The notes under the pieces: model-generated
Told to the model about the DNA's origin: nothing
Seen by the model: the letters and a program-made list of their open reading frames with translations, nothing else
Database searches by the model: none
NCBI GenBank assembly: GCA_001724215.1
Contig: MEDW01000003.1
Location: 1 to 64,000, forward strand
Length of the DNA: 64,000 bases
Source: Erythrobacter sp. SCN 62-14
GTDB taxonomy: Bacteria; Pseudomonadota; Alphaproteobacteria; Sphingomonadales; Sphingomonadaceae
Direction of reading: 5' to 3'
In this document: piece by piece, positions 1 to 64,000 of the stretch
Layout of the letters: each line of letters begins with the position of its first letter
How positions within the stretch are numbered: the stretch's first letter is position 1
Position numbers and translations under genes: made by a program

Positions 1-444
1 TTCCTTGCGGTAGGTGATGTCGCCGCAGGCCTTGTCGAAGTGGCACGCGAGCGCACGCCGTCCTTCATCGGCCACGGCCGGATCGATTGGCGCAGCGGCG
101 ATATGCTTGATCCGGCGCTCGGCACTTTTGTTCATGTCGTCGCGATGGATTCGCTGATCCACTATCAGCCCGCCGATCTTGCTGATGCACTCGCGCAGCT
201 GGCCGAGCGCACCACGGGTTCGATCCTCTTCACTTTCGCGCCGCGCACCGCCTTGCTGCAGACGATGTACACCGTGGGCAAGCTGTTCCCGCGTTCGGAT
301 CGCTCGCCCGCGATTGTGCCGACGCTCGAATGGGAAATCCGCCACAGGCTCAAGCTGCTGCCCGGCTGGCGGATTGGCCGCACCAAGCGGATTTCGAGTG
401 GGTTCTACACCTCGCAGGCGCTGGAATTGGTGAGAGTGGGATGA
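1..444 (+). CDS. bchM: Magnesium-protoporphyrin O-methyltransferase, C-terminal part (5' end outside window)
   Basis: The frame is open from base 1 to a TGA at 442-444, giving the last 147 residues of a SAM-dependent methyltransferase. BchM methylates the ring-C propionate of Mg-protoporphyrin IX, the step just before the AcsF cyclase encoded downstream. Visible are the end of the SAM-binding fold (VEVARERTP, then GDMLDPALGTF) and the conserved VAMDSLIHY stretch typical of this family. Identity rests on this plus position: bchM directly upstream of lhaA-puhA is a standard order in purple bacterial photosynthesis clusters. The stop overlaps the lhaA start (ATGA). The GTG at 40 is internal, not the start. 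Confidence 0.9.
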   Translation, partial: FLAVGDVAAGLVEVARERTPSFIGHGRIDWRSGDMLDPALGTFVHVVAMDSLIHYQPADLADALAQLAERTTGSILFTFAPRTALLQTMYTVGKLFPRSDRSPAIVPTLEWEIRHRLKLLPGWRIGRTKRISSGFYTSQALELVRVG

Positions 445-1880
445 AACCAGAGGCTCGCCCCAAACCGCCGCATTGGACGGCCATGATCTACCGCATTCTG
501 CCTTTTGCAGATGCGGGAAGCACCGATCTGCCGATGAGCCAATTGCTGCGCCTGTCGCTGTTTCAGGTGACGGTGGGGATGGCGATGGTGCTGCTGAACG
601 GCACGCTCAACCGGGTGATGATCGTGGAGCTGGGCACACCGACCTGGCTGGTGGCGCTGCTGATTGCTGTGCCGGTGGTGGTCGCCCCGTTCCGCGCGCT
701 GATCGGGCACAAGTCTGACACGCACCGCTCGGTGCTGGGTTGGCGGCGCGTGCCCTATATCTGGTTTGGTTCGCTGATGCAGTTTGGCGGCCTTGCGATC
801 ATGCCTTTTGCGCTGCTGCTGCTTGGTGAGGCGGATCGGTTTGAGCTGGGGCTGGTGGCGGGCGCCCTAGCCTTCCTGCTGACCGGCATTGGATTTCACG
901 TGACGCAGACTGCGGGCCTTGCGCTGGCGACGGATCTGGCGCCTGAAATCAAGCGTCCGCGCGCGATTGCGCTGCTTTATGTCATGCTACTCGTTGGCAT
1001 GATGATCGCAGCCTTTGTGATTGGCGGCCTGCTGCATGATTACAGCCCGACCCGGCTGGTGCAGGTCATTCAGGGCACGGCGCTGATTACGCTGATCCTC
1101 AACACCATCGCCCTGTGGAAACAGGAGGCGCGCAATCCCAAGGCGACCGCGCCTGATCGCGATACGCCGACGTTCAGCGAATTGTGGCAGACTTTCATGC
1201 GCGATCGTCGCAACGCGCGGCTGCTTACCGCGATCGGCATTGGCGCTGCGGGCTTTGCCATGCAGGACGCTTTGCTTGAACCCTATGGCGGCGAAATCCT
1301 TAAACTGTCGGTGGGCGCGACGACCGGCCTTACCGGTGCATGGGCGCTTGGCTCGCTGATCGGGTTCATGTGGTCGGGCCGGATGCTGGGCTTTGGCGGC
1401 GATCCGATGCGGATTGCCGGCAAGGGTATTGTGATTGGCATCAATGCCTTCCTGATGGTGCTGTTTGCCGCGCCCTTGGGGTCGCCTGCGCTGCTTTATC
1501 TTGGCGCGCTCACCATCGGCATCGGGCTTGGGCTGTTCTCGGTTGGCACGCTGATGGAAGCGATGGCGCTGGCCAAGAGCGAAACCGCCGGCATGGCGCT
1601 GGGCGCCTGGGGTGCAGTGCAAGCCACTTGTGCAGGCGCTGGCATTGCGATTGGCGGCATCCTGCGCGATGTTGTCGCCATGTTGGTGCAAGGCGATGCC
1701 GCCACCGCTACGCTCGCCATGCGCTCGACCGGGTATAGCACAGTTTATGTTCTTGAGATTATCTTGCTTTTTATTGGGCTTATTGCGCTGGGGCCGCTCG
1801 TGGGCCGCAGCAGCCGAGAAGCTAAGAGTGACGCAGACCAGAGCGAGCAACCCTTTGGCCTGCAGGAATTTCCGACATGA
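441..1880 (+). CDS. lhaA: LhaA / PucC-family light-harvesting complex assembly transporter
   Basis: 479-residue membrane protein of the BCD (bacteriochlorophyll delivery) branch of the major facilitator superfamily. It has about twelve hydrophobic helices and the family hallmark near residues 75-110 (FRALIGHKSD, then LGWRRVPYIWFG). LhaA assists assembly of the LH1 antenna around the reaction centre, probably by handing over bacteriochlorophyll. The ATG at 441 overlaps the bchM stop by four bases, implying translational coupling. An upstream in-frame ATG at 330 lies inside bchM and is not credible. A 73-base gap separates it from puhA. PucC paralogues look similar; the bchM-lhaA-puhA order decides the name. 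Confidence 0.92.
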   Translation: MKPEARPKPPHWTAMIYRILPFADAGSTDLPMSQLLRLSLFQVTVGMAMVLLNGTLNRVMIVELGTPTWLVALLIAVPVVVAPFRALIGHKSDTHRSVLGWRRVPYIWFGSLMQFGGLAIMPFALLLLGEADRFELGLVAGALAFLLTGIGFHVTQTAGLALATDLAPEIKRPRAIALLYVMLLVGMMIAAFVIGGLLHDYSPTRLVQVIQGTALITLILNTIALWKQEARNPKATAPDRDTPTFSELWQTFMRDRRNARLLTAIGIGAAGFAMQDALLEPYGGEILKLSVGATTGLTGAWALGSLIGFMWSGRMLGFGGDPMRIAGKGIVIGINAFLMVLFAAPLGSPALLYLGALTIGIGLGLFSVGTLMEAMALAKSETAGMALGAWGAVQATCAGAGIAIGGILRDVVAMLVQGDAATATLAMRSTGYSTVYVLEIILLFIGLIALGPLVGRSSREAKSDADQSEQPFGLQEFPT

Positions 1881-1953
1881 TTGCCGCCTTTAAAATGCCA
1901 CCTGTCCCTGCCCAAGGCGCGATTGCCGCATGTTTCCATGAGAGGAACGTCAC

Positions 1954-2745
1954 ATGATGAACCACACTTATATTGTCGGCACATTCGATGTTGCCGAAGC
2001 CGCTTTCCTGCTGTTCTTTGTCTTCTTCATCGCGTTGGTGTTCTACCTCAACAAGGAGAGCCGGCGCGAAGGCTATCCGCTCGAAGATGAACTGACCGGG
2101 CGCATCCATCCCGGCAGCCTGTTCGATGGTGACAAGAAAGTGTTCAAGCTGCCCAATGGCCGCGGAACCTATATTCCCGAAGACGTGCCGCGTGATCCCG
2201 TGAGCATTCCGGCCAAGCCTGCGTTCCACTCGGCGGGCGCTCCTTATGTTCCGACCGGCGATCCCATGATCGATGGCCTTGGTCCGGCAGCTTGGGCAAA
2301 CCGCGCCAAATACCCCGACGTGACCGCAGATGGCCGTCCGCGTATCATTCCGATCGGCAATTCCTATCACGAAATGGAAATTGCCCCGGGTGATCCCAAC
2401 ATCATGGGCTGGCCGGTCAAGGCGGCTGATGGCAAGATTGCCGGCAAGATCACCGATATCTGGACCGATCAGGCCGAACACATCATCCGTTATCTTGAAG
2501 TCACGACCAATTCGGGCAAGAAAGTGCTTGCTCCGATGATGGTGGCCGCCGTCCAGACCAAGGGCTTCTTTGGCGACAAGCCGGAGCTGGTGGAAATCGA
2601 TGCGATCACCGCCGAGCAATTCGAGAACGTGCCTGAACTCGAAACCCCCGGCCAGATCACCCGCTACGAAGAAGATCGCATTCAGGCCTATTTCGGCGGC
2701 GGCTACATGTATGCAACCCCGGAAAGGGCAGAACCGTGGCTGTGA
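1954..2745 (+). CDS. puhA: Photosynthetic reaction centre H subunit
   Basis: 263 residues. One N-terminal transmembrane helix (about residues 12-33, rich in F/L/V) is followed by the cytoplasmic PRC-barrel domain that caps the L/M core and guides protons to QB. Family landmarks are YLNKESRREGYPLE after the helix, FKLPNGRGTYIPED and the late GKITDIWTDQAEHIIRYLEV segment. The RBS GAGAGGAAC (1940-1948) lies before tandem ATGs at 1954 and 1957; the second gives a more usual spacing, so the protein may start MNHTY. Its stop overlaps puhB. The puf genes for L and M are not in this window. Confidence 0.97.
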   Translation: MMNHTYIVGTFDVAEAAFLLFFVFFIALVFYLNKESRREGYPLEDELTGRIHPGSLFDGDKKVFKLPNGRGTYIPEDVPRDPVSIPAKPAFHSAGAPYVPTGDPMIDGLGPAAWANRAKYPDVTADGRPRIIPIGNSYHEMEIAPGDPNIMGWPVKAADGKIAGKITDIWTDQAEHIIRYLEVTTNSGKKVLAPMMVAAVQTKGFFGDKPELVEIDAITAEQFENVPELETPGQITRYEEDRIQAYFGGGYMYATPERAEPWL

Positions 2746-3515
2746 ACCAAAGCACTGATCAGGGGGCGGCAAACCCGCTGCCCCCCGGTCTTGATCACGC
2801 GCTGCTGGAGGGCGATGGCCCCACCGCACATGGCGACAAGATGGGCACTCCGCAGCCGGATGAACGTGTCTTGTGGAAGGGGCGTCCCAATGTCGCTCTG
2901 CTTGCTCGCGGCGCGTTCCGCACCTACTGGATTGCGTTCTACTTTGCCGTGCTCGTCGCGGTCTCATTGGCCACAAACCGGCCAGGCACCGCTGCTATCA
3001 TGGCAGGCGCCGGGGTTGTCACCATCGCAATCCTTTATTTCCTTGCATGGCTGAGTGCGCGCAGCACGCTTTACATTCTCACAGATGTGCGGGTCATTAT
3101 GCGCATCGGCATGGCCATCGAAACCCGGATCAATGTGCCTTTGAAGCAAGTCAAAGCGGCGCATCTTCGTGACAGCGGCAAGGGATTTGGCGACATTGCG
3201 CTGGAATTGAATGGTGATAGGTTGCTTGGTGTCGTGCTCCTGTGGCCGCATCTGCGCCCCTGGCATATCAATCACCCTCAGCCCATGTTGCGCGCCATTC
3301 CCGAGGTTGCACGCGTTGCCCAAATGATGGCCGATGCACGCGCGATTTATGGTGAAATTGAACAGAATTTGAGCGATATCAAAGAACCGGCTGCTGGACC
3401 TGCTCATCAGGGTGTCGGGTCCGTTGGCGCAGCCACGCTGCGTCCAGCGGCCACAACGCGCCCCGGTCTTGGTGATCCGCTTGGCGACAAGGGACTGGAG
3501 GGAGCTCCCGCATGA
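2736..3515 (+). CDS. puhB: Photosynthetic complex assembly protein PuhB
   Basis: 259 residues, starting at GTG 2736 (a second GTG at 2742 is possible) and overlapping the end of puhA. It contains two hydrophobic helices around residues 65-110 and a bacterial PH-like domain after them (residues about 110-200, with ITDVRVIMRIGMAIETRIN-type strands). PuhB dimers act in assembly of the reaction centre and LH1 in Rhodobacter. The C-terminal 40 residues are Gly/Ala/Pro rich and probably disordered. It ends by overlapping puhC by four bases. Confidence 0.92.
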   Translation: MAVNQSTDQGAANPLPPGLDHALLEGDGPTAHGDKMGTPQPDERVLWKGRPNVALLARGAFRTYWIAFYFAVLVAVSLATNRPGTAAIMAGAGVVTIAILYFLAWLSARSTLYILTDVRVIMRIGMAIETRINVPLKQVKAAHLRDSGKGFGDIALELNGDRLLGVVLLWPHLRPWHINHPQPMLRAIPEVARVAQMMADARAIYGEIEQNLSDIKEPAAGPAHQGVGSVGAATLRPAATTRPGLGDPLGDKGLEGAPA

Positions 3516-4015
3516 TCGTTCGGGAATACGAAAAAGACGAAGTCACCGTCCACCGCGTGCCCTTGCTGTTGATGGGCGGTCTGGTGCTGATTTCGATCAT
3601 CCTCACGCTGCTGGTCACCAATGGCTATCTGCCCAAAAGCGCCGTGGCTGCTCAATATCGGGCTGAGGCCAATATTGAAGCGGCGGTGCAGCGTCCGATC
3701 AAATTCTACGATGAAGAAGACGGCACAGTGCGGGTTGAGGATGCCGACACCGGCGAAGTGGTGGGACGCTTTGGTATCGGCGAAGGTGGCTTCATCCGTA
3801 CCAGCGTGCGCAGCCTGGTGCATCAGCGTCGGATCCGCGATCAGGGTCCTGAAGTCCCGTTCCAATTGATCGGCTGGTCGGATTCCTCGCTGACCTTGCT
3901 TGATCCGGTCACTGATCGCAGCGTGGAAGTGGCCAATTTTGGACCCGACAACCGCTTGGTCTTTTCCAACATGCTGCCTGAAGAAAACGGATTTTCGCGC
4001 AGGGGGCGCAAATGA
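3512..4015 (+). CDS. puhC: Photosynthetic complex assembly protein PuhC
   Basis: 167 residues with a single N-terminal membrane anchor (about 17-39) followed by a periplasmic domain. The piece IKFYDEEDGTVRVEDADTGE and the GEGGFIRTSVRSL segment are characteristic of PuhC, which is needed for normal reaction-centre/LH1 levels. ATG at 3512 overlaps the puhB stop (ATGA), and the next gene overlaps its own stop in the same way, so puhB-puhC-orf-acsF is one tightly coupled translational unit. Confidence 0.92.
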   Translation: MIVREYEKDEVTVHRVPLLLMGGLVLISIILTLLVTNGYLPKSAVAAQYRAEANIEAAVQRPIKFYDEEDGTVRVEDADTGEVVGRFGIGEGGFIRTSVRSLVHQRRIRDQGPEVPFQLIGWSDSSLTLLDPVTDRSVEVANFGPDNRLVFSNMLPEENGFSRRGRK

Positions 4016-4299
4016 CCAGTCGTCAGTTCGATATCCCCTGCACCATCACGATCGAACAGAGCCCGGATCATTTCCACGCGCATGTCGAGCTGGAGGGTGA
4101 CATCCCGCTCTATCCGGGAGATGAGGTCAAGGTGCATGGCGCGCCGATGACGGTGGATTTCGGACAGAGCCTGCAATTCACCCGCATGGCGACAGTCAAG
4201 CGCGCCAATGCCCTCACCCGCGCTTGGACGCGGATGGCCGCCTATTTCGATCTTACCGAATTGTACGAAGTCAGTTTCAACCCCGGGAGCATCCGATGA
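4012..4299 (+). CDS. Small conserved photosynthesis-cluster protein of unknown function
   Basis: 95-residue soluble protein with no signal peptide, no transmembrane segment and no cysteine cluster. It appears to be a small beta-rich fold ([30 protein letters not shown]). It overlaps puhC upstream and acsF downstream by four bases each, so it is expressed with both. A gene of this size sits between puhC and acsF in many phototrophic proteobacteria, which suggests a role in bacteriochlorophyll synthesis or complex assembly. No function can be read from the sequence itself. Confidence 0.8.
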
Positions 4300-5375
4300 A
4301 CGCCCACACCACCATCACCCCCCCAGCCCAGGAAGCCAAGCCTGATACGCTGGCGATGGCGGCGCATGAAACCGTGCTCTCGCCCCGGTTCTACACCACC
4401 GATTTCGACGCGCTCGACAAGATTGACGTGAGCCTCGTGCGGGCAGAGTGGGATCAGTTGATGGCCGATATGGTGGCCGACCCCAATAAAAAGCACTTCC
4501 GCAAGAATGAAAGCTTCGACGGGGTGATCAGCGCGCTCGAACCGGAACTGCGGGCCGAATTCATCGATTTTCTGGTGTCCTCGCTGACCAGCGAATTTTC
4601 CGGCTGCATTCTCTACGCCGAAATCGCAAAGCGCACCAAGAACCCCGACATGAAGCAGCTGTTCAAGCTGCTCGCCCGCGATGAAAGCCGCCATGCCGGG
4701 TTCATCAACGAAACTTTGAAGGATGAAGGCATCGGGATCAATCTGGGCTTTCTCACCAAGTCCAAGAAGTATCACTACTTCAAGCCGAAATTCATCTGGT
4801 ACTCGGTCTATCTGTCCGAGAAGATCGGCTATGCCCGCTACATCACGATCTACCGCCAATTGGCGCGCAATCCGCAATATAAGTTTCACCCGATCTTCGA
4901 TTGGTTTGAACAATGGTGCAACGACGAGTTCCGCCATGGCGAGGCCTTCGCCATGATCATGCGCGCTGATCCCAAGCTGCTGAAAGGCTATAACAAGCTG
5001 TGGATCCGCTTCTTCCTCGTCGCGGTCTATGCCACGATGTATGTGCGCGATCACGCGCGGCCTGCCTTCCACGCAGCACTGGGCGTTGATCCGACCGAAT
5101 ATGATTACGAGGTGTTCAAGGTGTGCAACCAGATCACCCGGCAGGTCTATCCGATGGAACTCGACATCGACAGCCCGGCCTTCCGCCGCCAGATGGAAGC
5201 GATGCGCCTTGCCTCGCTGCGCATCGAGGAAGGCAAGCGTCAGGGCGGCATCGGCGGCCTTGCCAAGCGGGTTTCCGGCATGGCAGGCGCTGGCCTTGCC
5301 TTTGCGCGGCTTTATCTGCACCCGACCAAAAAGAATGAACTGCCCGCCACCATCCGGATGCAGCCTGCATGGTAA
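4296..5375 (+). CDS. acsF: Aerobic Mg-protoporphyrin IX monomethyl ester oxidative cyclase
   Basis: 359-residue di-iron enzyme that uses O2 to form the isocyclic ring E of (bacterio)chlorophyll, acting directly after BchM. Two iron-binding DExRH motifs are present: DESRHAGF at about residue 128 and DEFRHGEAF at about 210. The ATG at 4296 overlaps the stop of the small upstream gene (ATGA); an in-frame ATG at 4224 lies inside that gene and is rejected. An oxygen-requiring cyclase means pigment can be made under air, as expected for an aerobic anoxygenic phototroph. No bchE, the anaerobic alternative, is present in the window. Confidence 0.96.
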
Positions 5376-6238
5376 GCTGGGAAGGCCATATTCTCCCCTT
5401 CATCGTGACGGTTGTGGTGTGGTTTGTGGCAACGGGCCTGGTCGCCTGGGCCGATAACCGCCCGCGTTCCACTTTCTCACGCAGTCAGATGGTGGGCAGC
5501 ATCAGCGGGATCGCGGGGCTCGTCGTGATCCTGTTCGCCTCGCTGTCGGCAGAGGTATGGGCAATCTATCTCGGCTTTATCGGTGCACTGATGGTGTGGG
5601 GCTGGCATGAAATCAGCTTTCTCACAGGCGCGGCGGCTGGCCCGCGCCGCGGCCCTGCCGACCCTTCGCTCAAGGGGGTCGCGCGTTTCAGGCAGGCGGC
5701 ATCCACAGTGATGCATCACGAGGTCGCGCTGGCGCTGACTGCGCTGCTGCTGATTTCGCTGTCATGGAATGTGCCCAATCAGATCGGGGCAAGCGTGTTT
5801 GTGCTGATGTTCGCGATGCGGCTGATCTCCAAGATCAACCTGTTTGTGGGCGTGCCCAATTCGTCTGTCGAAATGCTGCCCGATCACCTTGCCTACCTAA
5901 AGTCCTATTTCGGCCCAAACCGAATGACGCCACTTTTGGCCGTGTCGATGATGGCCATCGCCAGCACGGCGGTCTGGTTTGCGAACGCCGCGCTTGCTGC
6001 CCCTGTCGGCAGCGCGCAGATGGTTGGAGCAAGCCTTTTGTTCACGCTTTCGCTGTTGGGCGTGATTGAACACCTGTTCCTCTCGCTTCCGTTCCGTGAC
6101 GGGATGCTGTGGGGTTGGGCGCTTCCGCAGAGCAAGCTGGCACAGGGCAAGCTGGCGGAGGCCAAGGTCAATGTTCCGGGCAAGCGGGATATTGCAAATG
6201 TAAACATGGATGCAAAAGGGACACCCCATGGATTTTGA
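5369..6238 (+). CDS. puhE: Putative photosynthetic complex assembly protein PuhE
   Basis: 289-residue polytopic membrane protein with about seven hydrophobic helices (for example residues 10-28, 45-78, 115-155, 185-240). Motifs shared with PuhE are [15 protein letters not shown] and [18 protein letters not shown]. PuhE modulates bacteriochlorophyll synthesis and reaction-centre formation in Rhodobacter; its mechanism is not known. It overlaps acsF by seven bases and its own stop lies inside the hemA reading frame, continuing the coupled operon. Confidence 0.9.
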
Positions 6239-7448
6239 CGCTTTTTTCGCCCGCGAACTCGACAAGGTGCGTGAAGACGGGCGCTATCGGGTGTTCACCG
6301 ATATCAAGCGCCACCGCGGCCGCTTCCCTCATGCCACGCGCTTCATTGGTGAGGAAACACAGGCTGTTACCGTGTGGTGCTCCAACGATTATCTTGGCAT
6401 GGGCCAGCACCCCGAGGTGTTGCAGGCCATGCATGACTGCCTCGACGAATGCGGTGCCGGCGCAGGCGGCACGCGCAACATTTCGGGCACCAACCATCAC
6501 CACGTCCTGCTTGAGCAGGAACTGGCCGATCTGCACGGCAAAGAAGCCGCACTCTTGTTCACTTCGGGCTATGTCTCGAACTGGGCGGGCATCGGAACAC
6601 TCGCAGCCAAGATCCCGGGCTGCGTGGTGTTTTCCGATGCCCTCAACCATGCCTCGATGATCGAAGGGGTGCGCCACAGCCGCGCGCCTTACAAGATCTG
6701 GAAGCATAATGACCCTGAGGATCTGGACCGTCTGCTGTCCGATTACGGCCCCGAAGTGCCCAAGCTGGTGATCTTCGAAAGCGTCTATTCGATGGATGGC
6801 GATATTGCGCCGATCGCTGAAATTCTTGACGTGTGCGAAAAACACGGCGCAATGAGCTATATCGACGAGGTTCACGCGGTGGGCCTTTACGGCCCGCGCG
6901 GCGGCGGCATTGCCGAACGCGAAGGGTTGATGGACCGCATCACTGTGATCGAAGGCACGCTCGGCAAGGCGTTCGGCGTGATGGGTGGCTATATCGCGGC
7001 GAGCAAGGATCTGGTTGATTTTGTGCGCAGCTTTGCCAGCGGCTTTATCTTCTCCACCGCCCTGCCCCCTGCCATCGCAGCGGGGGCGGCAGCCAGCATT
7101 CGTCACCTAAAAACCAGCAGCGTCGAACGCGAAATGCAGCAGGAGCGCGTTGCACAAGTGCGTCGCAAGCTCGACATGATGGGCATTCCGCATCTGCCCA
7201 ATCCCAGCCACATCATCCCGGTGATGGTGGGTGATGCCAAGAAGTGCAAAATGATCAGCGACTGGCTGATGGACAATCACGGCATCTATGTCCAGCCGAT
7301 CAATTATCCCACTGTCCCGGTCGGGACCGAGCGGCTGCGCCTGACCCCTTCGCCGGTGCACACCGATGGCGATATTGACCGGCTAATCAAAGCGCTTTCC
7401 GAAATCTGGTCGCAGTGTGAGCTTGCCCGGATGGCCACGGCCGCCTGA
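6228..7448 (+). CDS. hemA: 5-aminolevulinate synthase
   Basis: 406-residue pyridoxal-phosphate enzyme that condenses glycine and succinyl-CoA to 5-aminolevulinate, the first committed tetrapyrrole precursor (Shemin pathway, typical of Alphaproteobacteria). Family landmarks: [13 protein letters not shown] near residue 50, [12 protein letters not shown] near 85, the pre-cofactor [15 protein letters not shown] and the Schiff-base lysine in [14 protein letters not shown] at about 248. The start at ATG 6228 follows AAAGGGA at six to seven bases; an in-frame ATG at 6210 is possible. Having hemA at the end of the bch/puh operon links precursor supply to pigment demand. A strong terminator follows. 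Confidence 0.96.
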
Positions 7449-7530
7449 TCGTGATGCAAAGGAGCGCAAGAGGGCGCGGATAACCACGCTCCCTCCCCCT
7501 CGTCAGCATTGCCTCCGAGACACCAGACAC

Positions 7531-7565
7531 AAAAAAGGCGGCGTGGTTTCCCACACCGCCTTTTT
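7531..7565. terminator. Bidirectional rho-independent terminator
   Basis: Fifteen-base arms (AAAAAGGCGGCGTGG and CCACACCGCCTTTTT) with one mismatch enclose a TTTC loop. A-tract and T-tract flank the GC stem on both sides, so it can stop transcription from hemA (+) and from the convergent cytochrome gene (-). It lies midway between the two stops. Confidence 0.9.
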
Positions 7566-7588
7566 CATTGAACAGTGGCCTCAGCCGA

Positions 7589-8110
7589 TCAGCTCTTGGT
7601 GCTTTCGAGATAAGCAATCAGGTTGGCGCGGTCCTGCGGGTTCTTGATGCCCGGGAAAGCCATCTTGGTGCCCGGCATGAAGCCCTTGGGATCTTCGAGG
7701 TATTCAAACAGCACGTCGGTGGTCCAGGTCACGCCGCTGTTCTTGTTGGCATCCGAATAGTTGAAGCCAGGGACGGTGCCCGACTTGCGGCCCACGATGT
7801 TGTGGAGCGACGGGCCAACGCGGTTCACGCCTTCGTCAAGCACGTGGCACGAACGGCATAGAGCGAACACGCGCTCACCAGCCTTCACGTCGGTGGTCAT
7901 GCCGGCAAAACCAGCGGTTGCAGCAGCCGGGGTAGCAGCGGCTTCTTCGGTAGCAGCTTCTTCAGCCGGAGCTTCTTCCTCGGCCGGGGCTTCCATTTCA
8001 GCCGGAGCTTCGGGAGCCGGAGCGGCCGCTTCTTCAGCGCCGCCGCCACAAGCCGAAACGGTCACGAGGCTGGCCAGCGCAATTGCGCTCAACAGGGTAG
8101 TACGCTTCAT
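7589..8110 (-). CDS. Class I cytochrome c lipoprotein with long Ala/Glu/Pro tether
   Basis: 173 residues. The signal peptide ends in a lipobox, SLVTVSAC, with Cys21 as lipidated residue. Residues 25-68 form a low-complexity A/E/P/T tether. The haem domain starts near residue 75, with CRSCH at 85-89 and the axial Met at about 150 in GTKMAFPG, as in mitochondrial-type cytochromes c/c2. The design is a membrane-tethered, swinging periplasmic electron carrier. Lying convergent to the photosynthesis operon, it is a reasonable candidate to carry electrons to the reaction centre or to the cbb3 oxidase, but neither partner is proven by the sequence. Confidence 0.92.
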   Translation of the reverse strand: MKRTTLLSAIALASLVTVSACGGGAEEAAAPAPEAPAEMEAPAEEEAPAEEAATEEAAATPAAATAGFAGMTTDVKAGERVFALCRSCHVLDEGVNRVGPSLHNIVGRKSGTVPGFNYSDANKNSGVTWTTDVLFEYLEDPKGFMPGTKMAFPGIKNPQDRANLIAYLESTKS

Positions 8111-8320
8111 GATTGCATGTCCTCTAACAACTGATGTCCTCCCGCATCGCGTGAGGCTTTAAAACACTTTTTCCGCTATGAAAAGCGGCGCCGTGCAGCG
8201 GGTTTGCGCAGTTTTGCGCCCGTCCGCCTTTTATCCCAACGCACCGATCGCAAAAGCGTTTCATAGCCCCCGAAAAGTCGGCCAGTTGCCTTGTGCTGCG
8301 GGCTGGCTAAAAGGACCGGC

Positions 8321-9130
8321 ATGAAAGACCTTCCCTGGCACAGCAAAACCATTCTCGCCCTCGCCGCATTCCTGCCGGTGTTCTTCCTGATCGCCGCGCT
8401 TGGCACCAAGATCGGGATCTGGGGCTGGCAGATTGGTCTCCTCGCGCTGACGATGGGGGGGGGATTCCTGCTGGCTGCGGGTTTGGCGCTGGTGTCGCTG
8501 GTGTCGCTGGTGATGGTGCTGGTGTTGCTGAAAAAACCGCGCAACAACACCCGCGCCGGCATCGCACTAAGCGGTGTGGTGGTGGCTGGCGCTGTGCTGA
8601 TCACTTTCGGCTCGATGGCGAGCACCGCGCAGGACAATCCGATCCATGACGTTGCAACCGACACCGCCAACCCGCCCGCCTTTTCACAAGCCACCATGGC
8701 TGCGCGCGAGAAATCGGGAGCCAATCCGCTCAATGATTACCAGACCCCGCTGAGCGAAATCCCGCTTTTTGCCGAGGTATCGCCAAGCCTTGCGGTTCGC
8801 AGCCATGCGCAGATCATCACCGATATCTATCCGACGCTCCGTCCACTGCCTCTGGGGCGCGCCACTGCACAAGCAGGCGCAGCCGCCGTCGCTGCGGCGA
8901 TGGACGATCTGGGGTTCAAGAACATTCGCATCGACAGTGAGGCAGGAATTGTCGAAGGCGTGGCCGAAACCCGCTGGTTCGGTTTCAGGGATGATATGGT
9001 GGCGCGCATCGGCGCGAACCAGATCGACTTCCGGTCGGTTAGCCGGGTCGGGCAAAGCGATCTCGGCGCCAATGCCAAGCGCATTGAGGCCCTGCGCGCT
9101 GCAACATCTGTGCGCCTTGGCGGAAACTGA
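8321..9130 (+). CDS. DUF1499 family membrane protein
   Basis: 269 residues. Three hydrophobic helices occupy about residues 10-32, 36-64 and 72-95; the rest (about 150-265) is a DUF1499 domain, recognisable from AQIITDIYPTLRPLPLG, the AGIVEGVAETRWFGFRDDM segment and the C-terminal SRVGQSDLGANAKRI, which in this family forms its most conserved block. The function of DUF1499 is unknown. ATG 8321 follows AAAAGGA; the upstream ATG at 8291 lacks a ribosome site. It is divergent from the cytochrome gene and convergent with the next gene, four bases from its end. Confidence 0.85.
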   Translation: MKDLPWHSKTILALAAFLPVFFLIAALGTKIGIWGWQIGLLALTMGGGFLLAAGLALVSLVSLVMVLVLLKKPRNNTRAGIALSGVVVAGAVLITFGSMASTAQDNPIHDVATDTANPPAFSQATMAAREKSGANPLNDYQTPLSEIPLFAEVSPSLAVRSHAQIITDIYPTLRPLPLGRATAQAGAAAVAAAMDDLGFKNIRIDSEAGIVEGVAETRWFGFRDDMVARIGANQIDFRSVSRVGQSDLGANAKRIEALRAATSVRLGGN

Positions 9131-9134
9131 TCAG

Positions 9135-9740
9135 TCAGTCACGAAACATGGTGATGGCAAGGGCGCTGCGCTGTAGGATAGTGAGCGCACATAAAGCGGC
9201 ATAGGCATAGGCGATCACACCGAACCACGCCGGAAACAGGCACATCGCAATGAACACCGCGATGGTTTCCGCCCCTTCGGCAAGGCCTGTCGAATAGAAA
9301 AAGCTTTTGCGGCCATGGGCGGCTGTCTCGGCCCCCCGTTTGGCGGCAATGGTGGCAAAGGCAAGGAAGCTGACGCCGGTGAGCACAAAACTGGCGACCA
9401 GCACCAGCGCAGGGAGAGTGTTTGCGGCCGCCAACACGCCAAAGCCGAGCGGAATAGACACATAAAAGGCGAAATCCGCGACAATGTCGAAATAGCCGCC
9501 CAGATCGCTTGGCCCCCGCACCCGCGCGACCGCGCCGTCGAGCCCATCAAACACCCGGTTGGCGATGATGAGCGCAAGGCCCCAGCCGATCGCGCCCGCC
9601 GCAATTGCGCCTGCCCCTGCCAGCCCCAGCGCAAGCCCTGCAAAGGTCAGCTGGTTGGCCGTAACACCCATCCCCGCCAGCACGCGCCCTGCGTGGTTGA
9701 GCGCGGGATCAATCAGCGGGCGCAGCCTTGCATCAAACAT
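9135..9740 (-). CDS. CDP-alcohol phosphatidyltransferase family protein
   Basis: 201-residue integral membrane enzyme with about six helices. The signature DG-x2-AR-x(7)-G-x3-D-x3-D is complete (from DGAVARVRG to FDIVAD, residues about 66-90), which binds the divalent metals and the CDP moiety. Such enzymes swap CMP for an alcohol to make phospholipids such as phosphatidylglycerol or phosphatidylserine-type products; which alcohol is used here cannot be read off. Its start overlaps the end of the nucleoside transporter gene by eight bases, so the two are co-translated. Confidence 0.85.
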   Translation of the reverse strand: MFDARLRPLIDPALNHAGRVLAGMGVTANQLTFAGLALGLAGAGAIAAGAIGWGLALIIANRVFDGLDGAVARVRGPSDLGGYFDIVADFAFYVSIPLGFGVLAAANTLPALVLVASFVLTGVSFLAFATIAAKRGAETAAHGRKSFFYSTGLAEGAETIAVFIAMCLFPAWFGVIAYAYAALCALTILQRSALAITMFRD

Positions 9741-11007
9741 GGGTGATAAGCCCGATCCATGCCCCCGTCATGGCGGTGGCAAGATTGCCCGCAATCCAGC
9801 TTTTGATGCCCAGCCCCGCCGCCTCGGCGCGGCGCTCGGGGCACAATGTGCCGATGGTCGACACCAGCAAGCCCACGCTTGCCAGATTCGCCACTCCGCA
9901 CAGGGCATAGGTCACAATCAGCAGGCTCCTTGGCCCCAAGGTTCCGGCAGGCAGTGCGGCAAGTTCCAGATAGGCGACATATTCATTGAGCACCGCCTTG
10001 GTGCCCATCAGCGCGCCGGCCGCCTGCGCCTCGAACCATGGCACCCCAATCAGCCACATCAGCGGCGCAAAGGCCCAACCGAACAGGCGTTTTAGGGTGA
10101 GTGGTTCGCCCTCAACCTGCGGCGCCAGCGCCAATGCCTGATCGCTGAGCGCCACCAGTGCAAACACGACGATGATGACCGCAATCACGGCAAGGAACAG
10201 CTGCATCCCGTCCATCGTGCCTTTGACAATGGCATCAATGCTCGATTCGTATTTTAGCCCCGGCTCGGCTTCATCGAGCTCGGTGGCGAGCCTGTCACCT
10301 GTCTGCGGAACCATCAGGCGCGCAATCAGCAGCGCCGCGGGAAGCGACACCAGTGACGCAGCGATCATGTGGCCAACCGCGTCGGGAACAGTCCGGCTGA
10401 GCGTGGTGGCATAAAGGATCAGGATTGCGCCTGAGATCGTCGCCATGGCCAGCGCCATCACCTGAAAGAGCTCGGCCCGGCTCATCTTGGCAAAATAGGC
10501 CCGCACCACCAAAGGGCTCTCGACGACGCCCAGAAACATATTCGCCCCGCCAGACAGGCCGACCACACCCGACACACCGAGGCTGCGCCGCAAAAGAAAC
10601 GACAGCCCGCTCACCGCCGCCCTCAACACACCCCAATGCCACAGCAACGCAGCGAGAGCCGAGAAGACGATCACCAGCGGCAGAATCTGAAAGGCAATCA
10701 CCAGCGGCGGCTCGGCCCCTTCGGCCAGTTGAAAGGGCAAAGGCGCGCCGCCGAGATAACCGAACATATAGGATGAACCCACAAGCGTTGCCTGTTCAAT
10801 GGCCTGCACAGCGCTGTTGGCATAGCCCATCAAGTCCCAGACAAAAGGCACGCGCACCACCACCAGCGCCAAGGCTCCCTGAAGCGCCAGCGCACCTGCA
10901 ATCCAGCGCCACGAAGGCCGCGCCTCGCGGTTCTCGCTCATGGCCCACGCGAGGCCAAGCAGCACCGCAAGGCCAATCACCCCGCGAAACTGATCAAACG
11001 CTTCCAC
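9733..11007 (-). CDS. Concentrative nucleoside transporter (CNT/NupC family)
   Basis: 424 residues, GTG start at 11007, with about ten hydrophobic segments. Family motifs include the early GWxFG-like VGSSYMFGYLGG, the GANMFLGVVESPLV segment (NxFxGQTE-like in CNTs, here NMFLGVVESP) and the late KAVLNEYVAYLEL that contributes to the substrate and cation site (EFVAY in other members). CNTs import nucleosides with Na+ or H+. The gene follows the TVP38 fusion by six bases on the same strand and precedes the phosphatidyltransferase, forming one operon. Confidence 0.88.
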   Translation of the reverse strand: MEAFDQFRGVIGLAVLLGLAWAMSENREARPSWRWIAGALALQGALALVVVRVPFVWDLMGYANSAVQAIEQATLVGSSYMFGYLGGAPLPFQLAEGAEPPLVIAFQILPLVIVFSALAALLWHWGVLRAAVSGLSFLLRRSLGVSGVVGLSGGANMFLGVVESPLVVRAYFAKMSRAELFQVMALAMATISGAILILYATTLSRTVPDAVGHMIAASLVSLPAALLIARLMVPQTGDRLATELDEAEPGLKYESSIDAIVKGTMDGMQLFLAVIAVIIVVFALVALSDQALALAPQVEGEPLTLKRLFGWAFAPLMWLIGVPWFEAQAAGALMGTKAVLNEYVAYLELAALPAGTLGPRSLLIVTYALCGVANLASVGLLVSTIGTLCPERRAEAAGLGIKSWIAGNLATAMTGAWIGLITHV

Positions 11008-11013
11008 GCGCGC

Positions 11014-13161
11014 TTACCCGCGCCGCCATGCGTGGTATTTCTCAACCATTTTCAGCAGCTTTTCCGGCTTTCTTGCGAGTTTCCATTGACCGGCGGCAAA
11101 TTTATTCGCCTCAGCAAAGGTGGGATAGGAATGGATCGTTCCAAGGATCTTGTTCAGCCCCAGCCCGTGTTTCATCGCCAGCACATATTCGGCAAGCAAT
11201 TCGCCCGCATGGGCCGCGACGATCGTCACCCCAAGGATGCGATCCTTGCCGGGCTGGGTGAGCACTTTCACAAATCCGCGCATCTCGCTTTCGGCAATCG
11301 CGCGGTCGAGATCGTCGATTGCATAGCGGGTGACTTCATAAGCGATGCCCTTGGCCTCGGCCTCGCGTTCATTGATCCCGACGCGGGCAAATTCGGGATC
11401 TAGAAAAGTGACTTGCGGGATGACTCTGTAATCGGCTGTGAACTTCTTCAAGTGCCCGAACAGAGCGTTTACAGCGGCATACCACGCCTGATGACTGGCC
11501 ACATGGGTGAGTTGATAGGGCCCTGCCACATCGCCTGCGGCAAAGATATTGGGAAAGCGCGTGGCCAGCAGGCCATCCGTGGAAAGCACGCCTTCGCCCT
11601 CGCCCGCGATCCCCAATTCCTCCAAACCGAAACCCGCCAAGCGCGGCCTCCGCCCCACCGCCACGATCAGCGCATCATAGGCGACGCGCAGTTCATCGCC
11701 TGCGCGCTCGGCTATCACCATGCCTTGCTCAAAGCGTGCGGCGGTGTGGCCTGTCAGCACACGCACTCCTGCTTCTTCGAGCACGGCGGCAGCAAGCTCG
11801 CTGACCTCGGCATCCTCGCGTCCCAACAGCCGATCCGCCTGCTCGATCAGTGTTACCTCTGCACCCAAACGGGCGAAGGCCTGCGCCAATTCGCAGCCAA
11901 TCGGTCCGCCGCCTAGCACGCACAAACGGCGCGGCACTTCATCCATTCGGGCAAAGGCATCCCACATCGTCTCGCTGGTCAGATAGCCCGATGTCTCGAT
12001 GCCGGGGATCGGCGGCACGACCGGTTCGGCGCCGGTGGCAAGGATGATGCTGCGCGTGGTGAGGCGCTGTGTCGTGCCATCGGTCCGTGCGATCTCGATT
12101 GTCCACGGATCAAGGATGCGCGCATAGCCTTGCACCACATCAACGCCCAAACCTTCGTAACGCTCGATCGAATCGTGCGGCTCAATCGCGCGGATCACAT
12201 CGCGCACCCGCTCGATCGTGTCGCGAAAGGGGACCCGTGGACGCACCGGGGCAATCCCGTAGCGATCAGCGCGGCGCATCTGCTGTGCCACTTTGGCAGA
12301 CTTAATCAGCGCCTTGGACGGAACGCAGCCGGTGTTGAGACAATCGCCGCCCATCGCGCCTGCCTCAACCAGCGTTACCTTGGCCTTGACTGTCGCCGCA
12401 ATATAGGAGGACACCAGACCGGCAGCGCCTGCACCAATCACCACCAGATTGCGATCAAACCTTTTGGGGCGGTCAAAGCCCGCATAGGCACGGCGCGCGC
12501 GCAAAGCGCCGATCACCAGTTTGGCCAGCCATGGTGCAATTCCCAAGAGCGCAAACGAGGCGAGCAGCGCGGGCGAGGCAATGCCGGAAAGGCTATCGAT
12601 CCGCGCCAGTTGCGTGCCCGCGTTCACATAGACAATCGTGCCCAGCAGCATCCCCACCTGGCTCACCCACAGGAAGGTGACAAACGGCAGCCGTGTGAGA
12701 CCCATCACCAGATTGACTACAAAGAATGGCACCACCGGGATCATGCGCAAGCTGAACAGATAGAACACTCCGTCGCGCTCCATCCCTGCGTTGATGCTGC
12801 GCAGCCGCTCACCAAAACGCGCTTCTAGCCCATCGCGCAGCACATAGCGTGCCGACAGAAAAGCAAGCCCCGCACCGAGCGTTGAGGCAAAGCTCACCAG
12901 CACTGTGCCCACCACCAGCCCGAACAGCGCGCCCGCTGCCAGCGTCATGATCGCAGCCCCCGGCAGAGATGCTGCCGTTACCGCCACATAAGCGAGAAAG
13001 AACGCCGCCAGCACCACAGCGGGGTTTTCGCTATAGAAGGCATCCCAACCCGCGACTGCCGCCTTCATCCCGTCAAAGGTGAGATATTGCCCGAGGCCAA
13101 ACCCGAAATAGGTGGCCATCACGGCAGCCAAAGCGGCGAGGATGAGAAGCTTTTTGAGCAA
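11014..13161 (-). CDS. TVP38/TMEM64 membrane domain fused to a dihydrolipoamide-dehydrogenase-like FAD oxidoreductase
   Basis: 715 residues from a TTG start at 13161 (AGGAAA just upstream). Residues 1-230 are a TVP38/DedA-type membrane domain (VAVTAASLPGAAIMTLAAG, RMIPVVPFFVVNLVMGL). Residues about 240-700 are a pyridine nucleotide-disulfide oxidoreductase with FAD site GAGAAGLVSSY, redox-active pair in CLNTGCVPSK, NAD(P) site GGGPIGCELAQAFARLG, and the C-terminal HSYPTFAE with the His-Glu catalytic dyad of the interface. This combination is known in scattered bacteria, usually annotated as a mercuric-reductase-like protein; the substrate is not established. There is no MerA N-terminal HMA domain, so mercury reduction is unlikely. 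Confidence 0.88.
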   Translation of the reverse strand: MLKKLLILAALAAVMATYFGFGLGQYLTFDGMKAAVAGWDAFYSENPAVVLAAFFLAYVAVTAASLPGAAIMTLAAGALFGLVVGTVLVSFASTLGAGLAFLSARYVLRDGLEARFGERLRSINAGMERDGVFYLFSLRMIPVVPFFVVNLVMGLTRLPFVTFLWVSQVGMLLGTIVYVNAGTQLARIDSLSGIASPALLASFALLGIAPWLAKLVIGALRARRAYAGFDRPKRFDRNLVVIGAGAAGLVSSYIAATVKAKVTLVEAGAMGGDCLNTGCVPSKALIKSAKVAQQMRRADRYGIAPVRPRVPFRDTIERVRDVIRAIEPHDSIERYEGLGVDVVQGYARILDPWTIEIARTDGTTQRLTTRSIILATGAEPVVPPIPGIETSGYLTSETMWDAFARMDEVPRRLCVLGGGPIGCELAQAFARLGAEVTLIEQADRLLGREDAEVSELAAAVLEEAGVRVLTGHTAARFEQGMVIAERAGDELRVAYDALIVAVGRRPRLAGFGLEELGIAGEGEGVLSTDGLLATRFPNIFAAGDVAGPYQLTHVASHQAWYAAVNALFGHLKKFTADYRVIPQVTFLDPEFARVGINEREAEAKGIAYEVTRYAIDDLDRAIAESEMRGFVKVLTQPGKDRILGVTIVAAHAGELLAEYVLAMKHGLGLNKILGTIHSYPTFAEANKFAAGQWKLARKPEKLLKMVEKYHAWRRG

Positions 13162-13194
13162 GAGTGTTTCCTATGTGGCGGTGCGCTGCACCAC

Positions 13195-14313
13195 TTACGC
13201 GCCCGCCAGCTTGGCGTATGCGGCAATCCACCGGCTGTCTATGCGCTGCTTCAACGCTTGCGCCCAGCGGCCCTGCGCAGCGCATGCGCCATAGCTTGCC
13301 AGCGCGGTTCCGTCACCGCAACTTATCAGGTAAAGACTGGCAGGCCGCGGGGTGTAGCTGCTGCGCAGTTGCTTTCCCGTCAACACCGCGCGCAGATTGG
13401 CGGCAAGCACCGGACCTGTGTGCACCGCATGCACGCCCGAATGGGGTACGGCCCGATCTGTCCTTGTCGCGATATCGCCTGCGGCAAAAATATGAGGATG
13501 AGAAAGGCTGCGCTGGTAGCGATCAACCGCGATAAAGCCTGCCGCATCGCACGCCAATCCGCCAGCCTGCGGCCAGTCGGGCGCCGCGCTGCCGAGGGCG
13601 GCAATGATGATATCCACCGGCTCAAGGCATTGCGCCCCTGTATAAAGCGCACCATCGAGGACGCGCGCGTCATCCGCGATCACGGCGATCCCCCGCCCCG
13701 CCAATTCGCGTGTCGCGAGCGCCTTAAGCCGCCCGCCAAAACCGGGAAGAAGCCCTCCCCGTCCCGTCACCAGCACGACCTCACACGGCGCATCCAAGCT
13801 CGCCATATTCGCACAAGCAAAGGCCAGCTCCACACCCCCTGCCCCGCCGCCAATCACTGCGATCCGCTGCGCGCCTTGCCGGTTGGCGCTGCGCCACGCG
13901 TCAAATTGCGCGACAAAGCGATCCATTGGGCGCACTTCGCACAGGCGCGGATCATCGCCGAGAGTTTCGCGCGCACGCCCCACAGCGCCTGTATCAATCG
14001 ATGCCCAGGCAAAGGCGATCTGCTCACCCCTATCGCTCACCACGATCTGCCGCTCGGGATCAAGCCCGACGCAGTGGCCTGCGATCCATTCCACCCCGGC
14101 GCGCTGGCACAAGGCGGCCAAATCGACCCGGCCATCCTCTCGTTGATAGCGCCCGGCAAGCCACCCGGGCACCATCCCTGAATAGGTGAGAAAAGGTTGC
14201 GGCGTGAGCAAAGCCGCATGGCCACCCCCCGGTGTCCCCTTGCGCACCCAATCGGCCAGCACCGCGATGTTGGCATGTCCGCCGCCCACCAGTATGACAT
14301 CAAAACGGCGCAT
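13195..14313 (-). CDS. NDH-2-like FAD-dependent pyridine nucleotide oxidoreductase
   Basis: 372 residues starting at ATG 14313 after TGAGGAACC. It has an N-terminal FAD-binding GGGHANIAVL and a second dinucleotide site, GGGAGGVELAFACAN, at about residue 155, plus the late FAD-contacting HIFAAGDIA. No C-terminal membrane segment is evident. The PFLTYSGMVPGWLAG stretch marks the subfamily usually found fused to, or paired with, selenophosphate synthetase (SelD); here the SelD half is absent and the protein stops after the flavoprotein fold. It leads the minus-strand operon ahead of the TVP38 fusion. Confidence 0.82.
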   Translation of the reverse strand: MRRFDVILVGGGHANIAVLADWVRKGTPGGGHAALLTPQPFLTYSGMVPGWLAGRYQREDGRVDLAALCQRAGVEWIAGHCVGLDPERQIVVSDRGEQIAFAWASIDTGAVGRARETLGDDPRLCEVRPMDRFVAQFDAWRSANRQGAQRIAVIGGGAGGVELAFACANMASLDAPCEVVLVTGRGGLLPGFGGRLKALATRELAGRGIAVIADDARVLDGALYTGAQCLEPVDIIIAALGSAAPDWPQAGGLACDAAGFIAVDRYQRSLSHPHIFAAGDIATRTDRAVPHSGVHAVHTGPVLAANLRAVLTGKQLRSSYTPRPASLYLISCGDGTALASYGACAAQGRWAQALKQRIDSRWIAAYAKLAGA

Positions 14314-14487
14314 GGTTCCTCAAGCAATTCCTCAACACCTGCCGGAAGCGGCGAGTTGCGCCCATAAAACATTATTTCATCAAAGGCGCCATTTGTGCCC
14401 TGCGGTTCATGTGGCTGAAAGGTTCAAAAAGTATCGGGGCGCCCGGCCTATGCCAGCCCGCCTATGTCGGCTAGGCAAGGCAACCTG

Positions 14488-14616
14488 ATGAACGCGAAAG
14501 GCAGCTTGAAGCAAGCGCATGATGCCGCCATCAAGCGCTCGGTCGATGTGCCGAAAGTGTGGAACATTAAAGGGCCAAGCCTTGGAACTGTCTTGCAAGT
14601 TTCTCATTATGGATGA
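14488..14616 (+). CDS. Putative 42-residue basic peptide upstream of the exporter genes
   Basis: The ORF starts at ATG 14488, seven bases after a good ribosome site (GCAAGG, 14475-14480). The peptide begins MNAKGSLKQAHDAAIKR and ends VLQVSHYG; it is basic and has no signal peptide or cysteine. Its stop overlaps the start of the next small ORF (ATGGATGA), and that one in turn overlaps the ABC gene. Chained starts and stops argue for translation, either as a real peptide or as a leader controlling the exporter. Nothing recognisable in sequence; could be chance. Confidence 0.4.
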   Translation: MNAKGSLKQAHDAAIKRSVDVPKVWNIKGPSLGTVLQVSHYG

Positions 14617-14725
14617 AACGAGGCAGAGCTTAAGCCTGCCCGCTTCCGGGATGGGACAGGTCGACGCGCTCAATGACAGCGCTCCGCAGCTGCGGATTGA
14701 ACGGGAACACGCCTATGCCGGTTAG
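14609..14725 (+). CDS. Putative 38-residue acidic peptide overlapping the ABC exporter start
   Basis: ATG 14609 overlaps the stop of the preceding small ORF; the TAG at 14723-14725 lies 11 bases inside the ABC gene if that starts at ATG 14715. The peptide (MDETRQSLSLPASGMGQ at the N-terminus, REHAYAG at the C-terminus) is acidic to neutral and cysteine free. A double-glycine leader is not present. It could be an export substrate, a coupling leader or an artefact; only the arrangement supports it. Confidence 0.4.
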   Translation: MDETRQSLSLPASGMGQVDALNDSAPQLRIEREHAYAG

Positions 14726-16481
14726 AAAGCCAACCTATGGCGAAAGTCTATCCCTTTCAAAATTCTTCCGTATTTTCTTTGAGATACTCAAGCCGGAAGG
14801 CAATTTCTACTGGATTGCGATTGTCTATGGCGTGGGCATCAGCGTGCTGGCGCTCGCCACGCCGATCTCGGTGCAACTGCTGATCAGCACGATTGCAAAT
14901 ACCGCAATGCCGGCGCCTTTGGTGATGCTCTCGCTCACTTTGTTCGGCCTGTTGCTGCTATCTTCGCTGCTCTATGCCTTGCGCATCCATCTTATGGAGT
15001 TGTTTGCGCGGCGATTTTACGCACGGCTGGTCAGTGAAATCTCGCTGATTGCGATTTATGCACAAAACCCGTTTTTCACCGACAACACCCGCGCTGCGCT
15101 TTTCAACCGCTATTTCGATGTGATGGTGGTGATGTCGCGGATGCCTATACTGATCCTCGACGGCTATTCGATTTTGCTCGGCATCGGGGTCGGTTTTGTG
15201 CTGGTCTCGCTTTATCACCCGCTATTCCTGATCTTCACACTGGTGATGGTGGCGCTGATCGCGTTGGTCTGGTTCATCTGGGGGCCAAGCGCTGTACGCG
15301 CGTCGATTGACGTCAGCCACGCCAAGCACGCAACGGCTGCATGGCTTGAGCAGGTTGGCGAATCCAACGGCTTTTTCAAATCGCAGCGCCGGATTGACTA
15401 CGCGATCGAGCAAACCGACAAATTCACCCACGGCTACCTCAATGCGCGCAAGCGCTATTTCCGGCTGCATTTTTCGCAGTCGCTCTCATTCCTGTTCATG
15501 TACGCAGCCGCCAGTGCGGTGCTGCTGGGTCTGGGCGGCTGGCTGGTGATCAATTTCGAACTGACGTTGGGTCAGTTGGTGGCTGCCGAACTGGTGCTGT
15601 CTGCGGCGTTTTTCGGCGTGGCGATGCTGGGCAGCTACCTGACCTATTTCTATGACCTGTGTGCCGCAGTTGAAGAAGTTTCGCTGTTCTTCGATGTGGA
15701 GCAGGAAAACCCGCGCGGCGATGATCCGGTCGTGGGGAGCGATCACACGCTCACCTTCAAGGACGCAGGTGGCCAGGCACGCTTTGAAAAGGCCAATTTC
15801 AATTTCTCGCTTCCGACTGGCTCGATCACCATGGCTGCAACCAGCCAGCATGGCTTGCAACGCCTCTTCACCAACATCCTCAAGCTTTATGAACTGCCTG
15901 CCAATGGCTACACCACGCTGGGCGGGGTCGATTTGAAAGAGATCGAAACCCATCACCTGCGCCGATCGGTCTATGTGCTTGACCGGCCCAGCTTTGTGCC
16001 GATGACCGTGCGCGAATATCTCGGGCTTGCCTGTGACAAGGGCGATAGCTGGCGGATTGTCGAAGCGTTGGAGACAGTCGGTCTTGCCAGCACGATTGCG
16101 AGCTTTGAAAAAGGTCTCGACACCAAGATCGCTGCAACTGGCTATCCGCTGTCCACTGCCGAACTGCTTATGCTCAAACTGGCCAGTGCCATTCTTGCCA
16201 AGCCCAAGATTCTGGTGCTCACACGCCTATTTGATCTGATCGACGAACGTGATCTCAGCCGCACTTTTGCCGCGCTCAAGGAGCAGTCAAACACCACGGT
16301 GATCTATTTCTCCGACCGCGACAATCCGCTGGGCTGTGACCGGTTTCTTCATATGCAGGCCAGCACACAGACTTTCTATGACGATTTCGCCGAATTCCGC
16401 CGGGCCAGTCGAACGGTCCGGCCAAGTGGGCCTGATCCGCGCCGCTTGCTTGACGGCAGCCCCTCCAGCGGAGAGCAATAA
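14715..16481 (+). CDS. ABC-type exporter subunit with degenerate, probably inactive ATPase domain
   Basis: 588 residues (alternative ATG 14673 adds 14). Residues 20-310 are a six-helix ABC exporter membrane domain. Residues about 345-560 keep the layout of the nucleotide-binding domain but lose every catalytic motif. The Walker A position (about 371-382) reads AATSQHGLQRLF with no GxGKS/T. The signature is LSTAE instead of LSGGQ. Walker B is ILVLTRLFD, with neither the Asp nor the catalytic Glu of ILVLDE. It can hardly hydrolyse ATP alone. It sits in an operon with HlyD- and TolC-type genes (one-base overlap with the former), so the type 1 secretion architecture is kept. Either another ATPase drives it or it works without ATP hydrolysis. 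Confidence 0.85.
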   Translation: MPVRKPTYGESLSLSKFFRIFFEILKPEGNFYWIAIVYGVGISVLALATPISVQLLISTIANTAMPAPLVMLSLTLFGLLLLSSLLYALRIHLMELFARRFYARLVSEISLIAIYAQNPFFTDNTRAALFNRYFDVMVVMSRMPILILDGYSILLGIGVGFVLVSLYHPLFLIFTLVMVALIALVWFIWGPSAVRASIDVSHAKHATAAWLEQVGESNGFFKSQRRIDYAIEQTDKFTHGYLNARKRYFRLHFSQSLSFLFMYAAASAVLLGLGGWLVINFELTLGQLVAAELVLSAAFFGVAMLGSYLTYFYDLCAAVEEVSLFFDVEQENPRGDDPVVGSDHTLTFKDAGGQARFEKANFNFSLPTGSITMAATSQHGLQRLFTNILKLYELPANGYTTLGGVDLKEIETHHLRRSVYVLDRPSFVPMTVREYLGLACDKGDSWRIVEALETVGLASTIASFEKGLDTKIAATGYPLSTAELLMLKLASAILAKPKILVLTRLFDLIDERDLSRTFAALKEQSNTTVIYFSDRDNPLGCDRFLHMQASTQTFYDDFAEFRRASRTVRPSGPDPRRLLDGSPSSGEQ

Positions 16482-17512
16482 TGGCAACGCTTGGCAATGC
16501 TCCACCGCGCTTCACGGCGCTTGAATCGGTTCAGATTCCCCGCGTCATGCGCACCATCTTCGTGATGCTGCTGACCGGATTTGTGCTGTCGTTGATCTTT
16601 CTGATCTATGTGCCTTGGGTACAGACCACCACCGGACGCGGCGTGGTTACCACCTTAAGCCCCAATGAGCGCGAACAGTCGATCAACGCGCTCGTTACCG
16701 GGCGGATTGAGGAATGGTATGTGCGCGATGGGGCCAAAGTGACGAAAGGCGATCCGATTGTCCGGATTGCAGATATCGACCCCCAATTGATCGACCGACT
16801 CGAAGCAGAAGTGCGCCAAGTCGAATTGCAACTCGACGCCTCGCGCAGCGCTTTGGCAACCGCGCAGATTGACGAACGCCGCGCGCGCGAGTTGTTTGAG
16901 GCAGGGCTTGCGCCGCGGCGCGACTACGAACAGGCGATGATCCGCATTCAGGATATGCGCGGCAAAGTCGCCAGTGACGAGGCAGCATTGGCCCGCGCCC
17001 GGGTCAACCTGTCGCGTCAGGCCGTGCAGATTGTCACCGCCCCGCGCGATGGCTTTATCCAGAAAGTGCAGGCAGGCGACGCAGCGACTTTTGTGCGGGC
17101 CGGCGATATGCTGGCAATGTTCGTGCCCGAAAGTTCCGAAAGGGTGGTTGAAGTCTTTATCAACGGCCTTGATGTGGGCCTTGTGCAAGTGGGCGCCAAG
17201 GCGCGCATCATGTTTGAAGGCTGGCCAGCAGTGCAGTTCAGCGGGTGGCCGGCCGTGGCTGTTGGCACGTTTGGCGGTGAGGTGATTTCAATCGATCAGG
17301 CATCGCAGCCCAATGGCCGGTTTCGCGTGCTGATTCGCGAGGACAAGACCGATCCCAACCCCTGGCCGGAAGAACGCTTTGTCCGCTTTGGCGCCAAGGC
17401 GCAGGCATGGGTGCTGCTCAACACTGTGCCGGTAGGCTATGAAATCTGGCGTCAGCTCAACAGCTTCCCACCCGAATTGCCGGGCGCTCCGGCGGGTTCG
17501 GGGGATCGCTAA
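16481..17512 (+). CDS. HlyD-family membrane fusion protein (periplasmic adaptor)
   Basis: 343 residues. A single N-terminal anchor (about 25-47) is followed by the split lipoyl/barrel-sandwich halves (ALVTGRIEEWYVRDGAKVTKGDPI and APRDGFIQKVQAGDAATF) that flank a predicted coiled-coil hairpin at about residues 105-175 (charged, E/R/A rich). Adaptors of this type bridge an inner-membrane exporter to an outer-membrane TolC channel. It overlaps the ABC gene by one base and lies five bases before the TolC-type gene. Confidence 0.92.
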   Translation: MATLGNAPPRFTALESVQIPRVMRTIFVMLLTGFVLSLIFLIYVPWVQTTTGRGVVTTLSPNEREQSINALVTGRIEEWYVRDGAKVTKGDPIVRIADIDPQLIDRLEAEVRQVELQLDASRSALATAQIDERRARELFEAGLAPRRDYEQAMIRIQDMRGKVASDEAALARARVNLSRQAVQIVTAPRDGFIQKVQAGDAATFVRAGDMLAMFVPESSERVVEVFINGLDVGLVQVGAKARIMFEGWPAVQFSGWPAVAVGTFGGEVISIDQASQPNGRFRVLIREDKTDPNPWPEERFVRFGAKAQAWVLLNTVPVGYEIWRQLNSFPPELPGAPAGSGDR

Positions 17513-17517
17513 AAGCC

Positions 17518-19005
17518 ATGATGCGCTTTGGGGCCTGTTTGCTGCTCTTGTCGCTGGTTGCACCGGCGGCGCTGGTGCTGCCCGCAGCGCCGGGCGCAGC
17601 GCAGGACATTGCGCCAGTGGGCGAGCCGATGGATATTGCCCTGCGGCAAGGCACGCTCTTGCCTCAGCAAGTGCTGCGCTCATCATCGCTGACCTTTCCG
17701 GCAATCCTTGAAGCTTTCGAGCGTGAGGCGGCTGCCCGAGGTGATCAATTATCCGCCGATGGTGCGTTTGATCTGATGCTGCGCGGTGAAGTGTTTGATC
17801 GCATCACCGGCACTTTCGATGGCGGCTTTGCTTCGACCGAAGCGCGTCAGGCGCTGCGCCCGCTGGGGGCTGAGGTGTTCGCCTCTTATCGGGTGGCGCG
17901 TGGACGGTTTCCCACTTCTGAAAGCGGTTTCAACACCACCGAACTCGGCCAAATGCGGATCGGCGCGATGTTCTCCCTGCTGCGCGACCGGCGGATCGAC
18001 CAGCGGCGTTTTGCGATCGAGGACACGCGCCTGGCTGCCGGGCAAGCCAGCATCGACGTGCTGCTGGTGCAATTGAATGTCCAGGCCGAAGCCTTGCGGG
18101 CCTATTGGCGGTGGGTGGCAGCGGGCGAGGAAGTGCGGGTATTCGAGGAGTTGCTCGAAATCGCAGAAGCCCGTCAAGTCGGCCTCGCTCGCGGCGTGCG
18201 CGAGGGCGCGACGGCGGAAATCGCGCTCACCGAAAATGAGCAGAACCTGCTCAGGCGGCGCACGCTGCTGGAAGAGGCGCGGCGGAATTTCGAGACGGCG
18301 GCAAATTCGCTGAGCTTTTTCCTGCGCGATTCGTCAGGGCAGATGATTGTCCCGCGGCGTGCGCAGATTCCTTCACTTCAGCAAATCGCCCGGCTGCCTA
18401 CCACGGATGAATTGCTGGCCGCACCGCGCAACGAGGTGCTGGAGCGGCGCCCGGAACTGCGCACCTTGCGGCTGGCAAGCGAACGAGCGGCCAACCGCAT
18501 CGAATTGCGGCGCAATGATCTCCAGCCCTCGCTCCAAGGCCGAGCCGAAGTGCGCCAATCGTTCGGCGATGGCCCCGTCGGCATGGCCACCTTCGATTCG
18601 GCAACCGATACGCTGGTGGGCCTCACCTTCTCGGTTCCGCTGCAACGCCGCGAGGCACGCGGGCGCTTGGCACGGGCCGAGGCGGAACTGCGCGAGCTGG
18701 AACTGCGAGAGCGGCGCATTGCCGATCAGATCGAGGTTGAGATCGACAACATTCTGGCAACCCTCAACGCCGCGATCCGGGTCTCCTCGCTCGCGCAGGA
18801 CGAAGTGCGACAGGCCACCACCATGGTGCAGGCCGAGCGCACACGGTTTCGCCTGGGCGCGGGGGATTTCTTCCTTGTGAACCTGCGTGAAGAAGCCGCC
18901 GCGGATGCGCAGGTGCGTGCGATCCGCGCGGAACTTTCGGGCAGACTGGCTGCAGCCAATTACAACGCAGCCACGATCAACCTGCCCGAACTCGGCCTTG
19001 AATAA
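17518..19005 (+). CDS. TolC-family outer-membrane efflux/secretion channel
   Basis: 495 residues with an N-terminal signal peptide (cleavage near AAPGAAQ-DI). The two long repeats of the outer membrane efflux protein fold are visible as Ala/Glu/Arg/Leu-rich helices (about 170-270 and 385-480), each ending near a leucine-rich turn. It completes a tripartite export apparatus with the two preceding genes. The stop codon is embedded in a short hairpin (GGCCTT-GAAT-AAGGCC, 18994-19009), a possible weak terminator before the convergent acs gene. Confidence 0.9.
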   Translation: MMRFGACLLLLSLVAPAALVLPAAPGAAQDIAPVGEPMDIALRQGTLLPQQVLRSSSLTFPAILEAFEREAAARGDQLSADGAFDLMLRGEVFDRITGTFDGGFASTEARQALRPLGAEVFASYRVARGRFPTSESGFNTTELGQMRIGAMFSLLRDRRIDQRRFAIEDTRLAAGQASIDVLLVQLNVQAEALRAYWRWVAAGEEVRVFEELLEIAEARQVGLARGVREGATAEIALTENEQNLLRRRTLLEEARRNFETAANSLSFFLRDSSGQMIVPRRAQIPSLQQIARLPTTDELLAAPRNEVLERRPELRTLRLASERAANRIELRRNDLQPSLQGRAEVRQSFGDGPVGMATFDSATDTLVGLTFSVPLQRREARGRLARAEAELRELELRERRIADQIEVEIDNILATLNAAIRVSSLAQDEVRQATTMVQAERTRFRLGAGDFFLVNLREEAAADAQVRAIRAELSGRLAAANYNAATINLPELGLE

Positions 19006-19014
19006 GGCCCAATT

Positions 19015-20952
19015 CTAGCGGTTTTGGCGTCCTTCAATCAGGCGATCGACCAGCGAAGGATCCGCCAGGGTTGAGGTATCCCCCAAGGCGCCGAAATCAT
19101 TCTCGGCAATCTTGCGCAGGATGCGGCGCATGATCTTGCCTGAACGGGTCTTGGGCAAGCCATCGGTGAACTGCAGGCAATCGGGCGTTGCAATCGGGCC
19201 GATTTCCTTCCTTACATGGGTTTTGAGCTCAGTATGGAGCGCCTCTGTGCTCTCCTCACCCGCGTTGAGCGTGACATAACAATAGATGCCCTGTCCTTTC
19301 AGATCATGCGGATAGCCCACCACCGCGGCCTCTGCGACCTTGGGGTGGGATACCAGCGCGCTTTCAACTTCGGCTGTGCCCATGCGGTGGCCGGAGACAT
19401 TGATGACATCGTCAACACGGCCGGTGATCCAATAATATCCATCCTCATCACGCTTGCAGCCATCGCCGGTGAAATATTTGCCCGCATAGGTGCTGAAATA
19501 GGTCTGCACGAAGCGCTCGTGATCGCCGTAAACGGTGCGCGCCTGCCCGGGCCAGCTATGCGTGATGCACAGATTGCCTTCGGTGGCGCTCCCCGGTTCA
19601 TGAGCGAGCACCACACCTTCATTGTCAACAAGCTGCGGGCGAATACCAAAGAACGGGAGGCCAGCGCTGCCTGGCTTCATATCATGCGCGCCGGGCAGCG
19701 TGGTGATCATGCAGCCGCCGGTCTCGGTTTGCCACCAGGTGTCAATAATCGGGCAGCGCCCCTCGCCCACTACATCGAAATACCAGCGCCAGGCTTCGGG
19801 ATTGATCGGCTCACCCACGCTGCCCAGCAAGCGCAGCGAGGCACGGCTGCGGCTGGTCACATGATCATCGCCCTCGCGCATCAGCGCACGGATCGCGGTC
19901 GGCGCGGTGTAGAGAATGTTGACCTTGTGCTTGTCGACCACATCCCAGAACCGGCCATGATCGGGATAATTGGGCACGCCTTCGAACACCACGGCGGTCG
20001 CGCCGTTCATAAGCGGGCCGTAGACGATGTAGCTGTGCCCCGTCACCCAGCCGATATCGGCGGTGCACCAGAACACTTCGCCTGGGCAGTAATCAAAAAT
20101 GTAGTGAAAGGTCGTCGCCGTCCACACGCCATATCCGCCGGTGCTGTGGAGCACGCCCTTGGGCTTGCCAGTCGAACCCGAGGTGTAGAGGATGAACAGG
20201 GGATCTTCAGCGTCCATCACCTCGCAGGGGCAATCCACATCGCTGGCGATATCGTGGAACCAGTGATCGCGCCCCTCAGCCATGGTGACAGCGCCGCCCG
20301 TGTGGCGCACCACCAGCACGCCGTCCACCGCGATGCCGTCATGCGCCAAAGCCGCATCAACATTGGCTTTCAAAGGCACGCGCTTGCCACCGCGCAGGCC
20401 CTCGTCAGCGGTAATGACAAAGCGGCTGGCGCAATCCTCGATCCTTCCGGCAAGCGCTTCGGGAGAAAAGCCGCCGAACACCACCGAGTGCGCCGCACCC
20501 AGCCGGGCGCAGGCGAGCATTGCGGTGACGCCTTCGATAATCATCGGCATATAGAGCGTTACGCGGTCGCCGCGCTTTACACCGAGTGCCTTCAGCGCAT
20601 TGGCCATAAGGATGACTTCGCGGTGAAGTTCACCATAGGTGAGACTGCGAGAAGGGGTGGCGGGATCATCGGGCTCAAAAATCAGCGCCGTGCGATCCGC
20701 CGCCTCGGCCAAGTGACGATCCACGGCGTTATAGCACAGGTTCAGCTGGCCATCAGCAAACCATTCTATGCCAACCGGATCATAGGACCACGATCCGCCC
20801 TTGGTCGGCGCGCGCATCCAGTCAAGCCGCTTCGCCTGTTCGAGCCAGAATCCGTCCGGGTCTTCAACCGAGCGCTGATACATCCGCGCGTAATCTTCGG
20901 GCAGGCAATGGCTGGCGCGGTCTGCCTGCGGGCGTTGGACAGCGTGGATCAT
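19015..20952 (-). CDS. acsA: Acetyl-coenzyme A synthetase
   Basis: 645 residues, the usual length. It activates acetate to acetyl-CoA through acetyl-AMP. Motifs: the P-loop-like [11 protein letters not shown] near residue 260, the adenine-binding [10 protein letters not shown], the hinge region [17 protein letters not shown] and the C-terminal catalytic lysine in [12 protein letters not shown], the residue that acetylation silences in other bacteria. The chosen ATG (20952) is preceded by AAGGGAGA; the longer frame to 21018 lacks one. It is convergent with the TolC-type gene. Confidence 0.96.
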
Positions 20953-21084
20953 GGCGTTGAGTCTCCCTTCTCTTGGCCGGGCTATAGCGCAGGCTACACC
21001 GACCAGGTGCTTAGACAAAGGTCTTATGCTAACGCGTCCCCGCCGGGATCATATGCGCATCACTGTCGAGCGCAGCACAAACAG

Positions 21085-21119
21085 AAGGGGCGCAGCAGGC
21101 CAACACCTGCCGCGCCCCT
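21085..21119 (-). terminator. Hairpin terminator downstream of ompW
   Basis: Inverted arms AGGGGCGCAGCAGG / CCTGCCGCGCCCCT pair with one mismatch around a short CCAACA loop. On the minus strand it follows the ompW stop by about 28 bases and is trailed by TTCTGTTTG, a modest T-rich run. It also separates ompW from acsA. Confidence 0.65.
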
Positions 21120-21146
21120 GCAGCTTTCTTGGGCTCTCGTAGCCGG

Positions 21147-21821
21147 TTAGAACCGGTAGGACACCCCGGCGCTGAGCACCCATGGGTCCAGCCGGTGATC
21201 GGTTTCGAGTGCCAGGGTGTTGCCTGCGAAAAATTGCGCGGTTGTGCCAATGAAATAGCGCTTGGCATCCAGCGAGAGGCCAAGTCCGCTGTCACCCAGT
21301 GCAATATCCACGCCCGCCTGCAGCGCAACGCCAAACTCGTTCGACAGGTTTGTGCGAGTAACGCCAATCGCCTGCGCGGTGCTGCCCGGCTTATCCGTCA
21401 ACCATATGAACAACGCAGGGCCTGCGCCGACATAGGGCTTGATGTCCTTGGCAAGGTCAAAATGATACTTGGCCGTCAGCGTGGCAGGCAAAAGCCGCGC
21501 CTCACGCACCAATTGTGCGCCCTGTGGCAGACCAGCAGTTGCCTTGACCTGATGCTGGGTGACCCCGGCAATCGTTTCGATCGAGACATTGTTGGTCACG
21601 AAATATTCGATGGCAGCCGTCGGCACGAAGTTGTCGGTTGCGTTCGTCTGGGTGTCGGCCGGCACGCCAACCAAATCAACGTTTACGCGCTTGATCTTGC
21701 CATCGGGCAAAACCGCGCTGCCCATGACCTTGACCTGGACGTCTCCGGCACGGTCCTGAGCCATCGCGGGACTGGCCGCCACGGCCAGCGCCGCACAGCC
21801 CAAAGTGATCAATTTATGCAT
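21147..21821 (-). CDS. ompW: OmpW-family outer-membrane beta-barrel protein
   Basis: 224 residues with a signal peptide (cleavage near SPAMA-QD) and a C-terminal Phe (SAGVSYRF), the sorting mark of outer-membrane barrels. The order of blocks (N-terminal VKVMGSAVLPDG, PTAAIEYFVTNNVSIE, TAKYHFDLAKDIKPYVGAG) is that of OmpW, an eight-strand barrel thought to pass small hydrophobic molecules. In enterobacteria ompW responds to FNR; here a perfect FNR box lies 98 bases before the ATG, with spacing suited to activation. Confidence 0.93.
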   Translation of the reverse strand: MHKLITLGCAALAVAASPAMAQDRAGDVQVKVMGSAVLPDGKIKRVNVDLVGVPADTQTNATDNFVPTAAIEYFVTNNVSIETIAGVTQHQVKATAGLPQGAQLVREARLLPATLTAKYHFDLAKDIKPYVGAGPALFIWLTDKPGSTAQAIGVTRTNLSNEFGVALQAGVDIALGDSGLGLSLDAKRYFIGTTAQFFAGNTLALETDHRLDPWVLSAGVSYRF

Positions 21822-21918
21822 AATTCCTTCCCGTCCAGACAGCAGTGGTCGCGAACTGCAACCCAGGGTGTTTGCTGCCTATGGCGCCGCCGATAGCTTG
21901 ATGAGATGGCGATGCTCA

Positions 21919-21932
21919 TTGATCCCGATCAA
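21919..21932. promoter_or_regulatory. FNR/FixK box (TTGATCCCGATCAA) between ompW and the Crp/Fnr gene
   Basis: A perfect TTGAT-N4-ATCAA palindrome in the divergent region. If centred at -41.5 it would place an ompW transcript start near 21884, giving a leader of about 60 bases. For the regulator gene it lies only 38 bases before the ATG, close enough to act as an autoregulatory site. Confidence 0.85.
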
Positions 21933-21970
21933 AGACGCAGCCGACATAATGCTCCATCTGAGCACCCATC

Positions 21971-22714
21971 ATGGCAAAGCGTCTGTCCCCAACTGCCGAT
22001 AATGGCATAGCCAAATTCCGGGCATCCTTGCCCGACGATCTGGCACACAGCGCGATCGCCGATGAACTGTGCGCAATCAGCCAGCACAAGCGTCTGATGA
22101 AAAGCGAAGCGCTCGTTTGCGATCCCCAAACTGATCGGCTCGTCTACATCGCGGCGGGAGCGGCCAAGCTGGTCGCACAGCCATCAGCAGGCAGCGAGAG
22201 CAATGCGATGCAAGTGCTGGCTTTCCATTTCCCGGGCGACATGATCTCAGTGCTGCGCGAGCGCGACAGCGATTTTCGCCTGATTGCGCTGGACCCGTGC
22301 GAGCTGTTGGTGTTTTCAACTGACAGATTTCTCGACATTGCCCAAGGCGAGCCAGCGATCCTGCGATGGGTGCTTACTCGCAGTCTGCAAGCGCTCCATC
22401 GCAGCCGCACTCGCATGATGCAGATGGGGCACAAATCGGCACGGCAAAGAGTGGCAGATTTCCTGATCTCGATGGCTGAGCACGGCGGCGGGCTGGCGGG
22501 CAAATCCTGTCGGCTGATCCTGCCGATGAGCCGGCGCGACATTGGTGACAGTCTGGGCCTCACGATCGAGACAGTCAGCCGCCAGTTTACCGAACTGCGC
22601 GAGGCTGGCCTGATCAAGACACAAGGCCGTTCTTTGGTCCAATTGCTGGATATGCCCGCTCTGGCCCAAGCTGCGGGCCAACACCGGTGTGCAGGAACCG
22701 TCCAGCACATTTGA
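21971..22714 (+). CDS. Crp/Fnr-family transcription regulator, FixK/FnrL-like, lacking the N-terminal Fe-S cysteines
   Basis: 247 residues: a cyclic-nucleotide-binding-like sensor fold (about 35-150), a dimer helix and a winged helix-turn-helix at about 185-220. The recognition helix has ETVSRQF, the E-SR pattern that reads TTGAT-N4-ATCAA. The N-terminal Cys-x2-Cys-x(n)-Cys group that holds the [4Fe-4S] cluster in FNR/FnrL is missing (nearest Cys at 34 and 50), though a Cys equivalent to the fourth ligand is kept in DPCELLVF. It is flanked by two perfect boxes, one eight bases beyond its stop in front of ccoN, so it very probably controls the cbb3 oxidase. How it senses oxygen is unclear; a FixK-like, cluster-free mode is one option. 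Confidence 0.88.
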   Translation: MAKRLSPTADNGIAKFRASLPDDLAHSAIADELCAISQHKRLMKSEALVCDPQTDRLVYIAAGAAKLVAQPSAGSESNAMQVLAFHFPGDMISVLRERDSDFRLIALDPCELLVFSTDRFLDIAQGEPAILRWVLTRSLQALHRSRTRMMQMGHKSARQRVADFLISMAEHGGGLAGKSCRLILPMSRRDIGDSLGLTIETVSRQFTELREAGLIKTQGRSLVQLLDMPALAQAAGQHRCAGTVQHI

Positions 22715-22721
22715 CACAAAC

Positions 22722-22735
22722 TTGATTTAGATCAA
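22722..22735. promoter_or_regulatory. FNR/FixK box (TTGATTTAGATCAA) upstream of ccoN
   Basis: A perfect palindrome 55 bases before the ccoN ATG. A class II position (-41.5) predicts a start site near 22770, immediately before the ribosome site AAAGGGGA, so the cco operon is expected to be induced when oxygen falls. Confidence 0.9.
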
Positions 22736-22790
22736 TTCTAGCCACTCGGGGGCTCGTTAGTTGCGAGCTGACGAAAGGGGACTTTTCATC

Positions 22791-24458
22791 ATGGAATCAG
22801 TGGTACGGCGGCTTGGAATGTGGGGCGCAGTCCTCCTTCTGGCCATCATCGCGCTTGCTTTGGCGCAGGATACGGCCTTTGCCGTGCACATGGGCCTGAT
22901 CGCCTTTGTGGCGGCGCTTCTGGCAGTGCTGACAATGGTGCGGTTTGATCCGCTCGCACGCGCGCAAAGCATCTTCAAGATGCCGCCGGGGCCAAGCCGC
23001 TATGATGATGACGTGATCCGCTGGGGCGTGATTGCGACCATGTTCTGGGGGCTTGCAGGCCTACTCGTCGGCGTGATTATCGCCACCCAGCTCGTGTTCC
23101 CGCAATTGAATTTCGAACCCTGGTTCAATTTTGGCCGGGTGCGCCCGCTGCACACCAGCGCGGTGATTTTTGCGTTCGGCGGCAATGCCCTGATCGCAAC
23201 CAGTTTCTATGTGGTGCAGCGCACCTGCCGCACGACGCTGGCTTTCCCCGGCATGGCGCGGTTTGTGTTCTGGGGCTATCAGCTGTTCATCGTGCTCGCC
23301 GCCACCGGCTACCTGATGGGCGTCACCCAATCCAAGGAATATGCCGAGCCCGAATGGTATGTCGATCTGTGGCTTACCATCGTGTGGCTGGCCTATCTGG
23401 CGGTGTTCGTCGGCACGATTTTGCGCCGCCATGAACCGCATATCTATGTGGCCAACTGGTTCTTCCTCGCTTTCATCATCACTGTCGCCATGCTCCATGT
23501 GGTGAACAACCTTGCCATTCCGGTGAGCATTTTCGGATCGCGCAGCTACAGCGCCTTTGCCGGCGTTCAGGATGCGATGACCCAGTGGTGGTATGGCCAC
23601 AACGCGGTGGGTTTCTTCCTTACCGCAGGCTTCCTCGCGATGATGTATTACTTCGTGCCGAAGCAAGCGGGCCGCCCAGTCTATTCCTATCGCCTGTCGA
23701 TCATCCACTTCTGGTCGCTGATCTTCCTCTATATCTGGGCCGGGCCCCACCACCTCCATTACACCGCCCTGCCCGACTGGGCGCAGACGCTGGGCATGGT
23801 GTTTTCGATCATGCTGTGGATGCCTTCGTGGGGCGGGATGATCAACGGGCTGATGACCTTGAACGGCGCATGGGACAAGATCCGCACCGATCCGATTATC
23901 CGCATGATGGTGCTGGCGCTCGCCTTCTACGGGATGAGCACGTTTGAAGGCCCCGTCCTGTCGATCAAGGCAGTGAACTCGCTGTCGCACTACACCGACT
24001 GGACCATCGGCCACGTCCATTCCGGCGCGCTGGGCTGGAACGGCATGATCACCTTTGCCTGCCTCTACTTCCTGATCCCGCGCCTGTGGCAGCGTGAACG
24101 GATGTACTCGCTTCGTATGATCAACTGGCACTTCTGGCTCGCGACCGCTGGCATTGTTTTCTACGCCGCCAGCATGTGGGTCGCCGGGATCACGCAGGGC
24201 CTGATGTGGCGCGAATATGGCTCGGACGGATACCTCGTGAACAGCTTCATCGACACGGTGGTGGCGCTGGAAAAGATGTATGCGCTGCGTGCCTTTGGCG
24301 GGCTGCTCTACCTCTCGGGCGCGGTCATCATGTCCTACAATATGTGGATGACGATTGCCGGCAAGCTGCGCGACGAAGCGCCGCTGGGCGACACGCCGCA
24401 CGATGAGGCTGCCGACCGCCCGATTGTCGCACAGCCCCAAGCTCAACCCGCCGAATAA
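22791..24458 (+). CDS. ccoN: cbb3-type cytochrome c oxidase subunit I
   Basis: 555 residues, about twelve to thirteen helices. This is the catalytic subunit, carrying haem b and the haem b3-CuB centre that reduces O2 to water at very low oxygen. The conserved histidines appear in [30 protein letters not shown], the [16 protein letters not shown] loop (CuB ligands) and the [13 protein letters not shown] helix. The ATG at 22791 follows AAAGGGGAC; an upstream ATG at 22761 adds ten residues but lacks an RBS. First gene of the ccoNOQP-GHIS set. Confidence 0.97.
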
Positions 24459-24482
24459 GCGCAGCAAGGAAGGAACTTACCC

Positions 24483-25250
24483 ATGAGCAATGCTGCACCC
24501 CCAAGCGACGTTTTTGATGGCCATAAAAAGCTTGAGAAGAACGTCACCCTGCTCGCCGCTGCCACTTTGGTGACAGTAGCCATCGGCGGGATTGTCGAAA
24601 TCGCGCCGCTGTTCTGGCTCGATAACACCATCGAGAAGGTGGAAGGGATGCGTCCCTATACCCCGCTCGAACAGGCGGGCCGCGATATCTACATCCGCGA
24701 AGGCTGCTACACCTGTCACAGCCAGATGATCCGCCCCTTCAGGGACGAGGTTGAACGCTATGGCCATTACAGCCTCGCCGCGGAATCTATGTATGATCAC
24801 CCCTTCCAGTGGGGATCAAAACGCACCGGGCCGGACTTGGCGCGCGTGGGCGGGCGCTATTCGGATGAATGGCACGTCCAGCACCTGAAAGCGCCGCGCT
24901 CGGTCGTGCCGGAAAGCATTATGCCCAGCTACGCTTTCCTTGCCGAAACGCCGCTCAAAGTGCCGAACCCTTCGGCCACGCTCACCGCGCTGAGGCGGGT
25001 CGGCGTGCCCTACAGCGATGTCGATATCGAGATGGCCGAGAAAGATCTGATGGCGCAGGCCAATCCCGATCTTGATCCGGGCGATCTCGTGGAGCGCTAT
25101 CCCAAGGCGCAGATCCGCGATTACGATGGCAACCCGCGCCGCGTCACCGAAATGGATGCGCTGGTCGCCTATCTCCAGATGCTTGGCACGCTGGTCGATG
25201 TGAACAGCGCGGCAGCGCAGGAACAACTCGCCAAGGAGAAGGGCCGGTGA
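24483..25250 (+). CDS. ccoO: cbb3-type cytochrome c oxidase monohaem subunit II
   Basis: 255 residues with one N-terminal membrane anchor (about 20-42) and a periplasmic monohaem domain: CYTCH at about residue 76 within [15 protein letters not shown], the block that defines CcoO. It passes electrons from CcoP to CcoN. A good RBS (AAGGAA) precedes ATG 24483. Its stop overlaps the ccoQ GTG start (GTGA). Confidence 0.97.
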
Positions 25251-25411
25251 GCTTTTATGAAACCCTGCGCCATTTTGCCGACTCTTATTGGCTGGCGCTG
25301 ATCTTCGGCCTCTATCTGACGCTCTGCCTGTGGCATTTCCGCCCAGGCGCCAAGCGCCATGTCGAGACCGCCAAGCACTCGATTTTCAAGGATGACGACG
25401 ATGGCGAATAA
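25247..25411 (+). CDS. ccoQ: cbb3 oxidase small subunit CcoQ
   Basis: 54 residues from a GTG overlapping the ccoO stop. One membrane helix ([19 protein letters not shown]) is followed by a short polar tail ending KDDDDGE. CcoQ stabilises the oxidase complex. The size, the single helix and the place between ccoO and ccoP settle the identity. The ccoP start lies inside its last four codons. Confidence 0.9.
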
Positions 25412-26336
25412 GCGGATCGACGAGCCGACCGGCACCGAGACCGTCGGCCATGAATGGGATGGCATCGAGGAACTGAACACCCCGCTGCCGCGCTGGTGGC
25501 TGTGGACCTTCTATGCGACGATTGCGGTGGCGGCTGTCATTGTGGTGCTATACCCGGCGATCCCGATGCTGGAACGCGCGACCAAGGGAACACTGGGATG
25601 GACGAGCCGCGGGCAACTTGCCGCAGATATGAGCGCAGCTGACATGGCGCGCCAAAGCATCCGTGAGCAGATTGCGGTCACCGATATTGAACAATTGCCG
25701 CGCTCGCCGGAATTGTGGCAGGCTGCAATCAATGGCGGGGCGGCCGCGTTCCGGGTGAATTGTGTGCAATGCCATGGCGCAGGGGCTGCCGGTTCCGAAG
25801 GCTTCCCCAATCTCAACAATGATGATTGGCTGTGGGGCGGCACGCTTACCGATATCAAGCAGACCATCACCCATGGCATCCGCTGGGAAGCCGATGACAA
25901 CACCCGCATCAGCTTTATGCCGGCCTTTGGCGATATTTTCAGCAAGGCAGAGCTTGATGCAGTGACCGCCCATGTCCTTTCCTTGAGCGGGCAAGGCAAA
26001 GGCAGCGCCAAGGGCGCGAATATTTTCGCTGAAAACTGCGCCGCCTGCCATGGGCCAACCGGCGCAGGCGATCAGACCCAAGGCGCCCCGGCGCTGAACG
26101 ATGCAATCTGGCTCTTTGGCGGAAGCCCTGCTCAAGTTCGCAGCCAGATTGCCAACCCGCGCCACGGCGTGATGCCATCATGGGGTGACAGGCTTGATCC
26201 CGTCACCATCAAGATGCTGGCGGCCTATGTGCACTCGCGCGGCGGCGGCTTGACGCCTGAAGGCGATCCCGAAGCTGCCGCAGAGGAAATGCAGCAAGCC
26301 AGCAAGGCTCCTGCCAAGGCTGCCAATGATGGCTGA
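25401..26336 (+). CDS. ccoP: cbb3-type cytochrome c oxidase dihaem subunit III
   Basis: 311 residues. The N-terminal block HEWDGIEELNTPLPRWWLWTFY is diagnostic for CcoP and leads into the membrane anchor. Two periplasmic haem c motifs, CVQCH at about 130 and CAACH at about 225, are each followed by a Met-containing loop (ISFMPAFG, HGVMPSWG). It accepts electrons from soluble or tethered cytochromes c. ATG 25401 is chosen to give MANKRIDEP; ATGs at 25392 and 25359 are upstream in frame. Confidence 0.97.
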   Translation: MANKRIDEPTGTETVGHEWDGIEELNTPLPRWWLWTFYATIAVAAVIVVLYPAIPMLERATKGTLGWTSRGQLAADMSAADMARQSIREQIAVTDIEQLPRSPELWQAAINGGAAAFRVNCVQCHGAGAAGSEGFPNLNNDDWLWGGTLTDIKQTITHGIRWEADDNTRISFMPAFGDIFSKAELDAVTAHVLSLSGQGKGSAKGANIFAENCAACHGPTGAGDQTQGAPALNDAIWLFGGSPAQVRSQIANPRHGVMPSWGDRLDPVTIKMLAAYVHSRGGGLTPEGDPEAAAEEMQQASKAPAKAANDG

Positions 26337-27879
26337 CACGGGGCATCCCGATCAGACAAATAAGTCCCGCGATTGGGCAGGGGCGCTGGGTGAAAACCCT
26401 GCGCCCCAACCGGCGTCTGCGCCTGCGGGCGGCCCTCCTCCCCCACCCCAGCGCCCGGTCAAGCTTTATGAAGCGCGCAAGGCGGTGCACAATAAACGCA
26501 TTGATGGCCCGTTCCGGCGCTTCAAATGGCTGGTGATGCTGGTCACTTTGGGGATTTACTATGTGACCCCTTGGCTTCGCTGGGATCGCGGGCCGTTCGC
26601 GCCCGATCAGGCAGTGCTGATCGATCTTGAACATCGCCGCTTTTATATGTTCGATATCGAGATCTGGCCGCACGAATTCTATTTCGTGGCTGGCTGGCTG
26701 ATCATGGCGGGGATTGGCCTGTTTCTGGTGACCAGCGCGGTGGGCCGCGCGTGGTGCGGCTATGCCTGTCCGCAAACCGTGTGGACCGATCTGTTCCAGC
26801 ACGTTGATCGCTTTATCGACGGGGATCGCAACGCAAGAATGCGTCTTGATAAAGCCCCGTGGACAGCATCCAAGATCGCGCGGCGCGGGATCAAGTGGAC
26901 GATCTATCTTGCGATCAGCATGGCAACCGGCGGCGCGTGGATCCTCTATTTCGCCGATGCGCCCACGCTGTTTCGCGAATTCTTCACCGGCGAGGCTGCG
27001 TTTGTTGCCTATGCAACCGTGGGCATTCTCACCTTCACCACCTTCTGGCTCGGCGGTTTCATGCGCGAACAGGTGTGCATCTACATGTGCCCCTGGCCCC
27101 GCATTCAGGCGGCGATGCTCGATGAAAATTCGCTGATCGTGACTTACAAGGACTGGCGGGGCGAACCGCGCGGCAGTGTCAAGAAAGCGGAAAAAGCCCC
27201 CGACAAATTCGGGGACTGCGTGGATTGCAATATGTGCGTGGCGGTCTGCCCCACTGGCATCGACATCCGCGAAGGTCAACAGATTGGCTGCATCACCTGC
27301 GGGCTGTGCATTGATGCCTGCGACAAGGTGATGAAAGATGTCGGCCGCCCGCGCGGGCTGATCGATTACGCAACGCTCAACCAATGCGAAGCCGAAGCCG
27401 CAGGGGCCCCTGCCCAGCCTGCGTGGAAAGCTCTGCTCAGGGTGCGCACGTTCCTTTATCTCGGCGTGTGGAGCGCGATTGGCGCTGCGCTGCTGTTCGC
27501 GCTTGGCACGCGCACGCACACCGAGCTCACCGTGTCGCCCGATCGCAATCCGCCTTTCATGCTGATGAAGGATGGCGCGGTGCGCAACGCCTACACGCTT
27601 CGCCTCAGGAATATGCAGGCGCGCCCGCGCGATATGGAAGTGGCGCTGGTCGGCCTTCCCGAAGGCGCGCTGATGTGGACCGATGCGGTCAATATGGACG
27701 CCGCAGCCCCGCAACAGGTAATCTCGGTCCCTGCCAACGAAACCCGCATCATCCGCGCCTATGTGACAATCCCGGCAGGCACATACGCGGACAGCTTCAC
27801 CTTCCGCCTCACCTCATTGGCAGAGGACGGAGAGGTGGATCTTGCCCCTGCCAATTTCGCCCACCCTAAGGATCAATAA
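26326..27879 (+). CDS. ccoG: cbb3 oxidase assembly cupric reductase CcoG (RdxA/FixG)
   Basis: 517 residues. Membrane helices at about 70-90, 115-140, 190-210 and 385-405, with a CGYACPQTVWTDLF motif, surround a two-cluster ferredoxin domain: CVDCNMCVAVCPTG and CITCGLCIDACDK (about residues 300-335). CcoG reduces Cu(II) for delivery to the CuB site. A Pro-rich N-terminal stretch (about 28-44) is an extra typical of sphingomonads. The start overlaps the ccoP stop. Confidence 0.95.
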   Translation: MMADTGHPDQTNKSRDWAGALGENPAPQPASAPAGGPPPPPQRPVKLYEARKAVHNKRIDGPFRRFKWLVMLVTLGIYYVTPWLRWDRGPFAPDQAVLIDLEHRRFYMFDIEIWPHEFYFVAGWLIMAGIGLFLVTSAVGRAWCGYACPQTVWTDLFQHVDRFIDGDRNARMRLDKAPWTASKIARRGIKWTIYLAISMATGGAWILYFADAPTLFREFFTGEAAFVAYATVGILTFTTFWLGGFMREQVCIYMCPWPRIQAAMLDENSLIVTYKDWRGEPRGSVKKAEKAPDKFGDCVDCNMCVAVCPTGIDIREGQQIGCITCGLCIDACDKVMKDVGRPRGLIDYATLNQCEAEAAGAPAQPAWKALLRVRTFLYLGVWSAIGAALLFALGTRTHTELTVSPDRNPPFMLMKDGAVRNAYTLRLRNMQARPRDMEVALVGLPEGALMWTDAVNMDAAAPQQVISVPANETRIIRAYVTIPAGTYADSFTFRLTSLAEDGEVDLAPANFAHPKDQ

Positions 27880-28340
27880 TGAGCAGCGAGCACCCCTCGA
27901 AGGGCAAATTCACCGGACGCCACATGGCGATCATCATGGTGGCAGGCTTTGGCATTGTGATCGCGGTCAACGCCACCATGGCGGCCTATGCGATTGGCGG
28001 CTTTCACGGCGTGGTGGTGGAAAATTCCTATGTCGCGAGCCAGAAATTCAATGGCTGGCTGGAAGAAGCCGAACAGGCGCGCGCGCTCGGCTGGCAGGTG
28101 AGGCCCGAGCGCAGCAATGATGGCCATGTGTTGCTGCGCACCGCAGGCGTTCCCGAAGGCACGCGGTTCGAGGCCGCCCTGCGCCGCCCACTGGGTGAGA
28201 AAGCCTTTGCCGATCTCACCTTCCGCTCGCTTGGCGATGGGCTGTGGCGCTCGGACCAGCCGGTTGACGAGGGCCGCTGGCTGATCCGGCTGTCAGCCGA
28301 TGCCGGCGCGATAACCTGGGCCGAGGAAAGCGAATTCTAG
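27879..28340 (+). CDS. ccoH: FixH/CcoH cbb3 oxidase assembly protein
   Basis: 153 residues with one N-terminal helix (about 15-40; GRHMAIIMVAGFGIVIAVN) and a periplasmic domain. The GGFHGVVVENSYVASQKFN block is the family signature, including the conserved VVVENSYVA piece. It acts at a late assembly step of the oxidase. The ATG shares its first base with the ccoG stop and the gene ends two bases before ccoI. Confidence 0.92.
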   Translation: MSSEHPSKGKFTGRHMAIIMVAGFGIVIAVNATMAAYAIGGFHGVVVENSYVASQKFNGWLEEAEQARALGWQVRPERSNDGHVLLRTAGVPEGTRFEAALRRPLGEKAFADLTFRSLGDGLWRSDQPVDEGRWLIRLSADAGAITWAEESEF

Positions 28341-28342
28341 CA

Positions 28343-30478
28343 ATGAATGCCCCCGCCCCCCTTACTGCGCCGGAAGAACGCCCGCTTGCCGCGACCCGCT
28401 TCACCGTGCCGGGGATGCGGTGTGCAGGCTGCATCGCCAAGATTGAGCGCGAACTGCCCAAGACCCCCGGCATTCATACCGCACGCGCCAATTTCTCGGC
28501 CAAGCGCGTGGCGATTGAACATGATCCGGGGCTGGATGAAGCAGTGCTCGAACGCGCTCTGCTCTCGCTCGGCTTTGAAGCGCAGCGCGTGGCCGATAAT
28601 CCTCTCGGAACCGACGCGAAAGAGCGCAAGCAACTCACCCGCGCTCTCGGCGTGGCAGGCTTTGGCATGATGAATGTGATGCTGCTCTCCGTCAGCATCT
28701 GGTCGGGCGCGGACGGGGCGACCAAGCACCTGTTTCATTGGCTTTCCGCGCTGATCGCCCTGCCGGTTATTGCCTATTCGGGCCGCCCCTTCTTTGCCAG
28801 CGCTTGGATGGCGCTGAGCCACAAGCGCACCAATATGGACGTGCCGATCTCGATTGGGGTGATCCTGGCAACCGCCTTGAGCATCTATGAGACGATCACA
28901 GGGGGCGAACACGCCTATTTCGAAAGCGCGGTGATGCTGCTGTTTTTCCTGCTCGCAGGGCGCGCGCTCGATGCCGAAATGCGCACGCGGACGCGCGCCG
29001 GGATTGGCGCCTTGCTGGGCCGGATGGGCAAGAGCGCCAGCGTGATTGCGCCCGATGGTTCAACGCGCCGCGTCGCCGCCGAAGCGCTTGAACCCGGCAT
29101 GCTGGTGCTCCTCGCCGCTGGCGAGGCGCTGGCCGCCGATGGCGTGGTGGAACAGGGTGCGAGCACGCTTGATAACGCTATGTTGACGGGCGAAAGCCTG
29201 CCCGAGCCGGTCTCGGTGGGAAGCGAAGTTCACGCAGGCGCAATCAATCTGGGCGCACCGATCCAGGTGCGCCTCACCCGTGTGGCCGAGGACACAGCCT
29301 TGGCCGAAATCGCCCGGTTGATGGACGAGGCGGGCCAATCGCGCAGCCACTATGTGCGCATCGCTGATCGCGCCAGCCGCGCCTATGCGCCGGTGGTCCA
29401 CACTCTTGCTGCACTGGCATTCGTGGGCTGGATGATCGCAGGCGCAGGCGTGCACCAATCGCTGGTGATCGCGATTGCGGTGCTGATTATCACCTGTCCC
29501 TGCGCAATGGGCCTGGCTGTGCCTTCTGCCCAAGTGGTGGCCTCGGGCGCGCTGCTCAAACGCGGGCTGTTGGTCAAGGACGGGAGCGCGCTGGAACGGC
29601 TTGCCGAATGCGACATGGCGCTGTTCGACAAGACCGGCACGCTGACCCTGGGCGAACCGCGCCCGGATATTGCGGCGCTGGATGCAGAAGCGCGCAGCGT
29701 CGCGCTGGGATTGGCGCAGGCGAGCCGTCATCCCTTGAGCAAGGGGCTTGCCGCCAGCCTGCTGCGGGAAGGGGTGGAGCCTGCACCCATCGCCAACATC
29801 CACGAGGCAAGCGGCGAAGGGCTGAGCGGCGAGTGGCAGGGCGTGTTGGTCGCGCTTGAGCGGCCCGACAGCGCCACCAGCGCGCTGGCCACGCGCCTTG
29901 TTATTGGCGAGCACAGCCAGATTATCACTTTTGCCGATCCGCTGCGCAGCGATGCGGCCGCGACGATCACGGCGCTCGGCCAATGGAATATCAGCGCGCA
30001 GATCCTCTCGGGTGACCGCGCTGCGCCGGTTGCCGAGGTGGCAGCCGAACTTGGCCTTGAAGCCACCGCCGAGGCCAGCCCGCAGGCCAAACTCGCCGCC
30101 TTGGAGGCCCTTCGCGCTGAAGGCCGCCGCCCGCTGATGGTGGGCGATGGGCTGAATGATGGCCCAGCACTCGCCGCCGCCCATGCCTCGATTGCGCCGG
30201 GCACGGCTTCGGACGCCAGCCAGCAGGCCGCCGACGCGGTGTTCATTGGTGAAAAGCTCATGCCCGTCGCCCTCGCCATCCGGGTGGCGCGGCGCACCAT
30301 GCAGATCGTGCGGCAGAATTTCGGCTTCTCGATTGTCTATAATGTGCTTGCCGTGCCGCTCGCGCTGTTCGGCTATGTCACGCCGCTGATTGCCGCGATT
30401 GCCATGTCGCTAAGCTCGCTGGTGGTGGTCGCCAATTCGCTGCGCCTCGCCAGCAGCGCGAAGGAGCCGCGCGGGTGA
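28343..30478 (+). CDS. ccoI: P1B-type copper-transporting ATPase CcoI/FixI
   Basis: 711 residues. An N-terminal metal-binding domain holds CAGC (about 30-33); the membrane copper path has the CPC motif in ITCPCAMGLAVP; the phosphorylated Asp is in DKTGT and the hinge is MVGDGLNDGPAL. This pump exports Cu(I) to the periplasm for insertion into cbb3 oxidase rather than for resistance, as its place between ccoH and ccoS shows. Its stop overlaps ccoS (GTGA). Confidence 0.96.
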   Translation: MNAPAPLTAPEERPLAATRFTVPGMRCAGCIAKIERELPKTPGIHTARANFSAKRVAIEHDPGLDEAVLERALLSLGFEAQRVADNPLGTDAKERKQLTRALGVAGFGMMNVMLLSVSIWSGADGATKHLFHWLSALIALPVIAYSGRPFFASAWMALSHKRTNMDVPISIGVILATALSIYETITGGEHAYFESAVMLLFFLLAGRALDAEMRTRTRAGIGALLGRMGKSASVIAPDGSTRRVAAEALEPGMLVLLAAGEALAADGVVEQGASTLDNAMLTGESLPEPVSVGSEVHAGAINLGAPIQVRLTRVAEDTALAEIARLMDEAGQSRSHYVRIADRASRAYAPVVHTLAALAFVGWMIAGAGVHQSLVIAIAVLIITCPCAMGLAVPSAQVVASGALLKRGLLVKDGSALERLAECDMALFDKTGTLTLGEPRPDIAALDAEARSVALGLAQASRHPLSKGLAASLLREGVEPAPIANIHEASGEGLSGEWQGVLVALERPDSATSALATRLVIGEHSQIITFADPLRSDAAATITALGQWNISAQILSGDRAAPVAEVAAELGLEATAEASPQAKLAALEALRAEGRRPLMVGDGLNDGPALAAAHASIAPGTASDASQQAADAVFIGEKLMPVALAIRVARRTMQIVRQNFGFSIVYNVLAVPLALFGYVTPLIAAIAMSLSSLVVVANSLRLASSAKEPRG

Positions 30479-30624
30479 CAGGCCTTGCCTTCCTCATCCC
30501 CATCGCGCTCGGCATGGGCGCCTTGGGCCTTGCCGCCTTCATGTGGTCGATGAAAGCAGGCCAGTACGAGGATATGGACGGGGCTGCCAACCGCATCCTC
30601 ATTGATGAGGAGGACGAGGCGTGA
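30475..30624 (+). CDS. ccoS: cbb3 oxidase maturation protein CcoS
   Basis: 49 residues from a GTG overlapping the ccoI stop. It has one helix (FLIPIALGMGALGLAAFMWSM) followed by the conserved KAGQYEDMDGAANRIL and an acidic end (DEEDEA), exactly the CcoS pattern. It is needed for cofactor insertion into CcoN. Its stop overlaps the next small gene. Confidence 0.92.
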   Translation: MTGLAFLIPIALGMGALGLAAFMWSMKAGQYEDMDGAANRILIDEEDEA

Positions 30625-30830
30625 GCATCTCCCCCGCCTTTGCGCTCGCTGCCCTTATCCCGGTGCTGATCGGGCCTTTGCCGCAGGAAAGCGCCATGCT
30701 CACCGCCAAGCTGTGCGGCGGCGGCGAAATCACGATCCCGCTGGGTCAAGACACCCCCAGCGAGCGCGAGTGCCACCCCAAGGCCTGCCATGCCGGAACC
30801 TGCCGCGAGAAAGCAAAGCGCGGCAATTGA
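30621..30830 (+). CDS. Small exported Cys/His-containing protein of unknown function
   Basis: 69 residues, GTG start at 30621 coupled to the ccoS stop. Residues 1-25 look like a signal peptide. The mature part has four or more cysteines and two histidines: CGGGEI, then ECHPKACHAGTCREK near the C-terminus. The Cys-His spacing suggests metal binding, and the place at the end of the cco assembly genes, after a copper pump, makes copper a natural guess. This is inference only; no family is recognised. Confidence 0.65.
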   Translation: MSISPAFALAALIPVLIGPLPQESAMLTAKLCGGGEITIPLGQDTPSERECHPKACHAGTCREKAKRGN

Positions 30831-30875
30831 TCCAGCGCAAAGACGCACGCGCGCCGGGGCTGTCTAACAGCCCTC

Positions 30876-32186
30876 ATGTGGACCTATCACCCCGATCTCC
30901 TCGAGCGCGCCGTGCCGCGCTACACCAGCTATCCCACCGCGGCCGATTTCGGCCCGCTTGAACAAGGCGCCATTGAGCGCGCGATTGCCGGGGCAGCTGG
31001 CGATGTCTCGATCTATCTCCACATCCCCTTCTGCGAGATGATCTGCTATTATTGCGGCTGCAACACCGGGGCGGCGGGCAAGCGCACGCGGGTGGAAACT
31101 TACCTTACCGCGCTCCATCAGGAACTTGCGACTGTCGCCAGCCTGCTACCCGCAGGCGCGCGGGTGCGGCGCATTGCTTTTGGCGGGGGCAGCCCCAACG
31201 CGATCCTGCCTGCCGAATTCCTTGCTCTTGTCGATGCACTCCACGCGCATTTCCCACTTTACGCACCCGAATGGTCGATTGAACTCGATCCGCGCAGCAT
31301 GAACCCCGCCTGGGGCCGCGCTATCGGCGAGGCGGGAATCACGCGGGCAAGCATGGGCGTACAGACCTTTGCGCCCCATTGTCAGAAGGCCATCGGACGC
31401 GAGCAAAGCCCGCTGCTCATCAGCCGCAGCGTGGAATGGCTGCGCGCGGCTGGCGTCACCTCGCTCAATTTCGATCTGATGTATGGTCTGCCCCATCAGG
31501 ACGCAGCCGATTTGGAGGATACGCTCGAGCACACCCGCCTGATGGGCGCAGACCGCATTGCGCTGTTCGGCTATGCCCATGTGCCCCACATGGTGCCGCG
31601 CCAGAAAATGATACCTCAAGAAACGCTCGCGGGCGCTGCGGAACGCTTTGCCATGGCCGCTCAAGGCTATGCCTATCTGACCGACCATGGCTACCGCCCG
31701 ATCGGCTTTGATCACTTCGCCCTGCCCCATGACCCTATGGCCGAGGCGGCGCGCACCGGAAGGCTCCGGCGCAATTTTCAGGGCTTTACCGATGATGGGT
31801 CAGACGTGCTGATCGGCATGGGTTCGACCGCGATCAGCGGCTTTCCCGGCCTGATCGCCCAGAATGAAAAGAACAATGGCCGCTACCGGATGCTGTCCTC
31901 GCAAGGGCGCTTATCCGCCACGCATGGCATCATCCGAAACCGCGAGGATCAGTTGCGCGGTGGTGTGATCGAGCATCTCCTGTGCGAAGGCCATGCGGCC
32001 ATCGCACCGTGCCTGTTGGGCGAGGTGCGCGCTCGCCTTGCCCCCTTCCTCGAACGTGATCTGGTGCGGATCGCGGGCAATGACCTTGCGATCACGCCGG
32101 AAGGCCTACCCTATGCCCGCGTCATTGCCAGCCTGTTCGACGCCTATCGCAAGTTCACCCAGCGCAGCTTCAGTTCGGCTATCTGA
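30876..32186 (+). CDS. hemN: Oxygen-independent coproporphyrinogen III oxidase
   Basis: 436-residue radical-SAM enzyme, normal length for HemN. The cluster motif is CEMICYYCGC at about residue 50, preceded by the diagnostic RYTSYPTAADFG at 15-26 and LHIPFC. GGGSPN is the SAM-side glycine motif (usual form GGGTP). It makes protoporphyrinogen when O2 is scarce, matching the neighbouring cbb3 genes. A partial FNR-like site (TTGATCCAGCGCAA, 30827-30840) lies ahead of the gene, with two mismatches in the second half. Confidence 0.95.
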   Translation: MWTYHPDLLERAVPRYTSYPTAADFGPLEQGAIERAIAGAAGDVSIYLHIPFCEMICYYCGCNTGAAGKRTRVETYLTALHQELATVASLLPAGARVRRIAFGGGSPNAILPAEFLALVDALHAHFPLYAPEWSIELDPRSMNPAWGRAIGEAGITRASMGVQTFAPHCQKAIGREQSPLLISRSVEWLRAAGVTSLNFDLMYGLPHQDAADLEDTLEHTRLMGADRIALFGYAHVPHMVPRQKMIPQETLAGAAERFAMAAQGYAYLTDHGYRPIGFDHFALPHDPMAEAARTGRLRRNFQGFTDDGSDVLIGMGSTAISGFPGLIAQNEKNNGRYRMLSSQGRLSATHGIIRNREDQLRGGVIEHLLCEGHAAIAPCLLGEVRARLAPFLERDLVRIAGNDLAITPEGLPYARVIASLFDAYRKFTQRSFSSAI

Positions 32187-32276
32187 GCATCGACCTTGCA
32201 ATTCGGCACTTTGCCGCAAAACGACAAGCCGTGCTGCCATTGGACTGATACGCTCCCTCAAGGGGGGAGAATCATC

Positions 32277-33641
32277 ATGGCAGTTACCGACCACGTCGAC
32301 CTCAATGGCTTCATGGAGGGCGTGAAAAAACGCAACCCTCACCAGCCCGAATTTGTGCAGGCGGTGCAGGAGGTTGCAGAGGACATCTTCGACTTTATCG
32401 AGGACAAGGAACAATATCACGAACAGCAGATCCTGCGCCGCATGGCCGAACCGGATCGCGTCGTGAGCTTTCGCGTGTGCTGGGAAGATGACAACGGCAA
32501 TATCCGTGTCCAGCGCGGCTGGCGGGTGCAGAACAACAACGCGATTGGCCCTTACAAGGGGGGCATCCGTTTTCACCCGTCAGTCAATGAAAGCGTGCTC
32601 AAGTTCCTTGCCTTTGAACAAACCTTCAAGAACGCACTCACCGGCCTTCCCATGGGCGGGGGCAAGGGGGGATCGAATTTCAACCCCAAAGGCAAGAGCG
32701 TGCGCGAAATCATGCGCTTTTGCCAATCCTTCATGACCGAGCTTTACCGCCATATCGGAGCAGATGTGGACGTGCCCGCCGGCGATATTGGCGTGGGCGG
32801 GCGCGAAATCGGCTTCATGTTCGGCCAGTACAAGCGCATCACCAACAACTTTACCGGGGTGCTGACGGGCAAGGGGCTGGAATGGGGCGGCTCGCTGATC
32901 CGCACCGAGGCAACCGGCTATGGCGCGGTCTATTTCCTTGAAAACATGATGAAGCATCAGGGCCGCAGCCTTGATGGCTTGAGAGCGGTGATTTCGGGCA
33001 GCGGCAATGTGGCAACCCATGCCGCCGAAAAGATCGTCCAGCTTGGCGGCACGGTGCTGACCCTGTCCGATTCCGGCGGCTTCATCCATGATCCGGATGG
33101 CATCGATCAGGAAAAGATCGATTGGGTAAAGACCCACAAGACCCACCGCCGCGGGCGGATCGAGGATTATGTCGCCGAATTTCCCAGCGCCACCTTCCAT
33201 GCTGACAAAACCCCATGGGGCGTGGCGTGTGATGTCGCCCTGCCCTGCGCAACGCAGAACGAACTCTTGGGCGAGGATGCGAAAAAGCTGATCGCAAATG
33301 GCTGTATTGCGGTTTCCGAAGGGGCGAACATGCCGTGTGATCTCGATGCGGTGCACACCTTCAAGGATGCACGCCTGCTCTATGCGCCGGGCAAGGCATC
33401 GAATGCAGGCGGGGTTGCCGTATCAGGCCTTGAAATGAGCCAGAACTCGCTGCGCAAAAGTTGGAGCGAGGAAGAACTCCAGCAGATGCTCAAAGACATC
33501 ATGTCGGGCATCCATGATCGCTGCCTCACCTATGGTGACAAGGGGGCCAAAAAAGGGGGCTATGTCGATTATGTGAAGGGCGCGAATATCGCAGGCTTCA
33601 AGAAAGTGGCCGATGCGATGCTGGCTTTCGGCGTGGTGTGA
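32277..33641 (+). CDS. gdhA: NADP-type glutamate dehydrogenase
   Basis: 454 residues, matching the hexameric GdhA of about 450. It interconverts glutamate with 2-oxoglutarate plus ammonia. Motifs: PYKGGIRFHPSVN, the catalytic lysine segment LPMGGGKGGS, the coenzyme fold SGSGNVATHAAEK and the conserved C-terminal PGKASNAGGVAVSGLEMSQN. The ATG at 32277 follows AAGGGGGGAGA; the in-frame ATG at 32196 is 27 codons upstream with no ribosome site. Confidence 0.95.
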   Translation: MAVTDHVDLNGFMEGVKKRNPHQPEFVQAVQEVAEDIFDFIEDKEQYHEQQILRRMAEPDRVVSFRVCWEDDNGNIRVQRGWRVQNNNAIGPYKGGIRFHPSVNESVLKFLAFEQTFKNALTGLPMGGGKGGSNFNPKGKSVREIMRFCQSFMTELYRHIGADVDVPAGDIGVGGREIGFMFGQYKRITNNFTGVLTGKGLEWGGSLIRTEATGYGAVYFLENMMKHQGRSLDGLRAVISGSGNVATHAAEKIVQLGGTVLTLSDSGGFIHDPDGIDQEKIDWVKTHKTHRRGRIEDYVAEFPSATFHADKTPWGVACDVALPCATQNELLGEDAKKLIANGCIAVSEGANMPCDLDAVHTFKDARLLYAPGKASNAGGVAVSGLEMSQNSLRKSWSEEELQQMLKDIMSGIHDRCLTYGDKGAKKGGYVDYVKGANIAGFKKVADAMLAFGVV

Positions 33642-33699
33642 GCCTCGGGCAGGACGGATAGCAAGGTTCAATGCCGTGAACTTATGCGCCCACGTCTCG

Positions 33700-33774
33700 C
33701 TGCCCGGCCACCAATGATAGCAACAGGATATTGTGGCCGGGCGGGTTCAAGGAACTGGGAGGCGGGGTGGGAGC
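33700..33774. repeat. Palindromic intergenic repeat, copy 1 (diverged)
   Basis: Arms GCCCGGCCAC (33702-33711) and GTGGCCGGGC (33733-33742) are perfect inverted repeats around CAATGATAGCAACAGGATATT. A trailing GGGAGGCGGGGTGGGA block matches the right arm of copy 2 at 39949-40019, displaced by about 14 bases. It lies between convergent gdhA and the response regulator. The rest of the 279-base gap shows nothing else recognisable. Confidence 0.8.
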
Positions 33775-33920
33775 AACGCCGCTTATCTGACGCCCGGTGC
33801 ATGGGCTGACGTGACCGCAATCGGACCTTGCGCCCGATGCAGGAGAGCCTTGGATGCATAGCAAAGCCTTGAAATAGCGAAACCTTCGTGACGGGCAAGC
33901 GCAGACCTGCGCTTGTTCTA

Positions 33921-34343
33921 TCAGCGGCGCCGTTCACGAAAGAGCATGCGCAGTTCGAGCAGATTGGCGACCCTTAAAGCAAATTCGAACACATCGAACG
34001 GCTTGGTGACAATATCGCGTGCCCCCAGAGCGAGCGCCCGGCGCTTCGCTTCCAGAGAGGTATCGGCCGTCAGCACCATAATCGGCACCAGATCATCGCG
34101 CCCTGCCAGACGTTCCAGCCGGTCGAGCAGAGCATAGCCGTCAAGATCGGGCATCATCAGATCAAGCAACACAAGATCAGGCTGGAACGCAAGATAGCGC
34201 TCCACCGCCTGCGCGGGATCAAGCAAGGTTTCAATCTCGCTGTAGCCCTCTCGTTCAAGGACTGCGCAAACCAGCGCGAGGTTGGCGGGCTCATCATCGA
34301 TCACCAGCAGTCGCATGGCCGACAAGTCGCGCTCGGCCATCAT
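33921..34343 (-). CDS. Single-domain response regulator (REC only)
   Basis: 140 residues: one receiver domain with the acidic pair in LLVIDDEPAN, the phospho-acceptor Asp in PDLVLLDLMMPDLDG and the lysine in DIVTKPFDVFEF. There is no output domain, so it relays phosphate or binds a partner. The start at 34343 overlaps the hybrid kinase stop (ATGATGG). Several in-frame ATGs (34343, 34340, 34316) are possible. It is last in a four-gene signalling operon. Confidence 0.88.
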   Translation of the reverse strand: MMAERDLSAMRLLVIDDEPANLALVCAVLEREGYSEIETLLDPAQAVERYLAFQPDLVLLDLMMPDLDGYALLDRLERLAGRDDLVPIMVLTADTSLEAKRRALALGARDIVTKPFDVFEFALRVANLLELRMLFRERRR

Positions 34344-36679
34344 GTCGCACAATCCGCCAAGGCGCGTTGCAAATGCTCGGTAAGCCGCGCCAGATCGATC
34401 GGCTTGGTCAAAACCGCCCGAGCCCCGTGCCCGATCCAGTCTTCCTGCGCGGCCAGCGCATCTGCGGTAAGCAGGATCACGGGCAAACCGGGCAATTCGC
34501 GTTGCAATTGGCTGAGCACCCAATCGCCTGTCCGATCAGGCAAATGAAGATCAAGCAGCACCAGATCAGGCCGGTGGCGCAGCGCAAGATCGAGCCCGAT
34601 GCCCGCCTGCATCGCGCTCAGCAATCTTGCATCGGGCAATTCGCGGGCAATCACCGCCTCGATCAGCTGGGCGTTGGCAAGATTGTCCTCGATCAGCAGA
34701 ATGCTTGCGCGATGCGGCCTAAGGGGCAGGCCTTGCGCAGCACATACAGGATCTTTTGGCACTTCGGGGGATTGGGCCGAAGAGGGCAATTCAATCCAGA
34801 AGCACGCGCCCGCACGCCCATCGGTGCGCGGCGAATAACCGATCGCACCGCCCATGGCATCGATCAACGCGCGCGACAGCGAAAGGCCCAGCCCCGTGCC
34901 CTCGGAACGGGCTGCGGCAGCGCCCAGCCGAGTGAAAGGCTGGAACAGGTGGACTGACTGATCGGGTTCGATGCCAATTCCTGTATCAGTGAAGCTGACC
35001 CGCACGCGGTCCTCCCGCTGCTCGGCCTTGATCACCACGCTACCACCTTGGCAATTATACTTGATCGCATTGTTCAGCAGATTGAGGAGCACCTGCAACA
35101 ACCGCCGACGATCGGTCAGGACAGGAGGCAGATCAGCCGGTTCAACCAGAACTGTGACTTCGCGGCTTGTGGCATGGGGTAACAACAATCCGACGGCTTC
35201 TTCAATCACGGGGTTGAGCGCTGCCGGAGCCATATCGAGCGCCAGCTTGCCCGCTTCGATACGGGCGATGTCGAGCACTTCGTCGATCAATCCCAGAAGG
35301 TGCCGTCCGGCTCTCAGGATCTGCCCGACGCTGTCGCGTTCAGGCGCGCGCGATGGGCCGCGCTCGATCTCCAGCAGCTGGGCAAAGCCAAGGATCGCAT
35401 TGAGCGGTGTGCGCAGTTCGTGGCTCATGCGTGACAGGAACAAGCTCTTTGCCGCGCTGGCGGTTTCGGCTTCGTGCCGGGCAGCCTCCAGTGCCTCCTC
35501 GGCGCGCCGACGCTCTGTGATGTCGCGGGTGACCTTGGAAAAACCGCGCAGCGCGCCGGCATCGTCATAAAGCGCGGTGATGACGACATTGGCCCAGAAA
35601 TGCGTGCCGTCCTTGCGCACGCGCCAGCCCTCGTCCTCCACTCGGCCATCGCGCACAGCATCAGCAAGGTTGCGCATCGAGCGCTCCCAACTGTCCTCGC
35701 CGGGGTAGAACACCGAAAAATGCCGGCCAAGAATTTCATCGCTGCGCCAACCTTTGATCCGCTGAGCGCCGGTGTTCCAGCTGACGACATGGCCGGCGGG
35801 ATCAAGCGCAAAAATTCCGTAATCACGCACCCCCTCAATCACCAGACGGAAGCGTTCCTCGCCCTCACGCAGCGCCTGTTCGCGCGCGCGCAACAGCTGG
35901 CTTGCCTCACCCATGCGCTCGGCCAGCGCGCCGATTTCGTCATGGGCAGGTCCGAAAGACGGCAAAGCTTCGCCTTGTGCCAACTGCACCGCGCCGCGTT
36001 CGAGACGCTGCACCCGGCGCACGATGCCGCTGGAGAAAAGAAACACCGCAAACAGGCTACCGACCAGGCCGCTCACCGTCAGGATGGCGGTGGCGATAAG
36101 GCCATTGCGACGCAACCGATCAAGGCGCTCCTGGCGTGCGGCGAGCAATTCGCGCTCGCGCGCCTGCATGCCATCAATTTCGCTGCGCAAGCTGTCCAGC
36201 ACCTGCTTGTTCTCGCCAAGGCCAACTGCGATCGAGGGATCTGCGACAACCTCGGCGCCGCCGCGCTGGCGCGCTGCAAACAATGCGGCAAGGCCTTCGC
36301 GCTTGCGTTCTGAAAGCGTTTCGATGCGCGCCAGACGAGCAGCAGCTTCCGCATCGCGGATCGAATTGCGCAGCCGCTGCGTGACTTCGGGCACGCGCGT
36401 CTCGGCTCGGGTATAGGCTTCGAGGAAACGCGCTTCGCCGGTCAGGAGATAACCGCGCACTCCACTCGAGGCTTCCGCCAGCAAGGCGTGAACCTCGTTT
36501 ACATCGGTCTGAATAGCGATGGTGAGACGCACGTCTTCACCGGCACGCGCTTCGAGACGATTGATGGTAAACAGCGCGGCGAGCGAGCCGAGGAAGATAA
36601 GCAGCGGCAGCGCCACCACCACCAGCCCCTTTGTGGCGAGGCGGCGATTGGCCCACCAGTTGCCGATTGTGGCGATCAT
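34340..36679 (-). CDS. Hybrid sensor histidine kinase (CHASE3-HAMP-PAS-HisKA-HATPase-REC)
   Basis: 779 residues. A membrane helix at about 17-38, the CHASE3 periplasmic sensor (about 40-170, ending near a second helix at about 180-205) and HAMP come first. A PAS domain (about 265-385) contains GIFALDPAGHVVSWNTGAQ. HisKA has the phospho-His in SHELRTPLNAILGF, and the ATP site has NNAIKYN, DTGIGI and GTGLGLS. A C-terminal receiver carries DLVLLDLHLPDRTG. The start at 36679 (TGATG) is coupled to the NarL-type regulator stop; the longer frame to 36859 lies inside that gene. Confidence 0.92.
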   Translation of the reverse strand: MIATIGNWWANRRLATKGLVVVALPLLIFLGSLAALFTINRLEARAGEDVRLTIAIQTDVNEVHALLAEASSGVRGYLLTGEARFLEAYTRAETRVPEVTQRLRNSIRDAEAAARLARIETLSERKREGLAALFAARQRGGAEVVADPSIAVGLGENKQVLDSLRSEIDGMQARERELLAARQERLDRLRRNGLIATAILTVSGLVGSLFAVFLFSSGIVRRVQRLERGAVQLAQGEALPSFGPAHDEIGALAERMGEASQLLRAREQALREGEERFRLVIEGVRDYGIFALDPAGHVVSWNTGAQRIKGWRSDEILGRHFSVFYPGEDSWERSMRNLADAVRDGRVEDEGWRVRKDGTHFWANVVITALYDDAGALRGFSKVTRDITERRRAEEALEAARHEAETASAAKSLFLSRMSHELRTPLNAILGFAQLLEIERGPSRAPERDSVGQILRAGRHLLGLIDEVLDIARIEAGKLALDMAPAALNPVIEEAVGLLLPHATSREVTVLVEPADLPPVLTDRRRLLQVLLNLLNNAIKYNCQGGSVVIKAEQREDRVRVSFTDTGIGIEPDQSVHLFQPFTRLGAAAARSEGTGLGLSLSRALIDAMGGAIGYSPRTDGRAGACFWIELPSSAQSPEVPKDPVCAAQGLPLRPHRASILLIEDNLANAQLIEAVIARELPDARLLSAMQAGIGLDLALRHRPDLVLLDLHLPDRTGDWVLSQLQRELPGLPVILLTADALAAQEDWIGHGARAVLTKPIDLARLTEHLQRALADCAT

Positions 36680-37329
36680 CAGGCCGCCTCGCCGCGGCGA
36701 TGCTCCACGGCCAGAATGGCCGCTTGCGTCCGGTCGCGCACCCCCAACTTGCCAATCAAGCGTTCGACATGTGTCTTTACGGTGCCCGGACTGATGCCAA
36801 GCACTTGGGCGATTTCCTTGTTGGTTCGGCCTGCAGCAAGGGCGTCGAGCACTTCCCACTCACGCGGGGTCAAACGATCAAGAGCAGCGCGCGCGGAAGC
36901 CTGGCCGGGATCGACCACGGCGCGTCGCATCAGCTTGGGCGGAAAGGCGACCCCGCCCGTCAGAACCTGTTCGAGAGCCGCCAGAAAGGCGGTGCGCGAT
37001 GCATCCTTAAGCACAAACCCCCGCGCCCCCGCGGCGATCGCGGCGCGCAGATAATCGGCGGTGTCGTGCATTGTCAGCATGACAACCGGCAGATCGGGCA
37101 TTTCCTCAGCAAGCTGACGCGCCACCTCCAACCCGTCGATTTCGCCGGCTGCGTAGCGGATGTCGAGCAGCGCAAGATCGGGCGCGTGTTCGCGGCACAG
37201 GCACAGCGCTTCCTCGCCCCTCGTCGCTTCGGCCACCACCTGATAACGCCCATCCCTTTCAAGCATGGCGCGCAGGCCCTCGCGGGCAAGAACATGGTCA
37301 TCCGCAATGACGACACGCGCAAGGCTCAT
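36679..37329 (-). CDS. NarL/LuxR-type response regulator
   Basis: 216 residues: a receiver (acidic pair in VVIADDHVLAREGL, phospho-Asp in LALLDIRYA) and a C-terminal LuxR helix-turn-helix (LTPREWEVLDALAAGRTNKE, then VKTHVERLIGKLGV). The receiver phospho-site is followed by IRYAAGEIDG, an unusual insertion where DxxMPxxDG is normal. The ATG at 37329 overlaps the stop of the upstream kinase, its likely partner. Confidence 0.92.
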   Translation of the reverse strand: MSLARVVIADDHVLAREGLRAMLERDGRYQVVAEATRGEEALCLCREHAPDLALLDIRYAAGEIDGLEVARQLAEEMPDLPVVMLTMHDTADYLRAAIAAGARGFVLKDASRTAFLAALEQVLTGGVAFPPKLMRRAVVDPGQASARAALDRLTPREWEVLDALAAGRTNKEIAQVLGISPGTVKTHVERLIGKLGVRDRTQAAILAVEHRRGEAA

Positions 37330-38372
37330 TGGGGGGGAAGCTCCGCCAGGATGGTACAACCAGCGCCGGGAGCGCTATCGACCTTCAACTCTCCGCCGAG
37401 CAATTCGATCCGCTCACGCATATAGGCAAGGCCAAGCCCGCCTGCACTCCCGCCTGGGCTGAGCGCAGCAGGATCAAAGCCGCGGCCATTGTCGCACACC
37501 CGCAAACGCCACGCGCCAGCCTTGCCGCGATCAAGCCGGACAGTAACCCGTGTGCCCGGCCCGGCATGAGCGACCGCGTTGTTGAGCGCTTCCTGCGCAA
37601 TCCGGAAAAGCGCTGTCTCGATGATCGGTTCGGGCCGCGCTGCGCCGTCGAGTGCAAGTTCGACCTCAAGCCCCTCATGGCCTGCTTCATGAGCAAGTTG
37701 ACCAAGCGCCGGGACCAGCCCGAGATCATCGAGGACCGGCGGACGCATTCCTGCAATCACCCGGCGCAGTTCCTGCACCAGCGCACGAGCCTGATCAGTG
37801 GCTGCCAGAAGATCAACCGGATCGCCATCACCAGCCAGTTCCAGCCGTCGCATCAGCGCAGCCGCCGATTGCGCGACACCATCATGAAGTTCATGGGCAA
37901 TGCGGCTGCGCTCGGTTTCCTGTATGCGCAGCAATTCTCCGAGAAGGCGCACCAGCCGCGCCTCGCGCGCCCGCGCCGAAAGGCTTGCACCGATCAATTG
38001 ACACAGCAGCGACAGCGTCTTGTGGTCTTCGCTGCTTGGCTCGCCGCGCCTGTCCGCCAGCACCAGCCAGCCCGCGCCGCCCTGCCCCCGTCCGGGTGCA
38101 GGCAAGGCTAGAACCAGTTCGCTCGCCCCGCCCTGCGGCTTGCTGGCAGGTGGCAGAACCAAACAACCCCGAGCATATCCGGCAAGATGGGCCGCCCCGG
38201 TGGCCAGCTGCGCTGCTACCTCGTCAAGCGTGTCAGGGGTCGCTGCCGCAAGCGCCTGCCCGGCCTCGACCAGAACGCGCAGGCGCGCAGCGCGTGCCTC
38301 GGCTGCGCGATAAAGCGCCCGCAGGTCAGCGGTGTTCTCAGGCATACCCGCAGAAGAAGAACCGGAAGTCAT
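37326..38372 (-). CDS. NarX-type sensor histidine kinase with GAF-like domain (HisKA_3)
   Basis: 348 residues, without a signal peptide or clear membrane helices, so cytosolic. A GAF-like sensor region (about 30-140) is followed by the HisKA_3 dimer/phosphorylation helix with ELHDGVAQSAAAL (phospho-His) and an ATPase domain (NNAVAHAG, DNGRGFD, GGLGLAYMRERIELLGG). It pairs with the downstream NarL-type regulator. A second in-frame ATG lies at 38345. Signal unknown. Confidence 0.9.
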   Translation of the reverse strand: MTSGSSSAGMPENTADLRALYRAAEARAARLRVLVEAGQALAAATPDTLDEVAAQLATGAAHLAGYARGCLVLPPASKPQGGASELVLALPAPGRGQGGAGWLVLADRRGEPSSEDHKTLSLLCQLIGASLSARAREARLVRLLGELLRIQETERSRIAHELHDGVAQSAAALMRRLELAGDGDPVDLLAATDQARALVQELRRVIAGMRPPVLDDLGLVPALGQLAHEAGHEGLEVELALDGAARPEPIIETALFRIAQEALNNAVAHAGPGTRVTVRLDRGKAGAWRLRVCDNGRGFDPAALSPGGSAGGLGLAYMRERIELLGGELKVDSAPGAGCTILAELPPQ

Positions 38373-38410
38373 GCCACCTTGCTAGACCGCCCAAACCGCT
38401 TTGTCATACG

Positions 38411-38444
38411 CCATCCGGCATAGGTCATTACGCTTGCCGGATGG
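38411..38444. promoter_or_regulatory. Inverted repeat CCATCCGGCA-N14-TGCCGGATGG in divergent promoter region
   Basis: A perfect 10-base dyad with a 14-base spacer lies between the divergently transcribed kinase operon (start 38372) and the carbonic-anhydrase-like gene (start 38512). Its position suggests an operator serving one or both, possibly for the NarL-type regulator, but a hairpin in RNA cannot be excluded. Confidence 0.45.
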
Positions 38445-38511
38445 CTGACGCGCGTCTGCGCAGAAACAGCCAGATCCATGATCACTATTCACCCTGTCAT
38501 GGAGAAACACT

Positions 38512-39105
38512 GTGTCCAAAAAACTTTTCGCATTGCTCGCCGCAGCCAGCCTGCCCGCACTCGCCGCCTGCAACCAAACAGAAGACAGCGCCAAAGCCGC
38601 GCCCACAGAGGCAATGCTGCAATACAGCGCCAACTGCATCACTGAAAAAGACATCGTCGATGCCCAGGTGGCCTGGGGCGATGGCATCATCAAGATCGGT
38701 GAAGTCTTCACCGCAGGCGGCGACTATCGCGAGGCTGCCGCCAAGCACATCGATGACTTCTACGGCTATGATCTCAGCCTGGTGCTGTTCAAGCCGACCC
38801 TTGCCTCGGTCGAGCAGTTCCGCGCGTCCTTTGATGGTGCGCTGTCCTATTTCGTCGGCGGCAATCCGTCATTCCCTGAAGACAAGGGCTTTGCGATCAC
38901 TCCGTGGACCAAAGTGCGCTGGCAGAACGCCGGGATCATCAACAACAGCTGTTATATGGCGATTGCCATGGGCAATTACTTCTTCACCCCGGCCAATGGC
39001 GGTCCGGAGACCAAGGTGGAATACAACTTCGGCTACGTAAAAGACGCCGAGGGCAAGATCCGGATCGTTTCGCACCATTCCTCGTTGCCGTTCAACGGCA
39101 GCTGA
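38512..39105 (+). CDS. Lipoprotein of the COG4337 type, candidate iota-class carbonic anhydrase
   Basis: 197 residues. The signal peptide ends in a lipobox (LPALAAC, Cys20), so the protein is a periplasm-facing lipoprotein. The rest is one alpha+beta-barrel (SnoaL/CMM-like) domain. The C-terminal strand IVSHHSSLP (HHSS at about 188-191) matches the hallmark I know from the COG4337 proteins shown to be metal-free iota carbonic anhydrases in algae and bacteria; NSCYMAIAMGNYFF is the neighbouring strand. No zinc-ligand pattern of alpha, beta or gamma classes is visible. CO2/bicarbonate interconversion in the periplasm is the inferred role. Such genes have been mis-labelled phosphoribosyl-AMP cyclohydrolase. 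Confidence 0.65.
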   Translation: MSKKLFALLAAASLPALAACNQTEDSAKAAPTEAMLQYSANCITEKDIVDAQVAWGDGIIKIGEVFTAGGDYREAAAKHIDDFYGYDLSLVLFKPTLASVEQFRASFDGALSYFVGGNPSFPEDKGFAITPWTKVRWQNAGIINNSCYMAIAMGNYFFTPANGGPETKVEYNFGYVKDAEGKIRIVSHHSSLPFNGS

Positions 39106-39130
39106 CAGGCTCGTCGCTTCCTCATGAGTT

Positions 39131-39164
39131 GTGCAGGCCGCGCCCGAACAAGCGCGGCCTGCAC
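39131..39164 (+). terminator. Perfect 13-base-pair hairpin after the carbonic-anhydrase-like gene
   Basis: GTGCAGGCCGCGC and GCGCGGCCTGCAC flank an eight-base loop, 25 bases after the stop. There is no T-run beyond it, so it would be an atypical terminator or a transcript-stabilising hairpin between this gene and the DUF2490 gene. Confidence 0.6.
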
Positions 39165-39201
39165 GCTCAATCCCTGACCTGACATTTCCGAAAGTTCTGC
39201 C

Positions 39202-39894
39202 ATGCCAACCTCGCTCCTTTTGCGCACTGGGCGCCGCGCCATGCTCGGGCTTGCCCTGCTTGCCGGATTGGCTGTCCCTGCCCAAGCCAGCGAAGAGGAT
39301 TTCAACCTCTGGCTCGGGCAATTTGCAACCATCAACACCAGCGACAAGGTCTATGTCAGGCTGGAAGCGCAGGAACGTTTCACCAATGACGCAGATCGGC
39401 TGGGGCAATTGCTGCTGCGTTCGCTGGTGGGCTATCGGCTTAATGATAATGTCAATATTGGCGCAGGCTATGCCTATATTTTCACCGATCCGGTTGGGCC
39501 GGTCGAACTGAACGAGCATCGGCTCTATCAGGAATTAAACGTTCGTCTGCTGAGAACTGCTGGCGGTTTGACCCTGGACTCGCGCACCCGGCTCGAACAA
39601 CGCTTTTTTGAGGAGCGCGACGGCACCGCCTGGCGTGTGCGGCAGTTCGTCCAGCTGCGCGCGCCGATAACAAAACACAATCGACTGGTCGCCTTCTCCG
39701 AACCCTTCATCGACCTCAACCAGACCAGCGTGCAACGCGGCGGCTTGTCGATCTGGCGCAATTTCGCAGGCATATCGGTGCCGCTGACCAAAGGAGTCGA
39801 GATCGTGCCGGGCTATCTCAACCAATATGTCGTGCGTGACGGGCCCGACCGGATCGATCATACGGCAAACATCAATCTGTTCATGAATTTCTAG
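39202..39894 (+). CDS. DUF2490 outer-membrane beta-barrel protein
   Basis: 230 residues with a signal peptide cut near PAQAS-EE. The body is a series of amphipathic strands (LWLGQFATINTSDKVYVRLE, then RSLVGYRLNDNVNIGAGYAYIF) ending with Phe (NINLFMNF), a classic outer-membrane barrel end. The WxxQERF-like LEAQERFTND and the HRLYQELN segment mark DUF2490. The function is unknown; porin- or lipase-accessory-like roles have been guessed for relatives. It follows the carbonic-anhydrase-like gene by about 100 bases, with a hairpin between. Confidence 0.82.
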   Translation: MPTSLLLRTGRRAMLGLALLAGLAVPAQASEEDFNLWLGQFATINTSDKVYVRLEAQERFTNDADRLGQLLLRSLVGYRLNDNVNIGAGYAYIFTDPVGPVELNEHRLYQELNVRLLRTAGGLTLDSRTRLEQRFFEERDGTAWRVRQFVQLRAPITKHNRLVAFSEPFIDLNQTSVQRGGLSIWRNFAGISVPLTKGVEIVPGYLNQYVVRDGPDRIDHTANINLFMNF

Positions 39895-39948
39895 CCGGCC
39901 AGAGATTGGCAGCTGATACTCAAGCTCGTTGAGCTTCGCTCATACCTC

Positions 39949-40019
39949 CCACCCCACCTCCCTGCCCGGCCACCAATGATACCAATAGGGTATGGTGGCC
40001 GGGCAGGGAGGCGGGGTGG
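39949..40019. repeat. Large palindromic intergenic repeat, copy 2
   Basis: Two 27-base arms with a single mismatch (left arm from CCACCCCACCTCC, right arm ending GGCGGGGTGG) enclose a 17-base loop that itself holds ATACC...GGTAT. It is nearly a continuous 71-base hairpin, located between a gene and the convergent TPR gene. A diverged copy sits at 33700-33774. The remainder of the 296-base gap (39895-40190) has only a small AAGCTC-GTT-GAGCTT hairpin near 39922 and no ORF worth calling. Confidence 0.88.
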
Positions 40020-40190
40020 AAGGCGCATGGGTTCACGCCAGTGAACCTTGGTATGACGTGGAGCCTGCCTGCTGCCGGAAGGCCGTATAACCCACCCTGC
40101 CCAGCCATGCGGGTGGCCGATTGGTGACGCATTGATTGGCAGGGCAGAGGAAGTCCGTATCTGCCCCACGCAGTGGGTCCGAGTCCTTGG

Positions 40191-41114
40191 CTATTTCACG
40201 CCCAGAGCTTCTGCCTGCCGCCGCAGCTCAGCCGCTTCACCCGGATTGGCGCGGATCGCTGCCTCAAGCGCAGCCTTCGCCTTGGCAGGCTCTCCCAGCG
40301 TCATGCGACTCCTTATCAGCATCACCCAGCCATCGAGGTTGCCGGGGTTCTGCTGCAGCCGCGCTTCAAGCTGGGCGACCATGCCTTGCGCCATTTCGCG
40401 CTGCTCGGCAGGGCTCATGCTGCCTGCCGCCGCCATCTCAGCGGCGCTTGGCCCGCGCACTGCCGGCAGGCCTGCGCCGCTGGGGGAAGCACCCGCACTG
40501 CGCCGCTCATTGGCAGCGGCAATCCGGGCAGCGACTTCAATGCCATTTATCTGTCCAACCTGCTCGATGGTGCGCACCAGGTCAGATTCCCACGGCGCGC
40601 CGGGAGGGGTATCGGCCAGCAACGCCAGCCATGCGGCAATGGCGCCTTGGTGATCCTTGTCGAGATCCTTCTTCACCGCGAGAAAATAGCGCGCGCGGGC
40701 ATCCTTGGGATCAAGTGCCACAGCCTTTTCGAAAGCCGCCAGCGCCTCTGACGGCAAAGGATCGCGCGCGCTTGCCATCACCAGTGCCTCACCCAACGCC
40801 GACCACAGCGCGCTTTGCTGGTCATCGATGGCCAGTGCGCGGGTATAGGCCTGCGCCGCCGCGGCAAATTCGCTGCGTTCAAAATGAGCAAAGGCCAGAT
40901 TGCTCCACGCGCGTGGATCATCGCTCGAAGCCTCGGCAAGCGTGCGCAGTTGTGCAAGATCAGGCTCGCCCTCGCCCTGCGAGCCGGCGACAGGCGCTGT
41001 TCCGCCTGTGCCTTCATAAATGTTGTAACCAATCGAAGCCGCCGCCAGCACCAAAGCTGCGCCCAGCAAATACCAGCCGAGCCGATTTGTGCCGTTTTGT
41101 GTCTCGCTATCCAT
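40191..41114 (-). CDS. CcmI/NrfG-like TPR protein for c-type cytochrome maturation
   Basis: 307 residues. One N-terminal membrane helix (about 12-32, RLGWYLLGAALVLAAASIGYN) anchors a periplasmic TPR region: DPRAWSNLAFAHFERSEFAAA, QSALWSALGEALV and NLDGWVMLIRSRMTLGEPAKA-type repeats. CcmI/CcmH/NrfG proteins hold apocytochrome c for the haem lyase. Standing divergent from an operon of multihaem cytochromes, a dedicated role in their maturation is plausible. ATG 41114 is chosen; the frame extends to 41150 without a better site. A general TPR scaffold is the alternative. Confidence 0.75.
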   Translation of the reverse strand: MDSETQNGTNRLGWYLLGAALVLAAASIGYNIYEGTGGTAPVAGSQGEGEPDLAQLRTLAEASSDDPRAWSNLAFAHFERSEFAAAAQAYTRALAIDDQQSALWSALGEALVMASARDPLPSEALAAFEKAVALDPKDARARYFLAVKKDLDKDHQGAIAAWLALLADTPPGAPWESDLVRTIEQVGQINGIEVAARIAAANERRSAGASPSGAGLPAVRGPSAAEMAAAGSMSPAEQREMAQGMVAQLEARLQQNPGNLDGWVMLIRSRMTLGEPAKAKAALEAAIRANPGEAAELRRQAEALGVK

Positions 41115-41222
41115 CAGACAAGCGCTAGCAGTGCGCGCAGCAACCGGCAATTCGCACTGGCAAAGGTGCGCGTTTTCTTTATGCTGCTCTTAGGCACAAT
41201 TGGGTCCAGAGGGGGGGATCGA

Positions 41223-43676
41223 TTGTCGGACTTGTATAAAGTCGCCATAATTGGATCAGGCCCTGCCGGATTGAGCGCTGCGGCGCGCGCGGCGGCAATT
41301 GGCATGAGCCATGTGCTGATCGAAAAAACCGATCACCTCTCCGACACGATCTTCAAATACCAGAAGGGCAAGCACGTCATGGCAACGCCCGCCAATCTGG
41401 TGCTCAGAAGCGATCTCGATTTCGACGCGGGCAAGCGCGAGGCGATCCTTGGGACGTGGGACGAACAGATCGCCACGGGGCGCGTGAACGTAAAACTCAA
41501 CGCCGAAGTGACCAAGGTCGAAGGCGCAAAAGGCAATTTCGCGATCCACTTGCGCAGCGGCGAAGTGGTGGCAGCTGAAGCCATCGTGCTCGCCATTGGC
41601 ACACAGGGCAATCCCAACCGGCTGCGCTGTCCGGGAGCGGATTCGCCGATGATCCAGTATCAATTGGATGATCCGGGCGAATATTTTGATGAACACATCA
41701 CCGTGATCGGATCGGGCGATGCGGGGATTGAAAATGCGCTGGGTCTGGCAGCTGACCCGGCGCAGCGCAATGTGGTGACGATCCTCAACCGCTCGGCTGA
41801 TTTCGCCCGCGCCAAGGCGGCGAACGTGGCGCTGCTCGAAGAAGCCGAACGCGAGGGGCGCATCTTTGTGCGGCGCGAGACGACACCTGCCGAAGTTCGG
41901 GACGGCGAATTGCTGCTCGACACCCGCGACGGGCAGGAGGCGATTCCCTGCCAGCGCATCATCGCACGCACCGGCTCGCAGCCACCGCGCGGCTTTGTGG
42001 AGGCCATGGGCATCGAATTTTCGAGCAGCGAACCCGGTGCCTTCCCCAAGCTTTCGCCCGTGTTCGAAACCACCACGCCCGGCATCCATGTGATCGGCGC
42101 GCTGGCGGGCTATCCGCTGATCAAGCACTGCATGAACCAGGGCTATGATGTGATCGAGTTCCTGAACGGGAACGCTGACTTGAAGCCCGCCGATGAGCCT
42201 ATTCTGGCGGAGAAATTCAATCACCTTCCCGGCAATCGCAACGTGGATGAATGGCTCGGCGTGTTTGGCGACAATATCGGCATTCTGGCCGATCTTTCCA
42301 CCCTGCAGCTGCGCGAATTGATGCTCGATTCCACGGCTCACGCCTATGAGCCGGGCGACGTGATTTTCCGCCGCAACGAGCCGGGTTCCTCGATGTTCGC
42401 GATTGCCGAAGGCTCGGTCGCGGTTGAAGTCAGCCCGCATGATCCCTCGATCACTGTGCCGATCGAACAGGGCTCGATCTTTGGCGAGGTGGGCCTGATT
42501 TCCGGCCGCCGCCGGGGTGCGACGGTGCGCGCGGCGGAGCCTGTCATTGCGCTCGAATTGTCGCGCACCGCAGCGCTGAAATTGCTGGCAACCTCGCCGG
42601 GAGCAGCGCGCGCGGTCACCGCGATTTCGATTGAACGCCAACTGCTCCAGATGTTCGGTTCAGGCCTCACCCGCGAAGATGTCGCGCCGCTCGTCGCCAG
42701 TGCAGAAGTGATGCAGGCGCGCGCGGGCCAAGTGATCGTCACTGAAGGGGCGGATGACAAGGACATCTTCATTATCCGGCGCGGGTCGATGATTGTGGAG
42801 AAGGAAATCGGCGGCAAGCCGGTGTTCCTCTCTTACCTGCCCGCTGGTTCCTATTTCGGCGAAATGGCGGTGATCGATGGTTCAGCCCGCACCGCCACGG
42901 TGAAAGCCGCGATCAAATCCGAGGTGATCCGACTGCCGGGCGACGGGTTTCTAGCGCTACTCGATAAAAACCCGGCGCTGCGCGAAAAGGCGCTGGCCGA
43001 CATGGCGGGGCGCCGCGCCACCAACGCCTTTATCGAGAGCCGGAAAGGCGATTTCACCGGCGCGGTTGATCTCTACTCCGAAACCGCCGCCTTCCTTGTC
43101 GACAACGGCATTGGCGAGGCAACCGATGTGCTGCTCATCGATGAAAAACTCTGCATTGGCTGCGACAATTGCGAGAAGGCCTGTGCCGACAGCCATGATG
43201 GCCTCTCCCGGCTCGACCGCGAGGCCGGGCGTTCCTACGCCCATCTCCATGTGCCGACGTCATGCCGCCACTGCGAGCATCCCCATTGCATGGCCGATTG
43301 CCCGCCCAATGCAATCCACCGCGGCCCGGATGGCGAGGTGTTCATCGATGAAACCTGCATCGGCTGCGGCAATTGCCAGCGGAACTGCCCCTATGGCGTG
43401 ATCCGCATGGACGCAAAGCCGCCGAAAAAGCCGAGCCTCCTCCAATGGATGCTGTTTGGCGCGGGCCCCGGCCCGGGCGAGGCGCCCTATGGCTGGCGCA
43501 AGAAGGAAGCGGCCAAGCAGCAAATGCCGGAGGCCAAGCTCGCGATCAAATGCGATATGTGTTCCGGCATTGATGGCGGCCCGGCCTGTGTGCGCGCCTG
43601 CCCGACGGGCGCGGCCATCCGTGTGAGCCCCGACAAATTCCTCACCTTCACCAAGCTCACCGAGGATGTGGAGTAA
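41223..43676 (+). CDS. Fusion: FAD/NAD(P) oxidoreductase + two cyclic-nucleotide-binding domains + four-cluster ferredoxin domain
   Basis: 817 residues from TTG 41223, right after GAGGGGGGG (alternative ATG 41181). Residues 1-340 form a flavoprotein with FAD site GSGPAGLSAAARAA and NAD(P) site GSGDAGIENALGLA; no CxxC disulfide is present. Residues about 358-470 and 481-600 are two CRP-type cyclic-nucleotide-binding folds. Their phosphate cassettes read FGEVGLISGRRRGATV and FGEMAVIDGSARTATV, the second near-canonical. Residues about 635-815 have sixteen cysteines in four ferredoxin-like groups (CIGCDNCEKAC, CRHCEHPHCMADC, CIGCGNCQRNCPYG, CDMC-x7-CVRACPTG), as in DmsB/PsrB electron-transfer subunits. 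It likely moves electrons from NAD(P)H to the membrane protein encoded next, under cAMP/cGMP control. No export signal, so cytoplasmic. Confidence 0.9.
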   Translation: MSDLYKVAIIGSGPAGLSAAARAAAIGMSHVLIEKTDHLSDTIFKYQKGKHVMATPANLVLRSDLDFDAGKREAILGTWDEQIATGRVNVKLNAEVTKVEGAKGNFAIHLRSGEVVAAEAIVLAIGTQGNPNRLRCPGADSPMIQYQLDDPGEYFDEHITVIGSGDAGIENALGLAADPAQRNVVTILNRSADFARAKAANVALLEEAEREGRIFVRRETTPAEVRDGELLLDTRDGQEAIPCQRIIARTGSQPPRGFVEAMGIEFSSSEPGAFPKLSPVFETTTPGIHVIGALAGYPLIKHCMNQGYDVIEFLNGNADLKPADEPILAEKFNHLPGNRNVDEWLGVFGDNIGILADLSTLQLRELMLDSTAHAYEPGDVIFRRNEPGSSMFAIAEGSVAVEVSPHDPSITVPIEQGSIFGEVGLISGRRRGATVRAAEPVIALELSRTAALKLLATSPGAARAVTAISIERQLLQMFGSGLTREDVAPLVASAEVMQARAGQVIVTEGADDKDIFIIRRGSMIVEKEIGGKPVFLSYLPAGSYFGEMAVIDGSARTATVKAAIKSEVIRLPGDGFLALLDKNPALREKALADMAGRRATNAFIESRKGDFTGAVDLYSETAAFLVDNGIGEATDVLLIDEKLCIGCDNCEKACADSHDGLSRLDREAGRSYAHLHVPTSCRHCEHPHCMADCPPNAIHRGPDGEVFIDETCIGCGNCQRNCPYGVIRMDAKPPKKPSLLQWMLFGAGPGPGEAPYGWRKKEAAKQQMPEAKLAIKCDMCSGIDGGPACVRACPTGAAIRVSPDKFLTFTKLTEDVE

Positions 43677-44548
43677 TGGCGAGCCGCGCATCCGGCGCTG
43701 GCAAAAGCCGCTTTAGCCGTGACGAGGCGCGGCGCGATTCCGATCATGTGAGCTTCCTCAAACACCGCCGTTTCCGCTGGCTGTGGATTGCGCTTGTCCT
43801 GAGCGGCACGGCGGTGCTCGCCTATGCGCTGATCGATCAAGAGCCGCGCCCCAATGGCGGGACATGGCTTGGCTATACGCTCGGCACCATCGGCGTGCTG
43901 CTGATCCTGTGGCTTTCGCTCTTGGGTGTGAGGAAGCGCCACATCACCACCGGCGCGTGGAGCCTCAAGGCGTGGACATCGGCCCATGTCTATCTCGGCC
44001 TCTCGCTGATCGTGATCGGGACGCTGCACACCGGGTTTCAGGTGAGCTGGAATGTCCACACGCTCGCCTATGTGTTGATGATGGTGGTGATCTTGTCGGG
44101 CATCTGGGGGGTGATCGCCTATGCCACCTTGCCCGCGCACCTTTCTGCCAATCGCCGCGAAATGACACGCATCGAAATGCTCGATGCGCTCGCGGCACTG
44201 GATCGCCAATTGGATAGCGCCGCGCAGCCGCTCGAACGCGCCGAGGCCGACCTGGTGCTGGCAACGCTCACGCAAGATATCTTCCACGGCGGCGCATGGG
44301 GGCGGCTTACCGGGAGCTATCCGGCTTGCGCCACTGCCCGCGCGCTCAAGGCCATCGGGACGGGCGATGAAGCCCACGCGCGCGTCCATGCCCTGCTGGA
44401 TAAACGCCGCGAACAGCTCGCCCAGATCCGCGGTTACTTGCGGATCAAGGCGCTGCTGGAAATCTGGCTGTTCCTCCACATCCCTGCCACCATTGCCCTG
44501 ATCGCGGCGCTTATCGCGCACGTCATCAGCGTGTTCTATTACTGGTGA
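43676..44548 (+). CDS. Five-helix membrane b-type cytochrome with ferric-reductase/NOX-like H-X13-H pairs
   Basis: 290 residues. Helices lie at about 33-54, 62-86, 100-120, 124-150 and 260-288. Helix 3 has H-x13-H (HVYLGLSLIVIGTLH) and helix 5 has H-x13-H (HIPATIALIAALIAH), the spacing used to stack two haems b between two helices in NADPH oxidases and ferric reductases. A roughly 100-residue cytoplasmic loop, rich in charged helices, separates helices 4 and 5. It has no flavin domain of its own; the preceding gene could supply flavin and Fe-S clusters. Role inferred: transmembrane electron transfer to the periplasmic cytochromes. The start overlaps the previous stop. Confidence 0.8.
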   Translation: MASRASGAGKSRFSRDEARRDSDHVSFLKHRRFRWLWIALVLSGTAVLAYALIDQEPRPNGGTWLGYTLGTIGVLLILWLSLLGVRKRHITTGAWSLKAWTSAHVYLGLSLIVIGTLHTGFQVSWNVHTLAYVLMMVVILSGIWGVIAYATLPAHLSANRREMTRIEMLDALAALDRQLDSAAQPLERAEADLVLATLTQDIFHGGAWGRLTGSYPACATARALKAIGTGDEAHARVHALLDKRREQLAQIRGYLRIKALLEIWLFLHIPATIALIAALIAHVISVFYYW

Positions 44549-44559
44549 GGGGGCAGGCG

Positions 44560-46344
44560 ATGGCATTCCTCATCCGCACCATCGACTTCACCGCCTCGGG
44601 CCGCGAGATCATTCGTGATCGGGTCGTGGAACAGGCGCACCTCACGGTGGGCCGCGCGGCGGAATGCGATATCCACCTGCCCGATCTCGCGGTGGAACAG
44701 CGCCACTTGGCGCTCACCCTTGCAAGCGATGGCACTTTGCGCGCCGAGGCGCTCGGCACGCTCGGCTTTGCGCTCGACGGGCGCAGCGTCACCGAGGGCG
44801 TGATCGATCCGGGCGTCGGCGGCGAAATTGCGCTTGGCTCTGCCCTGATCGCAGCAGCGCGCGATGAAGCGGGCCGAGTCACCCTCACCATCCGCCAAGC
44901 CCCTGCCGAGGAAGGCAAGGGCGATGCGGTGGCAGGCTTCGCGCTCGCCAGCGCCCTGCCGAGCAAGCGCGCCGCCTCATGGGTGCTCGCCAGCCTTATC
45001 CTCGTGCTGCTGCTGGCCGTTCCGGTCTTCACCCATGCCACCCGCACGATCACTCCCAATGATCCGGACAAGATCACGCACGGCCAGACCGTGCTCGATG
45101 CCGCGTGGAGCACTGGCGCGCTTTCGGTGAAGCACCACGCGCTCGAAGAAAATTGCGAAAGCTGCCATGTGAACGCCTTTGTCTCGGTGCGCGATGAGAC
45201 CTGCATTTCGTGCCACAAGGGGCTGGGCGATCACGCCGCGAAACCGCGCCTCATCGCCGGGATGCCGGAGCTTTCATCAGGCGATGCCGCCTTGTGGAAA
45301 ATCGCCGGAATGTTCGGCAAGGAAGGGCGCGGCGCCTGCACCACCTGCCACACCGAACACGAAGGCAAGGTGCGACAACAGCCTGCAAGCGAGGCTTTCT
45401 GCAGCGATTGCCACGACAAGCTGGATACGCGGCTTACCGACACCGCTCTCGCCAATGCGCATGATTTCGGCAAACAGCACCCGCAATTCCGCCCCACTTT
45501 CTATGCCGCCTATGGGGCAAAAGAGCCGGTGCGCCTGTCGCTCGATAAAAAGCCGGTGGAGCAAAGCGGGCTGATTTTCCCGCACGATGTCCACATGGAT
45601 GAACGCGGGGGTGCGGCGCGCATGGCGATCAGCCTTGCGCAATATGGCGCGCCGCTTGAGTGCAAGGATTGCCACGCGGCCACTGCTGACAAAATCAGCT
45701 TCAAGCCGGTCGAGATGGAGCAATCCTGCGAGAGCTGCCACAGCCTTGTGTCAGGGCGCGGCGCGGGCGGCTTCACCAGCCTGCGCCACGGCGATGTGCG
45801 CAAATTCCGCGAGGATATTGCAGGCCTGAGGCAAGGCGCCGCCCGCAAGCCTGTTGGCGCCGCCCGCCAGCGGCCGGGGCAGTTCGGTGAGGCCGGACGT
45901 TACTACGCCCAATTTGGCCGCCCGGTGAACGCCCATATCAGCCTTGCACGAGGCCTTGAAAAGGGCGGGGTGTGCACCGAATGCCACCTGCCCACACAAA
46001 CGGGTGGCCGCGCTGACCTCGTGCCGGTGAACCTGCCTGATCGCTTCCTGATGCATGGCTATTTCAGTCACGAGGCGCACAAAAAGGAAGAATGCACCGA
46101 TTGCCACGCGGCCGACAAATCCAAGACCGCGAACGATCTTTTAATCCCTGATCTGGCAAGTTGTCGTGACTGCCACCTTGGAGCAACCGCCCAGAAAACC
46201 AAGAAAATCGTGCCCTCATCCTGCGCGATGTGCCACGCCTATCACGTCCCATCAGGACAATGGTCGCAAAGCCGTTCTGAAACGACCAAAGGAGCCTCCA
46301 GCTATGTTGCAGACGCCCGCCGCGCCAAAGGCTCCGACCAGTGA
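44560..46344 (+). CDS. FHA-domain, membrane-anchored decaheme cytochrome c
   Basis: 594 residues. Residues 1-110 are an FHA domain (LTVGRAAECDIHLPDLAVEQRHL); the usual Ser of the phosphothreonine pocket (VSRRH) is replaced (VEQRH), so binding may be altered. One membrane helix (about 137-157) places the rest in the periplasm, with ten CXXCH motifs (CESCH, CISCH, CTTCH, CSDCH, CKDCH, CESCH, CTECH, CTDCH, CRDCH, CAMCH). It resembles c3/NrfH-NrfB style multihaem folds. ATG 44560 has GAGGGGGCAGG upstream; a GTG at 44545 overlapping the previous stop is an alternative. It is placed to take electrons from the b-type cytochrome. Confidence 0.9.
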   Translation: MAFLIRTIDFTASGREIIRDRVVEQAHLTVGRAAECDIHLPDLAVEQRHLALTLASDGTLRAEALGTLGFALDGRSVTEGVIDPGVGGEIALGSALIAAARDEAGRVTLTIRQAPAEEGKGDAVAGFALASALPSKRAASWVLASLILVLLLAVPVFTHATRTITPNDPDKITHGQTVLDAAWSTGALSVKHHALEENCESCHVNAFVSVRDETCISCHKGLGDHAAKPRLIAGMPELSSGDAALWKIAGMFGKEGRGACTTCHTEHEGKVRQQPASEAFCSDCHDKLDTRLTDTALANAHDFGKQHPQFRPTFYAAYGAKEPVRLSLDKKPVEQSGLIFPHDVHMDERGGAARMAISLAQYGAPLECKDCHAATADKISFKPVEMEQSCESCHSLVSGRGAGGFTSLRHGDVRKFREDIAGLRQGAARKPVGAARQRPGQFGEAGRYYAQFGRPVNAHISLARGLEKGGVCTECHLPTQTGGRADLVPVNLPDRFLMHGYFSHEAHKKEECTDCHAADKSKTANDLLIPDLASCRDCHLGATAQKTKKIVPSSCAMCHAYHVPSGQWSQSRSETTKGASSYVADARRAKGSDQ

Positions 46345-47228
46345 TCCCCGCGCAAGAAACGCGTGATCCGCGCGCGCTGCTGATCGCGCAAATCACCGAT
46401 ATTCACGTCGGCTTTGCCCCCGATGAAAAGCCGGAGGAATTGAACCTCACCCGCTTTCGCGCGGTGCTGGAGCGCTTGTTCCACGGCCCCAATGTGCCCG
46501 ATCTGCTGGTGCTGTCAGGCGACATCACCGATCACGGCGATGGGGAAAGCTTTGCCAAGACCGCCGCCCTGCTAGAATGCGGCCCCTGCCCGATAGTGCC
46601 CATGGTGTGCAATCATGACAGCCGCGAGGGATTGCTCGGCGCTTTCCCGCATATGGAGGCGGCGGAAGGCGGATTTCTGCATTGGGCGTTCGAGATGGCG
46701 GGCCTCAGGATCATCTGCCTCGACAGCCTCGAAGATGGCCGCCACGGCGGCGCTTTCTGCGAAGCGCGGGCGGCATGGCTCACCGCAAGGCTGGCCGAAG
46801 CGCCCGAGACGCCGACGCTGATCTTCCTGCATCACCCGCCGGTGGTGGCCGGGATCGACTGGATGGACCCGGCACCTGATGAGCCGTGGATTGTCCGGCT
46901 GCGCAGCGTGCTCGAAGGGCAAACACAGGTGCAGGCGATCCATTGCGGGCACTTGCACCGCCAGATCACCACCCGCTTTGCCGGCATCCCGCTGGGCGTG
47001 ACGCCGTCGGTTGCGCCTTTGGTGGCGATGGATCTCTCCGCGATCGATCAGGATGTGCCCGATGATCGCGAGCTTATCACCACCGAACCGCCGACCTATG
47101 CGCTGCACCGCTGGGACGGGCAGCGGCTGGTTTCGCATTACGAACGCGTGGGCGATTGGCAGGTGCTCGCCCGCTACACGCAAGGCTTGCAACCCATGAT
47201 CCGCGATATGTTTGCAGAGCGCGGTTAG
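46341..47228 (+). CDS. Class III cyclic-nucleotide phosphodiesterase-like metallophosphoesterase (CpdA type)
   Basis: 295 residues with the metal-binding series of calcineurin-like phosphodiesterases: QITDIHVG, LSGDITDHG, CNHD (GNHD in most, Gly replaced by Cys), LHHPP and the terminal CGHLHRQ. The overall length and order match CpdA, which hydrolyses 3',5'-cAMP. No signal peptide, so cytoplasmic. The GTG start overlaps the stop of the FHA cytochrome (GTGA), tying it to the same transcript as the cyclic-nucleotide-binding oxidoreductase. Another nucleotide or phosphoester substrate remains possible. Confidence 0.82.
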   Translation: MIPAQETRDPRALLIAQITDIHVGFAPDEKPEELNLTRFRAVLERLFHGPNVPDLLVLSGDITDHGDGESFAKTAALLECGPCPIVPMVCNHDSREGLLGAFPHMEAAEGGFLHWAFEMAGLRIICLDSLEDGRHGGAFCEARAAWLTARLAEAPETPTLIFLHHPPVVAGIDWMDPAPDEPWIVRLRSVLEGQTQVQAIHCGHLHRQITTRFAGIPLGVTPSVAPLVAMDLSAIDQDVPDDRELITTEPPTYALHRWDGQRLVSHYERVGDWQVLARYTQGLQPMIRDMFAERG

Positions 47229-47238
47229 CCCCCGCCCC

Positions 47239-50200
47239 TTAGCGCCCTGCCCGTTGCTGGCTTGCAGGAGGCGGCAAGCGCCCGATCCAGCGGCTCATAT
47301 TGACCTCGTCGCTGACTTTCCACGGCACGCCTGCGCGGGTCATGAACAGCCGCTCCATTTCAGGCCGGGTGAAGGGCCGCGAACCAAGCCGTCCAAACAC
47401 CGCGATCTGCCCGCCGGTTTCATCCACCGCGCGGTCGCGGTCGAGCCCCTTGGAGATGGAGATCGCGGGTGAAGGCGTCTTGGCGAAGGCAATCAGTTCG
47501 GGCACGGGCGTAGGTGAAAAACCATAGAAATTGCGCTGGCTATCGGGACTGGTGAGTTGCAGCAGCTTCATGCCGTTGCGCCCATCCGCCACATAGGCAA
47601 ACAGCGAGGCATTGGTGGTCGCCACCATCACATCCTCGGCATCATTCAGCGCGCCATCGAGCGTCACCTTTTGGTGGATGCGCGGGGCGAGCGGGTTCTT
47701 GACGTCGAGGATCACGAGGCCCTCGGCCTTGGCCGCGACATAGGCATAGGTGCGCGCGACATAGATGCGGCGCGCGTCGCTAAGGCGCACTGTGGCTTCG
47801 GGCCGGGCGATAGGATGTCGCAGGTTGGTGACATCGAACAGCTTCACCCCATCCGCATCCGAAACCCACAAATAGCGGAACTGGATCGCGCTCGCCCGTG
47901 CATCGCGAAGCTCGCGCACCGCAGCAAGCTTGGGTTCGAGCGGATTGGCGAGATCGACCACGACAAGCCCACGCGCCGCGGTAATGAAGGCAACCTCGCC
48001 CGCCAAGTGGATATGCCGCGCCCCATCGAGCACGCCTCCGGGGTTCCACGCGGTGCTGCCATCGGCGAGCACTTCGCGCCGCAGCCGGTTGCCGCGGAAT
48101 TCGCCGTCGGCCAGCGTGTTGACATTGACGAGCACCAGCCCCTCCACGCTGTCAGTCACCACCGCATAATTATAGATCGGCAGGAACGCCTGTTCCTGAT
48201 TGATTGCGCGCATTTCAGGGGTGCTGCGGGTGGGCGCAATCGGCTGATTGGTGGGCAGCGCCATGCAGGTGGCGTTCGCGGTCTTGACCTGCGTGTTGTG
48301 GCCCAGCTTGGAGAACGGCCCCGTCAGGATGCGCTCGGACACCCCCTTGTTGGCGACAGAGGCGACATCATAGGCGCGAAAGCCGCCCTTGCCTTCGGCC
48401 ACGAACATATATTCGCCGCGCACCTGCAAGCAGCCGACCCGGCCCGGCGTTCCCTGATTGATGTTGACGAATTCCTCTAACGGCTTGGTTTCGCCCGAGA
48501 GGTTCTTGTCGAAAGTATTGCCGCGCACCCAGTTCTTCAGTTCGCGGCCATTATCCTCAACGTGCATCCGCCAATAATCGGGATAGGCGTATTTGTGGAG
48601 GTATGACCCGATCACCGATTGCGGCTCGTCATATTCGGTGACGCGGGTCGCCTGAAACCCGCCCTCAAGACCCGTCCACGCGTTCATCCCAACGAAGTTT
48701 ACATAATTCGTGCCCAGCAAGAGCAGCTGCGCCATGATCGCGTTGTTATCGTCCTTGTCGGAAAGGTGGCAATCCGAGCAGGTCTTGGTCTCGGTTTTCC
48801 GCACAGTGTGCGGGAAATGCGGCGCGAAGGCCTGTGACGAGAACCCGATCGCGCTGATCGGCGGCTGCTGCACGTAGATGCGCTCGCGGTTGATGTTCAT
48901 CGAGGACAGCACCAGCGCCGAGGATGACCGCACCGGGGCGATCTGATTGCCCTTGGTGGTCTGGTGCTTGCCGAGCTGGAACATTTCATCGCGCGCGACC
49001 TGCGGGTTGTAAGTCGCAAAGTTGCGCGTCTCGCCGCCTTCATAACGGTGCGAGGCGGTTTTCCAGTTGGCCTCAATCGGCAGGTGACACCCGCCGCAGC
49101 TGGTCGTCCATGACAGGTGGCAGGTGAAGCACGCCATTTCGGGATCGCGGTGGGCGCGGTCTTCAAGGCTGACACCTTCACCAAATTCAAACCGGCCGGT
49201 TTCCGCGCCATAGCGGCTCATCAGCTTGGCGCGCGCCGCCTTGGCGTTGAATTCGGGCGAGGTCGGATCGACTGCGTCCTTCACCAGGCTCACCACCCAT
49301 TCGAGCTTGGGATCGACAATCGAGCGCTGAATCAGCTTGCGGCGGCCATCTGCGCCTTCGACCCATTCAAAGCGGCGCTGGCCATCGGGGTTCCTGAGCA
49401 GCGCAAGGTTATGCCCCTGCGGCGGGGCAGCAGGCCCGCTGGTGCGAAGCGTGGGGTAGGCATCTGCCGTGCCGTGGCAATCCTTGCAGCCGATTTCGAT
49501 GGCGTTTGCCACCTCGCCATAGATGAGGCCATTGCCGTGGCTGTCCTGTTCGTAATGGCAATCGGCGCATTGCATCCCGACCTCGGCGTGGATGCTCATC
49601 ATGTGGACTGCTTTTCCGGGATTGACGCCGGGTTCGACAAACTTGCCCTCGCCTTCCTTGCGCCATTTTTCGGGATCATCGGGATCGATGATCTTGCCGT
49701 CGGCATCGAGCAAATTGCCCTCGCGGTCGCGCTTGAAGATGGCGCGGAAATTCCAGCCGTGGCCGTGATAATCGGCAAATTGCGTATCTTTGAGCTTGGG
49801 GTTCAAGTCATAGACATTGCGCAGGAAATCGAGATCTGCCCACTTGCCTTTTGGCGCCGCGCCCTCCGGGTTGCGATCGAGCACCGCGCGCACTTCGGCA
49901 GAGGTGGGATACTTCTGCTGCTCTGGCCACATGAAAGGCGCATCGCTTTCATAGTCCCACATGGTGTAGCCGAGGTAGGAATTGAGGAAGATATTGGGCT
50001 GGTGCATATGGCAATTCATGCACTGCGCGGTGGGGATGGCGCGGGTGAAGACGTGTTGAAGCGGGTGGCCCTTCTCCTTCATCTTGCCGTCGATGGTGAG
50101 CGCGCCGTCCTCATAAGTCTTGCCGGGCTCCTTCACCGCCGCATGTTTTTTATCCTTCTTGCCATAGCCTCCGCCCGCAGGCTCCAGCTTGTTCGCGATC

Positions 50201-51330
50201 GTGGGGTCAACCGTGATGGTCTGCCCATCGCGGCCATATTGCGCATAGGTGAGCGAATGGCGCGGCTCGCGGTCATTGGCATAGACCACATGGCAGGATG
50301 CGCAGCCCGAATGGCGATAATCGCCCGGCTGATCGTTGGTCCCCATGAACCATGTGAAGGGATCATTGAGGCGCGTCTTGTGGATGTTGAGCGCGGGGAT
50401 CGCCACCCTCAGCCCCGTGCCGGGGCCGCGATTGGATTGCTTCAAATCAGGCCGCCCCGGCTCCTCCAACCGCTGGATCTGGCCCGATGGGCTCGGCAAG
50501 CCGATTTCGGGGAATTGCGAATTGATGGTGCGCCCGCCGCGTTCAAACACCCGGAACACATCGCCCGGCGGGATCACCTGCCATGTGGGCAGGGGGTAAA
50601 GCTCAGCCAGCACGCCGCGCGCTTCCTGTTCGGCTGACAGCTTGCCATCCTTGCCGGCGCCGGGCGAAGTGATCTTCGCAGGCTTGCCATCGCGGGTATA
50701 GGCCTCTCCCAAAGCGTAATTCTTGAAGGGCAAAATGCCGTTATTATAGGCCGCCCCGCCCCACAGCATCGCGCCTGTCGCCATGATTGATCGTTCCGCC
50801 GCCTCGATCGCCTGAATGTGACACGCCCCGCAGGCATCGCGCGCCACGCGGTAATCGGATGGGTTCACGAATTTGACGAATTCAGGCGCTTCCTTGTTGA
50901 GCAGCGCATAGGTCCGCTTGGGATTGGCGGATGAGGGAAAATGCCAGCTATCGGGATATTTGGGAAGCACATGCGCCCGGTCGCGCGCGGCGACATAATC
51001 GGGGTGATCGTGCGGCAATTCGGCGTTGCCGCGCACAGACGTATCCCCGCCGTGGCAATCGGTGCAGCCTATCCGTACGGCAGGCGAAAGGTGCATGGTG
51101 GGTGCATCGGATTTGGTGTGGCAGGTGAGACAGCCTTCTGATTTCTTATCCATTTCCGCGACCGATTGCTGGGCCGGAGCGGGCGCGGCAATCACGCGGG
51201 AATAATCGCGCTTCACCGGTTTTTCCTTGTCGGCCGCCATCGTGTCGCCCGCCAGCATCGCAAGCGCCAAGAGGCCTGCTCCGATCACCAGAGCGAGTGT
51301 GCGCATCAGGGGTTGGGTCAGCCAAGCCAT
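47239..51330 (-). CDS. Giant decaheme cytochrome c with C-terminal LVIVD-repeat propeller
   Basis: 1363 residues with a signal peptide (cleavage near DTMAA-DK). Residues about 65-850 hold ten CXXCH haem sites (CLTCH, CTDCH, CGACH, CASCH, CMNCH, CADCH, CKDCH, CFTCH, CGGCH, CSDCH), unevenly spaced among long haem-free segments. Residues about 960-1290 carry LVIVD-type repeats (GLVVVDLANPLEPK, GVKLFDVTNLRHP, GLVILDVKNPLAPR, GMKLLQLTSPDS), which fold as a beta-propeller on exported proteins. It overlaps the upstream barrel gene by one base. A surface or outer-membrane-associated terminal oxidoreductase is inferred. Confidence 0.9.
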   Translation of the reverse strand: MAWLTQPLMRTLALVIGAGLLALAMLAGDTMAADKEKPVKRDYSRVIAAPAPAQQSVAEMDKKSEGCLTCHTKSDAPTMHLSPAVRIGCTDCHGGDTSVRGNAELPHDHPDYVAARDRAHVLPKYPDSWHFPSSANPKRTYALLNKEAPEFVKFVNPSDYRVARDACGACHIQAIEAAERSIMATGAMLWGGAAYNNGILPFKNYALGEAYTRDGKPAKITSPGAGKDGKLSAEQEARGVLAELYPLPTWQVIPPGDVFRVFERGGRTINSQFPEIGLPSPSGQIQRLEEPGRPDLKQSNRGPGTGLRVAIPALNIHKTRLNDPFTWFMGTNDQPGDYRHSGCASCHVVYANDREPRHSLTYAQYGRDGQTITVDPTIANKLEPAGGGYGKKDKKHAAVKEPGKTYEDGALTIDGKMKEKGHPLQHVFTRAIPTAQCMNCHMHQPNIFLNSYLGYTMWDYESDAPFMWPEQQKYPTSAEVRAVLDRNPEGAAPKGKWADLDFLRNVYDLNPKLKDTQFADYHGHGWNFRAIFKRDREGNLLDADGKIIDPDDPEKWRKEGEGKFVEPGVNPGKAVHMMSIHAEVGMQCADCHYEQDSHGNGLIYGEVANAIEIGCKDCHGTADAYPTLRTSGPAAPPQGHNLALLRNPDGQRRFEWVEGADGRRKLIQRSIVDPKLEWVVSLVKDAVDPTSPEFNAKAARAKLMSRYGAETGRFEFGEGVSLEDRAHRDPEMACFTCHLSWTTSCGGCHLPIEANWKTASHRYEGGETRNFATYNPQVARDEMFQLGKHQTTKGNQIAPVRSSSALVLSSMNINRERIYVQQPPISAIGFSSQAFAPHFPHTVRKTETKTCSDCHLSDKDDNNAIMAQLLLLGTNYVNFVGMNAWTGLEGGFQATRVTEYDEPQSVIGSYLHKYAYPDYWRMHVEDNGRELKNWVRGNTFDKNLSGETKPLEEFVNINQGTPGRVGCLQVRGEYMFVAEGKGGFRAYDVASVANKGVSERILTGPFSKLGHNTQVKTANATCMALPTNQPIAPTRSTPEMRAINQEQAFLPIYNYAVVTDSVEGLVLVNVNTLADGEFRGNRLRREVLADGSTAWNPGGVLDGARHIHLAGEVAFITAARGLVVVDLANPLEPKLAAVRELRDARASAIQFRYLWVSDADGVKLFDVTNLRHPIARPEATVRLSDARRIYVARTYAYVAAKAEGLVILDVKNPLAPRIHQKVTLDGALNDAEDVMVATTNASLFAYVADGRNGMKLLQLTSPDSQRNFYGFSPTPVPELIAFAKTPSPAISISKGLDRDRAVDETGGQIAVFGRLGSRPFTRPEMERLFMTRAGVPWKVSDEVNMSRWIGRLPPPASQQRAGR

Positions 51331-53171
51331 CAGTAAGTCAGCACCACATTGGCCAGCACCGAGAAAAACTCGCGGCCTGTGCCCAGATTATCAAACAGAT
51401 TGCGAAAGCCCTTGCCCGGCAGCAGCGCGGCGGCCGACAGCCGCATCACAATGTTCTGCGTCGCCTTGGGCCGCCAGATTGCGGCGGCTGACAGATCAAA
51501 ACCGATCTCGCGCGGGATGCTGCCTTCGTTCCTTAACACCTGTAAAACCTGCGTGTTCTGGAACCACAGGTGGTTGGCATTGGTGGAAAGTCGGAACTCC
51601 GGCGTCAGATCGAAATCCGCGCCAATGCCGGTCAGGATCAGGCCGGGATTGACGAAATTGGATTGGCCCTGCTCTTTCGAGCTGCGCAGCGAGTTGAGGA
51701 TGCCATTGCGCCCATTGACGCTGACGGCGCGCCCGCCACCTGCGAAAGGAATGGTCTGGCGGATCCAGTAAGAGGTATCCGCCCCTGCAAAAATCGGGTT
51801 TTCAAAGATCGCATCAAACCCGGTTTCCTTGTTGTCAAACGGGTCTTTATCGCCGCTTGCATAGGCGCCGGACAGACGGAAGCGCATCCAGTTATTGTCG
51901 TAACTTGCCTCCAGCGCGCCGAACTGGGCGTTGATATTGGCAGGCTCTCCGGTGAAGATATTGTTGCGGTTTTCGCCGAGCGCCCAATAGGCGCTCGCCG
52001 TCAGGTTGATGCGTCCGATGCGGCCATCAGCGTTGTAGCCCAGATAGACCACATCATAATCGCGCCCCCGCAAATCGCCGAGCAAAGCCGGGCGCACCGG
52101 AAAGCCATTGGTGTCCACCTCGATGCGGCCGCCTTCGCGGTTCATGTTGTAGGCAACAGTGATCTGGCTGGTGAGCGCGGGGATCAGGAAATCCTGCCGG
52201 TAGGCATTGGCGACAAACACAAAATCATCGCGCGGGCGCTGGACAATCGAATTGAGGCCGGAATTGGTGTCTTTCTCCAGCCGCCAGAACGCGCCGAGAT
52301 TGAACTGAAAGCGGTTGTTGTCGCGCGAGCCGAACAGCCGCACGCCCAATTGCTGATCGTTGAACAGGAACCCGCGGAAATCCGACTGAAACGGCTGGAT
52401 GCCTGCGCGGATCGAGATGAAATCGAAGCGTTCCGTGTCGAATTCGGTGAAGTGGTAATCGACGAAAGCTTCCTGCACCCCCACGAAACTGTCAAAGCGG
52501 GTCGTCCCGCGCGAAGGCTCGACAAACAGCACGCGCCGTTCGGGCACTTCGACATAGTTCATGTTGAAAGCGAGCGTGACGCGGTATTCAATCGAGGGCG
52601 GCTTGAAGTTGGTCGAGCCTTTGAGCAGCGCTGCGCCGACCAGAAAAGTCTGGCTCAGCACAGTCGAGAAATTGTTGCCGAACACATCGAGCCGGTCGGG
52701 GTCCTGCGTCGTCTGGATCCCGACAGGAATCGGGAAAGTGCGCGGTTCATACACAGTGTCGCTGATGAGATTGGCGACGAAAAACCAATCATCGCCTTTA
52801 ATCGGCAGCCACGGCACTTTTTCGCGGTTGATCGGGCGATCCCCCTTGTAAGTGTTCTGGTTATAGGGGTCGAACAGGTTTTCGCGCACCAGCCCCAGCG
52901 TTTCAATCAGCCGCCAGCGATCAGGGATCGGGAGCTGATCGCGCGGGAAAGCTTCGGGCGGCGGCGCACGGATCGCGCCTTCGTTGCGCTGGATGGTGCG
53001 TTCGGGCAGCGGCGCGGTGTAGCCGGGCCGCTGGCGGCCTTCGATCAGTTCCGGGTCAACCGGCGGCGCGTCCTCCTCCCAATCGGCGGGCGGCGGGGAT
53101 GCTTGCTCGCTCGGCTCTTCGGCGGCGACCGGTTGCACAATCAACGCAGCAGGGAGGAAGAGCCAAGCCAT
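51330..53171 (-). CDS. Large outer-membrane beta-barrel protein, putative porin partner of the multihaem cytochrome
   Basis: 613 residues. A signal peptide (cleavage near VAAEE) leads to a Pro/Glu-rich plug-like segment (about 25-90), followed by dozens of alternating amphipathic strands (YRVTLAFNMNYVEV, FDFISIRAGIQPFQSDF, NWMRFRLSGAYASG) ending in VLANVVLTY with a terminal Tyr. The size lies between general porins and MtrB/PioB barrels. It is translationally coupled to the decaheme gene, so a porin-cytochrome conduit is the natural reading; sequence identity to MtrB/PioB is not evident to me. Confidence 0.82.
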   Translation of the reverse strand: MAWLFLPAALIVQPVAAEEPSEQASPPPADWEEDAPPVDPELIEGRQRPGYTAPLPERTIQRNEGAIRAPPPEAFPRDQLPIPDRWRLIETLGLVRENLFDPYNQNTYKGDRPINREKVPWLPIKGDDWFFVANLISDTVYEPRTFPIPVGIQTTQDPDRLDVFGNNFSTVLSQTFLVGAALLKGSTNFKPPSIEYRVTLAFNMNYVEVPERRVLFVEPSRGTTRFDSFVGVQEAFVDYHFTEFDTERFDFISIRAGIQPFQSDFRGFLFNDQQLGVRLFGSRDNNRFQFNLGAFWRLEKDTNSGLNSIVQRPRDDFVFVANAYRQDFLIPALTSQITVAYNMNREGGRIEVDTNGFPVRPALLGDLRGRDYDVVYLGYNADGRIGRINLTASAYWALGENRNNIFTGEPANINAQFGALEASYDNNWMRFRLSGAYASGDKDPFDNKETGFDAIFENPIFAGADTSYWIRQTIPFAGGGRAVSVNGRNGILNSLRSSKEQGQSNFVNPGLILTGIGADFDLTPEFRLSTNANHLWFQNTQVLQVLRNEGSIPREIGFDLSAAAIWRPKATQNIVMRLSAAALLPGKGFRNLFDNLGTGREFFSVLANVVLTY

Positions 53172-53174
53172 CGC

Positions 53175-55130
53175 CTAAAGCCCCTCGCACACGTTCTGCG
53201 CTGCGGTATCTAGGAAAGGCGCGAAGGGGCAGTTGATATAGCGCAGCCGCACCTGCCGCGTGCCCACCTGCACAAGCACGCGGTCTGCGCGGATCGCATT
53301 CGGCGCATTGCCGATGCCGGTCCCCGCCTTCTGCGCGCCATTGTGAAGGCCGAGAAAGCTGATCATGTCATCCTGATCGATCCCGTCGCCCGACACACCA
53401 ATCGCGCCGACCAGCACATTACCGCGATAGATCGGAACAGAGCCGGGAAAGATCTGGATGCCATTGGCAAGGCGGCTCGTGCCCGCAGGCGTCACCGGCA
53501 GGCTGGTGCAATTCCTCGGCGTATCAGTGGGCGCAGCGCCGGTGACAAAGCCCAAGTGCTGCGCCAAATTGCCGATGATGAGCGCCGATTGCAGCCCGGT
53601 CGAAAAGGGATTGAACTGTGCGATGGGGCGCGAAAACGGCCCCGGTGGGCGGCCCAATTCGCCATCGGGGAAATAGGGGCGCGCAAGGTTTCCGGTCGCC
53701 CGGTCCGAGAAAGCGAATTGCCCGGTCAGCGCCTGTGGATTGCCGAGGAAATCGCGCGCGCGACTCACGAATTGCGGCACTTCGCCGCTGGCCGCCTGCA
53801 TTTCGGCAGCCGCAAAGGGGGCAGAGAAGAAATTGGCGCTGCGCGCCTTCTGCAAGCTCACATCAATCCCGAAAATCGGCGCATCGGGCGAACGCACAAT
53901 GCCGAGCACCGCCCCGCGCGTATCAACCAGGCTGATCGTCACTTCGGCGCGGCTGTCCAAGGGCTGGCGGATTTGGGCGCGCGCGCGGCTCATGATGGTG
54001 AAGGCTTCTTCGAGGATCACCCGCGCCTCGGCAAAGGAGATGGGGGTGGCGACATCGCCTGCATCTGTCCCGCCGCGGACCGGGAAGCGGGCAGCGCCCA
54101 TACCGTTGGTCAGCACAAAGGCATCGCGCAAGCTGAACTCGGAAGGCAAAGACGCGCGCACGCCCGAAGCCTCGCTGCCATAGGTTGCCCCTGCAACAAG
54201 GCCGCCGCCGCCGAAATAACCCGCCACCGCCACCAGCGCGCCGGGGGTTGCCGCAAAGCTCGCGCCGCCAATCGCACCGACTTGCGAATAGGCCGCATCG
54301 GTGTAGCGCAGCGATGTGCCGTCAGCGAAAATGCGGTCTGCGCGGATGGTGATCGGTGCTTCGAAGCCCACCGTGCCGGCCAGCGCAATCAGCTCATCCA
54401 GATCATTGTCGCGGTCGAGCACATTGGGATCAAACCCATAGACCCCGTCGGCCATCACCCCGATACCGCCCACTACGACGCCGTTTTTATAAAGCGGAAA
54501 GCCCCCCGGATCAGCCGCCAGCCCCAAGGGCGAGCGCTTGGGCCCGACCATCCCATCACTCGCCCGCGCGGCCAGATCAGAGCAGGGCAATTGGCTGAAC
54601 TGGACGCCAAACAAAGGCCCGCTTTCAAGGCCAGCCGTGCTGGGGGCGGGCGGGAAGTGCTCTTGCACGATCATGCTGGCGGTGCGGGTGGAAAAGGCAT
54701 TCCCGCTGCTCGACAGATAAGCCCCGGTGATTGCCTTGGCGATGGCGGCAGCGGCGCTGGGCACTTCCAGCCCTTGCGCATCAATATTGTCGCCATTGGG
54801 CGCCGCCGATATCCGCGCAGTCGCTCCTGCTCCCGGCATGGCAAACACGCCGAGCACATTGCCCACGCGGTCAGTAACGGCGATAGTGGCGCTGGCCCCG
54901 CTGGCACGGGCCTGGGCTGCGGCCTGCGCAATGATCGTGCCGACTTCGGCTGCACTCAGGTTTTCGGCGCGCGGCACGGAATAAAACGCGCCGCTAGGAG
55001 GCGGAGCAGGTGGCGGCGCGGGCGGCGCGGTTCCGCCGCCGCCTCCGCCGCCACTTTCACCGCCGCCGCCGCACGCGCTCACCACCAGGGCAAGGCCAGC
55101 CAGCAGCGCGGTTCCCCCCTTGCGCCCCAT
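53175..55130 (-). CDS. Lipoprotein with tandem GlcG/HbpS-like (haem-degrading family) domains
   Basis: 651 residues. The lipobox LVVSAC (Cys20) is followed by a Gly/Pro linker (about 21-48). Two long homologous segments (about 50-300 and 350-630) each show the DUF336/GlcG pattern: ATIAVTDRVGNVLGVFAMPG and VTISLVDTRGAVLGIVRSPD, then Gly-rich GGFPLYKNGVVVGGIGVMADG and GSVPIYRGNVLVGAIGVSGDG. HbpS of this family binds haem outside the cell. Its place between a pentaheme cytochrome and the barrel suggests haem or cofactor binding within the surface complex, but catalysis is unknown. Confidence 0.82.
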   Translation of the reverse strand: MGRKGGTALLAGLALVVSACGGGGESGGGGGGGTAPPAPPPAPPPSGAFYSVPRAENLSAAEVGTIIAQAAAQARASGASATIAVTDRVGNVLGVFAMPGAGATARISAAPNGDNIDAQGLEVPSAAAAIAKAITGAYLSSSGNAFSTRTASMIVQEHFPPAPSTAGLESGPLFGVQFSQLPCSDLAARASDGMVGPKRSPLGLAADPGGFPLYKNGVVVGGIGVMADGVYGFDPNVLDRDNDLDELIALAGTVGFEAPITIRADRIFADGTSLRYTDAAYSQVGAIGGASFAATPGALVAVAGYFGGGGLVAGATYGSEASGVRASLPSEFSLRDAFVLTNGMGAARFPVRGGTDAGDVATPISFAEARVILEEAFTIMSRARAQIRQPLDSRAEVTISLVDTRGAVLGIVRSPDAPIFGIDVSLQKARSANFFSAPFAAAEMQAASGEVPQFVSRARDFLGNPQALTGQFAFSDRATGNLARPYFPDGELGRPPGPFSRPIAQFNPFSTGLQSALIIGNLAQHLGFVTGAAPTDTPRNCTSLPVTPAGTSRLANGIQIFPGSVPIYRGNVLVGAIGVSGDGIDQDDMISFLGLHNGAQKAGTGIGNAPNAIRADRVLVQVGTRQVRLRYINCPFAPFLDTAAQNVCEGL

Positions 55131-56521
55131 CAGCCAAGCCTGCCAATCGCGCCGGCAGCCGCCTTCAAAGCGCTGCGGAAATCGGCGGGGCGATAGGCGT
55201 TGGGCTCTTCCACCGCCTTGTAAGCGCGCGCCAGATTGGCGCGGATACCCGCTGCCGCCCCGCTGGTGACGCGGCCCTCGCGCACCAGAGCATTCAAGAG
55301 CGTGTCCACCGCCATCACCGCCTGCACCGATCCGGCATAGTCGGTGAACTGCGCAGAGGTTGCCTCACCTGCGATAATGGCGATCACGCGGAAGGCATCA
55401 TCTTTGCCATAGCCGCGCGTGCTGAGCGCATCAGCGAGCGCCCCGGCCCGCGCACCCAGCCCTTGCGCCGCTGTGCGCGCCGCGCCTGCATCGCTTGCCA
55501 TCGCCTTGTGGAAATCACGCGCCGCAGTGCGGAATGCAGCGGCTTCTGACGGGACCAGCGCGCCCGCCACCGCGCCGAGCAGGATGATGTTTTCATCATT
55601 GAAAGGCGGATTGCCAAAGGCGATGGGACGGGCGGGATTAACCTCAAAGGTCAGCTTGCGGTTTGGCCCGTCAGTGATGGTGCGGTGGCACGAATGGCAA
55701 TCGTAGAAATAGAACTGCGGGAAGATGCCTTCTGACGCAAATTTGGGCTGGGCAAACAGGCTGGTGGCCCGCCGCACCGCTTCGGCCTGTCCCACCGCCC
55801 AGAACCGCACCGCATTCGGGCGCGATTTGCGCGCCACATAGTCGGCATCAATATCGTGGTGCTGTTGCAGCGTGCTGAACAGATCAAGCTCGAAGGAAAT
55901 GCGCGGGTGGCCTGCTGCCATCATCGCGTGAGTCACGAATTGCCCCGGCTTGGATGAACCATAGTGGCAATCAAGGCAGACATTGGCGCGCGCCTTGGGG
56001 GTATCAAGCGGGATCAGCCCTGCCGCAATGTTGCTCGCATGGGTGGCAGGCCGGGCATAGTGTGCCGCCAGCCAGCCTGCGCCGCTGGTCGATCCCGAAG
56101 CGCCGTGGCAGCTTTCGCAGCCCACCCCATCGCTGAGCGTGAATTTCGCGCCGCGCTGCGCTTTGGGGGCATAGGTCGCATGGCAGCCTAGACAGGCCTC
56201 GGCAGAGGTTGCAGACCCCAATCCAAGGCTGGCGGCAATCTGCTGCCCGCGCCGCCCGGCAAGCACGGCGTAAGCGCGGCTATGGGCGCCCGAGGGTGAG
56301 GAGGGTTCTTGCCAGGTGGCTATTTCATCCTGCCGGACAACCGCGCCGTTGCCTTCAGCCCGGCCATGGCAAGTGGAGCCTGCACAGCTGGCCACGCCTT
56401 CAAACACCGGATTACCAATCGCGACGGAAGCGGGAAAAATCACGCAGAGCGCGAGCATTGCCCCGCCCGCAGGCGCAAGCAACCGCCTCAACGCGTGGTT
56501 CAAAGCCGATCTTTCCGCCAT
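55130..56521 (-). CDS. Cytochrome c554-like multihaem cytochrome (4 CXXCH + 1 CX4CH)
   Basis: 463 residues, with a signal peptide ending near VAIGN. Haem sites are CAGSTCH (a CX4CH form, at about 46), CLGCH, CESCH, CLDCH and CHSCH, all in the first 280 residues, with HxRxYAVL-type spacing as in the c554/c' family. The C-terminal 180 residues are haem free, Ala-rich and helical. It lies first in the minus-strand operon with a good ribosome site (GGGGGAAGAG). A periplasmic shuttle between the inner-membrane decaheme and the outer-membrane complex is inferred. Confidence 0.85.
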   Translation of the reverse strand: MAERSALNHALRRLLAPAGGAMLALCVIFPASVAIGNPVFEGVASCAGSTCHGRAEGNGAVVRQDEIATWQEPSSPSGAHSRAYAVLAGRRGQQIAASLGLGSATSAEACLGCHATYAPKAQRGAKFTLSDGVGCESCHGASGSTSGAGWLAAHYARPATHASNIAAGLIPLDTPKARANVCLDCHYGSSKPGQFVTHAMMAAGHPRISFELDLFSTLQQHHDIDADYVARKSRPNAVRFWAVGQAEAVRRATSLFAQPKFASEGIFPQFYFYDCHSCHRTITDGPNRKLTFEVNPARPIAFGNPPFNDENIILLGAVAGALVPSEAAAFRTAARDFHKAMASDAGAARTAAQGLGARAGALADALSTRGYGKDDAFRVIAIIAGEATSAQFTDYAGSVQAVMAVDTLLNALVREGRVTSGAAAGIRANLARAYKAVEEPNAYRPADFRSALKAAAGAIGRLG

Positions 56522-56637
56522 CTCTTCCCCCTTCGAGATGCCTTGCTGTGCCAGCCTCAGACCTTAGCCTGCGCCTGATTCAGCCCGATGCCCATCCTTG
56601 CCGTATGAACGAGGCTTGTAAACACCCTATTGTGCCT

Positions 56638-57393
56638 TCACGCTTCCATATCCTCTGCGGCCTGCGCTGCTGCTTCGAGCGATGTGCTGAGCTGCTCAAG
56701 TTGGACAGCGCACCCTTTGCCGATCAGCGCTTCGGCAAGCGCATCGGGTGCCTCATAATCCTCGCTCAAAAGCATAAAGCCAAGCTGGGCGGCGAGCGTC
56801 CCGTCGGGCGCGGTCACCTGATAGGTTGTCCCTTCGCGGATCGGCAGGCGCGCAGGATCGAGCGCAGCGATCATCACCGTGTCATCGAAAGTCACCTCGA
56901 CCTGCGCTTCCCCCGCTTCATCGGCGATGCGGTAGGTCGAGACGCCAGCCGTGCCAGGACGCCACAGCCGCACAGTGTCGAGATCATAAAGGCAGATCGT
57001 ACCCGAGCGCGTCACATCGACATACCACAGGCTGGGATTGCTGGGCGCGTCATCCACTTCGCCGCGCACCGCCCCGGTGCGCACCCGGCTGGCGGCCCGC
57101 TTGCGGGTAAGGGCAGCAAAGCGCTCGTTCGCCACTTGCGGGCGATCTCCCACCCGGTGGCTGCCCGCGCCCTTGATCACGCGGGTACCGCCCGAGGTCA
57201 GCACTGTCACCACATCGCCATCGCGCAAGGTGATTGTGGCATTGTCATCGAGCTTGGTGCCGACAGGAAAGCGTGAGGCCGATGGCCCGGAGGATTTCAC
57301 CACCACGCCTGCCAAGACGCTCGCTGGCATGGCAAGACATGCGCCGGCAAGCAGTGCACCGGAAATCCGTTGTTTCAACCTAGCTGAGAACAT
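56638..57393 (-). CDS. FecR-like secreted protein
   Basis: 251 residues, with the ATG at 57393 preceded by GGAGGGA and overlapping the cyclase stop by 14 bases. A signal peptide (cleavage near VLAGV) is followed by a FecR-type beta domain (SRFPVGTKLDDNATITLRDGD, VTVLTSGGTRVIKG). The conserved pattern is that of periplasmic FecR domains, but the cytoplasmic and membrane parts of a true anti-sigma factor are absent. Together with the CHASE2 cyclase it resembles stand-alone FecR proteins found with such cyclases and CHAT genes in other bacteria. Confidence 0.8.
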   Translation of the reverse strand: MFSARLKQRISGALLAGACLAMPASVLAGVVVKSSGPSASRFPVGTKLDDNATITLRDGDVVTVLTSGGTRVIKGAGSHRVGDRPQVANERFAALTRKRAASRVRTGAVRGEVDDAPSNPSLWYVDVTRSGTICLYDLDTVRLWRPGTAGVSTYRIADEAGEAQVEVTFDDTVMIAALDPARLPIREGTTYQVTAPDGTLAAQLGFMLLSEDYEAPDALAEALIGKGCAVQLEQLSTSLEAAAQAAEDMEA

Positions 57394-59440
57394 AAGTCCC
57401 TCCCTCATCCACGCGGCCCAAACGTTCCAACAGTTTTTGTAAGGCCAAATCGTCCCCATGACCAGCGCAGAGCGCCTCAACAATGGCGATTGCGCCCTGA
57501 GTGTCACGCCCGATCAGCCCCATCGCTTCGACAAGGCGGGCGCGGTCATGTGCAGGGAAATCGGGCGCAGGCTCGAACAGGTCAACCGGACGAGCGCGGC
57601 CGCGCAATTGCACCCGGCCCATAGGGCGCCACCAGTCGAGCCCGGATGCTTCGGCAAATTCGCGGCTTGCCATCACGCTTGAGGCCAATTGCTTGTTCGC
57701 AGCCTCCAGTCGGGCTGCGGTGTTCATGCTGTCGCCAAGGGCAGTGTACTGGATGCGCGTTGCCCCGCCGAAATTGCCGATCACCGCCTCGCCATAATGA
57801 AGCCCGACGCGGGTCTTGCCGATCGGCGGCAGGCTGGCATCCATGGCAGCGACTTCGGCACGGAAGGCCTCACCCGCCTGCCAAATTGCATAGCCTGCCT
57901 TTGCCGCGCGCGCACCATCATCGGGCCGGCTGATCGGCGCTCCCCAGAAGGCCACCACCGCATCGCCCACGAATTTGTCGATCACCCCGCCATTATCGAG
58001 CACCACCTGGCTCAGCATATCGAGATAGCGATTGAGCAAGGTTGCGACCATTTCCGGCTCGAGCGCATGGCTCATCTTGGTGAAGCCTTCCAGATCGCTG
58101 AACAGCACAAAAATGCTGCGTTTATCGCCACGCAATTCGAGCAGTTCTGGCTCCTCGATGATCGCCTGCGCAATGTCGCGTGGGATATATTTGCCAAGCG
58201 CACTTTGCGCGAAATTGCGGCTGGCTGCGCCCGATGCGCGCGCTGCAGCCGTCACGCCGGCAAAGGCGATGATCCATCCCGCCAGCCAGCCGACAGCCGG
58301 CAGGCCATAGGTGTCCACCCCGCGCGCCTCCAGCGCCCAAGGCAGACCGAGCAGCAAGGCAAGCAAACCCGCCAGCACCGGAACCAGCCGCCGCGCAGGC
58401 CATTCCAGCAGCGCAATCAGCGCAGCGCTTGCCACCACCAGCACCGCCATCAGCCATTTCAGCGCGGGCGAAATCGCACGCAGCGCCTTGCCATCCAGCA
58501 TCTGGGCGATGATATCGCCATGCACGGCCAGCCCTGCCGGACGCTGGCCACTGACCGACGTGAACGAGGTATCAACGCGGTCATAATCGACGATATCGCC
58601 GCCGATGAGAACATATTTGCCGGCAATCTGCTCAGCCAGAAAAGGCAGCACATCGGGATCGGGATCGGCGAACAGATCAATCTGCAAAGAGGCAAACAGC
58701 GGCTCATCAGCAAAGCGCGGGCGGCGATAGGCAATCGCACCGCCATAATCGGCAAATTCGCTCGGCAATTCAGCAGCGTCTTCCAGCATAGCACGGCCCA
58801 GCAAGGGCGGCAGACCCGGCGTTATCGGCGGCCACACCCGCGTCGCGCCAAAAGCATTGTCGAGCCGGATGCTCGCTGCGCGCGACCGCGTGCCCTCGAT
58901 CTGATCGAGGAATTCTTCCAAAAACATCTGCTGTTCGTAAACCAGATCGCTTTCATTGGTGGCGATGTTGGCATAGGCGACCGCAGTTGGCGTCTGCATA
59001 TCGCGCAGCGCGGCAATCAGCGCCTCGTCTTCATCCTGTGGCTGATCGAACAGGATATCGATCCCGATGGCTTTGGCATTCATCGTGTCCAGCGTGCGCA
59101 ATGCTGCCGCCAAGATCCCGCGATCCAAGGGCGAGCGTTTGCGCGCCCGGATCAGCGTCTGATCGTCATAGACCACCAGCACGATGCGATCATCTTGGCC
59201 CACCATCGGCGCGGTGAAGTAAGCACGCAAATCATAAAATGCGCGCTCTGCATCATTGGTCAGCGGAGTTGGCCCACCATTCTCACCGGGCAGATTCCAA
59301 CTGAAGCGTGCGACAAACAGCGCCAGCAGGATCAGCAGCATGGTTGCCACCAATTGCAGCGGTCCCGCCTCGCGCACATTGCGCCACCCACGCGCCACCA
59401 TGCGCAAGCCGTCGCGCGGGATCGTGGCCAAAGTGTTCAC
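57380..59440 (-). CDS. CHASE2-domain class III adenylate cyclase
   Basis: 686 residues. Helix at about 30-47, a periplasmic CHASE2 sensor (about 60-315; RIVLVVYDDQTLIRARKRSP, KAIGIDILFDQPQ) and three helices (about 328-400) come before the cytoplasmic cyclase (about 435-610). Catalytic residues are all present: metal Asp in FSDLEGFT and in KFVGDAVVAFWG, the Lys of VIDKFVGD and the Asp of TALGD that select adenine, and the transition-state Asn/Arg in DSMNTAARLE. It therefore should make cAMP in response to a periplasmic signal. Transcribed between the CHAT and FecR-like genes. Confidence 0.93.
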   Translation of the reverse strand: MNTLATIPRDGLRMVARGWRNVREAGPLQLVATMLLILLALFVARFSWNLPGENGGPTPLTNDAERAFYDLRAYFTAPMVGQDDRIVLVVYDDQTLIRARKRSPLDRGILAAALRTLDTMNAKAIGIDILFDQPQDEDEALIAALRDMQTPTAVAYANIATNESDLVYEQQMFLEEFLDQIEGTRSRAASIRLDNAFGATRVWPPITPGLPPLLGRAMLEDAAELPSEFADYGGAIAYRRPRFADEPLFASLQIDLFADPDPDVLPFLAEQIAGKYVLIGGDIVDYDRVDTSFTSVSGQRPAGLAVHGDIIAQMLDGKALRAISPALKWLMAVLVVASAALIALLEWPARRLVPVLAGLLALLLGLPWALEARGVDTYGLPAVGWLAGWIIAFAGVTAAARASGAASRNFAQSALGKYIPRDIAQAIIEEPELLELRGDKRSIFVLFSDLEGFTKMSHALEPEMVATLLNRYLDMLSQVVLDNGGVIDKFVGDAVVAFWGAPISRPDDGARAAKAGYAIWQAGEAFRAEVAAMDASLPPIGKTRVGLHYGEAVIGNFGGATRIQYTALGDSMNTAARLEAANKQLASSVMASREFAEASGLDWWRPMGRVQLRGRARPVDLFEPAPDFPAHDRARLVEAMGLIGRDTQGAIAIVEALCAGHGDDLALQKLLERLGRVDEGGTYVLS

Positions 59441-59455
59441 CGCGCGCCGCCTCGC

Positions 59456-60505
59456 TCAGCGCGCCAGCGCCGCAGCACCATCCCCGACAATCGCGAAGGC
59501 CGACCAGTAGAAGGGGTGCGAGGTTTCAGGATCATCCATCAGATCCAGCTGCGAGCGGCGCAGTGCTGCTGCCGTGGTGCTCCCATCATCGGCAAACAGT
59601 CCGGAAATCAGTCGCTGCGTCGCGTTGAAATCATCAGGCACCGGCCAATGGCTTGCCAGCACGGTGCGTCCCCCGGCGCCCACAAAGGCGCGCACCAACC
59701 CATCAAGCGCGAAATCACCGCCGGTTGTCACACCAGCCTCGCGGGTTGCGCCAATTGTCGCGCTGCCCGCAGTGTCGCAGGCCGACAGGATCACCAGATC
59801 GGCATCAATCCTGAGGTTGAAAATCTCACCGAAAGTCAGCAGGCCATCGGAATCCCCTTGGCCAAAGGAGGTCAACAATGCCGGGCGTGGCGGGCATTTC
59901 GGTTGGGGGGCAGTGACCAGCCCGTGAGTGGCAAAATGCAGGATGCGGTAATCGGCCAGATCCTCCATCTCGCGGATGGCGCTGTCGGTGAATTCGCCGC
60001 GGGTCACCACCCGCGAGCCGTCTCCGAGTCTGCGAGCGGCAGCAAACAGTTCATCGGACTTGATCGGCCGTGCCCAGATATTGGGAGACCACAAGCAATT
60101 CTCCCCGCCTTCAAGCGCAGCCCGCGTGCGCGCACGAGTGATCTCCACTTCGCCCAGCGGTGCATTTTCGCCCAGTCCGAGATAGGGTCGCTGTGCGCTG
60201 GAACGCCGCGCGGCGCGCACATCACGAAACGCCGCCGGTGCAACCGCCGTGGTGATCTCGCTGCCGCGGCCCAGCCAGGCGATGCCGCGGAAATCATATT
60301 CATCCCCGCCGCGCGCGGTGCTCGCCTGCTTATAGCGCGCAAGGCTGGCATCATCGGTCACCAGCAGATTGATCGGCAATTTGAGCAAGGCACCATCGGG
60401 CTCGAAGATGATGTGGCGATGGCCGGGCAAGACCTCGGCGATCGGTGCAAACAAGCGCACATAAAGCTCGCGCGAGGCATCGACATCAAACGGATAGGTC
60501 AGCAC
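59456..60505 (-). CDS. CHAT-domain (caspase-like) protein, C-terminal half of a split TPR-CHAT protein
   Basis: 349 residues from a GTG at 60505, with no ribosome site of note. The caspase-like catalytic pair is present: His in HFATHG (about 190) and Cys in ILSACDTAGS (about 240). The N-terminal piece TYPFDVDASRELYVRLFAP is normally the interior of a CHAT domain, and the strands that should precede it are found at the end of the next gene upstream in another frame. The gene may be a frame-shifted half or a genuinely split protein. Catalytic residues are intact, so a peptidase role is possible. Confidence 0.85.
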   Translation of the reverse strand: MLTYPFDVDASRELYVRLFAPIAEVLPGHRHIIFEPDGALLKLPINLLVTDDASLARYKQASTARGGDEYDFRGIAWLGRGSEITTAVAPAAFRDVRAARRSSAQRPYLGLGENAPLGEVEITRARTRAALEGGENCLWSPNIWARPIKSDELFAAARRLGDGSRVVTRGEFTDSAIREMEDLADYRILHFATHGLVTAPQPKCPPRPALLTSFGQGDSDGLLTFGEIFNLRIDADLVILSACDTAGSATIGATREAGVTTGGDFALDGLVRAFVGAGGRTVLASHWPVPDDFNATQRLISGLFADDGSTTAAALRRSQLDLMDDPETSHPFYWSAFAIVGDGAAALAR

Positions 60506-62493
60506 CGCAAGGTCGTCACCAGCGTTTCGAGCTGCTGCGCGTTTGCATCGACTTGCCAGACCCGCGCAGCAGTCGGGGTAAGATAAAGCATATAGGCGTC
60601 CGGATCGAGCACCACGAGCTTCACATAGGCCTCATCGCTGCGCAGTGCGGCTTGCAGATCAGCGAGTGACACCGCACTGTCTGCAACCGCACGATAGCGG
60701 GGGTTTTGCGCCAGCAATTGCAACAATTCGCCCTGCTGCACCTCGAGTTGCGCAAGGCCAAGGCGGCGCTCCTCAAGCAATTGGAGCTGATCGGACGTGG
60801 GCTGCGCAAGCCCTTCCAATTGCTGCACGCCAAAGCGCGCCTGTTCGATGGCACGCGCCAGGTTGGTCACGCGGCGGAACAATTCGGCGGCCTCGTCGCT
60901 CCCCCCTGACAATTCGCGCGCAAGCACCGCCTGCGTCTGGGCAAGGCCGGAACGTTGCAGCAATTGGCTGGCGGTGAACAGATCATCGACGGCAGCTGCA
61001 TCGCTAATCCCACCATCAGCGCCAGCCAGCACCACAGCAAAATAGGGCTGCATCAGCGCCCGCAACGAGCCCAGAGGGCGGCCTTTGGCATCACGCACGA
61101 TCTGACGATAGAGCCCCAGCGCCTCGCTGCGCCGATTGCTGCGCGCGTAAAGCCCGGCCAGCTGCGCGCGCGCGCTGTCCCAAGCCGGAGAGCCGGGGTA
61201 GGCGGCGCCAACCAGCGCAATGGCTTGCCTGTGCAGGCCTTCCGCCTCACCCAGCCGCCCAGCGCGCTCGGCCATAGCGGCAAGCTCACCAAGCACCTGT
61301 GCGCGCAACCAGATGATCGAGGTCACTTGCCCGCCGCGCACTTCGGCAAGCGTGGTGTTGGCGCTCGTAAGGAAGCGCGCGGCCTCATCATTGCGACCAA
61401 CCTGCCCAAGCGCGGTGGCGCGCAGGTAATCGGCCTGACCATCAAGCAATTGGGCGCGTTCCAGCGGGGTCAGCGCATTGGCTAAGGCACCGCTCAACAG
61501 CTGCTGGTTTTCTGCGGCAAGCCGTCCTGCCAAGGCTGGTCCGATCGTCAGTTCGCGCAGCGCCTCAGCGTCGATGAAATCGCTCGCCAGCGGCGCTTCA
61601 AGGATGGTCAGGGCGCGCTCGGCTTGCTGCTGGTTAAGCGCATCAAGCGCTTCGTAATTGCGCTGCAAGCGGGCCAGAATGGGGCTATTTGCGCTTTCAC
61701 GGCGTGTCTGGACCAACAACCGCCGAGCCTCGATGAAATTGCCAAGATTGGATTGCTGCAAGGCCTGATTGAGCAGCGCTTCGGTGCCACTGCCATTGCC
61801 CGTGGTCGCAGCAGAGGCACCAAAAAACTCCGCTGCCTCGGCAAAATTGCCCGCATTGCTGCGACGATAGCCTGCGACCAGCGCCAGATCCGAGGCAATC
61901 GCGGCGGCCTGCTGGCGGGCAAAGCTGAGCGTGTCGGTAAGCTGGGTCAGCGGAATATCGACCGCGCCCGGTAAAACCCGATCATTCGCCAAGGAGGCAA
62001 GCCCGAGTTCAAGCGCCTTGCCATAGGCGGAAAGGCCGCTGGCGGCGTAAATGCGTCCCCCCGCTTCGCCGGCAAGAACTGCGGTGCGCAGCACGCTGCC
62101 CGGCGCGGTGCAATCAAGCCGCGCCAGATTGTCCAGCCTCGCCAGATCGCCATTGCCGCCGTCGCTGGCCAATGTGCAAACCGCATCTGCAGAAGCAAAA
62201 CGCCGCGCCGGATCGCCATCATTGCGGCCCTTCACCACCCACAGCGTGCCTACGGGCGCTGCGGCATCGCGGCAAATCACCGAATAGCGCCGGTCAAACA
62301 GCGCTGCGCCGGGTTCTGGTGCGATGATCTGCGCCTCACACAGTCCATTGCTGCCAATCGGGAAGGCATCGCGCAAGCTGATCGGGAGCTGGCTGGTGGT
62401 CTGGGCGCGCAGCGGCGCGTCAAGGCTCGCCGCAAAGCCGAGACAGGCAGCCGCAGCGGCGAGCACACGGACGAGCATTGCTGGTCTCTTCAT
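60499..62493 (-). CDS. Secreted TPR protein carrying the first strands of a CHAT domain
   Basis: 664 residues. A signal peptide (cleavage near PLRAQ) leads into an all-helical TPR-like body (about 180-560; ALLNQALQQSNLGNFIEARRL, AEGLHRQAIALVGAAYPGSP). The last 60 residues (LADLQAALRSDEAYVKLVVL, AARVWQVDANAQQLETLV) are the N-terminal strands of a CHAT domain and stop at TGA 60499-60501, where the CHAT gene continues in the -1 frame. Start ATG 62493, two bases after the exoprotein stop. A single-base slip would join both into a 1010-residue TPR-CHAT protein. Confidence 0.82.
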   Translation of the reverse strand: MKRPAMLVRVLAAAAACLGFAASLDAPLRAQTTSQLPISLRDAFPIGSNGLCEAQIIAPEPGAALFDRRYSVICRDAAAPVGTLWVVKGRNDGDPARRFASADAVCTLASDGGNGDLARLDNLARLDCTAPGSVLRTAVLAGEAGGRIYAASGLSAYGKALELGLASLANDRVLPGAVDIPLTQLTDTLSFARQQAAAIASDLALVAGYRRSNAGNFAEAAEFFGASAATTGNGSGTEALLNQALQQSNLGNFIEARRLLVQTRRESANSPILARLQRNYEALDALNQQQAERALTILEAPLASDFIDAEALRELTIGPALAGRLAAENQQLLSGALANALTPLERAQLLDGQADYLRATALGQVGRNDEAARFLTSANTTLAEVRGGQVTSIIWLRAQVLGELAAMAERAGRLGEAEGLHRQAIALVGAAYPGSPAWDSARAQLAGLYARSNRRSEALGLYRQIVRDAKGRPLGSLRALMQPYFAVVLAGADGGISDAAAVDDLFTASQLLQRSGLAQTQAVLARELSGGSDEAAELFRRVTNLARAIEQARFGVQQLEGLAQPTSDQLQLLEERRLGLAQLEVQQGELLQLLAQNPRYRAVADSAVSLADLQAALRSDEAYVKLVVLDPDAYMLYLTPTAARVWQVDANAQQLETLVTTLRC

Positions 62494-62494
62494 C

Positions 62495-64000
62495 TCACTG
62501 CCCCCCTGCGCCGGCCGGACCAAAAACGCGATTGCCATAGGTCGATGCATCACCCCCGGTGGTCACCGGATCATCCAGCGGGCCATCTTCGGAAATGAGC
62601 GGCGCATCGATGAGGCTGGGGAAGTCCATCCCAAAGCGGCTGTCATCCTCTTGCTGGGACAGGACAATCTCCTCCGATTGCTCGAGCGGATCGAGCACCA
62701 CTGAAGCGTTTGTCACCGGCACGTTCGGAACCTGCGACGTCGTCGGCGGCGGCGGCGGCGGCGGTGGCGGCGGAGGCGGCGGCGGCGATGGCGGTGGCGG
62801 TGGCGGTGGCGGTGGCGGTGGCGGCGGTGGCTGAACAGGGACGCAATTCGTCCCGGTGATCAGGCAATCGTTGAATTCACTCGTATCCGAGTAGATCGTC
62901 TCGGGAATGCTGGCGAAATTGTAATCAACCTCTGCAAAAAACGCCTCACCGGTTACGAAACTGTTGGGCCCGGTCTGGCGGCGGCCATAGGCAAAGACAT
63001 CCAGCGGCGGGCCGGACAAGGGCGAAATCTGGGCGATCGACAAGCCGCCCTCACCCACCAGCAATCCGCCTTGCTCAATGCCCGTCATCCCGGTGTTGCG
63101 CACCAGCAGCGAGGTGACAACGCCGATATTGATTGCGCGCGCTGCGATATAGCCGAGCGGGTTATCGCTGCCCGCTGCGGCAACCCGCAGCACGTCATTG
63201 CGGCCTGCAAAATTGCGATCCAGCCGCAATTGTTCAATCAGCGCAAGATCTCCCACCCAGATATCGGCGGCTGTCATATTGAGAGTGCCGGAAGGAAGAT
63301 TCTCACTATCCGTCAATTGGATACCGCCGGGGGTCAAGACTTCGATCCGGTTATTGGCGGCAAGCGTGAACACATGGTCAACCCCCGCCGGTGTTACGGC
63401 GACCCCGCCCTCAACCCGGATCAGGCCGCCGGCTTGATCGGCACGCACCGCAAAGCTGTTGAAACCATTGGCAGCCGTTCCATCAATCGTCAGATCGCGA
63501 ATGACAATATCGGCGCGGTCAGGATCACTGCCGGTGATGCGCGGCCCGTTGAAGGTGAAATTGCGCACCTGCAGCTGGTCAAACTCGGCCTGAGTGAGTG
63601 TGAAGCCGGAGCCTTCGGTCGGTCCGCCAAGCACCGCCGAATTCACGGTTTCCAGCGAAGTGACATTCATGTTCTGCGCCGCGACCTGAACCTCGTCGCT
63701 GACAAACAGATTGCGCGAAGTCAGATCGATCGATGTCGCGCTGATGCCCAAGCGTGGCGGGCCATCGCCATCCAGAAAGATAAAGCCCTGCGAACGAATA
63801 TCAAAGGCTGGCCCGCCACTGGTCGGACCGCCGATAAAGCCTTCAAGGCCAAACATATCCAACTCGCCTGCCACAAGGCTGAAGTCACCCAGAACATCCA
63901 CGTTCAGCGCGTTGGCGATCGAGATGTCGCCGCCATAGGCCTCGATTGCTGATCCATCACCCAGCGAGCTCAGGATGTCGCCCAGAGCTGTTGCTGTGAT
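62495..64000 (-). CDS. Filamentous-hemagglutinin-type exoprotein, C-terminal part (continues past right edge)
   Basis: The frame is open from base 64000 to the TGA at 62497-62495 (501 residues visible). Repeated short beta-strand units (ASTSIDLTSRNLFVSDEVQV-like, then NMTAADIWVGDLALIEQL) indicate a right-handed beta-helix as in two-partner-secretion adhesins; the N-terminal TPS domain would lie outside. A haem-free Cys pair (FNDCLITGTNC) precedes a P14-S-P14 stalk and an acidic 75-residue tail. A role in adhesion or surface signalling is inferred; a TpsB transporter is not seen in the window. Confidence 0.8.
   Translation of the reverse strand: MTATALGDILSSLGDGSAIEAYGGDISIANALNVDVLGDFSLVAGELDMFGLEGFIGGPTSGGPAFDIRSQGFIFLDGDGPPRLGISATSIDLTSRNLFVSDEVQVAAQNMNVTSLETVNSAVLGGPTEGSGFTLTQAEFDQLQVRNFTFNGPRITGSDPDRADIVIRDLTIDGTAANGFNSFAVRADQAGGLIRVEGGVAVTPAGVDHVFTLAANNRIEVLTPGGIQLTDSENLPSGTLNMTAADIWVGDLALIEQLRLDRNFAGRNDVLRVAAAGSDNPLGYIAARAINIGVVTSLLVRNTGMTGIEQGGLLVGEGGLSIAQISPLSGPPLDVFAYGRRQTGPNSFVTGEAFFAEVDYNFASIPETIYSDTSEFNDCLITGTNCVPVQPPPPPPPPPPPPPPSPPPPPPPPPPPPPPTTSQVPNVPVTNASVVLDPLEQSEEIVLSQQEDDSRFGMDFPSLIDAPLISEDGPLDDPVTTGGDASTYGNRVFGPAGAGGQ
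62744..62830. repeat. In-frame polyproline-coding tandem repeat
   Basis: Two runs of fourteen CCG/CCA codons separated by one Ser codon, partly in strict GGTGGC alternation on the plus strand. Such tracts vary in length by slippage, here in steps of three that keep the frame of the exoprotein. Confidence 0.85.

Follow-up and report, generated by a model that had tools for sequence, protein, structure and literature searches.

An ABC exporter family without ATPase motifs in an HlyD–TolC operon of Alpha- and Gammaproteobacteria

Introduction

What can an ABC exporter do when every motif of its ATPase has been erased and the rest of its export operon is complete? The question is raised by a gene of Erythrobacter sp. 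SCN 62-14, which lies in the 64,000-nucleotide stretch of DNA analysed here (contig MEDW01000003.1, positions 1 to 64,000; the window). A reading of these letters alone, hereafter the sequence-only reading, had described an intact ABC domain outline from which Walker A, LSGGQ and Walker B were gone, next to an intact HlyD adaptor and TolC channel, and had considered another source of energy, a missing active partner, or a role in structure or sensing. In the open-licence PubMed Central literature, no paper was found on exporters that, as a family, lack all ATPase motifs.

Results

Boundaries and fold of the ABC gene

The gene, designated pseudo-ABC, encodes an ABC exporter half-transporter of 588 aa (14715–16481, + strand) within a reading frame that is open from 14673 to 16481 (602 aa). 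The start at 14715 ('MPVRKPTYGESLSL'), the one chosen in the sequence-only reading, was backed by the N-termini of the orthologues ('MPLNQPTYGAQISL' and 'MAVEAPSYGSQISL').

The transmembrane domain (TMD; 14754–15656, +; residues 28–328, numbered on the 602-aa frame) was predicted to contain six helices by the AlphaFold2 secondary structure and matched Pfam ABC_membrane at 3.5e-11. It is followed by a degenerate nucleotide-binding domain (NBD; 15744–16382, +), whose fold was predicted with high confidence by AlphaFold2 and recognized by Foldseek. The Pfam ABC_tran match to this domain reached 19.3 bits against a cut-off of 25, and the first 30 profile positions, including Walker A, were unmatched. 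The type I secretion permease/ATPase models of NCBIfam covered the whole length of the protein (TIGR03375, 2.6e-21), with a score of 75.6 bits, below the curated cut-off of 693.1 for an ATPase of a type I secretion system (T1SS). By sequence, the closest solved relatives were ABC exporters.

An AlphaFold2 model was built from a 46-sequence family alignment. Its mean pLDDT was 80.5, rising to about 93–96 over most of the NBD, which was preceded by six long helices. Comparison of the model with the PDB using Foldseek returned PCAT1, HlyB, TM287/288, TmrAB and further type I exporters (best E, about 1e-17). The TM-scores were moderate, at about 0.55 and an rmsd of 13 A, probably because the placement of the TMD relative to the NBD is uncertain in a monomer model. 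The domain outline described earlier was thus confirmed: a six-helix ABC_membrane domain and then an NBD fold, as in type I exporters. What the window protein lacks of that class is Walker A, the signature, Walker B and the catalytic Glu.

Erased motifs and their substitutes

Comparison of motifs across the family located each loss. Walker A (15840–15863, +) reads TSQHGLQR for GxxGxGKS/T, with Q396 at the Lys position and R397 at the Ser/Thr position. The signature (16146–16163, +) reads PLSTAE for LSGGQ, the family consensus being PLSxxE. Walker B with the catalytic Glu (16212–16235, +) reads LVLTRLFD, with Thr for Asp and Arg for Glu. These three losses were as first described, and two more were added: the Q-loop (15975–15989, +) is replaced by a conserved VLDRP, and the H-loop (16308–16319, +) by FSDR, following a family pattern F-S/T-N-R that lacks the switch His.

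Counts were taken over 96 pseudo-ABC sequences, no two of them identical. The Walker A Lys was absent in 96/96 (Q in 59, E in 27 and D in 10), and so was the Walker B Asp (S, T, N, G or A instead). The signature GG, including the first Gly, was present in 0/96, and Glu stood at the catalytic position in 3/96. Sequencing error was rejected as the cause of the loss, which is common to all 96 orthologues.

Conserved alternative residues in homologues, a check proposed with the sequence-only reading, were found. Arg occupied the R397 position in 88/96 sequences, the Arg of LDRP was kept in 95/96, E497 was kept in 85/96, and D521, four residues past the Walker B Asp position, was invariant (96/96). 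The conservation of this set indicated that the NBD is not free to drift.

Such residues may also be read as a site for a different ligand, or as a cryptic nucleotide site that serves regulatory binding and not hydrolysis. The Gln/Glu/Asp–Arg pair of the P-loop, the LDRP that stands in the Q-loop and the invariant Asp after Walker B do look like replacement rather than drift. On the other hand, we know of no nucleotide site that has this pattern, and we consider this explanation improbable.

Selection rather than decay

A decayed copy, or frameshifts elsewhere in the operon, had been named as the finding that would undo the sequence-only reading. Decay would account for the absence of every ATPase motif, and in one genome of the same genus (G014) the gene is indeed split over two frames. 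However, widespread orthologues carry the same substitutions as the window protein, and no frameshift was seen within the ABC–HlyD–TolC operon of the window. Furthermore, dN/dS of the NBD between close orthologue pairs was about 0.03–0.18, far under 1, as under strong purifying selection. Mere decay is therefore refuted for the family, and we leave it next to no probability.

The split G014 orthologue (L029/L056, contig C259) spans two overlapping frames, through a genuine frameshift or an error of assembly, and was the only clearly broken copy noticed.

The two domains differed in conservation. Mean column identity in pseudo-ABC was 0.69 in the TMD and 0.54 in the NBD, whereas the order was opposite in type I secretion outgroups (TMD, 0.67; NBD, 0.76). 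A less conserved NBD is expected if catalysis was dropped and the fold kept.

Distribution of the family

Among 60 relatives, the gene was present in most genomes of the same genus and was also met in several further families of the order. Profile searches placed the family in Alpha- and Gammaproteobacteria, with carriers in Erythrobacter, Porphyrobacter, Novosphingobium, Sphingomonas, Sphingobium, Blastomonas, Parvularcula, Hyphomonadaceae, Kordiimonas, Methylobacterium, Caulobacter, Halieaceae, Woeseiaceae and Xanthomonas. The wider groupings with orthologues include Erythrobacteraceae, other Sphingomonadales, Parvularculaceae and Kordiimonadaceae. In the scan of genome contigs, a single-protein query gave no match and a profile query gave matches; the 565 stretches confirmed in the profile scan are not all members, since ordinary ABC exporters also pass E 1e-3.

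The distribution is patchy. Only 3/289 alphaproteobacterial genomes drawn across the class had the gene, and each of these belongs to the window's own family. Plasmids of sphingomonads also carry pseudo-ABC, and these copies are annotated as 'ABC transporter ATP-binding protein' or 'ABC transporter transmembrane domain-containing protein'. Two genomes each had two diverged copies on different contigs (L122/L130 and L149/L159).

Taken as a whole, we hold with high confidence that pseudo-ABC constitutes a conserved family of pseudo-ATPase exporters.

The operon and its neighbours

Downstream of pseudo-ABC are genes for a HlyD-family periplasmic adaptor of 343 aa (16481–17512, +; Pfam and NCBIfam) and a TolC-family outer-membrane factor of 495 aa with two OEP repeats (17518–19005, +; Pfam). 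Both have intact domains, as had been stated. The claim that the genes overlap held for the ABC/HlyD pair, which share 1 nt (TAATG, 16479–16483), but not for HlyD and TolC, which are separated by 5 nt.

An ABC exporter-like protein with an HlyD-family adaptor and a TolC-family channel is the T1SS gene set in layout only; the ATP-driven inner-membrane exporter of a T1SS is lacking, because the ATPase motifs are absent. The adaptor scored 78.3 bits with TIGR01843 (NCBIfam), under the curated cut-off of 208.65.

The layout is well kept. BLAST comparison of 89 loci found HlyD in 88/89 and TolC in 85/89. Of the four loci without TolC, two (L122 and L123) are cut by contig ends, the sister-clade locus L080 has a divergent TolC-like gene, and the Methylobacterium locus L136 has no TolC within 6 kb.

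In the flanks of the operon loci, no gene for an RTX protein or any other protein substrate was seen to be conserved. In several lineages, genes for LysR-type regulators lie directly beside the operon; their nearest models were OxyR or NhaR, under the model cut-offs, and one is annotated as 'hydrogen peroxide-inducible genes activator'. These neighbours suggest regulated small-molecule efflux rather than protein secretion. A small molecule is the probable cargo, as judged from the LysR (OxyR-like or NhaR-like) neighbourhood only.

Other neighbours were noted. In the window, 11014–13161 (−) encodes a VTT (TVP38/TMEM64-like) membrane domain fused to a pyridine nucleotide-disulphide oxidoreductase, and many genomes of the genus keep this fusion next to the operon. 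A functional link to the adjacent FAD oxidoreductase was rejected: the oxidoreductase is present in relatives without pseudo-ABC (G005, G007, G009, G027 and G030) and is unlinked to pseudo-ABC in G020 and G024, so that its adjacency in Erythrobacter is plain synteny.

On the Sphingobium plasmid pHAL16 (L214, 1362–5664), the pseudo-ABC operon is preceded, at a distance of 44 bp, by a gene for DUF2309, the DabA inorganic-carbon protein family. Another Sphingobium (L149) has a gene of comparable size (850 aa) in this place. On a Sphingobium baderi plasmid (L212, 1512–7637), HxsB/HxsC His-Xaa-Ser radical SAM maturases, an S8 peptidase and an AAA ATPase are encoded directly upstream of the operon.

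The neighbourhood bears on the view that the dead ABC protein is a structural or sensory platform, which would anchor HlyD and TolC and gate or sense, with a separate energised transporter (MFS, RND or P-type) delivering the substrate. Fold and operon have been retained without catalysis, and the new set of conserved NBD residues could bind another ligand or a protein. However, no transporter gene is conserved with the operon across lineages, and the adjacent oxidoreductase of the genus is there by synteny, its presence being unlinked. We regard a platform as unlikely, if somewhat less so than the ligand site discussed above.

Search for an active partner

Pseudo-ABC might instead be the degenerate half of a heterodimer, in which an active ABC exporter encoded elsewhere would hydrolyse ATP. 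Heterodimers with one degenerate site are frequent among type I exporters (PMC7756269), and the window's own genome has two intact fused exporters, one MsbA/ABCB-like and one Atm1-like. In the degenerate exporters covered by that review the lesions of both NBDs share one site, leaving the other active (PMC7756269), whereas a half that lacks Walker A, Walker B and the signature would leave neither site complete.

The gene content also argued against this explanation. BLAST of the flanks at the 89 loci found no second ABC gene related to pseudo-ABC, and the operon of the sister clade (below) has no partner either. These two were the only other fused ABC exporters in the window's genome, and the closed genomes G031 and G003 have a total of three fused exporters each, pseudo-ABC and two housekeeping types. 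Both housekeeping types are also present in G012, a relative without pseudo-ABC.

From this content of fused exporters, a dedicated active partner appears unlikely, and the missing partner considered in the sequence-only reading thus found no support. The heterodimer as a whole has, in our judgement, a small probability.

A sister clade with Walker A

The maximum-likelihood tree resolved a monophyletic pseudo clade (SH-aLRT 99) and a sister clade (98), consisting of G417 and relatives from one family of the same phylum. A long branch with full support separates the two clades jointly from the rest; as the tree was built by a quick method and carries a long-branch warning, their distance from the type I secretion outgroup is imprecise.

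The sister clade has the same ABC–HlyD–TolC operon. It retains a GxxGxGKS Walker A and the Walker B Asp; the signature glycines are gone (PLSTTQ), and the catalytic Glu is replaced by Gly (Asp in one). A 594-aa gene after HlyD in G417 was considered as a partner and rejected, its product being a TolC-like protein; no partner ABC gene was found in the sister-clade operon.

Since Walker A and the Walker B Asp are kept where the signature glycines and the catalytic Glu are not, hydrolysis would have been lost before binding. On the simplest reading, loss of the signature and the catalytic Glu preceded that of nucleotide binding.

His182, Trp200, Trp203 and Tyr322 are invariant or nearly so in the pseudo clade and different in the sister clade; His182, at the TM3–TM4 turn, is invariant and specific to the pseudo clade. 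These four residues are candidates for changes that accompanied the loss of ATP binding.

Glu306 in TM6 (GQLVAAE; codon at 15588–15590, +) behaved differently in the family alignment. It is invariant in the pseudo family and also in the sister clade, and is Asn in 13/15 type I secretion outgroups. Because the sister clade, with Walker A intact, shares it, Glu306 was not gained with motif loss. It is a candidate for a role in ion coupling.

Discussion

HlyB, PrtD and LssB/TIGR03375, the type I secretion exporters that work with HlyD and TolC, resemble the window system in domain order, fold, three-gene tripartite layout and full-length profile matches. The window system differs from theirs in that all ATPase motifs are erased, it forms a separate clade, its adaptor is short (343 aa), no linked RTX substrate was seen, and its LysR neighbours suggest efflux.

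Mutated catalytic residues in an ABC exporter fold are also found in TM287/288, TmrAB, TAP, ABCC7 and Pdr5. These keep one competent site, whereas a pseudo-ABC homodimer would have both erased, and no partner gene was found.

A third comparison is with LmrA-MD and MsbA-MD, ABC exporter membrane domains which, like pseudo-ABC, have no usable NBD and for which secondary-active transport has been shown (PMC2704374, PMC4979069). Those are laboratory truncations, whereas pseudo-ABC keeps the NBD fold and its state is natural and old. Without NBDs, the membrane domains of LmrA and MsbA act as proton-coupled drug transporters; LmrA requires Glu314 in TM6, and in MsbA a bound, unhydrolysed nucleotide blocks proton-driven transport (PMC2704374, PMC6155054, PMC4979069). 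MsbA-MD is less efficient than the wild type, and the NBD-less forms of both are engineered. Glu306 is not claimed as the exact equivalent of LmrA Glu314: the two are in the same helix, about 16 residues apart when counted back from Walker A.

We favour, with some reservation, a conserved tripartite exporter whose inner-membrane subunit is a pseudo-ATPase and which transports without ATP at its own sites as the best explanation of the whole. In a type I ABC exporter ancestor, the NBDs would have lost ATP hydrolysis and then ATP binding. They would have been kept by selection in folded form, to dimerise and hold the gate on the cytosolic side. Pseudo-ABC would then act as a homodimer without using ATP at its own sites, and its TMD may pass cargo into the HlyD–TolC duct, driven by an ion gradient or a substrate gradient.

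That transport is specifically ATP-independent, and gradient-driven or gated, we put at slightly under an even chance. More tentative still is the particular scenario of an ABC exporter lineage that naturally abandoned ATP and became an ion-gradient-driven pump within an HlyD–TolC system, with hydrolysis lost first (the sister state), then binding, and a new residue set installed in the old nucleotide site. By analogy with MsbA, in which unhydrolysed nucleotide blocks transport, a lineage that had lost hydrolysis might gain by losing binding as well, which would fit the order suggested by the sister clade.

The family has probably been met before under another name. HlyBD2-OMP2 of Blastomonas fulva T2 was described as an HlyB toxin-secretion/efflux ABC pump, with no mention of motif loss; the word 'Walker' appears in that paper as an author name only (PMC9505733). 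Its gene order and sizes (1659, 1053 and 1503 bp) fit the pseudo-ABC operon, and other Blastomonas genomes carry the family; on these grounds it is probably a member. Sphingomonad and xanthomonad genes annotated as 'ABC transporter ATP-binding protein' or HlyB are thus mis-described.

ABC transporters are defined by their ATPase, and pseudo-ABC is widespread and under selection without any ATPase motif, in a complete export operon. A motor without its ATPase parts in a conserved, selected family points to an export pump that is powered or used in a non-textbook way. The family offers a natural test of whether the membrane domains of ABC exporters can run on ion gradients, a claim for which the support has so far come from work on LmrA and MsbA, in part with engineered forms that lack the NBD. 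For such a test, the sister clade with its intact Walker A and the pseudo clade constitute a before-and-after pair.

Follow-up and report, generated by a model that had tools for sequence, protein, structure and literature searches.

We find that the window (the whole stretch of 64,000 nucleotides from Erythrobacter sp. SCN 62-14 that was analysed) encodes a five-helix membrane protein that is probably, as we hold with moderate confidence, the membrane component of an inner-membrane complex with three parts: an NAD(P)H-linked electron conduit to the envelope or the outside, probably gated by cyclic nucleotides (cNMP). The protein matches every diagnostic feature of the inner-membrane proteins (IMPs) of PCC3 and PCC4, the putative porin-cytochrome clusters proposed as a family in 2017 (He et al. 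2017, PMC5566968), and sequence homology places it in that superfamily. The genes of the locus are listed in Table 1.

Table 1. Coordinates of the predicted genes of the locus in the window.
Feature	Coordinates	Strand	Basis or details
Predicted cytoplasmic electron-input protein (partner), FAD-NAD(P)H + two cNMP + four 4Fe-4S	41223..43676	+	Pfam
Five-helix inner-membrane protein, predicted di-haem cytochrome b	43676..44548	+	ATG start, 290 aa
FHA domain + single TM helix (about 140-170) + ten CxxCH haem sites	44560..46344	+	Pfam, hydropathy
SpdA/CpdA-like cyclic-nucleotide phosphodiesterase (metallophosphoesterase)	46341..47228	+	Metallophos
Exported cytochrome, 1363 aa, ten CxxCH sites + LVIVD repeats	47239..51330	-	
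Outer-membrane beta-barrel, about 18 strands, AlgE/OprD-like fold	51330..53171	-	AF2, Foldseek
Lipoprotein-like protein, HbpS-like domains	53175..55130	-	PF03928 2e-20
c554-like five-haem cytochrome (4 CxxCH + 1 CX4CH)	55130..56521	-	PF13435 1.3e-11
CHASE2 + adenylyl/guanylyl cyclase	57380..59440	-	

The gene of the membrane protein has one base (TAATG) in common with the stop codon (TAA 43674-43676) of the gene upstream, which confirms the overlap that the sequence-only reading had reported with a fusion holding FAD, NAD(P) and Fe-S sites. Hydropathy gave five segments (33-55, 62-87, 99-123, 121-156 and 257-290) and the AF2 secondary structure the same helices; the two H-X13-H helices of that earlier reading were recovered as H104/H118 in TM3 and H268/H282 in TM5, each pair with W-X3 ahead of it (W100 and W264), and TM4 carries SGxxG (S141 G142 I W G145). 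Two HX13H motifs appear in 6.7% of shuffles of the sequence, and the spacing alone is therefore weak evidence; two WX3HX13H motifs appear in 0.01%. It is conservation across relatives that settles, as far as sequences can, that the pairs are meaningful: two HX13H were present in all 88 relatives and two WX3HX13H in 87 of the 88, [ST]GxxG was found in 88/88, and in a 21-sequence alignment extending to remote PCC4 and PCC3 types H104, H118, H268 and H282 were the only invariant histidines (H128 varies). Applied to RKR at 86-88 and to the loop of 100 residues at 153-257, the positive-inside rule would make both cytoplasmic and give TM3 and TM5 the same orientation, with H104/H268 on the cytoplasmic side and H118/H282 on the periplasmic side. 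The chain stops after TM5 and contains no flavin domain, in agreement with the earlier claim that no FAD/NADPH domain follows the membrane helices; searches of Pfam and NCBIfam gave no family at cut-off for the protein, which no curated family covers. A Pfam match to BT1 (E 0.001) was discarded, being below cut-off and missing in the other 15 members. The PDB sequence search returned no match, and Foldseek gave no PDB match below E 0.33 with an AF2 model of low confidence (pLDDT mostly 60-77 in the helices, from a shallow alignment of loci that are all from Sphingomonadales).

PCC3 and PCC4 IMPs were described as having five helices, WX3HX13H on TM3 and TM5 and SGxxG on TM4; He et al. likened them to FRD/NOX and cytochrome b, so that the FRD/NOX resemblance had already been noted, and they found the overall homology between PCC3 and PCC4 proteins not significant (PMC5566968). 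All of these features (five TM segments, both WX3HX13H and SGxxG) are present in the window's protein. Its profile was aligned by hhalign with eight PCC4-type proteins at 99.8% probability (E 5.7e-29) and reached a probable PCC3-type locus (G476/L153) beside a 24-haem cytochrome (E 2.5e-9), the types of the loci being assigned by gene content and haem counts, not by the sequences of He et al.

Membership of the NOX/ferric-reductase family (PF01794) was rejected. Ferric_reduct had no match to the membrane protein at the curated Pfam cut-off and touched 4 of 16 family members weakly (best E 0.013), the protein was not recovered when the source genome was searched in six frames with Ferric_reduct, the profile comparison was ambiguous (6-71%), and the same chain has no C-terminal FNR-type FAD/NAD(P)H domain. 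Shared with NOX and the ferric reductases are two HX13H helices predicted to hold two stacked b-haems and a cytoplasmic flavin/NAD(P)H input; the window's protein differs from them in having neither TM6 nor an attached FNR-type domain, and its electrons would exit to a multihaem cytochrome. Of the earlier description as a NOX-like di-haem half, the di-haem b type is upheld as a prediction from ligand conservation, whereas the family membership is not. Cytochrome b561 (PF01292) was rejected as well: Ni_hydr_CYTB scored 10.2 bits against a cut-off of 30.1, hhalign gave 0.3-16%, and the b561 ligand pattern on TM1, TM2 and TM4 was not found in the membrane protein; PF01292 weakly touched 16/16 family members (best 1.6e-7). 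The b cytochromes of the formate dehydrogenase-N and hydrogenase type (PF01292 clan) share with the arrangement predicted for the window a subunit with four 4Fe-4S clusters that feeds a membrane di-haem b, but in the window two ligands lie on each of two helices and a catalytic Mo or Ni subunit is absent.

The published PCC4 cluster comprises a porin, 4-, 5- and 10-haem cytochromes and the IMP, with an Fe-S gene upstream of the IMP (Subgroup II) and, ahead of the tetrahaem gene, a separate redox gene (PMC5566968). The window shares with it the IMP, the Fe-S gene directly upstream and the ten-haem cytochrome alongside, but differs as follows: the FAD domain is of YpdA type and fused into the partner instead of a separate FNR-type flavoprotein, the ten-haem cytochrome bears an FHA domain, and the outer half consists of an unrelated barrel, the LVIVD ten-haem cytochrome and the HbpS lipoprotein. 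The haem set is 10/10/5, hhalign of the barrel with the PCC4-type porin stayed below 1%, and the FNR gene is absent from the window's locus, which we therefore regard as a PCC4-like core with another outer half. PCC3 IMPs have the same motifs as the window's membrane protein (PMC5566968; Sideroxydans, PMC12442390); PCC3 cytochromes, however, mostly carry some 20 haems or more, one per 22-39 aa, whereas the two ten-haem cytochromes of the window are 599 and 1363 aa long (about 60 and 136 aa per haem).

The partner probably starts at TTG 41223 (behind GGGGGG), giving 817 aa. Its N-terminus is a YpdA/thioredoxin-reductase-like FAD-NAD(P)H domain, followed by two cNMP-binding domains (Pfam), and its PDB relatives are YpdA/Bdr (7a76, 7a7b) and FeS subunits (7z0s, 7qv7). 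The FAD/NAD(P)H fold is that of the bacillithiol disulfide reductase YpdA/Bdr, but in the partner it is fused to the two cNMP domains and to a four-cluster Fe-S domain, and the YpdA NCBIfam score is 118 against a curated cut-off of 340. Among 93 sequences the 16 Fe-S cysteines (four 4Fe-4S) are 100% conserved, and the FAD motif and the cNMP motif residues GE...R..T are conserved too. In L146 and L147, whose genomes lie outside the window's class, partner and membrane protein form a single chain of 1118-1123 aa with contiguous homology and the YpdA-type part at the N-terminus, which argues that both act as one unit. Open frames of 868 and 1154 aa were also considered as fusions and set aside as chance GC-rich frames.

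In the PCC4-type loci the Fe-S partner is without a FAD domain (8/8; 558-607 aa where measured), and the separate flavoprotein has FAD_binding_6, NAD_binding_1 and Fer2 domains. This FNR-type gene was present in all eight FAD-less loci and in none of the 21 loci with a fused YpdA-type FAD. The membrane proteins of the FNR-type and YpdA-type loci form separate clades (support 0.94 and 0.99), so that one old flavin exchange, not many independent ones, is the best reading. The sequence-only reading had guessed at a reductase that was split and had its flavin half exchanged; given the two fusions and the distribution of the FNR gene, such a split, with exchange between lineages, is well supported.

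The third part of the complex would be the ten-haem FHA cytochrome, whose frame opens at GTG 44545 and for which ATG 44560 is the likelier start. Pfam gave FHA (20.8 against a cut-off of 20.7), Cytochrome_C7 and Cytochrom_c3_2; the FHA domain is N-terminal and presumably cytoplasmic, and the ten CxxCH sites are periplasmic. The PCC4 ten-haem cytochrome is a relative (E 9e-12), and the one example examined had no FHA match. The partner, the membrane protein and this cytochrome were linked in all 55 full Sphingomonadales loci and in 21/21 loci elsewhere; these and the other linkage counts are drawn from related genomes and hence are not independent. The phosphodiesterase gene shares 4 bases with the cytochrome gene, and its product matches NCBIfam SpdA at 1.7e-34, yet below the equivalog cut-off; it too was linked in 55/55 full Sphingomonadales loci, and this link is nearly confined to that order.

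The minus-strand genes are less constant companions. The LVIVD ten-haem cytochrome was linked in 51 and the barrel in 50 of the 55 Sphingomonadales loci (the AF2 model of the barrel, pLDDT 60, resembles the 18-strand AlgE in Foldseek, E 2.7e-13), and the HbpS-like protein adjoins the core outside Sphingomonadales as well. The five-haem cytochrome is, judging from BLAST identities of 36% to the tetrahaem cytochrome of L120 and 29% to that of the PCC4 type, related to the PCC4 tetrahaem cytochrome. Among the 21 loci outside Sphingomonadales, 13 had the HbpS and barrel genes linked, together with LVIVD wherever the sequence extends far enough, and in four the available DNA showed no outer-membrane half (L146, L147, L156 and L150, the last cut by a contig end), so that an acceptor in the periplasm may also be served by the core. 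L117 and L120 combine a window-type core with a porin of PCC4 type and with cytochromes of 4 and 5 haems; taken with the flavin exchange, these alternative outer halves indicate exchange at either end of the chain around a constant membrane protein and ten-haem cytochrome. The cyclase stood at the same position in 8 of the 15 related loci examined and was absent from the remainder; it is a possible source of the cyclic nucleotide, with an inconstant linkage.

In the complex that we propose, electrons would pass from NAD(P)H to the YpdA-type FAD domain of the partner and on through its four 4Fe-4S clusters, then, if both predicted sites are occupied, to a cytoplasmic haem (H104/H268) and a periplasmic haem (H118/H282), and from there to the FHA-anchored ten-haem cytochrome. 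The five-haem and LVIVD ten-haem cytochromes, the barrel and the HbpS lipoprotein would carry them further to an extracellular or periplasmic acceptor. This flow is probably gated by the FHA domain and by the partner's pair of cNMP domains, and the phosphodiesterase of the operon would reset the signal. The direction is presumably outward, because NAD(P)H is a low-potential donor and the membrane potential favours electrons leaving the cell, and the ten-haem FHA cytochrome together with the outer-membrane module, both absent from the sequence-only reading, makes a relay in an envelope-spanning chain, not a self-contained reductase, the likely job of the membrane protein.

He et al. modelled quinone-coupled electron uptake for PCC3/PCC4, with the PCC4 protein quinone-active and the flow inward (PMC5566968), and the window's protein could likewise be a quinone-active cytochrome b that accepts electrons from outside, with Fe(II), Mn(II) or some other donor as their source, and delivers them to the quinone pool or, through reverse transport, to NAD+. 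PCC3 was reported in a Mn(II)-oxidising Erythrobacter, and PCC4 Subgroup I is reportedly without the Fe-S gene (PMC5566968), so that the membrane protein may function without an Fe-S partner. The window-type partner, however, already contains a flavin/NAD(P) site and a chain of Fe-S clusters and in two genomes is one polypeptide with the membrane protein, so that no quinone step is needed. Inward electron flow to NAD+ also runs against the membrane potential, and we consider quinone-coupled uptake unlikely at this locus.

The conserved motifs of both cNMP domains, the FHA domain, the operon phosphodiesterase and, in some loci, a nearby cyclase could also be read as the output of a redox-sensing or signalling complex, in which electron flow would do no more than signal the state of NAD(P)H or oxygen. 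A conductor with 16 Fe-S cysteines, ten c-haems and two predicted b-haems seems too heavy for such a sensor, most loci have the cytochrome/barrel module of the outer membrane linked, and the one PCC4 ten-haem cytochrome examined is without a recognisable FHA domain while the remaining chain is kept; we judge a sensor very unlikely. Least credible to us is a true NOX/ferric-reductase-type enzyme whose periplasmic haem would reduce O2 or Fe(III) itself and bypass the cytochromes: the FRD-like HX13H pairs of TM3 and TM5 (also PMC5566968) and the weak Ferric_reduct touch in a quarter of the members speak for it, but the failure to reach the Pfam cut-off or to be recovered from its own genome, and a ten-haem cytochrome that invariably adjoins, speak against it. 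The NAD(P)H-linked conduit thus remains our preferred reading.

Relatives of the membrane protein were found in at least 582 stretches of public genomes, with a match in 40 of the 289 sampled genomes of the class; a search of viral contigs for the family found none. Reaction-centre genes are present in 34/41 genomes of the genus, including the source genome. A tie of the locus to phototrophy was rejected, since four genomes (G005, G009, G015 and G030) have the locus without reaction-centre genes.

This arrangement, in which the flavin part is swapped and sensors for cyclic nucleotides are present, appears to be undescribed in the open literature searched, although the supplementary tables of He et al. 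may list the cluster. The function of PCC3/PCC4 conduits is still unverified, for PCC3 also in recent work (PMC5566968, PMC12442390), and the published model terminates them at quinone (PMC5566968); that the flavin/Fe-S partner is sometimes fused and sometimes replaced by an unrelated flavoprotein suggests instead that the chain ends in the cytoplasm, with NAD(P)H as the source or sink of its electrons. We suggest tentatively, as a possibility about which we are rather doubtful, that aerobes have a quinone-independent outlet from NAD(P)H to outer-membrane cytochromes, switched by cyclic nucleotides and phospho-threonine/FHA and widespread in Alphaproteobacteria. Such an outlet, if true, could account for activities of the envelope, for instance the membrane-bound reduction of tellurite with NADH in aerobic anoxygenic phototrophs. 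The deposited genome of Erythrobacter ramosus has a window-type locus (L047), and we take this organism to be the same as Erythromicrobium ramosum. Membranes of E. ramosum E5 reduce tellurite (PMC5023272), and the available portions of two accounts of this reduction in aerobic anoxygenic phototrophs name no gene (PMC5488091, PMC5023272). As the purified NADH-tellurite reductase of KR99 has subunits of 62 and 55 kDa, and its description mentions no haem, the tellurite link stays speculation, a lead only. The window's variant makes direction and regulation testable in cultured Erythrobacter, Novosphingobium or Sphingobium; if the proposal is true, a common group of aerobic bacteria would have a regulated export route for electrons from NAD(P)H.

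The gene for a CcmH/CycH-type TPR protein was divergent from the redox operon in every one of the 55 full Sphingomonadales loci; of the second cluster, which adjoins the redox locus, the greater part was found in roughly half of 15 relatives. In seven relatives the CHAT and TPR parts share one frame and almost adjoin each other, so the copy in the window looks as if it had been broken by a frameshift near 60500 (or by a sequencing error). The lipoprotein-like ORF matched its family with an E-value of 1.7e-42 and 145 bits, which is under the curated cut-off of 350 bits.

Features beside the redox locus and in a related locus of another genome (L153)
Feature	Position	Strand	Remark
Lipoprotein-like ORF	38512-39105	+	likeness to 'metal-independent carbonic anhydrase' family
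CcmH/CycH-type TPR protein	40191-41150	-	cytochrome c maturation
Second cluster	56638-64000	-	FecR-like protein, CHASE2-cyclase, CHAT-TPR, filamentous-haemagglutinin-like ORF
CHAT domain ORF and TPR ORF	59456-62553	-	overlapping, different frames
Cytochrome	L153:8020-9891		623 aa, 24 CxxCH sites

The L153 cytochrome is neighboured by a related five-helix protein and by an ORF of 1353 aa that has a weak barrel match, and the locus is probably a PCC3 cluster. Two further loci (L117 and L120) are hybrids, in which the window-type flavin/membrane/FHA core is joined to a porin of PCC4 type and to cytochromes with 4 and 5 haems. Cluster 403 in Table 1 of PMC10734462, listed from 27 genomes of iron oxidisers, is a 'Forkhead-associated protein' that has 10 haem motifs and to which no role was given; it is probably an FHA ten-haem cytochrome of the same kind as that of the redox locus.
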